This document shows positions 1 to 33,934 of a stretch of 33,934 nucleotides of DNA, piece by piece. Origin of the DNA: an uncultured Eubacteriales bacterium (GTDB taxonomy: Bacteria; Bacillota; Clostridia; Oscillospirales; Oscillospiraceae); contig ONNS01000001.1 of the NCBI GenBank assembly GCA_900319275.1, positions 83,448 through 117,381 on the forward strand, written 5' to 3'. A model generated the notes under the pieces. The model saw nothing but the letters and a program-made list of their open reading frames with translations. It did not search any database and was not told the origin of the DNA. Each line of letters opens with the position of its first letter. Position 1 is the first letter of the stretch. The translations under genes and the position numbers were made by a program.

Positions 1-714
1 ACGGCCATTGTCAGAAACATCAATCCGGCAAAACATATCGTATTCTGATACATCTACGGAGACTGCGCCGCCGCTAGGCGTGTACTTGATAGCGTTATCT
101 AAAAGATTCCCGACAGCCTCCGCTGTCCACTTGGAATCAAATACCGCCTCAGCATCGGTTGGTTCCAGATTAAGCGTGATTTGTTTCTTCTGCGCCTTGG
201 GAAGATATTGCTTGACTGCCTCTGTAAGCATGGGTTTTATCTCAGAGTTCTTTGGCTGAAACTGAAAAATACCGGTTTCCAAACGTGAGGTTTTCACAAG
301 CGCGTCAATGAGCATTTTCAGCTTTTCGGATTGTCCGATTAGCGATGTAACCAATGGCTTGGTTTCTTCCGGTATATTCTGCTCTTCTAAAAGCTGAGCA
401 TATAGAAGGATATTGGCGATCGGTGTTTTAGTCTGATGAGAAATATCTGCCACCAAAGCTTCTATTTTTGCTTTCTGCTCCCGAAGATTACGGGCAGAGG
501 AGGCTGAGCTTTTCAAATACCTTGCCAGCTTCCCCTCCACAGAAGAAAGCATGCTCTCGTCCCAGGTGTTCTCCAGAAAATCACCCTTAATGGCTTCATC
601 AAGCATCACATCAATCTCAATTAGAGTTCTCTTTGTTTTGTGGCGATCATAGAGGACCACGATTCCCGCCGCTGCAGCGGCAGCGACAGATAAGAGTATC
701 AGCCAGATTTGCAT
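1..714 (-). CDS. Sensor histidine kinase, C-terminus cut off by window edge
   Basis: Membrane sensor kinase of a two-component system; 238 codons are visible and the frame is still open at base 1. ATG at 714-712 overlaps the region of the regulator stop (TGA 718-716), so the two are translationally coupled. One N-terminal membrane segment is seen (about residues 2-22) with no sizeable extracellular domain. It is followed by a HisKA dimerisation helix with the H-box around DISHQTKTP (phospho-acceptor His93), an N-box (GNLLDNAIKYTP) and the start of the G1 box (DVSDNG). The rest of the ATP lid is outside. A short-sensor kinase beside an OmpR-type regulator in a mobile element often controls a neighbouring antimicrobial-peptide ABC transporter, but that gene would lie to the left and is not visible. 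Confidence 0.92.
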   Translation of the reverse strand, partial: MQIWLILLSVAAAAAAGIVVLYDRHKTKRTLIEIDVMLDEAIKGDFLENTWDESMLSSVEGKLARYLKSSASSARNLREQKAKIEALVADISHQTKTPIANILLYAQLLEEQNIPEETKPLVTSLIGQSEKLKMLIDALVKTSRLETGIFQFQPKNSEIKPMLTEAVKQYLPKAQKKQITLNLEPTDAEAVFDSKWTAEAVGNLLDNAIKYTPSGGAVSVDVSEYDMFCRIDVSDNGR

Positions 715-715
715 C

Positions 716-1393
716 TCAATTCACCGCCCAGGTATACCCAAGCCCGTAAACCGTTTTCAGATATGTCGGTTTAGACGGATCATCCTCAAGCTTGTCACGC
801 AGTCTTTTCATGGCGACGGAGAGTGCGTTCTCATCGACATATTCCGCTCCGTCGCTCCAGATCCGATCCACAAGGACAGCTCGACTCACGGTCATTCCTC
901 GGTTATCCAAAAGGATGCGCAATAGTTTTTGCTCCGTTTTGCTCAATTCGATCTGCAGACCTGATTTCTGGAAAACCATGTGGTCAAAATCGAACAGAAA
1001 CGGATCTGACTGATAGACGGAAGACACCCGCTTTTGCGCTCTGCGCAGCTGAGCATTTACGCGCGCTCTCAGAATCGCGAGCGAAAAGGGCTTTGTAATA
1101 TAATCGTCTGCGCCGGATTCAAGCCCGACCACAACATCCGTTTCCATGTCGTTTGCTGTCAGAAGGATAACAGGAACAGAGCAGTGATTGGTTCGCAGAT
1201 CACGCAGATAATCCAGTCCACTCCCATCCGGAAGATTGATGTCCAGAATGAGGAGTGCATAATCGGATATGCGTTGATTCCGTGCTTCACTCAAAAGCCG
1301 GAAACGATCAATTTGCACCCCGTCACTTTTCAAGGCGAGACAAATGCCCTGACCAAGTGCCAGATCATCTTCTAAAAGAAGCACTTTTTTCAT
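716..1393 (-). CDS. OmpR/PhoB-family response regulator
   Basis: DNA-binding partner of the adjacent kinase. The 225-aa protein has an N-terminal receiver domain: acidic pair ED at 8-10, phospho-acceptor Asp51 in LILDINLP, conserved Lys in YITKPF. A C-terminal winged-helix domain (about 125-225) follows, ending in the usual hairpin TYLKTVYGLGYTW. Length is normal for the family. The ATG at 1393 has a GGAGGCGAG Shine-Dalgarno sequence just upstream. A palindrome lies immediately before that site and may be an autoregulatory operator. What it senses is unknown. Confidence 0.95.
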   Translation of the reverse strand: MKKVLLLEDDLALGQGICLALKSDGVQIDRFRLLSEARNQRISDYALLILDINLPDGSGLDYLRDLRTNHCSVPVILLTANDMETDVVVGLESGADDYITKPFSLAILRARVNAQLRRAQKRVSSVYQSDPFLFDFDHMVFQKSGLQIELSKTEQKLLRILLDNRGMTVSRAVLVDRIWSDGAEYVDENALSVAMKRLRDKLEDDPSKPTYLKTVYGLGYTWAVN

Positions 1394-1405
1394 TTTCTCG
1401 CCTCC

Positions 1406-1421
1406 AAACTCTTTAGAGTTT
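1406..1421. promoter_or_regulatory. Palindrome AAACTC-TTTA-GAGTTT upstream of the regulator gene
   Basis: A perfect 6-bp inverted repeat with a 4-bp spacer sits between the proposed -10 box and the Shine-Dalgarno sequence of the response-regulator gene. In this position it could be an operator for autoregulation or a small 5'UTR hairpin. The function is inferred from position only. Confidence 0.4.
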
Positions 1422-1429
1422 ATGTTGTT

Positions 1430-1458
1430 AGTTTATCTCAAAAAGCCAGCAATTTCAA
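1430..1458 (-). promoter_or_regulatory. Putative promoter of the two-component operon
   Basis: On the minus strand a TTGAAA -35 box (1458-1453) is followed after 17 bp by TAAACT (1435-1430). Transcription would begin in or near the palindrome at 1406-1421. The -10 box matches consensus at four of six bases, so this is a moderate call. Confidence 0.42.
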
Positions 1459-1479
1459 TATCATGAAAGGAGGGACCAT

Positions 1480-1788
1480 ATGAAATCAAGAGCAGAGCAG
1501 CTGGACGAGATCAGCAAGGATATTCTGATTGCAACGGATCGCATCCGCTATTACAAGCAACAGGACAAAATGCTTCAAAGCGAGATCAAGCGGCTGACGC
1601 GGAATGAAAGAACACATCGCTTGTGTACGCGCGGCGGCATGATTGAAGCTTTCATACAAGAGCCGGAGAAGCTATCAGACGATCAGGTGATGGAGCTGCT
1701 GACCGTAGCGTTTCGTCAGCCAGCGGTTTCAGATCTTTTGCAAAACATGTTGGAAGAAGCGAAAGCAAACCCCTTGCCCGAAGGGTAA
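1480..1788 (+). CDS. DUF3847-type mobilization-associated protein
   Basis: A 102-aa, charged, mostly helical protein. Residues 1-40 read as a coiled coil (EQLDEISKDILIATDRIRYY...), followed by a conserved-looking TRGGMIEAF segment near residue 50. I recognise it as resembling the DUF3847 proteins that commonly precede MobA/MobL relaxase genes in Clostridial elements; an accessory role at oriT is plausible but unproven. The start is set by a strong AAAGGAGGG Shine-Dalgarno at 1466-1474. Its stop codon TAA (1786-1788) is the first three bases of the proposed oriT core, so gene and transfer origin are interlocked. Confidence 0.75.
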   Translation: MKSRAEQLDEISKDILIATDRIRYYKQQDKMLQSEIKRLTRNERTHRLCTRGGMIEAFIQEPEKLSDDQVMELLTVAFRQPAVSDLLQNMLEEAKANPLPEG

Positions 1789-1826
1789 GGGCGCAATTAT
1801 ACACCGGTTGGCTTGCCAACCGGTGT
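1786..1826 (+). other. oriT: Candidate origin of transfer (oriT), MOBQ type
   Basis: The sequence TAAGGGCGCAATTATAC (1786-1802) is followed by a perfect 11-bp inverted repeat, ACACCGGTTGG (1801-1811), loop CTTG, CCAACCGGTGT (1816-1826). MOBQ relaxases nick at a TAAG-N-GCGC-type core beside an inverted repeat, as in RSF1010. From memory, the Agrobacterium/Rhizobium plasmid oriT carries nearly the same AAGGGCGCAATTATAC core followed by a hairpin. The site lies just upstream of a MobA/MobL (MOBQ-class) relaxase, the expected context. The nick position is not determined here. Confidence 0.72.
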
Positions 1827-1837
1827 TTGCGCTCTCC

Positions 1838-1884
1838 GAGGGCTCTTGCAGAGGGCTCGATGGAGAAAAAGTGTTTTCTCCATC
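1838..1884. repeat. Direct repeat and second inverted repeat downstream of oriT
   Basis: Two direct copies of GAGGGCTC (1838-1845 and 1851-1858, period 13 bp) are followed by a perfect 11-bp inverted repeat, GATGGAGAAAA (1859-1869) and TTTTCTCCATC (1874-1884), with loop AGTG. Lying between the oriT core and the relaxase gene, they may be binding sites for relaxosome proteins. The hairpin lacks a T-tract and is not a convincing terminator. Confidence 0.55.
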
Positions 1885-1935
1885 CCAGGGGACGCTGCAC
1901 TTCCCCTGCGCCGCTGCGCGGCTACCCTATTGCGC

Positions 1936-1983
1936 GCATGATCGAAAGGAACGGCTGCGACCATCCGTTTCTTTCGATCATGC
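1936..1983. repeat. Third inverted repeat (19-bp arms) before the relaxase gene
   Basis: The arm at 1936-1954 pairs with 1965-1983 over 19 bp with a single G-T wobble, around a 10-bp loop. It lies about 65 bp upstream of the relaxase start. It could be a relaxosome site, a single-strand origin-like hairpin, or a structure controlling relaxase expression. Confidence 0.6.
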
Positions 1984-2048
1984 CTTTATACGCAGTATTG
2001 TTTTTGCGGTGCTGCTTTTTTTATGTCATGGCAAAGGAGGTGAACTAC

Positions 2049-3635
2049 ATGCCATGTCCACATTTCAAAATCACGATCACCCAGCGCAGCCGAGGCCAGT
2101 CCGCTGTGGCGGGCGCTGCGTACCAGAGCGGAGAAAAACTGTTTTCAGAATATGATCTCAAATGGAAATCTTATGTCGAGAAGCAGGGCATTGTTTACAC
2201 GGAGATCATGCTTCCCGCTCATGCTCCACCGGAGTATTCCGATCGGAATACGTTATGGAACGCTGCCGAGAAAATCGAAAAACAGTGGAACTCACAGCTT
2301 GCCCGCCGCATCGTTCTGGCGCTCCCGCGTGAAGTCCCGGCTGACCAGTATCCGGCCATGCTGCAGGACTTCTGCCGGGAGCATTTTGTTTCCCATGGGA
2401 TGTGCGTGGACTTTGCTATTCACGACAAAAGCGACGGCAATCCCCACGCGCACATCATGCTGACTATGCGAGCTATGGATGAGCAAGGGAAATGGCTTCC
2501 GAAAAGCAAGAAGGTTTATGACCTTGATGAAAACGGTGAGCGCATCCGACTTCCATCCGGCAACTGGAAAAGCCACAAGGAAGATACTGTCGATTGGAAC
2601 GATCAAGGTAAAGCGGAGATCTGGAGGCACGGCTGGGAAGTTGTCACGAACGAATACTTGGAAAGGAACAACCGACCAGAGCGTGTTGATCTCCGATCCT
2701 TCGAGCGACAGGGCATTGACTTGGCTCCGACGATTCATCTTGGTCCTGCGGTAACGCAGATGGAAAAACGCGGGATCGAGACGGATATGGGAAATCTCAA
2801 TCGGGAGATCAAGCAGGTAAACCGTGCGCTGCTGGCTATCCGAAAACTGATTGCCGACCTGCAAAGCTGGATCACGAAGTTAAGGGAAAAGCGAAATCGA
2901 CTAATCGAGGAAATGCGCGAGCCGACATTGCCGGAGCTGCTGACGCAATATCTTGATTCTCGCCGCGACGAGCGCAGCGACTGGTCTGTTTCCGGTCAGC
3001 GTAAAGGTACGACGATAGATCTGAAAAAGGTCTCTCATGCCGTTGTGTATTTGCAGGAGCATGAGATTGCTACAGTGGATGATCTACAAAAACACCTGTC
3101 AGAAAAAGAAGCCGCCTCCAATGAGTTCAGCAACACGATTCGAGGGAAGGAAAAGAGAATGCGGGACGTGCAGGCGCTGCTGAAAGCATGGGATTCCGTC
3201 AGTCGGCTGGAAGCACTGCATAAGCAATACAAGGGAATCGGATGGAAAAAGAAACAGGAGAAATTCTATCTGGAACACAAGGCTGAGCTGGATGAATACG
3301 GTAAGGCAGATTGGCTGCTGCGGAAGTTCTATCCCAGCAAAAAGATCCCCGTGAACACGCTGCAAAAGGAGCTGGACACACTCTCGTCGGAAGTGGAGGC
3401 CCTGCGCCCGGAGCTGGATGCGGTCAAGGCGGATCTGACCGAACTGCGCTTTGTACAGAACTGCATCACACCAGAGGAAACCAACGAAGAGAAAGGAGAG
3501 GAAACGCCGACCGTAAAGCAAACCTCGAAAGAAAAAGCCTCTCTTATCAACCGGCTGCATGATAAGCAGCAGATCGTCGATGAGCAGAAGCAGAAAGGAA
3601 AATCTCACAGCCACAGCTATGAGAACGAATTATGA
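2049..3635 (+). CDS. MobA/MobL-family relaxase
   Basis: Nicks one strand at oriT and covalently leads it during conjugative mobilization. The 528-aa protein starts at ATG 2049, chosen for the AAAGGAGGTG site at 2033-2042; the frame is open further upstream but without such a site. The N-terminal domain begins MPCPHFKITITQRSRGQSA with AAYQSG, where Tyr25 is the likely nucleophile. The metal-binding motif follows as HDKSDGNPHAHIML, matching the MobA/MobL HxxxxGNPHxH pattern. Residues beyond about 260 are long, charged and coiled-coil-like, typical of the C-terminal half of Clostridial family members, with no primase or helicase motif seen. The start and motif region look intact, so the protein should be active. 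Confidence 0.93.
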   Translation: MPCPHFKITITQRSRGQSAVAGAAYQSGEKLFSEYDLKWKSYVEKQGIVYTEIMLPAHAPPEYSDRNTLWNAAEKIEKQWNSQLARRIVLALPREVPADQYPAMLQDFCREHFVSHGMCVDFAIHDKSDGNPHAHIMLTMRAMDEQGKWLPKSKKVYDLDENGERIRLPSGNWKSHKEDTVDWNDQGKAEIWRHGWEVVTNEYLERNNRPERVDLRSFERQGIDLAPTIHLGPAVTQMEKRGIETDMGNLNREIKQVNRALLAIRKLIADLQSWITKLREKRNRLIEEMREPTLPELLTQYLDSRRDERSDWSVSGQRKGTTIDLKKVSHAVVYLQEHEIATVDDLQKHLSEKEAASNEFSNTIRGKEKRMRDVQALLKAWDSVSRLEALHKQYKGIGWKKKQEKFYLEHKAELDEYGKADWLLRKFYPSKKIPVNTLQKELDTLSSEVEALRPELDAVKADLTELRFVQNCITPEETNEEKGEETPTVKQTSKEKASLINRLHDKQQIVDEQKQKGKSHSHSYENEL

Positions 3636-3704
3636 AAGGTGAATTTAAATGTTGAAACAAAGAAAAAGAAAGTATCGAGATGAAAGAGAAAAGAAGGGAG
3701 AACC

Positions 3705-3881
3705 ATGTCCAGAAAAAAGAAACTGATCAACAACAGCGATCTTCCCGATCACGAGATCGAAGCCATTGCCCAATGTATCTACCCGGATATTCTGGAACTG
3801 TTTGAGAGTGAGGAAGGTCAAAAAGAGTTTGCCGAATGGAAGGCAAGAAAGGCTCAGGAGGAAAAGAAAAATGAGCAGTAA
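3705..3881 (+). CDS. Small hypothetical protein (58 aa) of the element
   Basis: The ATG at 3705 follows AAGGGAG (3694-3700) at good spacing. The product is a 58-aa, very charged protein beginning MSRKKKLINNSDLPDHEIEAI and ending KAQEEKKNEQ. Its stop overlaps the start of the next gene (ATG 3871 precedes TAA 3879-3881), indicating translational coupling. The middle part (EIEAIAQCIYPDILELFESEEGQKEFAEW) looks like a small helical fold. I recall similar short proteins between relaxase and regulator genes in Clostridial elements, but I cannot name the family. A smaller AUG at 3649 (25 codons) was not accepted. Confidence 0.6.
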   Translation: MSRKKKLINNSDLPDHEIEAIAQCIYPDILELFESEEGQKEFAEWKARKAQEEKKNEQ

Positions 3882-4317
3882 AAGATTTCAAAGAAAGTGC
3901 TTGCAAGTTCCCAATAGTTATGTTAATCTGGCATTGATGAAAATGCTGGCGATTAGGAGATGCAAGCAGATGAAGATTCTCGGAGAACGCATGAAGCAGT
4001 TGCGGGAAGAAAACGGCTTTTCGCAAAACAAGCTGGCCAAGCTGGTCGGACTCCCGCAGTCGAGTATCAATCGATATGAGAGCGGGTTTTCCAATCCCGC
4101 ACCGGAAACGCTGGTTTGGTATGCGGACTATTTTGACGTGTCTCTGGATTTTCTCTTTGGCAGAACGGACAAGCCTCAGGGAAAGCGCTATCAATATAAG
4201 CCGAAGCTTGATCCGGAGATGGCAAAATTCGTAGAGATGTGTTTTGAGCCGGGAACGCGGGCCAATAAAGAGTTGAAAGCGTCCATCCTGAAAATGGTTT
4301 CGGAGGAGAAGAAATGA
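3871..4317 (+). CDS. Cro/C1-type (XRE) helix-turn-helix regulator
   Basis: Probable repressor or regulator of the element. From ATG 3871 the protein is 148 aa. The HTH_3 domain spans about residues 34-92: KILGERMKQLREENGFSQNKLAKLVGLPQSSINRYESG, then PETLVWYADYFDVSLDFLFGR, the classic end of this domain. AGGAGG at 3856-3861 supports 3871. An internal ATG at 3970 with its own AGGAG gives a 115-aa protein that starts exactly at the HTH, as most family members do, so the 33-residue N-terminal part may be untranslated. The stop overlaps the ATG of the next gene by ATGA. Pairing with a BRO-like gene suggests a repressor/antirepressor switch; that is inference. Confidence 0.88.
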   Translation: MSSKRFQRKCLQVPNSYVNLALMKMLAIRRCKQMKILGERMKQLREENGFSQNKLAKLVGLPQSSINRYESGFSNPAPETLVWYADYFDVSLDFLFGRTDKPQGKRYQYKPKLDPEMAKFVEMCFEPGTRANKELKASILKMVSEEKK

Positions 4318-5183
4318 GCAACGACAAATTGCAGCTTTTCGAGGATCAGCCGATCCGCACGGCTTGGGATGAGGAGAACGAAGAGTGGTATTTCTCCATT
4401 GTTGATGTGATCCGCGTGCTGACCGATCAGCCGGACACACGTCATGCCGCAAAATATTGGAGCGTCATGAAAACGCGCTTGAAAAAAGAGGGCAATCAGT
4501 TGACTACAGTTTGTAGTCAACTGAAGCTCTTGGCCGCAGACGGCAAACGATACAATACGGATGTAGCTGAAACGGCGGGTCTCCTCCGCATCATTGAGTC
4601 GATCCCATCCCCTAAAGCAGAGCCGTTCAAGATGTGGCTGGCCCAGGTCGGCAAGGAACGTATGGAGGAAACGATTGACCCGGAACTGACGATCAACAGA
4701 GCGTTGGAAACTTATTCGCGTCTTGGCTACTCGCCGGAATGGATCAATCAGCGGATGCGAACCATTCAAGCTCGCAAAGAATTGACGGACGAATGGAAAG
4801 CCCACGGCGTTGAAACCAATCGTGAATATGCAATACTGACAGACGAGGTAACTCGCGCCTGGTCCGGTATGAGCACTCGACAATATAAGAACCTCAAAGG
4901 ACTGAAAAAGCAAAACCTCCGGGACAATATGAGTACGCTGGAGCTCGCGTTGAACATGCTGGCCGAGGCTACGACCACGGAACTGACAAAGGTCGAAAAT
5001 CCCCAAGGCTTGCAGGAGAACATGAGGATTGCCAAATCTGGCGGTGAGGTTGCAGGGGATGCACGTAAAGCCATTGAAAGCAGAACCGGGCGGCCTGTAA
5101 TCACCAGTCAAAACGCCAAACAGCTCAACGCAGTTGTAACGGATCTGATTGAGGGCGTTGTGAAAGAGGAGGATGACGAATGA
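4314..5183 (+). CDS. BRO-N/antirepressor family protein (DinD-like C-terminus)
   Basis: A 289-aa protein whose first 110 residues read as a Bro-N domain: an opening strand (KLQLFEDQPIRTAWDEENEEWYFSIVDVIRVLT), then a region with YWSVMKTRLKKEG and the conserved-looking AETAGLLRIIESIPSPKAEPFKMWLA. Bro-N domains occur in phage antirepressors and baculovirus BRO proteins and bind DNA. The C-terminus (AKSGGEVAGDARKAIESRTGRPVITSQN) resembles DinD-type proteins. The start ATG 4314 overlaps the upstream TGA, and GGAGGAGAAG precedes it. It may relieve repression by the preceding HTH protein when excision or transfer is triggered. The family is fairly secure; the regulatory role is not. Confidence 0.8.
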   Translation: MSNDKLQLFEDQPIRTAWDEENEEWYFSIVDVIRVLTDQPDTRHAAKYWSVMKTRLKKEGNQLTTVCSQLKLLAADGKRYNTDVAETAGLLRIIESIPSPKAEPFKMWLAQVGKERMEETIDPELTINRALETYSRLGYSPEWINQRMRTIQARKELTDEWKAHGVETNREYAILTDEVTRAWSGMSTRQYKNLKGLKKQNLRDNMSTLELALNMLAEATTTELTKVENPQGLQENMRIAKSGGEVAGDARKAIESRTGRPVITSQNAKQLNAVVTDLIEGVVKEEDDE

Positions 5184-6913
5184 AAGCTGTCATCTATGCC
5201 CGCTATTCCTCCGACAACCAGCGGGAAGAGAGCATAGAGGGACAGATCCGCGAGTGTACCGCCTTTGCCGAGAAGAACGGCATCACAATTCTCAGACACT
5301 ACATAGATCGAGCCTTTTCAGCAAAGACCGACAACCGGCCTGAGTTTCAAAATATGATCAAGGACAGCGGCAAGAAACTGTTCGATATGGTGATCGTTTG
5401 GAAACTCGACCGCTTTGCCCGAAATCGCTACGACAGTGCCAGGTACAAATCCTTGCTGAAAAAGAATGGCGTCAAGGTGGTGTCGGCCACAGAGGTCATT
5501 TCCGAAGGCGCGGAAGGCATCATTCTGGAATCTGTCCTGGAGGGCTATGCGGAATACTACTCGGCGGATCTGGCTGAAAAGGTCGTCCGGGGCATGACCG
5601 ATAACGCGCTCAAATGCAAGTTCAACGGCGGAACAATTCCTATCGGCTATGTAATTGACGACGAACAGCATTTTCAACCCGATCCGATCACAGCGCCCTA
5701 CGTACTTGAGGTATTCAAGCGCTATGACAAAGGAGCAACAATGACGGAGCTCCGCGACTGGCTCAATGAGCAAGGTGTAAAGAACACTCGCGGCAATCCG
5801 ATCACCTATAACACCATCCAGCACATGCTCTGTAACCGCCGTTACATCGGAGAGTTTGCGTTCCGGGAAACAGTGATTCCTAACGGCATTCCACGCATCG
5901 TGCCGAATGACCTCTTTGAACGAGTCCAGAAGAAACTGGAGGTCAATAAAAAGGCCCCGGCCCGACATAAAGCCGAGGACGACTATCTGCTGACCACCAA
6001 GATCTTTTGTGGCTACTGCGGCGCGTATCTCTGTGGTGAAAGTGGAACCGGGCGCAATGGTGTCTACCACTATTACAAGTGCGTTTCCGTGAAAAAGAAA
6101 CGTACTGAGTGCGAGTGCAAGCCTGTCCGCAAAGCCTGGATTGAAAATCTTGTCCTTGATTCCATCATGGAGATGCTGGCTGATGACCGCACCATAGATG
6201 CAATCACTTCGATGGTGTTAGCCATGCAGGATCAAGAGAGTGTGGCCCTGCCGATGTATGAGCAGCAGCTGCAAGAGGCCAACACGGGAATCAACAACTT
6301 GCTCAACGCGATCCAGCAGGGTATTCTGACAAAATCCACGAAAAACAGACTCGAAGAATTGGAAGCGGCCCGTGACGAGTTGGAGAACAAGATCGCGCTG
6401 GAGAAACTGGCGAAGCCTCGCATCAGCGAAGAGTTTGTTCGTTTCTTTTTGGAGCGATTCCGCAATCTCGACCTCTCGAAACTGGAGCATCGGAAAATGC
6501 TGATCGAGGTTTTCCTTAACGCCGTATATGTGTTCAACGATAAGATCGTAATCTCATGCAATTACAAGGACGGAACTAAAACTGTAAATTTTAGTGAAAT
6601 GGAGAGCGCGCTTACCCTGCGCACCTCCGCTTCCGGTTCGGATATGGATTGCCCCGGTGCACCAGAAAAGGCACCCCGTAAGGGGTGCCTTTTCTGGTGC
6701 CGTAGATGGGACGAGAACCCACACGTCAGCTGTCAGTCTGCCCGGACCGACCGCATCGCGAGGAAGGTCGGAATGTGCATCTCGTGCAGGCGGCCTGTGC
6801 CGTTCGTGTCCTCGTACAGCCCCAGCAGCCGAAAGCCTGCTTCCAGCTGCCCGCCGATCTGCTCTTCAAGCGAGTGCGAAAACTGCATTCCCGCGTCGGC
6901 GGCCTCCAGCTGA
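5180..6913 (+). CDS. Large serine recombinase (integrase), frame running past element end
   Basis: Catalyses integration and excision. The resolvase domain is at 1-145: YARYSSDNQREESIEGQ with catalytic Ser10 (Ser11 adjacent), the motif seen in TnpX-type recombinases, and KLDRFARNRYDS. The recombinase domain spans about 150-250, ending NTIQHMLCNRRYIG. A zinc-ribbon region has Cys277, Cys280, Cys301 and Cys311/313, followed by a coiled coil at about 360-412. Family-like sequence ends near residue 490. Residues from about 494 on are encoded by the hairpin at 6659-6700 and then by the antisense of the methyltransferase gene, so this 85-residue tail is probably junk created at the element-host junction. 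The start overlaps the upstream stop (ATGA) and follows AGAGGAGG. Confidence 0.93.
   Translation: MKAVIYARYSSDNQREESIEGQIRECTAFAEKNGITILRHYIDRAFSAKTDNRPEFQNMIKDSGKKLFDMVIVWKLDRFARNRYDSARYKSLLKKNGVKVVSATEVISEGAEGIILESVLEGYAEYYSADLAEKVVRGMTDNALKCKFNGGTIPIGYVIDDEQHFQPDPITAPYVLEVFKRYDKGATMTELRDWLNEQGVKNTRGNPITYNTIQHMLCNRRYIGEFAFRETVIPNGIPRIVPNDLFERVQKKLEVNKKAPARHKAEDDYLLTTKIFCGYCGAYLCGESGTGRNGVYHYYKCVSVKKKRTECECKPVRKAWIENLVLDSIMEMLADDRTIDAITSMVLAMQDQESVALPMYEQQLQEANTGINNLLNAIQQGILTKSTKNRLEELEAARDELENKIALEKLAKPRISEEFVRFFLERFRNLDLSKLEHRKMLIEVFLNAVYVFNDKIVISCNYKDGTKTVNFSEMESALTLRTSASGSDMDCPGAPEKAPRKGCLFWCRRWDENPHVSCQSARTDRIARKVGMCISCRRPVPFVSSYSPSSRKPASSCPPICSSSECENCIPASAASS
6659..6700. terminator. 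Bidirectional intrinsic terminator at the element end
   Basis: A perfect 19-bp stem (6659-6677 with 6682-6700) closes a GTAA loop. Its inner part is AAAAGGCACCCC / GGGGTGCCTTTT, a GC-rich stem flanked by A and T runs, so it can end transcription from both sides: the recombinase operon from the left and the methyltransferase gene from the right. It lies inside the open recombinase frame, further evidence that the frame beyond it is not the natural C-terminus. Confidence 0.85.
6692..6726 (-). other. tRNA 3'-end-like remnant at the element-host junction
   Basis: Read on the minus strand this stretch resembles the 3' end of a tRNA: a T-stem GTGGG / CCCAT around a 7-nt loop TTCTCGT, then CTACGGC and ACCA. 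The loop departs from the usual TTCRANY, and no matching 5' acceptor strand (GCCGTAG) or anticodon arm is seen in the adjoining sequence, so it is not a tRNA gene. It may be an old attachment-site remnant or a coincidental repeat. Confidence 0.35.
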
Positions 6914-7485
6914 CGGCGCTGCGCTTCGTTTTTCAGCGGGTCGAACGGCAATGAGTTGACGATCTCGCGTTCGTCCTCGTCCACAATATAGTTGATGTTC
7001 AGATCCACGCCGGAGAGCAAAAGTCCGCCGGGTTTCAGGACGCGCCGACATTCCCGCCAGATGCTCTTCACGTCTTTGACATAGCAGTTCGCGACCGGAT
7101 GAAAAATCAGATCAAAGCTCCCGTCGGCAAAGGGCAGGGGCTTTGTCATGTCACCGCGGACGATTTCGATGCGGTAGCCCTCGCGTTCGGCGACCATGCG
7201 CTCGCTTGCCAGCTGCCGCTCGGAATAGTCGAAAACCGTGCAAACAGCACCGAGCGCGGAGAAGATCGGCATTTGCTGCCCGCCACCGCTGGCCAGACCG
7301 AGAATTTTCTTTCCCTTCAGCGGGCCAAACCAGGCATGGGGTACCGGCTTCGTGGGGGTGAGCAGTACGTCCCAGTCTCCCCGCAGCGCGCGCACATAGC
7401 TTTCATGGTCGATCGGCCGGCCCCATTCCCAGCCTTCCTCGACCCAGCGGTCGATGGTCGCGGCGTTGATATCCTGATAATCCAT
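6733..7485 (-). CDS. Class I SAM-dependent methyltransferase
   Basis: A 250-aa, single-domain soluble enzyme. The SAM-binding loop is KILGLASGGGQQ (about residues 60-71), followed by the acidic strand end VFDYSERQL and a motif IV-like segment GSFDLIFHPVANCYV, then ECRRVLKPGGLLLSG, typical of UbiE/COQ5-type folds. The N-terminal part with INAATIDRWVEEGWEWGRPI matches a group of Firmicutes methyltransferases of unknown substrate. The ATG at 7485 follows GAGGAT. The gene appears complete and ends 33 bp from the element hairpin, so the element inserted just past its stop codon. The substrate is unknown. Confidence 0.9.
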   Translation of the reverse strand: MDYQDINAATIDRWVEEGWEWGRPIDHESYVRALRGDWDVLLTPTKPVPHAWFGPLKGKKILGLASGGGQQMPIFSALGAVCTVFDYSERQLASERMVAEREGYRIEIVRGDMTKPLPFADGSFDLIFHPVANCYVKDVKSIWRECRRVLKPGGLLLSGVDLNINYIVDEDEREIVNSLPFDPLKNEAQRRQLEAADAGMQFSHSLEEQIGGQLEAGFRLLGLYEDTNGTGRLHEMHIPTFLAMRSVRAD

Positions 7486-7534
7486 ACGAAAAATCCTCGT
7501 TCAGAAGAAACATCTTATTTCTGTTGCTTTATAT

Positions 7535-7562
7535 CTTATACCGTCAGGCAAGAACAAGTCAA
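7535..7562 (-). promoter_or_regulatory. Putative promoter of the methyltransferase gene
   Basis: On the minus strand TTGACT (7562-7557) is separated by 16 bp from TATAAG (7540-7535). Both boxes match sigma-70-type consensus at five of six bases. The 5'UTR would be about 40 nt. Confidence 0.6.
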
Positions 7563-7584
7563 GCGCCCGCACCGGAAGGGCCTC

Positions 7585-7613
7585 TTTACTTTGCCGCGCC
7601 GTTTTGCTATAAT
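7585..7613 (+). promoter_or_regulatory. Putative promoter of the threonine-aldolase-like gene
   Basis: TTTACT (7585-7590), a 17-bp spacer and a perfect TATAAT (7608-7613), with the gene starting 31 bp further on. Together with 7535-7562 it makes a back-to-back divergent promoter pair. Confidence 0.7.
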
Positions 7614-7644
7614 CCGAGTTATACGGAAAACAGGGGGCATACGC

Positions 7645-8679
7645 ATGATTCGCTTCAACAACGACTACAACCGCGGCGCGCATCCGGCCATTTTAGAGGC
7701 GCTCGCGGAGACGAATACGACCAGCTACGGCGGCTACGGACAGGATGAGTGGTGCGAGGGCGCCGCCGCGGCCATCCGTAGCGAGCTTGGCGGCGCCGAC
7801 ACCGAGATCCACTTCCTTGTCGGCGGCACGCAGGTCAATTACACCGTGATCGCGGCGGCGCTGCGCCCCTATGAGAGCGTCGTCTGCGCCGACACGGCCC
7901 ATATCCAGGTGCACGAGACCGGCGCCGTTGAAAACAGCGGCCACAAGATCGAGACCGTGCCGAACGTCGACGGCAAGCTGACGGCTGAGGCGGTCCGCGG
8001 CATTGCCGAGGCCTACCGCGTGAGCACGATCCCCGAGCACATCACCGAGCCGAAGTTCGTCTTCCTCTCCATGCCCAGCGAGTACGGGACGATCTACCGC
8101 CTCGACGAGCTGTGCGCGCTGCGCACGGTCTGCGATGAGTACGGGCTCTATCTCTATGTCGATGGGGCGCGCATGGCCTATGGGCTGGGCGCGGCGGACA
8201 GCGACGTGACGCTCGCCGACCTCGCCGCGCTGTGCGACGCTTTCACGATCGGCGGGACGAAATGCGGCGCGCTCTTCGGCGAGGCGCTGGTGCTGAAAAA
8301 CCCGGCGCTGCGGCGGCATTTTCGCAGCTTTATGAAACAAAACGGCGCCCTGCTCGCGAAGGGCTGGCTGCTCGGCCTGCAATTTGCGACGCTCTTTGAG
8401 AACGGCCGCTATTTCGAGCTCGGCCGTCGGGCCGACGCGCTCGCGATGCGCCTCAAGGCCGCGTGCGAGGCGAAGGGCCTGCCGCTCTATATGCCGAACA
8501 GCACCAACCAGCAGTTTGTCGTGCTGACCGACGCGCAGAAGGCGGCGCTCGCGAGAGATTTCATCTTTGAAGAAGAGGGCCAGGTGCCCGACGGCCGCTC
8601 GATCGTCCGCTTCTGCACGAGCTGGGCCAATACCGATGAGGAAGTCGACGCCCTCTGCCGCGCGATCGCGGCGCTTTGA
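7645..8679 (+). CDS. Low-specificity threonine aldolase / beta-eliminating-lyase-family PLP enzyme
   Basis: PLP enzyme likely to cleave L-threonine or allo-threonine to glycine and acetaldehyde. From ATG 7645 (AGGGGG just upstream) it is 344 aa, the usual size. Visible fold type I landmarks: the phosphate-binding region LVGGTQVNYTVI (58-70), a stacking His90 in AHIQVHETGA, the pyridine-N Asp173 with Arg176 in YVDGARMAYG, and Schiff-base Lys206 in TIGGTKCGALFG. The upstream open frame (from 7099) is antisense to the methyltransferase and lacks a ribosome site, so it was not used. Related aromatic-amino-acid lyases share this fold, so the exact substrate is less certain than the family. Confidence 0.88.
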   Translation: MIRFNNDYNRGAHPAILEALAETNTTSYGGYGQDEWCEGAAAAIRSELGGADTEIHFLVGGTQVNYTVIAAALRPYESVVCADTAHIQVHETGAVENSGHKIETVPNVDGKLTAEAVRGIAEAYRVSTIPEHITEPKFVFLSMPSEYGTIYRLDELCALRTVCDEYGLYLYVDGARMAYGLGAADSDVTLADLAALCDAFTIGGTKCGALFGEALVLKNPALRRHFRSFMKQNGALLAKGWLLGLQFATLFENGRYFELGRRADALAMRLKAACEAKGLPLYMPNSTNQQFVVLTDAQKAALARDFIFEEEGQVPDGRSIVRFCTSWANTDEEVDALCRAIAAL

Positions 8680-8723
8680 GGGAATCAAAAGAATAGAGAA
8701 AAAGCAGGTTTTTGTATTGTTCT

Positions 8724-8876
8724 GTAGGGGTCGGCGCCCTCGACGACCCGGCGGAATACCGATACAACAATCAAAATGGGTTGGGCGAATTCGTGACAAC
8801 AGTTGTTCCGAATTCGCCCAGCCCATTTATTATGTGTATCGCCTTTATGCCGGGCGGCCGCGAGGGCCGCCCCTAC
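8724..8876. repeat. 153-bp palindromic repeat, MITE-like
   Basis: The ends are inverted copies, GTAGGGG (8724-8730) and CCCCTAC (8870-8876). The similarity continues inwards (CGGCGCCCTCG..., CGATACA, AAATGGG) with small gaps. The core is a 20-bp stem (8774-8793 with 8809-8828, one T-G wobble) with a 15-bp loop. It fills most of the 227-bp gap between the convergent threonine-aldolase and helicase genes and may also terminate both. No transposase frame is present, so it would be non-autonomous. GTAGGGGCGG-type palindromes are, from memory, common in Oscillospirales genomes. Confidence 0.7.
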
Positions 8877-8906
8877 GGGCAGATACCCGCATTTTGCGTT
8901 CTGTCG

Positions 8907-11249
8907 TTATAATGGAAACAGTTCGGCGGCACGGGCGATCTCCCGGATGCGCTTCTTCATGCCTTCGACGTCCAGCACGCCGCAGGCAAAGCCCTTGCGC
9001 ACGAGCTCCTCGGGCAGATACTCGTCGTACTTGTCGAAGACCGGGAGCTCCTTCGGGAACAGCAGCTCGAGCGGGGAGAAGTCGACCTCGGCCTCCTCCT
9101 TCAGGATCTGAAAGAATTCCTCGGGGCTGACGCCGATCGTAAACTGCATGAAGTAGGGCCGTGCCGAGTTGAAGCCGCGCAGACCGAGGCGCGCGGCGCA
9201 GCGGATGCGCAGAAAGCGCTCGAGCGCCAGAAAGGCGTAGCTGCCCAGCCAGGGGAACAGACAGTACATCTGCCCGCCGAGCGGTACAAGTGGGCAGTCG
9301 GCGAGCCCTGAGCGCGCGGCGCTGTCGCGAAACTGCCGCAGCCGCGCGGCGGCGTTGGGGCGCAAATAGCCGTAGCTGCGGCTGCCTTTCAGGATCTCGC
9401 GCATTTTTTCCAGAATACGCGTGTGGATGTCCCCGGCCACGTCGCCGAAATAGGCAGGGATGCTGCCCTTGACCGGGTAGCAGTAGACCTCGTGGCGCTG
9501 CACGTCCACGTCCTCGACGACCCAGACGTGACCTGCGATCGCGATCTTGTCGCCGATCGGGGGCGGCTTGACGATCGTGCCGAGCTCCTGCGAGTCGCAG
9601 CGGACCGAATATTCCTCGTTCTCCTGGAACACGGCGAAGAACTTGAAGTTGTTGACGACGCGCTCGCCCGCGAGCCCCACAATCAGCCCGCCGTTCTCGG
9701 TGCGCTGCAGCTGGTCGGTCTCGATCAGATGGGTCAGCAGCAGCTTATAGTCGTCCTGCGTGATGTTCCGAAACGGCGCGAGCGTCAGCACGCGCGAGGC
9801 GAGCTCCGCCGCCGTCATCTCGCCGAGCGAGGCGAGCGTGCTCATGGTCTGGTGGTATAAAAGACTGTAGGGCAGCCGCCCCTCGCGCGGCGGCTCGACC
9901 CAGTGGTCCTCGATGTACAGCTGCACCAGCGCAATGGCCTGCAGCAGCTTCCAGGGGACGGTCTCGGGCAGCACGGCGCGCGCCTCGGCGTGCTCCTCGC
10001 GCAGCACGAACCACATCTCTTCGGGATCGCCTCGGCGGCCCGTGCGGCCCATGCGCTGCAGAAAGGCCGAGACCGTAAACGGCGCGTCGATCTGGAAGGC
10101 GCGCTCGAGCTTGCCGATGTCGATGCCGAGCTCGAGCGTGGCCGTGGTGCAGGTCGTCAGCGCGCTGTCCTCGTCCTTCATGGCGTACTCGGCGCTCTCG
10201 CGGTAGGCCGAGGAGAGATTGCCGTGATGGATCAGAAAGCGGTCGCTCTCGTGCCGGGCCTCGCAGTAGCCGCGCAGCGTCGAGGTCACCTCCTCGCACT
10301 CCTCGCGCGAGTTCGAGAACACCAGACATTTGCGTCCGCGCGTGTGCTCATAGATATAGGCGTAACCGGGGTCGGCCATGATCGGGGCCGCGTCGCTCGC
10401 CGTCTCGTCGGTGGGCGCAAGGGCGGCGACCGCCTCCGCCTTGCGGCCGGGAACCGGAAGGTCCGCGGCAGGGGCGGCGGGCAGCACCTGCGCCGCCGCG
10501 GCAGGGGCAGGCGGCGATTCTTCCTCGGGCATGTCGGCGGCCTGGGGCGGCGTCTTGTAAAAGTGCTCCATCGAGAGGCGCCACTTCATGCCCGGCGCTT
10601 CAAAGCGCGGAATCACGGTGCGGCGGCCCGTCCCGGCGGCGAGCAGCGCGCCCACGGCCGCCGGATCGCCGATCGTGGCCGAAAGACCGATGCGCCGCGG
10701 CTCGACGCCGGCCATGCGCGACAGCCGCTCGATCAGACAGAAGGTCTGCATCCCGCGGTCGCCGCGCAGAAAGGAATGGATCTCGTCGATCACGATAAAG
10801 CGCAGGTCGCCGAACAGCCGGGGGATCTCCCCGTGGCGGCGCAGCAGCATGGCCTCCAGCGATTCGGGCGTGATCTGCAGAATACCCGAGGGATTTTTCA
10901 TCAGCTTGCGCTTGTGCGACTCGGCCACGTCGCCGTGCCAGTGCCAGAGCGGCAGCTCGGCCTCCTCCAGCAGGTCGGTCAGACGCAGAAACTGGTCGTT
11001 GATCAGGGCCTTCAGCGGCGCGATGTACAGGCAGCCGACCGTGGCCGAGGGCTTCTCGCTCAGCAGTGTGATGATCGGGAAAAAGGCCGCCTCGGTCTTT
11101 CCCGCCGCGGTCGAGGCGCACAGCAGCACGTGGTCCTCGCTGTTGAAAATCGCCTCGCCCGCCGCCACCTGGATGCCGCGCAGCGTCTGCCAGCTGCTGC
11201 GGTAGATATAGTCCTGCACAAACGGGGCATAGCGTGAAAAAACGTCCAT
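8907..11249 (-). CDS. Lhr-like / BrxH-type superfamily II DNA helicase
   Basis: ATP-dependent DNA helicase, 780 aa. Motifs in order: Walker A ASTAAGKTEA (Lys51), motif Ia IAPLKALINDQ, motif II DEIH (155-158), motif III SATIG (190-194), motif V region TATLELGIDIG, and motif VI QRMGRTGRRG (398-407). An Ala/Pro-rich low-complexity linker (about 236-290) separates the RecA-like lobes. The C-terminal 350 residues are of the Lhr/BrxH kind (GDKIAIAGHVWVVEDVD). The ATG at 11249 has GGAGGGG and is 15 bp from the stop of the ATPase gene. The association with a BrxD-like ATPase points to a BrxHI-type helicase of a defence-related complex rather than the repair helicase Lhr. Confidence 0.9.
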   Translation of the reverse strand: MDVFSRYAPFVQDYIYRSSWQTLRGIQVAAGEAIFNSEDHVLLCASTAAGKTEAAFFPIITLLSEKPSATVGCLYIAPLKALINDQFLRLTDLLEEAELPLWHWHGDVAESHKRKLMKNPSGILQITPESLEAMLLRRHGEIPRLFGDLRFIVIDEIHSFLRGDRGMQTFCLIERLSRMAGVEPRRIGLSATIGDPAAVGALLAAGTGRRTVIPRFEAPGMKWRLSMEHFYKTPPQAADMPEEESPPAPAAAAQVLPAAPAADLPVPGRKAEAVAALAPTDETASDAAPIMADPGYAYIYEHTRGRKCLVFSNSREECEEVTSTLRGYCEARHESDRFLIHHGNLSSAYRESAEYAMKDEDSALTTCTTATLELGIDIGKLERAFQIDAPFTVSAFLQRMGRTGRRGDPEEMWFVLREEHAEARAVLPETVPWKLLQAIALVQLYIEDHWVEPPREGRLPYSLLYHQTMSTLASLGEMTAAELASRVLTLAPFRNITQDDYKLLLTHLIETDQLQRTENGGLIVGLAGERVVNNFKFFAVFQENEEYSVRCDSQELGTIVKPPPIGDKIAIAGHVWVVEDVDVQRHEVYCYPVKGSIPAYFGDVAGDIHTRILEKMREILKGSRSYGYLRPNAAARLRQFRDSAARSGLADCPLVPLGGQMYCLFPWLGSYAFLALERFLRIRCAARLGLRGFNSARPYFMQFTIGVSPEEFFQILKEEAEVDFSPLELLFPKELPVFDKYDEYLPEELVRKGFACGVLDVEGMKKRIREIARAAELFPL

Positions 11250-11264
11250 AAGCTTTCCCCTCCG

Positions 11265-12593
11265 CTATACGGTGAATTCCGCCAGCTCGTCGGTCGTCTC
11301 GTCGCTGACGGCTTCGGATCTGGCATAGGAGAATTCCTCGCTGTGGAGCAGCGCCTCGGCGCTCAGATCGGGGTGCTGATAGAGGATGTCCAGCAGCTCG
11401 ATGAAATCGCGGATGATCTCGCGCGGTGTGATGCGCGTGTCGGCGCCGACGCGCCCGTATTCGATGCGAATGAAGACCTCCAGCTCGTCCTCGCTGATCG
11501 TGCGCGTGTAGTCGTAGAGCCCGGCGTGCATATCGGCCAGCTTTTCGGTCAGCACCAGCATCTCCTCGGCGGTCAGCGCCTCCAGCCGGATGACCGGGGA
11601 GAGCAGGTCGCGCGCGCCCTCGCGGCTGAACTTGCCCTCGGCGAGCCGCGAGGACAGCGCCTCATAGCTGTAGACGCCGCGGCGTCTGTCCTCGATGCAC
11701 TGCGGCGTGCCGCTGAGGATAAAGCCGATGCCGCGCGCCTTGCCCTGCAGCGCGTCGTTGTAGATCGTCAGGATCTTTTCATAGTTGCTGTTGCGCGTGA
11801 TGCTGTTCGGGATCTTATAGATGTTCACCAGCTCGTCGATCAGCACCAGCAGTCCCTGATAGCCCGCCTGCCGGAAGAACACCGCGAAGAGCTTGAGATA
11901 ATCGTACCAGTCGTCGTCGGTGATGATCGCGTTGACGCCAAGCTCACGCTTCGCCTCACTGCGTGTCGGGTATTCGCCGCGAAACCAGCGCAGAACACGC
12001 GCCTTGGTGTCCTCGTCGCCGTGGATGCTGCTCTCGTAGTAGAGCGAGAGCAGGCGGGCAAAGTCGAAGCCGTGCACCAGCTCGTTCATACCGGAAATGA
12101 CCGTGTAGATCTCCCGGCTGACGAGCCGTGCGAAAGCCTCGCTGTCAGTCGCAAGACCCGATTCGGCTGCAGCCTTCGCCTGCACCGAGCTGATCCAGCG
12201 GTCGAGCAGCAGCATCAACGCGCCGCCCTCGGGCCGGGTCTTGGTTGAAAGGTTGCCGATCAGCTCGCGGTAAGTCGCGAGGCCCTGCCCGCGCGTGCCG
12301 GTCATGCGCCGCTCGGGCGAGAGGTCGGCGTCGGCCACGACAAAGCCGCGGTCCATCGCGTAATTGCGGATCGTCTGCAGCAGGAAGCTTTTGCCGCTGC
12401 CGTACTTGCCCATGATGAAGCGGAAGGACGCGCCGCCCTCGGCGATGATGTCGATGTCGTGCAGCAGCGCGCTGATCTCGTTTTTGCGGCCCACCGTCAC
12501 ATAGGGCAGACCGATGCGCGGCACGACGCCGCCCTTGAGAGAATTCAAAACCGCCTGCGCAATGCGCCGCGGGACTTTGGTTTTCGGTTCCAT
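11265..12593 (-). CDS. BrxD-like (DUF2791) P-loop ATPase
   Basis: A 442-aa AAA/STAND-like ATPase of the DUF2791 family, which contains BrxD of type 2 BREX (Pgl) systems. Opening RIAQAVLNSLKGGVVPRIGLPYVTVGR is followed by Walker A GKYGSGKS (62-69, Lys68), Walker B LLVLIDE (Asp253-Glu254) and a sensor-like FILSGTPQ. The C-terminal part is helical with an acidic tail. The start at 12593 follows AGGAGA. Gaps of 18 bp upstream and 15 bp downstream make it the middle gene of a tight operon with the TerB-like protein and the helicase. It probably loads or powers the helicase on DNA. The family is confident; a defence role is inferred from relatives. Confidence 0.87.
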   Translation of the reverse strand: MEPKTKVPRRIAQAVLNSLKGGVVPRIGLPYVTVGRKNEISALLHDIDIIAEGGASFRFIMGKYGSGKSFLLQTIRNYAMDRGFVVADADLSPERRMTGTRGQGLATYRELIGNLSTKTRPEGGALMLLLDRWISSVQAKAAAESGLATDSEAFARLVSREIYTVISGMNELVHGFDFARLLSLYYESSIHGDEDTKARVLRWFRGEYPTRSEAKRELGVNAIITDDDWYDYLKLFAVFFRQAGYQGLLVLIDELVNIYKIPNSITRNSNYEKILTIYNDALQGKARGIGFILSGTPQCIEDRRRGVYSYEALSSRLAEGKFSREGARDLLSPVIRLEALTAEEMLVLTEKLADMHAGLYDYTRTISEDELEVFIRIEYGRVGADTRITPREIIRDFIELLDILYQHPDLSAEALLHSEEFSYARSEAVSDETTDELAEFTV

Positions 12594-12611
12594 AGTTGTC
12601 TCCTGTAGCTT

Positions 12612-14153
12612 TTATCCGAAGATACTAAGCAAGTCTTCCCGGTAATCTTCCACGACGGCATAGCCGTCGCCGCCGTCGGATTCGAGCACTGTGTCGCCGA
12701 TCAGCTCGAACAGCTTTTCGTTGATGCTGTCAGCCAGCAGCGAGGGGAAAAGCCGCCGTTCGCTCGTAAAGGATTGCCAGGGCTCTCCCTCCAGCAGCAA
12801 CAGCAGAAACTGTCGTTCGTCCTCCGTCAGTCCGGCGGGCGGTGCGGCTCTGTGCTCTGTTTCATGCGCCGGTTCGGACGGCAACACAGCGGCCTCTGCC
12901 GGCGCGCGCACGGTCTCCGTCTCGATCGGAGAGAGCGCGGCGTTCTCCGGTTCGTCCTCTTCGATCAGCAGGCGCTCCATCGTCAGCGCGGCGTCCGAGC
13001 GGATGCCCGAGAGCAGGCTGCGGTCGACGGATACGGCCGGGCGGCTGGCCTGTTTTCGTTCCTGATAATAATCCTCCACCGCGCGCTGCACGGTCTTCAG
13101 CGTGCGCTTTTTCAGGCCGTTGGGCTTGAGCGGGCGGGCAAAGCCGAAGACCTCGCGCGCGATCCGCTCGCCCTCGTGCAGCAGCTCGCCCATCGCGGCG
13201 GATTTGCCGGGCTGCTTGCCGCTGACGCCCAGACACTCGCAGCGCCAGCGGCCAAAGCGGCAGATATAACGCCGCACGTCGTCGATCTCCACCGTGGCGT
13301 CGGGGTGCTTTTGCGTTTCGATGAATACGGCGTTTCGGAACATCTGATAGGGGATTTCCCCGGCGACGCCGCAGAAGAGCTCCTGAAAGCTCGTTGTTCC
13401 GCGCTCGGCCTCGCTCGTGCAGACGGCCCGGTACACGCGCGAGAGCGCCTCGCGGCAGACTTCGCCCTGCGCCTTGTAGAAGGGCGAGCGGGTCACGTCG
13501 TAGCTCGAAACGGCGCTGAGCGCGTCGAAAACCTCATCAGAGCCGTACTTGTCGGGGTATTTCAGCGCCGCGCGCAGCCGATCGGTGCGCCGCACCTCGT
13601 CAAAGGCGCGCGCAACATAGCGCTCATCCAGCGCGTAGTACACCGCGAAGTCCCGCAGCCAGATATCGAGATAGTCTGTCAGCACGCGCTCACGGTAGTG
13701 CTGCCGCAGCGCCTCGAGCGCCTCAAAGCCCTCCGCGGGAGAGTTTACGCCGATGCAGCCGAGCAGCTCGTAAGCGTAGAGAAATTTGAACGAGAGCGGC
13801 GCGTCGGTGTACGCCCCGCGGCGCAGCCGGGTGCGCCAGCCGAAGTAGCCCTCCAGCACCTTTGTCGGCAGGGCGCGATAGGTTGTGTAATAGGATTGAA
13901 AGTTGCCGGTATAGATTTCGTCGCTCTCGCGATCGGCATAGCGCAGCGCGTCCTCGCGGAAGATCCGCGCGCGCTGGGTCAGCGAGTGCTGCAGATCAAA
14001 GTCCAGCTGTCCGAAGGCCGGCCGCGGCCGCTCGGCGGCGGGGGAACGCTCGGGCAGCGGCGTCGGGCGCGGTGGGATGGCCTGCGCGGTGTAGACGACT
14101 TCCTTGTCAATATGTTTGATGATATCTATGTCAATTGTCTCCATGTCCGCCAT
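12612..14153 (-). CDS. TerB-N / TerB-C domain protein
   Basis: A 513-aa soluble protein. Residues about 60-280 resemble the TerB-N domain (SYYTTYRALPTKVLEGYFGWRTRLRRG, then FLYAYELLGCIGV, typical of TerB-N). The C-terminal 130 residues (LTEDERQFLLLLLEGEPWQSF...FPSLLADSINEKLFELIGDTVLE) resemble TerB-C. Between them lies a Cys-containing segment and an acidic, Pro/Ala-rich linker. TerB-N/TerB-C proteins are known partners of DUF2791 ATPases and Lhr-like helicases in gene neighbourhoods predicted to act in DNA defence. The start chosen is ATG 14153, where AAGGGG has good spacing; the frame also has a GTG at 14162 inside that site. It heads the operon. Confidence 0.82.
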   Translation of the reverse strand: MADMETIDIDIIKHIDKEVVYTAQAIPPRPTPLPERSPAAERPRPAFGQLDFDLQHSLTQRARIFREDALRYADRESDEIYTGNFQSYYTTYRALPTKVLEGYFGWRTRLRRGAYTDAPLSFKFLYAYELLGCIGVNSPAEGFEALEALRQHYRERVLTDYLDIWLRDFAVYYALDERYVARAFDEVRRTDRLRAALKYPDKYGSDEVFDALSAVSSYDVTRSPFYKAQGEVCREALSRVYRAVCTSEAERGTTSFQELFCGVAGEIPYQMFRNAVFIETQKHPDATVEIDDVRRYICRFGRWRCECLGVSGKQPGKSAAMGELLHEGERIAREVFGFARPLKPNGLKKRTLKTVQRAVEDYYQERKQASRPAVSVDRSLLSGIRSDAALTMERLLIEEDEPENAALSPIETETVRAPAEAAVLPSEPAHETEHRAAPPAGLTEDERQFLLLLLEGEPWQSFTSERRLFPSLLADSINEKLFELIGDTVLESDGGDGYAVVEDYREDLLSIFG

Positions 14154-14204
14154 GGCCGTCACCCCTTTCCATGCGCACAGCAGAATAATTCTTTAACACA
14201 TCAT

Positions 14205-14232
14205 ATTATACCGGGAAAATCGGGAATATCAA
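14205..14232 (-). promoter_or_regulatory. Promoter of the TerB-BrxD-helicase operon
   Basis: On the minus strand TTGATA (14232-14227), a 16-bp spacer and a perfect TATAAT (14210-14205) lie about 50 bp upstream of the first start codon. This is the only clear promoter for the three genes. Confidence 0.68.
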
Positions 14233-14270
14233 GTGTGCAATTTTATGTGGAAAAAACCGCAGACAGGATG

Positions 14271-14276
14271 TATAAT
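14271..14276 (+). promoter_or_regulatory. Possible -10 box for the mnmA operon
   Basis: A perfect TATAAT lies 42 bp before the short leader ORF and 92 bp before mnmA. No good -35 box is seen at 16-18 bp, so the call rests on the -10 box and the divergent arrangement with the TerB operon promoter. Confidence 0.4.
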
Positions 14277-14317
14277 ATATCAATTAAGAAGCTGCACGCA
14301 AGGAAGAGAGCGTAACC

Positions 14318-14371
14318 ATGACAGAAAAAAAGATAATTTTATGTATTTGCCGCGGAAGGAGTCTGCCATGA
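14318..14371 (+). CDS. Possible 17-aa leader peptide upstream of mnmA
   Basis: The ATG at 14318 is preceded by AGGAAGAGAG and opens a 17-codon frame reading MTEKKIILCICRGRSLP. It stops with TGA at 14369-14371, overlapping the mnmA ATG (14368). The ATGA overlap and ribosome site suggest translation coupled to mnmA. The Cys-Ile-Cys codons are notable because MnmA uses sulfur delivered from cysteine. It could also be a chance frame. Confidence 0.38.
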   Translation: MTEKKIILCICRGRSLP

Positions 14372-15414
14372 AGGCTCTGATCGCCATGAGCGGCGGGGTC
14401 GATTCCTCGGTGGCGGCCTCGCTGATGCTGCGGCAGGGCATTGGCGCGCACGGCGTCACGATGTGCCTGCAGGAGAGCGCACGCAGCGAGCGCGACATCG
14501 CCGACGCGGCCGCCGTCTGCCGCGCGCTGGGGATCGAGCACACCGTGCTCGACTGCCGCGCGGCCTTCGCGCGCGAGGTCGAGGACGCCTTTGTCGCGGC
14601 CTATGAGAACGGCCGAACCCCGAACCCCTGCATCATCTGCAATAAAAAACTGAAATTCGGCCGCCTGATGGAGGCCGCGGACGAGCGCGGGCTCGATCTG
14701 GTCGTCACGGGGCACTATGCGCGTGTCGCCTATGACAAGCCGAGCGGGCGCTGGCTGCTGAAAAAAGGCCTGGACGAGCCGAAGGATCAGAGCTATTTCC
14801 TCTATCTGCTCAGCCAGGAGCAGCTTGCGCGCGTGCGCTTTCCCTTGGGGGACTACACAAAGGACGAGGCCCGCGCGCTGGCCGACGAGCTGCGCTTCCT
14901 CAACGCGCGCAAGCACGATTCGCAGGATATCTGCTTTGTGCCCGACGGCGATTATGCCGCCTTTGTTGAGCGCTACAGCGGCAAACACTTTCCCGAGGGG
15001 GATTTTGTCGACCCCGAGGGCCATATCGTCGGCAGACATAAGGGTATCATCCGCTATACGGTCGGCCAGCGCAAGGGCCTGGGTCTCGCGAGCACGGCGC
15101 CCTGGTACGTCGCCGGGGTGGACGCGGATCGCAACGAGGTGCGCCTGACGCACGGCGAGGGACTCTGGAAGCGGACCGTTTACGCCGAGGCTCTCAACTG
15201 GATCGCAGTGCCCGGCATCGACGGGGAACTGCGCTGCTGCGCCAAGCTCCGCTCGCGCCACCGCGAGCAGCCCTGCACGGCGGTCATCGAGAACGGCCGC
15301 CTGCGCGTCGATTTCGACGAGCCGCAGCGCGCGCCGACGCTCGGCCAGGCCCTGGTGCTCTATGACGGCGATACGGTGCTCGGCGGCGGCACGATCTGCG
15401 AGGTGCAGCCATGA
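14368..15414 (+). CDS. mnmA: tRNA-specific 2-thiouridylase MnmA
   Basis: Forms 2-thiouridine at wobble position 34 of Lys, Glu and Gln tRNAs, using ATP and persulfide sulfur. The 348-aa protein has the PP-loop SGGVDSS (8-14), the catalytic Cys88 in TPNPCIICNKKLKF and the second redox Cys189 in HDSQDICFVP. These are followed by IRYTVGQRKGLG and the C-terminal beta-barrel. Length is close to the family norm of about 360. ATG 14368 is selected by GGAAGGAG seven bases upstream; the longer open frame starting at 14233 has no such site. The stop overlaps tcdA by ATGA. Confidence 0.96.
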   Translation: MKALIAMSGGVDSSVAASLMLRQGIGAHGVTMCLQESARSERDIADAAAVCRALGIEHTVLDCRAAFAREVEDAFVAAYENGRTPNPCIICNKKLKFGRLMEAADERGLDLVVTGHYARVAYDKPSGRWLLKKGLDEPKDQSYFLYLLSQEQLARVRFPLGDYTKDEARALADELRFLNARKHDSQDICFVPDGDYAAFVERYSGKHFPEGDFVDPEGHIVGRHKGIIRYTVGQRKGLGLASTAPWYVAGVDADRNEVRLTHGEGLWKRTVYAEALNWIAVPGIDGELRCCAKLRSRHREQPCTAVIENGRLRVDFDEPQRAPTLGQALVLYDGDTVLGGGTICEVQP

Positions 15415-16175
15415 ACGAGTACTTTTCCCGCACCGAGCTGCTGCTCGGCAGCGCTGCTGTGGACGCGCTGCGCCGCGCGCGCGTCGCCGTGTTCGGCGTC
15501 GGCGGCGTCGGCGGCTATGTCGTCGAGGCACTGGCCCGCGCCGGCGTCGGCGCGCTGGATCTGATCGACAGCGACACCGTCGCCCCGTCGAATCTCAACC
15601 GGCAGATCATCGCCCTGCACAGCACGATCGGTATGTATAAGGTCGACGCGGCCGCGGCGCGCGTGCGTGATATCAACCCCGCCTGCGCTGTGACGCCGTA
15701 CCGCTGCTTTTTCCTGCCCGAGACCGAAGGACAGTTTGATTTTACACGCTACGACTATGTGGTCGACGCGATCGACACGGTCACCGGCAAGCTCGCCCTG
15801 ATCGAAAAGGCGCGCGCAGCCGGAACGCCGATCATCTGCGCGATGGGGGCGGGGAACAAGCTGCACCCCGAGCGCTTTGAGATCGCCGATATTTACGAAA
15901 CCAGCGTCTGTCCGCTCGCGCGCGTCATGCGCAAGGAGTGCAAAAAACGCGGCATCGAGCATCTGAAGGTCGTCTACTCGAAGGAGCCGCCCCTCATGCC
16001 CGATCCCGCGCTTGAGACCGCGGCCCGCGCCGAGACCCCCGATCGGCGGGATATCCCCGGTTCGGTCTCGTTCACGCCTTCGGCGGCCGGACTGATCCTG
16101 GCCGGCGAGGTCGTGCGCGACCTGCTGCGCGCGGGCACTGCCGGGAAAACAGCAAAGGAACAGGAGACACTATGA
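15411..16175 (+). CDS. tcdA: tRNA threonylcarbamoyladenosine dehydratase TcdA (ThiF/E1-like)
   Basis: Cyclises t6A37 to ct6A37 in ANN-decoding tRNAs after ATP activation. The 254-aa protein opens MNEYFSRTELLLGSAAVDAL, has the nucleotide-binding GVGGVGGYVVEALARAG (29-45), Asp53/Asp55 and the NLNRQI motif. It then has VVDAIDTVTGKLALI, SVCPLARVMRKECKKRGI and C-terminal PGSVSFTPSAAGLILAGEVVRDLL. This pattern is specific to the TcdA/CsdL group rather than MoeB or ThiF, which carry zinc Cys pairs absent here. It is coupled to mnmA upstream and to the TtcA-like gene downstream by ATGA overlaps. Confidence 0.93.
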   Translation: MNEYFSRTELLLGSAAVDALRRARVAVFGVGGVGGYVVEALARAGVGALDLIDSDTVAPSNLNRQIIALHSTIGMYKVDAAAARVRDINPACAVTPYRCFFLPETEGQFDFTRYDYVVDAIDTVTGKLALIEKARAAGTPIICAMGAGNKLHPERFEIADIYETSVCPLARVMRKECKKRGIEHLKVVYSKEPPLMPDPALETAARAETPDRRDIPGSVSFTPSAAGLILAGEVVRDLLRAGTAGKTAKEQETL

Positions 16176-17023
16176 ATCGTAATCTCGACCGCTGCCAGCT
16201 TATCGAGCGCAGCATCAACACCAAATTCCGCAAAGCGCTATGGACGCCGTTTATCCAGGCCATCCGCGAGTATGAGCTGATCGAGCCCAACGACAAAATC
16301 GCGGTCTGCATTTCGGGCGGCAAGGACTCGATGCTGATGGCCAAGCTCCTGCAGGAGCTGCAGAAGCACAGCGATTTCCCGTTCGAGTTGGTCTATCTCG
16401 TCATGGACCCGGGCTACGCCCCGGTGAACCGTCAAAAAATTGAGGATAACGCTTCGCTGCTGCGCATCCCGATCACGGTTTTCGAGAGCGATATCTTCGC
16501 CGCGGCGGATTCGGTGCAGCAAAACCCCTGCTACCTCTGCGCCCGCATGCGGCGCGGCGCGCTCTATGCCAAAGCGCAGGAGCTGGGCTGCCGGAAGATC
16601 GCGCTCGGCCATCACTTTTCCGACGTGATCGAGACGACGGTCATGGCCATGTTCTACGGCGCACAGCTGCAGGCCATGCTGCCAAAGCTCCACAGCCAGA
16701 ACTTCCCCGGCATGACGCTGATCCGCCCGATGTATGCCATCCACGAGGAGGACATCCTGGCCTGGTGCCGCTATAACGAGCTCAGCTTCATCCAGTGTGC
16801 CTGCCGACTGACCGAGCGGGTGCACAACAGCGCCGACGGCGTGGGGGGCAGCAAGCGCCAGGAGATCAAGCTGCTGCTGCGCGAGCTGCGGAAGACCAAT
16901 CCCAATATTGAGAAAAACATCTTCCGCGCGATCCATTCGGTCAGTCTGGACACCTTCCCGGCCTATAAGACCGAGGGCGAACTGCACAGCTTTCTCGAGC
17001 GCTTCCGTGCGATGGAGGAATGA
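16172..17023 (+). CDS. TtcA-family tRNA thiolation ATPase (PP-loop)
   Basis: A 283-aa member of the TtcA/TtuA group, which thiolates tRNA (2-thiocytidine-32 in TtcA). The PP-loop is CISGGKDSM (46-54). Candidate iron-sulfur ligands are Cys120 and Cys123 in PCYLCARMRRG and Cys209/Cys211 in QCACRLT, spaced as in TtcA. GHHFSDVIETTVMAMFYG is the conserved helix. Firmicutes members of this family have not all been assigned a tRNA position, so I leave the symbol empty. It is the third gene of the tRNA-modification operon, starting at ATG 16172 overlapping the tcdA stop. Confidence 0.85.
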   Translation: MNRNLDRCQLIERSINTKFRKALWTPFIQAIREYELIEPNDKIAVCISGGKDSMLMAKLLQELQKHSDFPFELVYLVMDPGYAPVNRQKIEDNASLLRIPITVFESDIFAAADSVQQNPCYLCARMRRGALYAKAQELGCRKIALGHHFSDVIETTVMAMFYGAQLQAMLPKLHSQNFPGMTLIRPMYAIHEEDILAWCRYNELSFIQCACRLTERVHNSADGVGGSKRQEIKLLLRELRKTNPNIEKNIFRAIHSVSLDTFPAYKTEGELHSFLERFRAMEE

Positions 17024-17072
17024 TACCAACATACCGCTGAGGGCCATACCGGCACAGCAGGCAAGCCACGGA

Positions 17073-17105
17073 AGGTTTACATAATCATTTTACAGGTTTA
17101 CGTAA
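17073..17105 (+). promoter_or_regulatory. Direct repeats 21 bp apart upstream of an envelope-gene promoter
   Basis: AGGTTTACATAA (17073-17084) and AGGTTTACGTAA (17094-17105) differ at one base and begin 21 bp apart, two helical turns, with another TTTAC at 17089. They end 9 bp before the -35 box at 17114. This layout suits a regulator that binds one face of the helix, for example an OmpR/PhoB-type activator. The function is inferred. Confidence 0.5.
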
Positions 17106-17113
17106 CTTTCCTC

Positions 17114-17142
17114 TTGCATTCTTCAATATTCTGTAATATACT
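17114..17142 (+). promoter_or_regulatory. Promoter of the SGNH/DUF4358 gene
   Basis: TTGCAT (17114-17119), a 17-bp spacer and TATACT (17137-17142) precede the GTG start by about 33 bp. Confidence 0.62.
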
Positions 17143-17174
17143 GAAAAATACATAGAATAAAGGGGGAGTCTGTC

Positions 17175-18314
17175 GTGGAACGCCGCCGCTCTGAAATTGC
17201 CGCTGTGCTGCTTTGCATCAGCGTGCTGCTCTGCGCCTTCACGAGGCTCCCTGTTTTTGCCGCGGCGGAGACGCCGGAGGCAGCGTCGGCACTTCCCCTC
17301 GAGGACAGCTGGTTTGACGATGCGGTATTAATCGGCGATTCGATCGCCGGTACGCTGCAGGCCTACGCCGAGCAGCACAGTCAACTGGGCTCGGCGCTGT
17401 TCTTCTGCCGCACGAACTACTCGATCACGTCGGCTGTCAACGGTTCGATGCTGCTCTACTACCGCGGCGGCGGTTACAAGCCGAACACCCTGCTGCCCCA
17501 GACAGGGGCGAAAAAGGTCTTTTTTCTGATCGGCATGAACGATGTCGGCAGCTACGACGACGGGCGGTACGCCTCGCTGTGGAGCACACTTGTCGACGGG
17601 ATCCGCGAAAACGCGCCGGAGATCCGTATATTCTTTCAGTCGGTCACGCCGATGATGAAATCGCTGCCGAACAACGCGCTGACGAATGCCCGGATCGACC
17701 GTTATAACGAGCTGCTGCGCGATTTCTGCGAGGAGAACGACTGTTGCTACGTCGATGTGACAAGCATCTTCAAAGACGATGACGGCACACTGCGCGACGA
17801 GCTCTGCCGGGACGGCTATGTCCATCTGATTCTCGATGCCGGCGCGCTGTGGTGCGCTGCACTGAAGGATCCGGCCAATTACTCGCGCGATCTCTATGGG
17901 GACTGGGCCGCGCAGGAAGACGGCCGCGGTGCGGATCTGCGGGCATATTATGACGCTCTGGCAGTCGAAGCAAAGCTGGAGGACATGGTGATGCTGTCCT
18001 CGTCAACGGTCTATAACGCCTACGGTATCGCGCCGGAGGATTACAGACAGGGCATTGCCGCGCTCTGCGGCGACAGTGTGCGCGTCGATGAGATCTGGCT
18101 GTTCGAGGCCGCGGACGAAGATGCCGCCGTGCGGATTCTGGCCGCGGCGCAGGCACGTATCGAGGCCAGACGAGAAGAGATGGAGGGCTATCTCCCCGAT
18201 CAGTATGAAATCACGCGGCACGCCGTTGCTGTCCGCGAGGGCCGGTATGCGGCGCTGTTCATCACGGCGACGAGCGGGAAAATGGCGCAGGATTTCAGGC
18301 AGGCCGTCCAGTGA
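17175..18314 (+). CDS. Exported SGNH/GDSL hydrolase fused to a DUF4358 domain
   Basis: A 379-aa protein starting at GTG 17175 (AAGGGGGAG upstream). A signal peptide or anchor spans about 8-31 (VLLCISVLLCAFTRLPVFAAA). The SGNH esterase-like domain follows: block I LIGDSIAG with nucleophile Ser56, block III LIGMNDVG with Asn122, and a C-terminal RDGYVHL with Asp213 and His217. Members of this fold often remove acyl groups from cell-wall or surface polysaccharides. Residues about 265-379 (DMVMLSSSTVYNAYGI..., EGRYAALFIT) match DUF4358, a secreted domain of unknown role. The next gene is a paralogue of residues 40-235 only. Confidence 0.85.
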   Translation: MERRRSEIAAVLLCISVLLCAFTRLPVFAAAETPEAASALPLEDSWFDDAVLIGDSIAGTLQAYAEQHSQLGSALFFCRTNYSITSAVNGSMLLYYRGGGYKPNTLLPQTGAKKVFFLIGMNDVGSYDDGRYASLWSTLVDGIRENAPEIRIFFQSVTPMMKSLPNNALTNARIDRYNELLRDFCEENDCCYVDVTSIFKDDDGTLRDELCRDGYVHLILDAGALWCAALKDPANYSRDLYGDWAAQEDGRGADLRAYYDALAVEAKLEDMVMLSSSTVYNAYGIAPEDYRQGIAALCGDSVRVDEIWLFEAADEDAAVRILAAAQARIEARREEMEGYLPDQYEITRHAVAVREGRYAALFITATSGKMAQDFRQAVQ

Positions 18315-18369
18315 TCGGGCAGCTTTGCCGCATTTGGGAAAAACTTGTCAGAATTTGTTGGATTCTCTC

Positions 18370-18398
18370 TTGATTCGATCCGCTTATTATACTATAAT
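18370..18398 (+). promoter_or_regulatory. Promoter of the SGNH-like lipoprotein gene
   Basis: TTGATT (18370-18375), a 17-bp spacer and a perfect TATAAT (18393-18398), giving a 5'UTR of about 50 nt. The two SGNH genes therefore need not share one transcript. Confidence 0.7.
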
Positions 18399-18454
18399 TC
18401 TTCATGTATTATGTCGGCCCGTCCCGTATCGGGCGGGGATAGGGGGATACAGCT

Positions 18455-19438
18455 ATGAAAAAGAAGTTACAGTTGGCCGTTGTGCTGTCGTTGCTGGCGC
18501 TGCTTCTGGCCTCCTGTTCCACCCGCGCCTATTATGAACAGGCAAAGGGGCAGGGCGGACAGCAGTCGATTTTCGCCAACGGCCAGACCTGGTCTACCGA
18601 CGGTGCCGCGGCGGTGCCGGACGCGGCGGCGAACCCTGTTGCCGATGCCGCGGTGACTGACGGCAGCATCGTGATCCTGGATGCCACGCAGATGGCAGAC
18701 GATGTTCAGACCGCGCCTCCGGTCGATCCCTCCGCAACAGAGAATCCTGTCAGTGCCAACACCCCGTCGGAAGTAGAGGCGCCGGTCGTCACGCCGCAGC
18801 TGGTCGATACCGCGATCCCTGTCGATCTGATGGAACCGTCTTGGTTTGACGATGCGCTCTTTGTCGGCGGCGACGTCTGCGGTACGCTGGCCTACTACGC
18901 CGAGCACAGCAACGGCGGACTGGGCGAGGCGCTCTTCCTGACACGCACGAGCTTTACACTCTCCTCGGCGGTAAACGGCACCATGGCGCTGGCATACCGC
19001 GGCGGCTGGTACAGCATCCCGAACGCGGTCAAGGCGAGCGGCTGCAGCAAGGTCTTTCTGGTGCTCGGTATCGAGGATATCGGCCGTGTGGAAGACGAAG
19101 CCTATAAAAAGCTCTGGAGCGATCTGATCACGGCAATCCAGGAGGCAAACCCCGATGTTCGGATCTTTGTCGAGTCCATCACGCCTGTCGCCTCCGGGCA
19201 TGACAATTCCCGCATCAATAACGCAAAAATCAATGCGTATAACGACTATCTCAAGGACTACTGCTCGCGCAGCGGCTGCAACTATGTCGATGTGAACACC
19301 GGACTGAAGGACGCAAACGGCAATCTCGACAGTAAGCTGTGCCGCGACGGCTATTATCTGTTCCGCATTGATGCCGGTGAGACCTGGGCCGGCCTTCTGC
19401 GCAATCCCAACAACTATGCTTATGACCCGCGCGGCTGA
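18455..19438 (+). CDS. SGNH-like lipoprotein lacking catalytic residues (pseudo-hydrolase)
   Basis: A 327-aa lipoprotein: signal peptide with lipobox LASC (acylated Cys21), an Ala/Pro/Thr-rich spacer to about residue 125, then one SGNH-like domain. It aligns with the preceding protein (SWFDDA, SAVNG, YRGG, RIF, YVDV, LCRDGY). The key positions are changed: the GDS serine is Asp140 (VGGDVCG), the GMND asparagine is Glu207 (GIED), and the final His is Leu302 (RDGYYLF). It is therefore very unlikely to hydrolyse esters by the usual mechanism. It may bind glycan or regulate the active paralogue. The DUF4358 domain is missing. ATG 18455 follows AGGGGGA. Confidence 0.85.
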   Translation: MKKKLQLAVVLSLLALLLASCSTRAYYEQAKGQGGQQSIFANGQTWSTDGAAAVPDAAANPVADAAVTDGSIVILDATQMADDVQTAPPVDPSATENPVSANTPSEVEAPVVTPQLVDTAIPVDLMEPSWFDDALFVGGDVCGTLAYYAEHSNGGLGEALFLTRTSFTLSSAVNGTMALAYRGGWYSIPNAVKASGCSKVFLVLGIEDIGRVEDEAYKKLWSDLITAIQEANPDVRIFVESITPVASGHDNSRINNAKINAYNDYLKDYCSRSGCNYVDVNTGLKDANGNLDSKLCRDGYYLFRIDAGETWAGLLRNPNNYAYDPRG

Positions 19439-19462
19439 GCGTTGTTTTGCCGCATACGATAT

Positions 19463-19501
19463 GGAAAAACCTCTCGTGTTTTCGTCACGGGAGGTTTTTC
19501 C
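19463..19501. terminator. Intrinsic terminator after the SGNH-like lipoprotein gene
   Basis: A 16-bp stem (19463-19478 with 19486-19501, one T-G wobble) closes a 7-nt loop. The strand pattern AAAAACCTC...GAGGTTTTT fits a terminator usable from either side. Confidence 0.82.
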
Positions 19502-19589
19502 ACTGCTCTTGTGCAATCTGCCCTGCTGTATGATTACGGAGTGCCGACTTTTTGACATCCGTTTTTTTACATCCACAGTATCAAAAGGC

Positions 19590-19618
19590 TTTTCAAGCGC
19601 ATCTACTTGTGATAAAAT
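19590..19618 (+). promoter_or_regulatory. Putative extended -10 promoter of the DUF1002 gene
   Basis: TTTTCA (19590-19595), a 17-bp spacer and TAAAAT (19613-19618), preceded by TG at 19610-19611, forming an extended -10 element. A TTGACA at 19550-19555 has no matching -10 box. Confidence 0.5.
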
Positions 19619-19650
19619 ATAAAGAAAGCTTGGAAAAGGAGGTGTCTCAA

Positions 19651-20550
19651 TTGGATCCCAAAACGCAGAAACTGGTTGTCCGTGTGCTCTGCGCACTGCT
19701 GATCCTGCTGCTGATCCTCGGCATTGCTGTGCCCGCTTTTGCCGATGCGCCCTCGGCTCGCGTGGTGCTTGGCGCCGATCTGACCGAAGATCAGATCGCC
19801 CAGGTCTATTCGAATCTTGCCATAGTCCGCGGCTCGGTCGGTGAGCTTACGCTCACCAACGCCGAGGAGCGCCAGGTGCTGCAAGGCTTCGTTTCTGACG
19901 AGCAGCTTGGCACGCGCAGCGTTTCCTGTGTCTATTTCGAGCTACTGCCAGCCGGCTCGGGTCTCAGTGTTGCGGTCAGCAATGTCAACTGGGCCAGCCG
20001 CGAAATGGTCCTTCAGGCGCTTTCTACCGCCGGGATCACCGATGCGCGCGTCATCGTCACGGCGCCTTTTCCTGTCAGCGGCACGGCGGCGCTGGCCGGC
20101 GTGTACAAGGCTTACGCCAGTATTACCGGCAGAACGCTCGATGAAACCACGGCGGACGCCGGTACGCAGGAGCTGGCCACCACCGGAGAGCTGAGTGAAG
20201 CGCTCGGTGCGGCGGAAACCAGTCAGATCATCGGCGAGATGAAGGACAGGGCATCCGAGCTTGGCGGATTGTCTGACCAGGAACTGGATCGGCGTATCCG
20301 CGAGATCGCCTCCAGGGTCCATGTCAATCTGAGCGATTATCAGGTCGGAATGCTGCGGGATCTGTGCCGCACCTTTTCCAAACTGAATCCCGAAAATCTC
20401 AAAAAGAGTGCTGAGAATGTGCAGCAGACCATCGAGAACGTCAAGACCAACGGCGAGAAAGCCGTCGGCTTTTTCCAGCGTATGGGTGAGACACTGCAGA
20501 AGATCGCGTCTTTTCTGGAGAAGATCTCTGATTTCTTCTCTGGCGAATAG
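19651..20550 (+). CDS. DUF1002 exported protein (YpuA-like)
   Basis: A 299-aa protein of the DUF1002 family, which includes Bacillus YpuA; the molecular function is not known. The start is TTG 19651, decided by AAAGGAGGTG (19635-19644) six bases away; the upstream ATG at 19552 has no site. A signal peptide or anchor is at about 9-31 (LVVRVLCALLILLLILGIAVPAFA). The DUF1002 core follows: SARVVLGADLTEDQIAQVYSN, VSCVYFELLPAGSGLSVAVSNVNWAS, ALSTAGITDARVIVTAPFPVSGTAALAGVYKAY. The C-terminal third is helical and amphipathic (ENLKKSAENVQQTIENVK). It lies within the cluster of exported proteins. Confidence 0.88.
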   Translation: MDPKTQKLVVRVLCALLILLLILGIAVPAFADAPSARVVLGADLTEDQIAQVYSNLAIVRGSVGELTLTNAEERQVLQGFVSDEQLGTRSVSCVYFELLPAGSGLSVAVSNVNWASREMVLQALSTAGITDARVIVTAPFPVSGTAALAGVYKAYASITGRTLDETTADAGTQELATTGELSEALGAAETSQIIGEMKDRASELGGLSDQELDRRIREIASRVHVNLSDYQVGMLRDLCRTFSKLNPENLKKSAENVQQTIENVKTNGEKAVGFFQRMGETLQKIASFLEKISDFFSGE

Positions 20551-20668
20551 AGCGCGTCATGGCTGTTGCCGCGGCCTTGTGAACTAAGCCCTGGAGCAGC
20601 GGATGACGCCTTGCAGAATAGATGGACAGAATGCTGAAAAAAGCCCTCTGATAAGCGCATGAATCCTC

Positions 20669-20697
20669 TTGTGGTTTTTCACTGCTTGAGGTAAAAT
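20669..20697 (+). promoter_or_regulatory. Putative promoter of the zinc-ribbon/SH3 gene pair
   Basis: TTGTGG (20669-20674), a 17-bp spacer and TAAAAT (20692-20697) lie 34 bp before the start at 20731. It would serve both this gene and the hydrolase gene 14 bp downstream of it. Confidence 0.5.
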
Positions 20698-20730
20698 ATT
20701 GTAAACATATTCGAGAGAGGAGTGCGGCCA

Positions 20731-21957
20731 ATGAAATGCTGCCACTGTGGGAAAAGAATTCCCGATGAAAAGGAGATATGTCCGTATTGCGGGCATTTGC
20801 AATTAGAGATCGAGGTCAAGGAGGCCAATCGCCGCCGTACGATGAGAGTGTTGCTGGCGGTGCTGCTGTTTGCTGCGATTGCCGCAGGTATTGTCTTTTT
20901 CCTGCGTTATAAACCGACGAAAGCGGCGAACCCCGTGCCGACTGTCGACCCGCTGGCGGGCTATCTTGTCAGCGTGACACCCAGACCCGTATCCGCAGCG
21001 ACCGCCGAACCTGTCGAGACGACGGCGCCTGCGGCAGAGCCGACCGCGGAACCCGCGGCGGAAGCTACGGTTGAAGTGACCGCCGAGCCGACAGCGGAGC
21101 CCACGCCGGAGCCGACAGCAGAGCCAACGCCGGAGCCGACCGCGGAACCGACAGTCGCGCCGACGGCGGAGCCCACGGCGGAACCGGCGGTCGCGGCGAC
21201 CGCCGAGCCCACACCCGAACCGACCGCCGAGCCCACACCTGTTCCCACCGAGAGACCGCGCCCCGGCAAGGACGACATTGCCGGCATGCGGCTGCCGTTT
21301 GTGGCCCCGAAGAATGACAGCTGGCTGAGCGACTATGAGATCGTCTATGTGAAGCCCAACCATGAGGGAAGAGGCGTCTTCCTTCTCAACAGCCCCTCGA
21401 ACTTGAACTTTATCTGCGGTGTTGTATATGCGGGTCTGCCGCAGACGGCGCTGGCGCGTGAAAATGGCCACACGCTGATCCGCACCGATGACGGACGTCT
21501 CGGATGGGTGAAAACGTATCTGCTGACCGAGGGCACGCTGCTGTATCCCGAAACCACGCCTGTCGCCGAAACCACGCCTGTAGTCGAGACTGCGCAGACA
21601 GAGACAAATCCGGAACCCAGCGCCACAACGCAGCCGACGGTGATCGAGCAGAGCGCCGAGACACCGGCACCCGCTGTGCAGAATACGGTACAGAGCGCGG
21701 CGACGGAAGAACCCTCTGTCCAGAGCGCGACACAGAGCGCAAATAATGCCATTGCCAATGCTGTCGATAATGTGCTCTCCCATGTGTCGGATTCGCTGAC
21801 GAAAACCTATGTGGCGGATATCAGCAGTGCGATCTTCCATACTACCGACTGCAGCAAAGTCGGCGAAATCTCCGATGTCTATCGCTGGGAAAATACGAAG
21901 TCGCGGGAAGAGCTGCTTCGTCTGGGCTATGAGCCCTGCAGCGTCTGCAAACCGTAA
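20731..21957 (+). CDS. Membrane protein: cytosolic zinc ribbon, TM, Pro/Thr/Glu stalk, SH3-like domain, Ada-like Cys motif
   Basis: A 408-aa modular protein from ATG 20731 (GAGAGGAG upstream; the frame also has a GTG at 20722). In order: a zinc ribbon (C3-x2-C6 and C17PYC20) in the cytosol, one membrane segment (about 39-60), and a stalk of PTAEPT/PTPEPT repeats to about residue 180. Next comes an SH3-like module (FLLNSPSNLNFICGVVYAGL...DGRLGWVKTYLL), then a second low-complexity Thr/Gln/Ala stretch. The C-terminus has IFHTTDCSKV...ELLRLGYEPCSVCKP, a small Cys-based motif like the Ada metal-binding domain often found at the end of secreted nucleases and wall proteins. No enzyme motif is seen. 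Confidence 0.78.
   Translation: MKCCHCGKRIPDEKEICPYCGHLQLEIEVKEANRRRTMRVLLAVLLFAAIAAGIVFFLRYKPTKAANPVPTVDPLAGYLVSVTPRPVSAATAEPVETTAPAAEPTAEPAAEATVEVTAEPTAEPTPEPTAEPTPEPTAEPTVAPTAEPTAEPAVAATAEPTPEPTAEPTPVPTERPRPGKDDIAGMRLPFVAPKNDSWLSDYEIVYVKPNHEGRGVFLLNSPSNLNFICGVVYAGLPQTALARENGHTLIRTDDGRLGWVKTYLLTEGTLLYPETTPVAETTPVVETAQTETNPEPSATTQPTVIEQSAETPAPAVQNTVQSAATEEPSVQSATQSANNAIANAVDNVLSHVSDSLTKTYVADISSAIFHTTDCSKVGEISDVYRWENTKSREELLRLGYEPCSVCKP
21031..21258 (+). repeat. Degenerate coding tandem repeat (PTAEPT stalk)
   Basis: GC-rich codons for Pro-Thr-Ala/Pro-Glu recur with a period of about 12 bp (GAGCCGACAGCG-like units). The region encodes the extracellular stalk of the surrounding gene and may vary in length by slippage. 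Confidence 0.75.
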
Positions 21958-21971
21958 GGGGGAGCGCATCA

Positions 21972-22814
21972 ATGACAGTCATACGCAGAGGGCTTTGTCT
22001 CCTGCTTTGTATGATTCTATTGTTCACCTACAGCGTGACGGCCTGCGCGGAGGAGGAGTACCCCGGCACGGCCACCGGTATCCTGGATGCCCGAGAGTTG
22101 ACGGATAAGGTGGAAGAAATACTCGCACAGTACGGTGTGGACGGATCGCAGATTGCGGTGGGGTTTTATTACACCGGCACCGGGGATACCTATTTTTACC
22201 GCGGAGACAGTTGGATTTACAGTGCCAGTCTCTATAAGGTCCCGTTATATATTGCATTGGACAACGAGGCCGCTGACGGTAAGATTCTTGAAACGGGGAC
22301 TTTCCCGACGCTCTCCTTGCTGGACGCAGACCGGGATCGGGTGCTGATCAACTCTGTCAACAGCACAGCACTTTCGCTGATGGGGCATTTTGACAGCCCG
22401 GAGGATTGCCGCAAGGCCTATTGCAGCGTCTCAACACTGCCCGAGGACTATTATCAGCCTTGCTTTTATCGTCAAAGCTATTTCACTGCCAGATTTATGA
22501 CAGATGTCATGGCCTGGTTGTACAATCACTGTGATGACTACGCCAAGACGCTCGACAGTCTGTACCGTTCCCCGCTGCGTGAGGATCTCGCTTCGGTTGG
22601 CGAGACCTATACGATCGCCCAGAAGTATGGCGATTACAGCAATCAGAATGTGGACGTCCACCATGTGGCGGCGATTATCGATACGCCGACGCCGATCGTC
22701 GTGGTCGTGATGACCGAAAGGATGCCCAAGCACCGGAGCGTGATGAATGCGATCGCCACGATGCTGACGGGCTACGCGCTGGAGCTCGATGAACAGCTGA
22801 CATCGGACAAATAG
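21972..22814 (+). CDS. Exported serine hydrolase, class A beta-lactamase-like fold
   Basis: A 280-aa protein with a signal peptide (about 1-26, ending VTACAEE). The fold is that of beta-lactamase class A / penicillin-interacting proteins: SxxK motif SLYK with Ser86 and Lys89 (IYSASLYKVPLYIAL), an SxN-like element SVN (128-130) and a KTG-like KYG (218-220). The ends of the motifs differ from true beta-lactamases and there is no visible omega-loop glutamate, so a cell-wall peptidase or esterase role is more likely than antibiotic resistance. Start ATG 21972 follows GGGGGAG, 14 bp after the upstream stop, so the two genes form an operon. Confidence 0.82.
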   Translation: MTVIRRGLCLLLCMILLFTYSVTACAEEEYPGTATGILDARELTDKVEEILAQYGVDGSQIAVGFYYTGTGDTYFYRGDSWIYSASLYKVPLYIALDNEAADGKILETGTFPTLSLLDADRDRVLINSVNSTALSLMGHFDSPEDCRKAYCSVSTLPEDYYQPCFYRQSYFTARFMTDVMAWLYNHCDDYAKTLDSLYRSPLREDLASVGETYTIAQKYGDYSNQNVDVHHVAAIIDTPTPIVVVVMTERMPKHRSVMNAIATMLTGYALELDEQLTSDK

Positions 22815-22831
22815 AACCCAATGAAATAAAG

Positions 22832-22885
22832 ACAAGGGCTGTACGGCTTTCCATTCTGCCGGTACAGCCCTTGTTTGTTTTTGTT
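22832..22885. terminator. Terminator between convergent genes
   Basis: A 16-bp stem with one bulged base (22832-22847 with 22858-22874, ACAAGGGCTGTAC type) ends in TTGTTTGTTTTTG. It terminates the plus-strand hydrolase operon; the A-rich left flank may also serve the minus-strand operon, whose last gene ends at 22891. Confidence 0.85.
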
Positions 22886-22890
22886 GCACG

Positions 22891-23907
22891 TCAGGCCTCG
22901 GGTATGGCCGAGACAAAATAGATGATATCGCTCATAGTGCGCTCCTGATCCCAGTCCACACGATTGACCGTGCTGCCCTGCATCGCGATCGTGGCCGTCT
23001 GCCCACCGTCGAGCGTGTAGGCCTTCTGTACGCCCTTGTCAAAGATATACTGTCCGGCCTCGTTGACTGTGATGCGCCGCCAGAAGCGCCCCTCCTGGCC
23101 TGTGGTCATCAGCAGGTAGTGCAGGTGGTCCTTCTGGGCAATGACAGCGCGCGAGTACTGTGCGTTGATCTCGCCGACGGGATAGCGCTCGGTCTCGGTG
23201 CGCAGCACGCCGTCTTCCACCAGGATCGGGCCGAAAGCGACGGAGAACAGTACGTCGTTTTGCTCGATAAAGGCCTGTGCCTCGCCGGGACCGGCCAGCT
23301 CTCCGCGGTGGGAGAAGATCATATCGCCGCCGGCCGTGAAGAAGGCCGTGTCGACGCGCTGCGGCTCGTTGCGGTAGAGCTGCCGCTGATACACCGTGAT
23401 GCCCAGCGAACGGAGATCGTAAAAGTCACCGCTGAAGGCGATCACGGCGTTGGCCTCCTCGCCCATGACCGTGGCCTTCTGTCGGATGCCGGAATTGTAG
23501 CTGCCTCCGGCCAGCGCGCGCCGCAGCTGCGAGCCGTCGGCAAGCTTGATTTCGGCAAAGGTGACCGCCGCATTCTGGATCACCTCTTTCCAGGTGATGA
23601 CAAGAATGCTGTCGTCGCAGTAATAGCGCATGGTGGAGTCTTCCATACGCTCAATGTCGGCGTTCCAGGAGAGCTCCTGACCCTCGAGCAGCGTGGCCGA
23701 GCGGTCGATGAGAGACTGAATGACGGCGGGATCCGTCGTTTCCCCGAAGAGAGCGGGATTCGGCTTCGGCGCCAGCGCGTTTTCAGGGATCGTATAAACA
23801 GTTCCCGCGGCCAGCGCAGTTGTCGTGCCGAAGCTCAGAACGCACAGAGTGGCCAGCAGGACGGCAAGGGAGCGGATAGCGGTATAGATTTTATTTCTCT
23901 TTTTCAT
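22891..23907 (-). CDS. Exported phosphodiester glycosidase family protein (NAGPA domain)
   Basis: A 338-aa protein with a signal peptide (about 8-34, ending ALAAG). The C-terminal two-thirds read as the NAGPA/phosphodiester glycosidase domain: ANAVIAFSGDFYD, VAFGPILVEDG, SRAVIAQKDHLHYLLMTTG and the signature YTLDGGQTATI near the end. The domain is named for the uncovering enzyme that removes GlcNAc from phosphodiesters. Bacterial members act on exopolysaccharide or wall glycopolymers, such as teichoic-acid-type chains. It is the second gene after the LRR gene (18-bp gap). Confidence 0.87.
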   Translation of the reverse strand: MKKRNKIYTAIRSLAVLLATLCVLSFGTTTALAAGTVYTIPENALAPKPNPALFGETTDPAVIQSLIDRSATLLEGQELSWNADIERMEDSTMRYYCDDSILVITWKEVIQNAAVTFAEIKLADGSQLRRALAGGSYNSGIRQKATVMGEEANAVIAFSGDFYDLRSLGITVYQRQLYRNEPQRVDTAFFTAGGDMIFSHRGELAGPGEAQAFIEQNDVLFSVAFGPILVEDGVLRTETERYPVGEINAQYSRAVIAQKDHLHYLLMTTGQEGRFWRRITVNEAGQYIFDKGVQKAYTLDGGQTATIAMQGSTVNRVDWDQERTMSDIIYFVSAIPEA

Positions 23908-23925
23908 ATCCTCAGTATCCTTGTT

Positions 23926-25098
23926 TCAAGCAATTCCGTTTGCACGGTCTTCATCATATTTCATTTGTTCACGCAGCAGCGCATAGCGGGGGACCTGCTT
24001 TCCGGCAGAATCATAGCGCCAGCCTCCTTCCGTCGGGTCCGAACCCTGCATCAGTATCTCACAGTCGGGATGCAGACGGGCATATTCCTCAAACTGTTCC
24101 TTCGGAATCTTCGTGACGACAGCGCGCAGCCGCTCAAGCTCCAGCCCATACAGGCATGTCAGATCGGTGACCTCTTTCAGATTGCTGATATTCAAGTGCT
24201 TGAGCTTGGTGCACTTGGCAAGCGGGCTGAGATCGGTGACTGAGGTCGTAAAGATCTCCAGGTATTCCAGTTCCGGGCAGTTCTCCAGCGGCGTCAGGTC
24301 ATGCAGAGACGTGATCGCAATGATACAGGCCTCAAGCTTTGGCATGCCTGCGAGGAAGGAGAAGTCCGACAGGTAGAAGTTATGCCCGAGATCGAGATAT
24401 TTCGTCTCAGTACAATAGCCGAGCAGCGCACAGTTTTTGTCATTCACGGTGCGGATGCGCACACGCTCGGCATCGCTCATCACGCTGCGCTTGAGCGTCA
24501 TCAGCTTTGATGAGTAGTATTCCTCGTCAAACCAGATCCGCCAGACGACGCCGAGTGAGGGAAAATCCGCGCGAAACTGTGCCATGACGGCGTCGTCTAC
24601 GCCGCAGCCGTCAATGAGCAGATAGCGGCACTCGCGCAGATAGGGCGCCGCGGCGCGGAGTTTCTCCATGCCCTCGTTTCCGATCGGCACACGGTAAAAC
24701 TCGATGCGCTCCGATTCCGAGCTTACGGTCTGCCCAAAGAGATCAAACGACAGCCGCAGACGGAGTGCGGGGTAGGCCGTGCGGATCGGGTCCAGCGCAG
24801 AGACCGTATCGGCCGTATAGGCGCAGCGCCCGTCGCTGTCTACGAAGCAGATCTCCGTCAGTTCCGGCAGCCTGGGCAGTGCCTCCAGCAGCTCCTCCAC
24901 CGAAAGGCTCAGCGTCAGAGCGTCAAGGCTTGTGCTGTCGGAGGGGATTTCGGTTTTGCCGACAGGAACCATGTCCCCGGCCGCTATAGCCTGTCCATGC
25001 GGGCAGAAGAACAGCAGACAGCCGAGCAACAGCAGGCAGAATACGACCGCTCCGACCCTGTCGACCGTGTGCTGATCACGCTCTTTACAAAAGCGCAT
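23926..25098 (-). CDS. Membrane-anchored leucine-rich-repeat protein
   Basis: A 390-aa protein with an N-terminal membrane segment (about 14-40, VGAVVFCLLLLGCLLFFC) and an extracellular body. Residues about 230-330 hold four or five internalin-like repeats of roughly 22 residues (TKYLDLGHNFYLSDFSFLAGMPKLEACIIAITSLHDLTPLENCPELEYLEI...). The preceding region has weaker repeat character. Start ATG 25098 follows AAAGGAGATG. The role is probably protein or glycan binding at the cell surface; no sorting motif or catalytic residues were seen. It is co-transcribed with the NAGPA gene. Confidence 0.83.
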   Translation of the reverse strand: MRFCKERDQHTVDRVGAVVFCLLLLGCLLFFCPHGQAIAAGDMVPVGKTEIPSDSTSLDALTLSLSVEELLEALPRLPELTEICFVDSDGRCAYTADTVSALDPIRTAYPALRLRLSFDLFGQTVSSESERIEFYRVPIGNEGMEKLRAAAPYLRECRYLLIDGCGVDDAVMAQFRADFPSLGVVWRIWFDEEYYSSKLMTLKRSVMSDAERVRIRTVNDKNCALLGYCTETKYLDLGHNFYLSDFSFLAGMPKLEACIIAITSLHDLTPLENCPELEYLEIFTTSVTDLSPLAKCTKLKHLNISNLKEVTDLTCLYGLELERLRAVVTKIPKEQFEEYARLHPDCEILMQGSDPTEGGWRYDSAGKQVPRYALLREQMKYDEDRANGIA

Positions 25099-25122
25099 CT
25101 ATTTCATCTCCTTTAGTAAGGA

Positions 25123-25149
25123 CGGGCCAGCCGCAAAGCGGCTGGCCCG
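25123..25149. terminator. Strong hairpin between cysS and the LRR gene
   Basis: A perfect 12-bp GC-rich stem (25123-25134 with 25138-25149) closes an AAA loop (TTT on the minus strand). It sits just after the cysS stop, as a terminator would, but on the minus strand it is followed by CCTTACT rather than a T-run. It may be a weak or factor-dependent terminator, or a 5'UTR structure of the LRR operon. Confidence 0.5.
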
Positions 25150-25160
25150 CAATCATTGAA

Positions 25161-26612
25161 TTATATGCGTCTCCACTTGGCCCCGTGGGGGATGTCGGTG
25201 ACCTCGATCCCCTGCGCCTTCAGTTCGTCGCGGATGCGGTCGGCCTCGGCAAAGTTTTTGGCTTTCTTGGCCTCCTGACGGGCGAGGATCTGAGCCTCGA
25301 TCGCGGCATCGCTCTCGCCGCTCTCGCTGAGGACCGTAAAGCTCCCGGCCGCGAGCGCCTCTTTTTTCAGCTCCTCACGCTTGATGTCGGCCTTGGCGAT
25401 CAGGTCGAGACTCAGCACGCTGTCGAAGTCCGCAAGCGTATAGAGCTTGGTCGCGTCATTTGTCTTGGCCTTCAGCACGTCGTAGAGCGCCGTCACCGCG
25501 AGCGAGGTGTTCAGGTCGTTGTCGAGCGCCGCGCAGAATTTCTGCCGCAGCGCGGCGTAGGCGTCATTGTCGACCGCGCCGTCGTCGCTCTTCAAGGCGG
25601 CGATCTTGGCTATGAGCTTGTTGTAAGTCGTCTGCGCGTTGTCAAGGTTTTCCCAGCTGAACACGAGACTCTTGCGGTAGTGGCTCTGCAGGCAGAACAG
25701 GCGGTAGGCGCGCGGATCGTAGCCCTTTTCCTCCAGCAGCGAGACCGTCAGAAACTCGCCCTTGGATTTGCTCATTTTGCCGCCGGTGGTGTTCAGGTGG
25801 TAGACATGCATCCAGTAATTGCACCATTTGTGGCCCAGATAGCTCTCCGACTGGGCAATTTCGTTCGTGTGGTGGGGGAAGGCGTTGTCGATGCCGCCGC
25901 AGTGGATATCGAGATCGTCGCCCAGGTGCTTCATCGAAATGCCGCTGCACTCGATGTGCCAGCCGGGATAGCCGACGCCCCAGGGAGAGTCCCATTTGAG
26001 CGCCTGATCCTCGAACTTGGACTTGGTGAACCACAGCACAAAGTCGTTCTTGTTGCGCTTGTTGGTATCCTCCTCCACGCCCTCGCGCACACCGACGTCG
26101 AGGTCCTCGGCGTTGAAGTCGTTGAAAATGTAGTAGCGCTCGAGCTTCGAGGTGTCGAAGTACACGTTGCCGCCGGCGAGATACGCGTAGCCGGTGTCCA
26201 GCAGCTTCGTAATGATCTTGATATACTCGTCGATGCAGTTCGTGGCCGGCTCGACCACGTCGGGGCGGCGGATGCCGAGCTTTTCGCAGTCAGAGAAGAA
26301 GGCGTCGGTGTAAAACTGTGCGATCTCCATGACGGTCTTGTGCTCGCGGCGGGCGCCCTTGAGCATCTTGTCCTCACCCTCGTCAGCGTCCGAGGTCAGA
26401 TGGCCGACGTCGGTGATGTTCATGACACGCTTGAGGTTGTAGCCCGCGTAGCGCAGATAGCGGTCCAGGATGTCCTCCATGATGTAGGAGCGCAGGTTGC
26501 CGATATGCGCATAATGGTAGACCGTGGGGCCGCAGGTGTACATTTTCACGATGTCGGGATGGTTCGGCACGAACTCCTCCCGTTTGCGGGTGGCGGAATT
26601 GTAGAGGATCAT
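25161..26612 (-). CDS. cysS: Cysteinyl-tRNA synthetase
   Basis: Class I aminoacyl-tRNA synthetase charging tRNA-Cys. The 483-aa protein shows the zinc site start MYTCGPTVY with the HIGH-type motif HIGN, ECSGISMKHLG, GGIDNAFPHHTNEIAQSE and KMSKSKGEFLTV. The C-terminus has EAKKAKNFAEADRIRDELKAQGIEVTDIP, a family signature. Length is typical. ATG 26612 follows AAAGGAG. Only 37 bp separates it from pgsA, too little for a T-box, so charging-dependent control at this gene is not evident. Confidence 0.97.
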   Translation of the reverse strand: MILYNSATRKREEFVPNHPDIVKMYTCGPTVYHYAHIGNLRSYIMEDILDRYLRYAGYNLKRVMNITDVGHLTSDADEGEDKMLKGARREHKTVMEIAQFYTDAFFSDCEKLGIRRPDVVEPATNCIDEYIKIITKLLDTGYAYLAGGNVYFDTSKLERYYIFNDFNAEDLDVGVREGVEEDTNKRNKNDFVLWFTKSKFEDQALKWDSPWGVGYPGWHIECSGISMKHLGDDLDIHCGGIDNAFPHHTNEIAQSESYLGHKWCNYWMHVYHLNTTGGKMSKSKGEFLTVSLLEEKGYDPRAYRLFCLQSHYRKSLVFSWENLDNAQTTYNKLIAKIAALKSDDGAVDNDAYAALRQKFCAALDNDLNTSLAVTALYDVLKAKTNDATKLYTLADFDSVLSLDLIAKADIKREELKKEALAAGSFTVLSESGESDAAIEAQILARQEAKKAKNFAEADRIRDELKAQGIEVTDIPHGAKWRRI

Positions 26613-26649
26613 AAATAATCTCCTTTAGACAAATTACACGATCGGGGAA

Positions 26650-27165
26650 TTAGTCCCGGAAAACGTCCTTGTTCCGAATGAAATACTCCACGCCGGACCA
26701 GACCGTCGTGACGACGATGACGGCTGTGACGAGGAGACACAGTGTCTGACTGCTGCCAAAGAGCAGCATCAGACCCAAGCCGACCATCGTGCTCGCGGTC
26801 TTGATCTTGCCGGACCAGCCGGCGGCGATGACGCGCTGCTGCTCGACAGCGAGGAGGCGCAGCCCGGACACCGCAAATTCACGAAACAGCACGATCGCCA
26901 CGGCCCAGCCGGGCATCAGGCCGCGTTCCACGAAAAAGCACATAGCCGCGAGCACCAGGATCTTGTCGGCCAGTGGGTCCATGAACTTGCCGAAGTCGGT
27001 GATCTGGTTGTAGTGCCGCGCCACATAGCCGTCCGCATAGTCCGACAGGCAGGCCAGCGTATACACGACAAAGCCCGCCACATTATGCCCGGTATACACC
27101 AGTGCCAGGAATACCGGCACCAGCACCATGCGCACGATCGTAATTTTACTTGCAGTTGTATGCAT
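26650..27165 (-). CDS. pgsA: CDP-diacylglycerol-glycerol-3-phosphate 3-phosphatidyltransferase
   Basis: Makes phosphatidylglycerol-phosphate, the first committed step to phosphatidylglycerol. A 171-aa integral membrane protein with several hydrophobic helices. The CDP-alcohol phosphotransferase signature DYADGYVARHYNQ...GKFMDPLADK supplies the metal-binding aspartates. Length is typical of bacterial PgsA. It precedes cysS by 37 bp on the same strand. The start is ATG 27165, with only a weak ribosome site in the upstream repeat region. Confidence 0.95.
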   Translation of the reverse strand: MHTTASKITIVRMVLVPVFLALVYTGHNVAGFVVYTLACLSDYADGYVARHYNQITDFGKFMDPLADKILVLAAMCFFVERGLMPGWAVAIVLFREFAVSGLRLLAVEQQRVIAAGWSGKIKTASTMVGLGLMLLFGSSQTLCLLVTAVIVVTTVWSGVEYFIRNKDVFRD

Positions 27166-27171
27166 TTGTCA

Positions 27172-27343
27172 AGACTCCGTTTCGTGTCACACTGTTTTCC
27201 AATTAAAAGTAGACACTATTAATTGGAAAGGCGCCGCTAAACGCGTCGCCCATCTGTGCGAAAGCACAGATGACGTCTGATACAGACTCCGACGCGCTAT
27301 CGCGCTATTAAAAGTATACTTTGTCTACTTTTAATCGGAGTCT
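27172..27343. repeat. 172-bp nested inverted-repeat element between rimO and pgsA
   Basis: It is bounded by AGACTCCG (27172-27179) and CGGAGTCT (27336-27343), with a third copy AGACTCCG at 27284. Inside, a perfect 14-bp inverted pair is ATTAAAAGTAGACA (27202-27215) and TGTCTACTTTTAAT (27322-27335), and CGCGTCG/CGACGCG pair at 27242 and 27290. Local hairpins: an 11-bp stem 27196-27229, a 9-bp stem 27251-27272 with a GAAA tetraloop, and a 10-bp stem 27307-27335. It fills the gap between the two genes, looks like a small non-autonomous palindromic element or structured RNA, and has no coding frame. Confidence 0.6.
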
Positions 27344-27347
27344 AGTA

Positions 27348-28664
27348 TTACACCATTTCGCCGATCAGATTGCCGTCCTCGACGTCGCGGATTGCAACGT
27401 CGACCATTGTGCCGGGCTCGGCCTCGCCATAGAACAGCACCAGACCGTCGATATCGGGGGAATCGGCGTAACTGCGGCCAACACACATGCCGCTCTCTTC
27501 GTCGGTGTACTCAAACAGCACGCGGATCGTCCGGCCGATGAAGCTTTCGAGAAAAGCGTCCATGATCGGCTGCTGCAGCTCTAGGATCAGATCGGCGCGG
27601 CGCTGTGCGGTCTCGGCGTCCACATGCTCCATGCGCTCAGCCGGGGTCCCTTCCTCGGGTGAGAAGGGGAAGACGCCGACGCGCTCAAGCTTTGCCTCTT
27701 TCAGAAATTCACAGAGCTCTTCAAACTCGGCCTCGCCCTCGCCGGGCAGACCGGCGATCAGACTGGTGCGCAGCACCAGGCCCGGGATCTTTTCCCGGAG
27801 CGTCCGGAACAGCGCGCGGATCTCTCCGCCGGTGCCGCGGCGGTTCATACGCTTGAGAATGCCGTCGTTGATGTGCTGGATCGGGATATCGAGATATTTT
27901 ACGATCTTGTCGTTGCCTGCCAGCTCCCGGATCAGCTCGTCGTCGAACTGGTCGGGATAGAGATAGTGCAGGCGGATCCACTCGATGCCCTCGATCTTGG
28001 CAAGCTCACGGCACAGCAGGGCCAGCGAGCGCTTGCCGTAGATGTCGGTGCCGTAGCGCGTGATATCCTGCGCGATGACGATGATCTCGCGGATGCCGTG
28101 GGCGGCCAGATCGCGCGCCTCATCCAGCACGTTCTCGATCGGACGCGAGCGGTAGCGGCCGCGGATATAGGGGATCGCGCAGAAGGCGCAGAAGTTGTCG
28201 CAGCCCTCGGCAATGCGCAGATAGGCCCAGCCCGGTCCGGTCGAGACCACGCGCGGCGTCTCGTCGATCGGGCCGCTCTGGTCGGCAAAGCGAGCGACCT
28301 GGTGCTCTTCGAGCACAGCGTCGCAGGCCTCGACGATATCGCTGAAGGACCCGACGCCGAGCACGGCGTCGATCTCCGGCAGCTCGTCGAGGATCGTATC
28401 CTTGTAGCGCTCGGAGAGACAGCCCGTGACGATCAGGCCGCGGAGCTTCCCCTCGGCCTTCAGCCGCGCCATCTCTAAAATGTTGTCGATGGCCTCGGAC
28501 TTGGCAGCGTCGATGAAGCCGCAGGTATTCACAATCGCCAGATCCGCGCCCTCGGCCTCGGACACCGGGGTATACCCGGCCTCGGTGAGCAGATAGAGCA
28601 TCTGCTCGCTGTTCACGAGATTCTTGGCGCAGCCAAGCGAGATCATAGCAAAGGTTTTATCCAT
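27348..28664 (-). CDS. rimO: Ribosomal protein S12 methylthiotransferase RimO
   Basis: Radical-SAM enzyme that methylthiolates an aspartate of ribosomal protein S12. The 438-aa protein has the N-terminal UPF0004 domain (ISLGCAKNLVNSEQM, with iron-sulfur cysteines including VNTCGF) and the radical-SAM cluster motif CDNFCAFC in AEGCDNFCAFCAIPYIRGRYRSR. The C-terminal TRAM domain includes YADSPDIDGLV, which is typical of RimO rather than MiaB. ATG 28664 follows AAGGAC. It is the last gene of the prmC-recA-recX-rimO run. Confidence 0.95.
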   Translation of the reverse strand: MDKTFAMISLGCAKNLVNSEQMLYLLTEAGYTPVSEAEGADLAIVNTCGFIDAAKSEAIDNILEMARLKAEGKLRGLIVTGCLSERYKDTILDELPEIDAVLGVGSFSDIVEACDAVLEEHQVARFADQSGPIDETPRVVSTGPGWAYLRIAEGCDNFCAFCAIPYIRGRYRSRPIENVLDEARDLAAHGIREIIVIAQDITRYGTDIYGKRSLALLCRELAKIEGIEWIRLHYLYPDQFDDELIRELAGNDKIVKYLDIPIQHINDGILKRMNRRGTGGEIRALFRTLREKIPGLVLRTSLIAGLPGEGEAEFEELCEFLKEAKLERVGVFPFSPEEGTPAERMEHVDAETAQRRADLILELQQPIMDAFLESFIGRTIRVLFEYTDEESGMCVGRSYADSPDIDGLVLFYGEAEPGTMVDVAIRDVEDGNLIGEMV

Positions 28665-28697
28665 AGCAGAAGTCCTTAATATAGAGAATAGGCGAGC

Positions 28698-29324
28698 TTA
28701 ATTCGGCTCTTCGTCGAGCTCCGCGCGGAAACTCGCAAGCGCCTCGCGGATCTCATCCCAGCCGAAGCCGCGGCGGGCGAGCGCCGCGCTGACCTTTCGC
28801 ACCTGGTCGCGGTCCTCCGGGTCCTTCAATCGCGCGGCGATGAATTTGTCGATCCTGTCATGGGCGGGGCTCGCCTGGCCCATGGCCTCGTCCCAGAGCG
28901 AGCGGTCGAGCCCGCGGCGCTGCAGCTCCTGCCGGACGCGCCCGGCACCGTAGCCCCGGGCGGTGTAGTGCCGCGCGAGAGCAGCGGCATAGCTCTCGTC
29001 GTCCAGCAGCCGGTTTTGCACCAGCCAGGCAACCGTCTCGGCGGCGGCGCGTTCGTCCTCACCCTTGCTGACAAGCTTGTCAAAGAGCTCCTTTTCGCTC
29101 ATTGCGCGGCGCGAGAGCAGATCGAGCGCGCGTGCGCGCGTCCTCGCGGACGAGGCCGCAGCGCGAAGCCCGGCGAGCTCTTCCTCGTCCAGCTCCCGCC
29201 CCGCATAGAGGCGCAGATCGGTGACGACGTTCAGCGTCGTTTTGATCTCCTCGCCGCTTGTGAGCAGCACCGTGACGCGATCGCTCGCCGTCTGGCGCAG
29301 CGCGGCGACAGTTGTCGGGGCCAT
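28698..29324 (-). CDS. recX: Regulatory protein RecX
   Basis: Modulates RecA filaments. A 208-aa, mostly helical protein with the three-helix repeats of RecX: RALDLLSRRAMSEKELFDKLVSKG, VAWLVQNRLLDDESYAAALARHYTARGYGAGRVRQELQRRGL, and a third near the C-terminus (ALARRGFGWDEIREAL). The ATG (29324-29322) overlaps the recA stop by one base (TGATG), so the two are coupled, as expected. Confidence 0.94.
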   Translation of the reverse strand: MAPTTVAALRQTASDRVTVLLTSGEEIKTTLNVVTDLRLYAGRELDEEELAGLRAAASSARTRARALDLLSRRAMSEKELFDKLVSKGEDERAAAETVAWLVQNRLLDDESYAAALARHYTARGYGAGRVRQELQRRGLDRSLWDEAMGQASPAHDRIDKFIAARLKDPEDRDQVRKVSAALARRGFGWDEIREALASFRAELDEEPN

Positions 29325-30454
29325 CAGCCCTCGTCAAAGTCCGCGGCTGTGATGTCGAGCCCCTTGGCGGCGGAGCTGAGCTCGGGCAGCCGTCCGGTGG
29401 CGGCCGCGGCGCGCTTGGCCTGCGGGCTCATGAGGTCGCCCGCGTGCTCGCGGATCTGCCGCTCGATATCGTCGCAGATGTCGGGATTGTCGACCAGGAA
29501 CTGCTTGACGCCGTCCTTGCCCTGGATGCGGTTGCCCGCCACGGTAAACCAGGCGCCGCCCTTGTCGATCAGCTCAAGCTTGACGGCCAGATCGATGATC
29601 TCGCTGACGCGCGAGATACCCTCGCCGTACATGATATCGAATTCGGCCTCGCGGAACGGGGGAGCCACCTTGTTTTTGACAACCTTGGCGCGCGTGCGGT
29701 TGCCGATCATCTCGCCGTTGACCTTCAGCGTCTCGATACGGCGCACATCGATGCGGACACTGGCGTAGTATTTGAGCGCCAGGCCGCCGGGCGTGGTCTC
29801 GGGGTTGCCGTACATGACACCGATCTTCTGGCGCAGCTGGTTGATGAAAATGACCGTGCAGTTGTTCTTGCTGATCGCGCCGGCCAGACGGCGCATGGCC
29901 TGGCTCATCAGACGGGCCAGCATGCCGACGACCGTGTCGCCGACCTCGCCCTCGAGCTCGGCGCGGGGAATCAGCGCCGCAACGGAGTCGACCACCACCA
30001 CGTCGATCGCGCCGGAGCGCACAAGACTCTCGGTGATGTCCAGGGCCTGCTCGCCGGTGTCGGGCTGGGAGATCAGCAGATCGTCGATGTTGACGCCGAG
30101 GGCGCGGGCATAGGCCGGCTCGAGTGCATGCTCGACGTCGATATAGGCGGCGGTGCCGCCGTTTTTCTGGCTGGAGGCGACGACGTGCAGCGCGAGCGTC
30201 GTCTTGCCGGAGGCCTCGGGTCCGTAGATCTCGATGATGCGGCCCTTCGGCACACCGCCGATGCCCAGCGCAAGATCCAGCGCCAGCGAGCCCGTGGACA
30301 GAGCTTCCACATTTACGGGGATATCATCGCCCAGGCGCATGATCGTGCCCTTGCCGTAGTCCTTCTCGATCTTGGCGATGGCCGTTTCCAGTGCTTTCTT
30401 CTTATCGGCGTCAGCCGGCGCCGCAGCGGCGGCAGGTTTTTTCTTCTCAGCCAT
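29324..30454 (-). CDS. recA: Recombinase A
   Basis: Strand-exchange protein of homologous recombination and SOS co-protease. The 376-aa protein has an Ala/Lys-rich N-terminal extension (about 20 residues), then [23 protein letters not shown], Walker [20 protein letters not shown], loop 2 region [22 protein letters not shown] and [15 protein letters not shown]. Length is slightly above the norm because of the two low-complexity ends. AAGGAG precedes ATG 30454. Only 49 bp separates it from prmC and no LexA-type palindrome (GAAC-N4-GTTC) is visible there. Confidence 0.98.
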
Positions 30455-30503
30455 GGGAGTTCTCCTTCATCTCATTATTTTTCTGAATCATTGCAGCGGG
30501 GAC

Positions 30504-31358
30504 TTACATTTTCCCGAACACCACACGGTCGATGCCCTGGCTGTCGCGCCGGGTGTCTGTCTCGCGGAAACCGGCGTTGAGCAGCATTTCTTCGACGTCG
30601 GCGGCCTGGTTCTCACCCACCTCAAATACCAGATAGCCGCCGGGATTGAGCAAATGCTTCCAGTATTTGATGATGGCCTTGTAGAATTTCAGCCCGGTCT
30701 CGCCGCCGTCCAGCGCCCAGATCGGTTCGTAGTCGCGCACCGAGGCGTCCAGCGTCAGTATTTCGGTGGTCGGGATGTAGGGGGGATTGGACAGGATCAT
30801 GTCGAACTTGCCGATCGACATCGGCGGAGACTGCGTTGCATCAGCCTGCAGCGTCAGCACACGGCTCGTCAGGCGGTTGACTGCGATGTTCTTGCGCGCG
30901 ATTTCGAGCGCTGTGGCGCTCAGATCCACGGCTACGATGTGTGTGGCCGGCATTTCGTGCGCGACGGCGCAGGCGATGCAGCCGCTGCCGCAGCACAGAT
31001 CGAGGATGCGGGCGTTCATGTTCCGGCCGGTCAGCAGCTCCTTGGCCGTGTCCACGATCCGCTCGGTGTCCATGCGCGGGATCAGCACGTCGCTCGTCAC
31101 GACCATCGGCAGACCGTAGAATTCCCAGCTGCCGGTGATGTAGGCCACGGGCTCGCCGTCCAGGCGCCGCGCGGTCAGCTCGCCGACCTTTTTCTCCACC
31201 TGCGGTGAGGTGTAGAGAGGGAGATCGCGCATCAGCTCCTGGGTCGTCTTCCCGGCGGCCGTCGCCACAAGGATCCTGGCCTCAAGAGCAAAGCCCTCGA
31301 TCTTCGCATCGCGCAGCGCATTTCGCGTCTGCATGTACAGTTCGTTATAAGTCCTCAA
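30504..31358 (-). CDS. prmC: Peptide chain release factor N5-glutamine methyltransferase PrmC
   Basis: Methylates the GGQ glutamine of release factors. The 284-aa protein has an N-terminal helical domain (RTYNELYMQTRNALRDAKI), the motif around LIPRMDTERIVD, SAM loop ILDLCCGSGCIA, AVDLSATAL and the substrate-binding NPPYIP. The start is taken as TTG 31358, after AGAGAGGACAGGG and in line with the family N-terminus; a TTG at 31397 would add 13 residues but has no ribosome site. In many Clostridia prfA and a DUF1385 gene are neighbours; here DUF1385 is upstream but prfA is absent. Confidence 0.93.
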   Translation of the reverse strand: MRTYNELYMQTRNALRDAKIEGFALEARILVATAAGKTTQELMRDLPLYTSPQVEKKVGELTARRLDGEPVAYITGSWEFYGLPMVVTSDVLIPRMDTERIVDTAKELLTGRNMNARILDLCCGSGCIACAVAHEMPATHIVAVDLSATALEIARKNIAVNRLTSRVLTLQADATQSPPMSIGKFDMILSNPPYIPTTEILTLDASVRDYEPIWALDGGETGLKFYKAIIKYWKHLLNPGGYLVFEVGENQAADVEEMLLNAGFRETDTRRDSQGIDRVVFGKM

Positions 31359-31709
31359 TTCCCTGTCCTCTCTTAAGATATCACAAGTTATGTCCAATAA
31401 AACGGATGATAGCAGAAATGTATTGATGGATATCGACTATACGCAATAAGTAAAGATATGCGACAATGGCTTCCCCTTGAGGGGAAGCTGTCACGGCGTG
31501 TCCCACGCCTGCGCCGTGACTGATGAGGTGTCCGTGGCCATTTATCTGCGAGGATCAATCGCAGCAGTCCACCTCATCCGTCATTCGGCTTGCGGGAGAC
31601 GCCGAATGCCACCTTCTACCCGTAAAGGGCACAATGCCCTCGAGGGGAAGGCAATGATAGCAAGTCGAAGTCAGTCAAATAAAATATAGTCTGGTGAAAG
31701 ACGTTTGTG
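31359..31709. repeat. Intergenic region carrying a 193-bp palindromic repeat (31464-31656)
   Basis: The repeat ends are inverted copies, CAATGGCTTCCCCTTGAGGG (31464-31483) matching 31637-31656 at 17 of 20 positions. Each end is also locally palindromic (CCCCTTGAGGGG). Internal stems are GTCACGGCG (31490-31498) with CGCCGTGAC (31512-31520), GATGAGGTG (31522-31530) with CACCTCATC (31570-31578), and CATTCGGC (31582-31589) with GCCGAATG (31601-31608). From memory, CTTCCCCTTGAGGGGAAGCT...GATGAGGTG repeats are frequent in gut Clostridia. No gene was seen in the interval. Confidence 0.72.
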
Positions 31710-32678
31710 TTATCGGCTCCACTCGTCCAGGCCCTTTTCCTCCGGGATCACAAGCTCCATCGCGCGGATCGCGCATTCGATCATGCTGTCGTCGGGCTCG
31801 GCGGTGGTGATGTGCTGCAGCCACTTGCCCGGGGCCGAGAGCACCGCGGACAGCGCATTGTCGTGCGCGCCGCACCAGCGGTTGATCTCATAGCTGATGC
31901 CGACCACGACCGGCAGCAGCAGCAGATGGCAGCCGATGCGCGCAAAGGTGTTGTCAAGACGCACCACGGAGTTGACAAGGATCGACACCAGCACCACGAC
32001 CAGCAAAAAGCTGGTGCCGCAGCGCGGGTGGAAGCGGCGCTCGGGCCGCACGTTCTCGACGGTCAGGGGCTTCGAGTGCTCATAGCAGAAAATCGTCTTG
32101 TGCTCGGCCCCGTGATAGCGGAAGAGCCGTTCCACGTCGGGCACGCGGGCTACGGCAGCCATGTAGCCGATCAGGATGACGACGCGCACCGCGCCCTCGG
32201 AGATGTTGCGCACAAAGTAGCTCGTCTTGAGCACCGGGATCAGCCCGACGATGAAGGCCGGCAGAAAAACGAACAGGAACATCGACAGCAGCAGCCCCAG
32301 CACGACGGCCGTGCCGATGATGATATCCTTGGCCTTGTCCGCGCTGAAATGCTTTTCGATCCACTGATCGAGCTTGTCCGGCTCGCCCTGCTCCTCCAGC
32401 GGCACGAGATCGGCCGAGTAGGTCAGGGCCTTCATGCCGTTGATCATAGAGCTTAAAAAGACGGCAACGCCGCGGATCAGCGGCCAGCCGAGGATCGGAT
32501 AGCGGTCGCGGATGAACTTCAGCTCCTCCACCTTTTCTACCAGACCGTCCTTCGTGCGGCAGACGATGGCCTGCTTTTTCGGCCCGCGCATCAGTATGCC
32601 TTCGATCAGCGCCTGTCCGCCGATCGAGGTGCGAAAGCAGGCGGCTTTCTCATTTGCGTTATTCTTCTTCATTGGCAT
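31710..32678 (-). CDS. DUF1385 membrane protein (YqhQ-like)
   Basis: A 322-aa integral membrane protein of unknown function. It opens FRTSIGGQALIEGILMRGPKKQAI, the hallmark of DUF1385, has several membrane segments (LGLLLSMFLFVFLPAFIVGLI, then ILIGYMAAV, SFLLVVVLVSILV) and the conserved RYHGAEHKTIFCYE and RRFHPRCGTSFL motifs with His/Cys residues that could bind metal. ATG 32678 is chosen because GGAG lies six bases upstream; the frame extends to 32711. Its start overlaps the end of the kinase gene by 20 bp, indicating translational coupling. Confidence 0.92.
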   Translation of the reverse strand: MPMKKNNANEKAACFRTSIGGQALIEGILMRGPKKQAIVCRTKDGLVEKVEELKFIRDRYPILGWPLIRGVAVFLSSMINGMKALTYSADLVPLEEQGEPDKLDQWIEKHFSADKAKDIIIGTAVVLGLLLSMFLFVFLPAFIVGLIPVLKTSYFVRNISEGAVRVVILIGYMAAVARVPDVERLFRYHGAEHKTIFCYEHSKPLTVENVRPERRFHPRCGTSFLLVVVLVSILVNSVVRLDNTFARIGCHLLLLPVVVGISYEINRWCGAHDNALSAVLSAPGKWLQHITTAEPDDSMIECAIRAMELVIPEEKGLDEWSR

Positions 32679-33675
32679 GGAAATCTCCGTTCTGGCGGGG
32701 CAGGCGCACACTCACGCGGCAGCCGCCGCCCTCTGCATTGGCGATGGTCAGCTCGCCGCCGTGGCGCATGACGATCTCGTCGCATACGGCCAGACCGATG
32801 CCGGTCCCGCGGTTCTTCGAGCTGCCCTTGTAAAATTTCTCCTTGACGTGGGGGAGTTCCCCCTCCGGGATGCCGCGGCCGTAATCGCGCACGGTGATCA
32901 CAACGTCCTCGCCCTCTTCGCGCAGCGCCACGTCGACCTTTTTCCCGTCGCCCCCGTGCTTCGAGGCATTGTCCAGCAAATTCAAAAACACCTGCTTGAG
33001 CCGCTCCGGGTCGCCGGGGATCAGCGCGATCTCCTTGTCCGGCGCCGTGTAGTCGAGCTCGATGCCGTTTTGCTTCATCAGCTCGCCGTAGGTAAAAAGC
33101 GCGTCCTCAAGCTCGGCGGCGATGTCGATCAGCTCCAGGCGCAGATTGAAGCGCCCGTCCTGGATCCGTGTGAATTCCAGCAGTTCCTTGACCAGCGAGG
33201 TAAGGCGGTCGGCCTCTTTCGAGATGATCTCGATACCGCGGCGCGAGTCGCCCTCAAGCGCTTCGTCGTAGGCGATCGTCTCGGCCCAGCCCTCGATAGC
33301 TGTCAGCGGTGTGCGCAGCTCGTGCGAGACCTGAGAGATGAATTCGGTCCGGGTTTTGTCGGCCATGGCGATCTTCTCGCTCATGACATTGATCTCCTGG
33401 GCCAATTCGCCCATCTCGTCGTCGGTAAAATCCTGAATCTGAAAGCCGTAGCTCCCGCCGGCGATGCGCCGCGCGGCGCGGATCATGATGCGCACCGGAT
33501 CCGACACCGAATGCCAGAACCACATATTAATAACGATCAGATAGATACACACCAGCACCATCGCCCCGATGGCCCAGTAGAGCTTGAGCTGCGTGATCGC
33601 ATAGATCCCCAGCAGCAGCACCACCACCGCCGTCAGCGTAGAGAGAAAGAGCTGGTATTTGAGTTGTTTGAACAT
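32659..33675 (-). CDS. Sensor histidine kinase with two membrane segments and HAMP
   Basis: A 338-aa kinase. Membrane segments at about 10-28 and 33-52 leave almost no extracellular loop, so it likely senses within or at the membrane. A HAMP-like linker follows (about 53-105), then HisKA with FISQVSHELRTPLTAIEGW (His118), N-box NLLDNASKHG, G1 VRDYGRGIP and G2 GTGIGLAV. The protein ends HANEEE. The partner regulator is not in the 259 bp upstream, so it lies outside the window or elsewhere. A GAGGGAG lies about 13 bases before ATG 33675, longer spacing than usual. It overlaps the DUF1385 gene by 20 bp. Confidence 0.93.
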   Translation of the reverse strand: MFKQLKYQLFLSTLTAVVVLLLGIYAITQLKLYWAIGAMVLVCIYLIVINMWFWHSVSDPVRIMIRAARRIAGGSYGFQIQDFTDDEMGELAQEINVMSEKIAMADKTRTEFISQVSHELRTPLTAIEGWAETIAYDEALEGDSRRGIEIISKEADRLTSLVKELLEFTRIQDGRFNLRLELIDIAAELEDALFTYGELMKQNGIELDYTAPDKEIALIPGDPERLKQVFLNLLDNASKHGGDGKKVDVALREEGEDVVITVRDYGRGIPEGELPHVKEKFYKGSSKNRGTGIGLAVCDEIVMRHGGELTIANAEGGGCRVSVRLPRQNGDFHANEEE

Positions 33676-33734
33676 ATCGTTGATCGATCTCCCTCAAGGA
33701 AGCTTATGCGACGAAAAATGTCAGCAGGGGAGTT

Positions 33735-33778
33735 CAGAGGGCTCTCCCTCTGATTTTTCGCCTCGGAAGGCGAAAAAT
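33735..33778. repeat. Two adjacent hairpins upstream of the kinase gene
   Basis: A 7-bp stem CAGAGGG/CCCTCTG (33735-33741 with 33746-33752) abuts an 11-bp stem ATTTTTCGCCT/AGGCGAAAAAT (33753-33763 with 33768-33778). The T-run precedes and the A-run follows the GC core, opposite to a terminator. The remaining 33779-33934 contains a loose inverted repeat (TTTGACG near 33788 with CGTCAAA near 33855) but no supported gene. Confidence 0.45.
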
Positions 33779-33934
33779 AAATCAATTTGTTTTTGACGGA
33801 GCTTTGCCCCGGCAAAAACACACTAAGCCGAGCTTAGCGAGGCCTCGCGCCGTCGTCAAACGAAACTCACTCCATTCCGCTTCCGCCTTTAGGGCGAAAG
33901 CTCCATATTCGTTCCTTCCGTTTTCCTCTCAAAA

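Follow-up and report, generated by a model that had tools for sequence, protein, structure and literature searches.

A Shango-type (sngABC) operon in an uncultured Oscillospiraceae bacterium combines a fast-evolving TerB protein with a conserved ATPase and helicase

The window analysed here, a stretch of 33,934 nucleotides from the genome of an uncultured, gut-type Eubacteriales bacterium, very probably carries on its minus strand, from 14153 to 8907, a complete and apparently intact Shango operon (sngABC), a known kind of anti-phage system. This assignment is drawn from sequence, and the high confidence placed in it covers the identity and role of sngABC and excludes the mechanism. The genes and their putative promoter are as follows.

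14205..14232, minus strand: sigma-70-like promoter TTGATA-N16-TATAAT upstream of sngA, matching 11 of 12 consensus positions.
12612..14153, minus strand: sngA, TerB_N/TerB_C protein of 513 aa (PADLOC SngA, 4.2e-66 over residues 56-511).
11265..12593, minus strand: sngB, BrxC/BrxD-family AAA+ ATPase of 442 aa (PADLOC SngB, 3.6e-188 over residues 5-441).
8907..11249, minus strand: sngC, SF2 helicase of 780 aa (PADLOC SngC, 2.1e-271 over residues 3-767).

The three reading frames translate without internal stops and lie in the order A-B-C in one operon, as is characteristic of Shango, with gaps of 18 bp between sngA and sngB (12594-12611) and 15 bp between sngB and sngC (11250-11264). For each protein the top PADLOC model is that of its Shango namesake. 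SngA contains both TerB_N (Pfam, 9e-23) and TerB_C (2e-23), while SngB matches BrxC_BrxD (1.3e-167) and has an intact Walker A motif (GKYGSGKS, residues 62-69, including Lys68) and Walker B motif (LLVLIDE, with Asp253-Glu254). SngC matches DEAD (3e-27) and Helicase_C (4e-15) and retains the SF2 motifs AAGKT (Lys51), DEIH at 155, SAT at 190, TATLELGID at 369 and QRMGRTGR at 398; by eye, a Pro/Ala-rich linker at about 235-290 joins its two helicase lobes. A preliminary description of this DNA had claimed a three-gene TerB/ATPase/helicase operon with these gaps, one promoter and intact ATPase and helicase motifs, and had proposed a Pfam check of its domain assignments; all of this is borne out. 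Four promoter-like sites occur in a 6-kb stretch, against a mean of 0.9 in shuffled sequence, and all four lie in the interval that separates sngA from the divergently oriented mnmA, inside 14193-14276. The sngA ATG at 14153 is preceded by a ribosome-binding-like AGGGG (14166-14162), and an alternative GTG start at 14162 is less likely since it overlaps this stretch.

Shango (SngA/SngB/SngC) was reportedly described by Millman in 2022. It shares with the operon described here a three-gene composition of TerB protein, ATPase and DEAD/DEAH helicase. Johnson 2023 (PMC10250203) reports that the Shango genes of Pseudomonas aeruginosa PA14, moved into PAO1, reduced plating 10-100 fold for many, though not all, of the phages tested and also protected liquid cultures, and it cites anti-phage activity for an Escherichia coli Shango. 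By analogy with these homologues, an operon of this type would be expected to confer modest but broad protection against phages. The locus corresponds to a named, phage-tested system and the module is thus not new; the find itself is ordinary, Shango having already been published as a bacterial anti-virus defence. The stand-alone anti-phage-type module suggested in the preliminary description agrees in kind with what PMC10250203 describes, but the existing name of the system had been overlooked. With the locus settled as a known defence system, Shango emerges as a patchy accessory module in this family of uncultured bacteria, and the contrast between conserved SngB/SngC and fast-evolving SngA, together with domain and cargo variants in relatives, offers handles on its mechanism. 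That mechanism is listed as unknown in a 2026 review (PMC12926258), and no paper on it was found among the literature matches listed.

Comparison with related SngB loci, of which 80 were kept from 381 confirmed stretches, showed by tblastn that SngA lies upstream in 77 and SngC downstream in 77, with both present in the order A-B-C in 74, and the triad can thus be regarded as a unit; the preliminary description had suggested such a survey of neighbourhoods. The remaining six loci have no match to one of the genes, five of them lying less than 1 kb from a contig end on that side, and one relative (locus L116, genome G035) keeps sngAB with sngC not adjacent. Across 63 operons, comprising the window and the 62 of the 80 loci that have complete genes, the pairwise identities of SngA, SngB and SngC covary (Spearman 0.80-0.90).

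The families of SngB and SngC are also those of the BrxD-BrxHI dyad of type 2 BREX, where an ATPase likewise adjoins an SF2 helicase, and the operon might accordingly be read as a BREX remnant or satellite, a dyad that survived loss of PglX, PglZ, PglW and BrxC. SngB does share its Pfam family with BrxC and BrxD, and for the helicase the PADLOC family that ranks next after Shango is BrxHI/BrxHII; the Shango models, however, score two to three times higher (624 against 180 bits for BrxD in the case of SngB, 901 against 400 bits for BrxHI in that of SngC). SngB scores 182 with the NCBIfam equivalog BREX_BrxD, short of its cut-off of 350. Genome-wide searches of the assembly (161 contigs, 97.7% completeness) returned no PglZ (PF08665) and a single PF10923 match, SngB itself, and hence no second BrxC/BrxD-family protein, while Pfam revealed neither PglX nor PglW among the 13 window ORFs scanned, which upholds and extends the absence of BREX parts reported earlier. 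In their place stands the TerB gene that precedes SngB in 77 of the 80 relatives. The missed BrxD cut-off and a genome lacking PglZ and a second BrxC/BrxD indicate that this is not BREX, and a remnant, rejected on the cut-off, the PADLOC scores and the missing parts, is very improbable.

The operon is present in 14 of 61 genomes of the genus, and in 6 of the 23 among them that are of good quality. Within the family it occurs in 34 of 300 genomes, representing 23 of 106 genera, and in 20 of the 189 good-quality ones. These counts include the genome of the window. It is thus accessory, which excludes the core, vertically inherited gene set that the preliminary description had set against its own reading. 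In G035, the relative closest to this genome among those sampled, mnmA and the lyase gene are 92% and 86% identical, yet its SngB is 72% identical to that of the window and lies on a different contig, and the block 8684-14345 is found beside neither flank there; the closest sampled SngB (84%) belongs to another genus. Horizontal gain of sngABC is the most likely explanation. Against 62 relatives in genome contigs the window SngB has a median identity of 72%; the SngB alignment held the window protein and 41 of 71 full-length SngB. Relatives of SngB occur in 690 plasmid records, of which 542 are predicted to be conjugative, but all 690 are less than 60% identical to the window SngB, the top-ranked being 54%. 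A phage-borne copy was rejected, as a search of 50,697 phage records (threshold E<=1e-10) found nothing that matched SngB.

By sequence, the solved chains nearest to SngC are the DNA helicases 5v9x (3.9e-24) and 7lhl (1.7e-23), which we take to be Lhr-type helicases, and residues 448-509 give a sub-threshold match to the Lhr winged helix (E 0.013). Lhr is a stand-alone helicase, whereas SngC is flanked by SngA and SngB in those 74 loci. One possible clade of defence helicases, as outlined in PMC12278908, would unite SngC with BrxHI, DruE and DpdJ. For SngB, the predicted model is moderately confident (pLDDT 74.2), and its PDB fold matches are headed by human ORC 7cte (6.7e-4), with ClpX and RuvBL at ranks 2 and 3, RdrA at 7, archaeal Cdc6/Orc1 2qby at 8 (1.6e-3) and TnsC at 26 and 30; ORC chains make up many of the best 50, although the alignments are loose (TM about 0.2-0.4). 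A phmmer search of PDB sequences (E<=0.1) gave as sole match a GTPase at 0.077 and neither ORC/Cdc6 nor TnsC, so that SngB resembles these AAA+ ATPases by predicted fold and not by sequence. ORC/Cdc6 and TnsC ATPases act as loaders or DNA-bound regulators. A published analysis places BrxD itself among the ORC-Cdc6 ATPases and gives it a possible part in loading or activating BrxHI (PMC12839542).

We tentatively propose, while retaining considerable doubt, that an ORC/Cdc6-like SngB loads an Lhr-like SngC on invading DNA under the control of SngA. In such a scheme SngA would detect, or dock on, a state of DNA or protein that is specific to the phage, the SngB ATPase would assemble on DNA and load or activate SngC, and the Lhr/Brr2-like SngC would translocate along the invading DNA, disrupting replication or expression. 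The operon showed no nuclease, and any DNA breakdown would thus fall to host nucleases. The lack of a detected nuclease would also suit abortive infection, which we consider somewhat unlikely, where SngABC guards the cell and its helicase and ATPase sense phage damage and slow or kill the host with no attack of their own on DNA. The modest plating effects and strong culture protection given for PA14 Shango in PMC10250203 point the same way, as does the sensing of DNA damage by Hachiman, another helicase system (PMC12278908). Hachiman HamAB is, like Shango, a helicase-based broad anti-phage complex, but it carries its own nuclease effector, HamA, and its helicase belongs to a different subgroup from SngC (PMC12278908). 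No such effector is seen here: the SngA model, mainly helical with a beta section at 264-308 separating the two domains (AlphaFold2, mean pLDDT 85.9), matches no fold in PDB at E<=0.001 and Pfam gives no nuclease match, and a hidden nuclease in SngA was rejected on these grounds. Exclusion of plasmids or of mobile DNA in general, rather than mainly of phages, appears improbable. PMC11096173 describes how the helicase-nuclease system ApsAB clears plasmids, and how ApsAB-like systems share some genomic islands with Shango; against this, the activity published for Shango is anti-phage (PMC10250203), and strong plasmid exclusion is hard to reconcile with the frequency of SngB on plasmids.

Within the proposed loading of SngC by SngB, we infer that the TerB protein SngA would be the sensor, a role that finds indirect support in its rapid evolution. 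Median pairwise identity is 43% for SngA as against 82% for SngB and 80% for SngC, and in an alignment of the window SngA with 53 of the 62 relatives having complete genes, the window protein is 26-46% identical to the others, so its target may differ. Such divergence fits a recognition role, judged from sequence comparison, but could instead reflect weaker constraint. An N-terminal extension of SngA occurs in 43 of 63 operons; the window SngA, shorter than most, has none and lacks the YjbR-like N-terminal domain present in many relatives. A RecU-like stretch was seen at the SngA N-terminus of one relative. It is conceivable, if rather doubtful, that SngA is a swappable recognition arm whose variable N-terminal domains set the invader engaged, that SngB and SngC form a near-constant helicase-loader engine, and that the operon is a chassis for inserted defence genes, which possibly supply a nuclease.

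The idea that the operon occupies a hot-spot beside an integrated element, raised in the preliminary description, found no support. A methyltransferase gene and a lyase gene intervene between the neighbouring recombinase and sngABC. Separately, a search for a direct repeat at the right end of that element, comparing 6851-7150 with window positions 1-5000 and with the 13.4 kb lying left of the window, gave no same-strand shared word of at least 14 bases. The genes nearest Shango in relatives are varied (135 ORFs) and mostly metabolic or housekeeping among the 25 of 140 Pfam families listed. These near ORFs (135 of 171 listed) match 16 PADLOC families at E<=1e-15, each in at most three ORFs, while 135 ORFs lying 4.5-8 kb away match 37, of which, among the 25 listed, 20 are one-member GajB models that probably represent one ORF; with small counts and families overlapping on single ORFs, matches near the operon are not clearly commoner than those further away. 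A PADLOC match to ‘mad2’ near the operon was false, the protein being PrmA. Inside the operon itself, genes for restriction enzymes (EcoRI, MmeI) are present in some relatives, and a PD-(D/E)XK nuclease and a DUF3990 cluster are likewise found inserted among sngA, sngB and sngC.

The operon lies on the minus strand behind a TTGATA-N16-TATAAT promoter, with intergenic gaps of 18 bp (sngA/sngB) and 15 bp (sngB/sngC), and comprises three intact ORFs:

14153-12612, minus strand: sngA, with Pfam TerB_N and TerB_C
12593-11265, minus strand: sngB, with Pfam BrxC_BrxD
11249-8907, minus strand: sngC, with Pfam DEAD and Helicase_C

The preliminary description of a TerB/ATPase/helicase operon was of something real and well read, and the catalytic residues of the ATPase and helicase were found where it had placed them; the system is a known one. 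The best PADLOC match of each protein is to a Shango model (SngA 4.2e-66, SngB 3.6e-188, SngC 2.1e-271), with BrxD and BrxHI/HII as runners-up far below. The alternative, a piece of the defence system BREX, is ruled out by these matches together with the NCBIfam BrxD model, whose cut-off of 350 SngB misses with a score of 182, and by the genome of the window, which holds neither PglZ nor a second protein of the BrxC/BrxD family. On this sequence evidence the locus is identified as Shango, a three-gene anti-phage system reportedly described from E. coli immune islands by Millman in 2022. For P. aeruginosa PA14, one study, which also cites the E. coli work, describes a three-gene Shango operon with which plating fell 10-100 fold for many but not all phages and liquid cultures were protected (PMC10250203).

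Searching genome contigs with SngB confirmed 381 stretches, from which 80 loci were kept, with neighbouring genes called by tblastn (E≤1e-8). SngA lies upstream in 77 of the 80, SngC downstream in 77 and both in 74, and in 61 of the latter both gaps are at most 200 bp. Loci L050, L076 and L078, with only 274, 888 and 443 bases in front of the SngB match, and L107 and L098, whose contigs end 72 and 973 bases after it, are so poorly flanked that they are regarded as cut or inconclusive. The only miss with room (5 kb) is L116 (L186; G035:C218), in which sngA-sngB truly stand without sngC. Read by eye, nitroreductase-like and acylphosphatase-like genes take its place there.

An SngB match is present in 14 of 61 sampled genomes of the window's genus (6 of the 23 with ≥90% completeness and ≤5% contamination) and, across the family, in 34 of 300 genomes and 23 of 106 genera, the window's own genome being included in both the genus and family counts. 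By record title the 80 relatives are largely rumen or gut Clostridia (Oscillospiraceae, Lachnospiraceae, Ruminococcaceae), the remainder including some Bacteroidales, a Spirochaetales, lactobacilli and others. Relatives of SngB, all below 60% identity, occur in 690 of 72,556 plasmid records (542 predicted conjugative; 449 Klebsiella, 144 Salmonella) and in none of 50,697 phage records. Three annotated stretches from these plasmids, one archaeal, carry TerB, ATPase and helicase in the same order by annotation, although tblastn with the SngA of the window detects the TerB gene in only one of the three.

Comparison of 63 operons (the window and 62 of the 80 loci, with complete genes) gave median pairwise identities of 43% (SngA), 82% (SngB) and 80% (SngC), with correlations of 0.80-0.90 among the identity sets. 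SngB and SngC therefore form a nearly fixed engine, in contrast to a fast-changing TerB protein, SngA, while all three travel together. In an alignment of 54 SngA sequences the invariant residues include Y92, L100, Y103, F104, W106, R107, R111, E129, G135, W165, R333, I384, R385, N478, D487, D503 and Y504. The predicted SngA model is good (pLDDT 85.9) and found no match among solved folds. That of SngB is moderate (pLDDT 74.2), and all its PDB alignments are loose: an ORC chain is the top match, and further down come ClpX (rank 2), RuvBL (3), RdrA, an ATPase of anti-phage defence (7), Cdc6/Orc1 (8) and TnsC (26). By sequence, the closest structures to SngC are the Lhr-type helicases 5v9x and 7lhl.

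At least 110 residues precede the TerB_N core in 43 of the 63 SngA proteins (window and relatives' loci L044-L123). Because the SngA profile matches PSPTO_3016 (2kfp; 3.8e-13, positions 3-113) and 13 of 54 members match Pfam YjbR at E≤0.01, this extension is YjbR-like in at least part of the carriers; the window's SngA has only 55 residues before the core and gave no YjbR-like match. A RecU match was found in one member only, which appears to be that of L066. At L066:23-1393, the start of a MAG contig, a RecU-reading N-terminus lies in frame with a shortened TerB_N, representing either a fusion or an assembly error.

The question this locus touches is the mechanism of Shango. One published analysis suggests that BrxD may load or activate BrxHI, which it classes as Ski2-like (PMC12839542); a second could assign SngC and BrxHI to no known subfamily and unites them in a possible separate clade (PMC12278908). 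We tentatively consider a scheme, possible but rather doubtful, in which SngA would act as sensor, SngB as loader and SngC would disrupt invading DNA; its main rival is a damage-triggered shutdown of the cell. The contrast of SngA with SngB and SngC, along with the cargo variants, merits a specialist's time.

Eight of the 74 loci have over 700 bp of intervening DNA within the operon. Ten cargo ORFs from L057, L065, L072, L102 and L098 were scanned, the last although sngC was not found there. Between sngB and sngC, L057 (3783-6813; a Bacteroidales MAG) carries an EcoRI endonuclease homologue (PF02963, 5e-151) and a pair of DNA methyltransferases of N6/N4 type, and L065 an MmeI-type enzyme and one ORF without a Pfam match. 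L065 also has DUF3990 and Sel1-repeat proteins between sngA and sngB, its cargo as a whole occupying 8030-9977 and 12557-15577. The remaining cargo comprises a PDDEXK_4 (PD-(D/E)XK nuclease) protein in L072 (8909-9994), a RhuM/Fic protein in L102 and, between sngA and sngB on the opposite strand, a KilA-N protein in L098. L073, L084, L086 and L092 carry cargo as well; by eye, the extra ORFs of L084, L086 and L092, between sngA and sngB, resemble one another.

The closest sampled genome is G035, whose mnmA is 92% and whose lyase is 86% identical. Its DNA matches the window from 14346 rightward and at 7595-8683 with nothing in between, a comparison limited by the state of this genome (81% complete, about 310 contigs); in its contigs other genes adjoin both flanks of the missing block. 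Its own SngA and SngB, 32% and 72% identical to those of the window, lie on another contig with no SngC beside them. The nearest sampled SngB (84%) sits in a different genus, same-genus copies reaching 67-73%. The absence between matching flanks and the closer SngB in another genus make horizontal gain the most likely origin of block 8684-14345, whose GC content of 0.60-0.68 resembles the host, in agreement with the base composition first described.

A mobile element of lower GC occupies 1-6913 of the window:

1827-3635: MobA/MobL relaxase
3766-4317: HTH protein
4314-5183: BRO-N protein, PADLOC candidate PDC-S13 (437 bits)
5180-6913: large serine recombinase

The relaxase is also matched by PADLOC DpdH (8.7e-14) and LmuB (3e-6), matches that are probably misleading rather than signs of a defence gene. 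In the lyase ORF (7099-8679, 526 aa), relatives' matches begin at residues 152-192 in nearly all cases, so the ORF is probably too long, with its true start near 7600-7630. Two mnmA-like genes that share 51% identity occur in this genome, at 14317-15414 of the window and at G000:C101:6499-7560.
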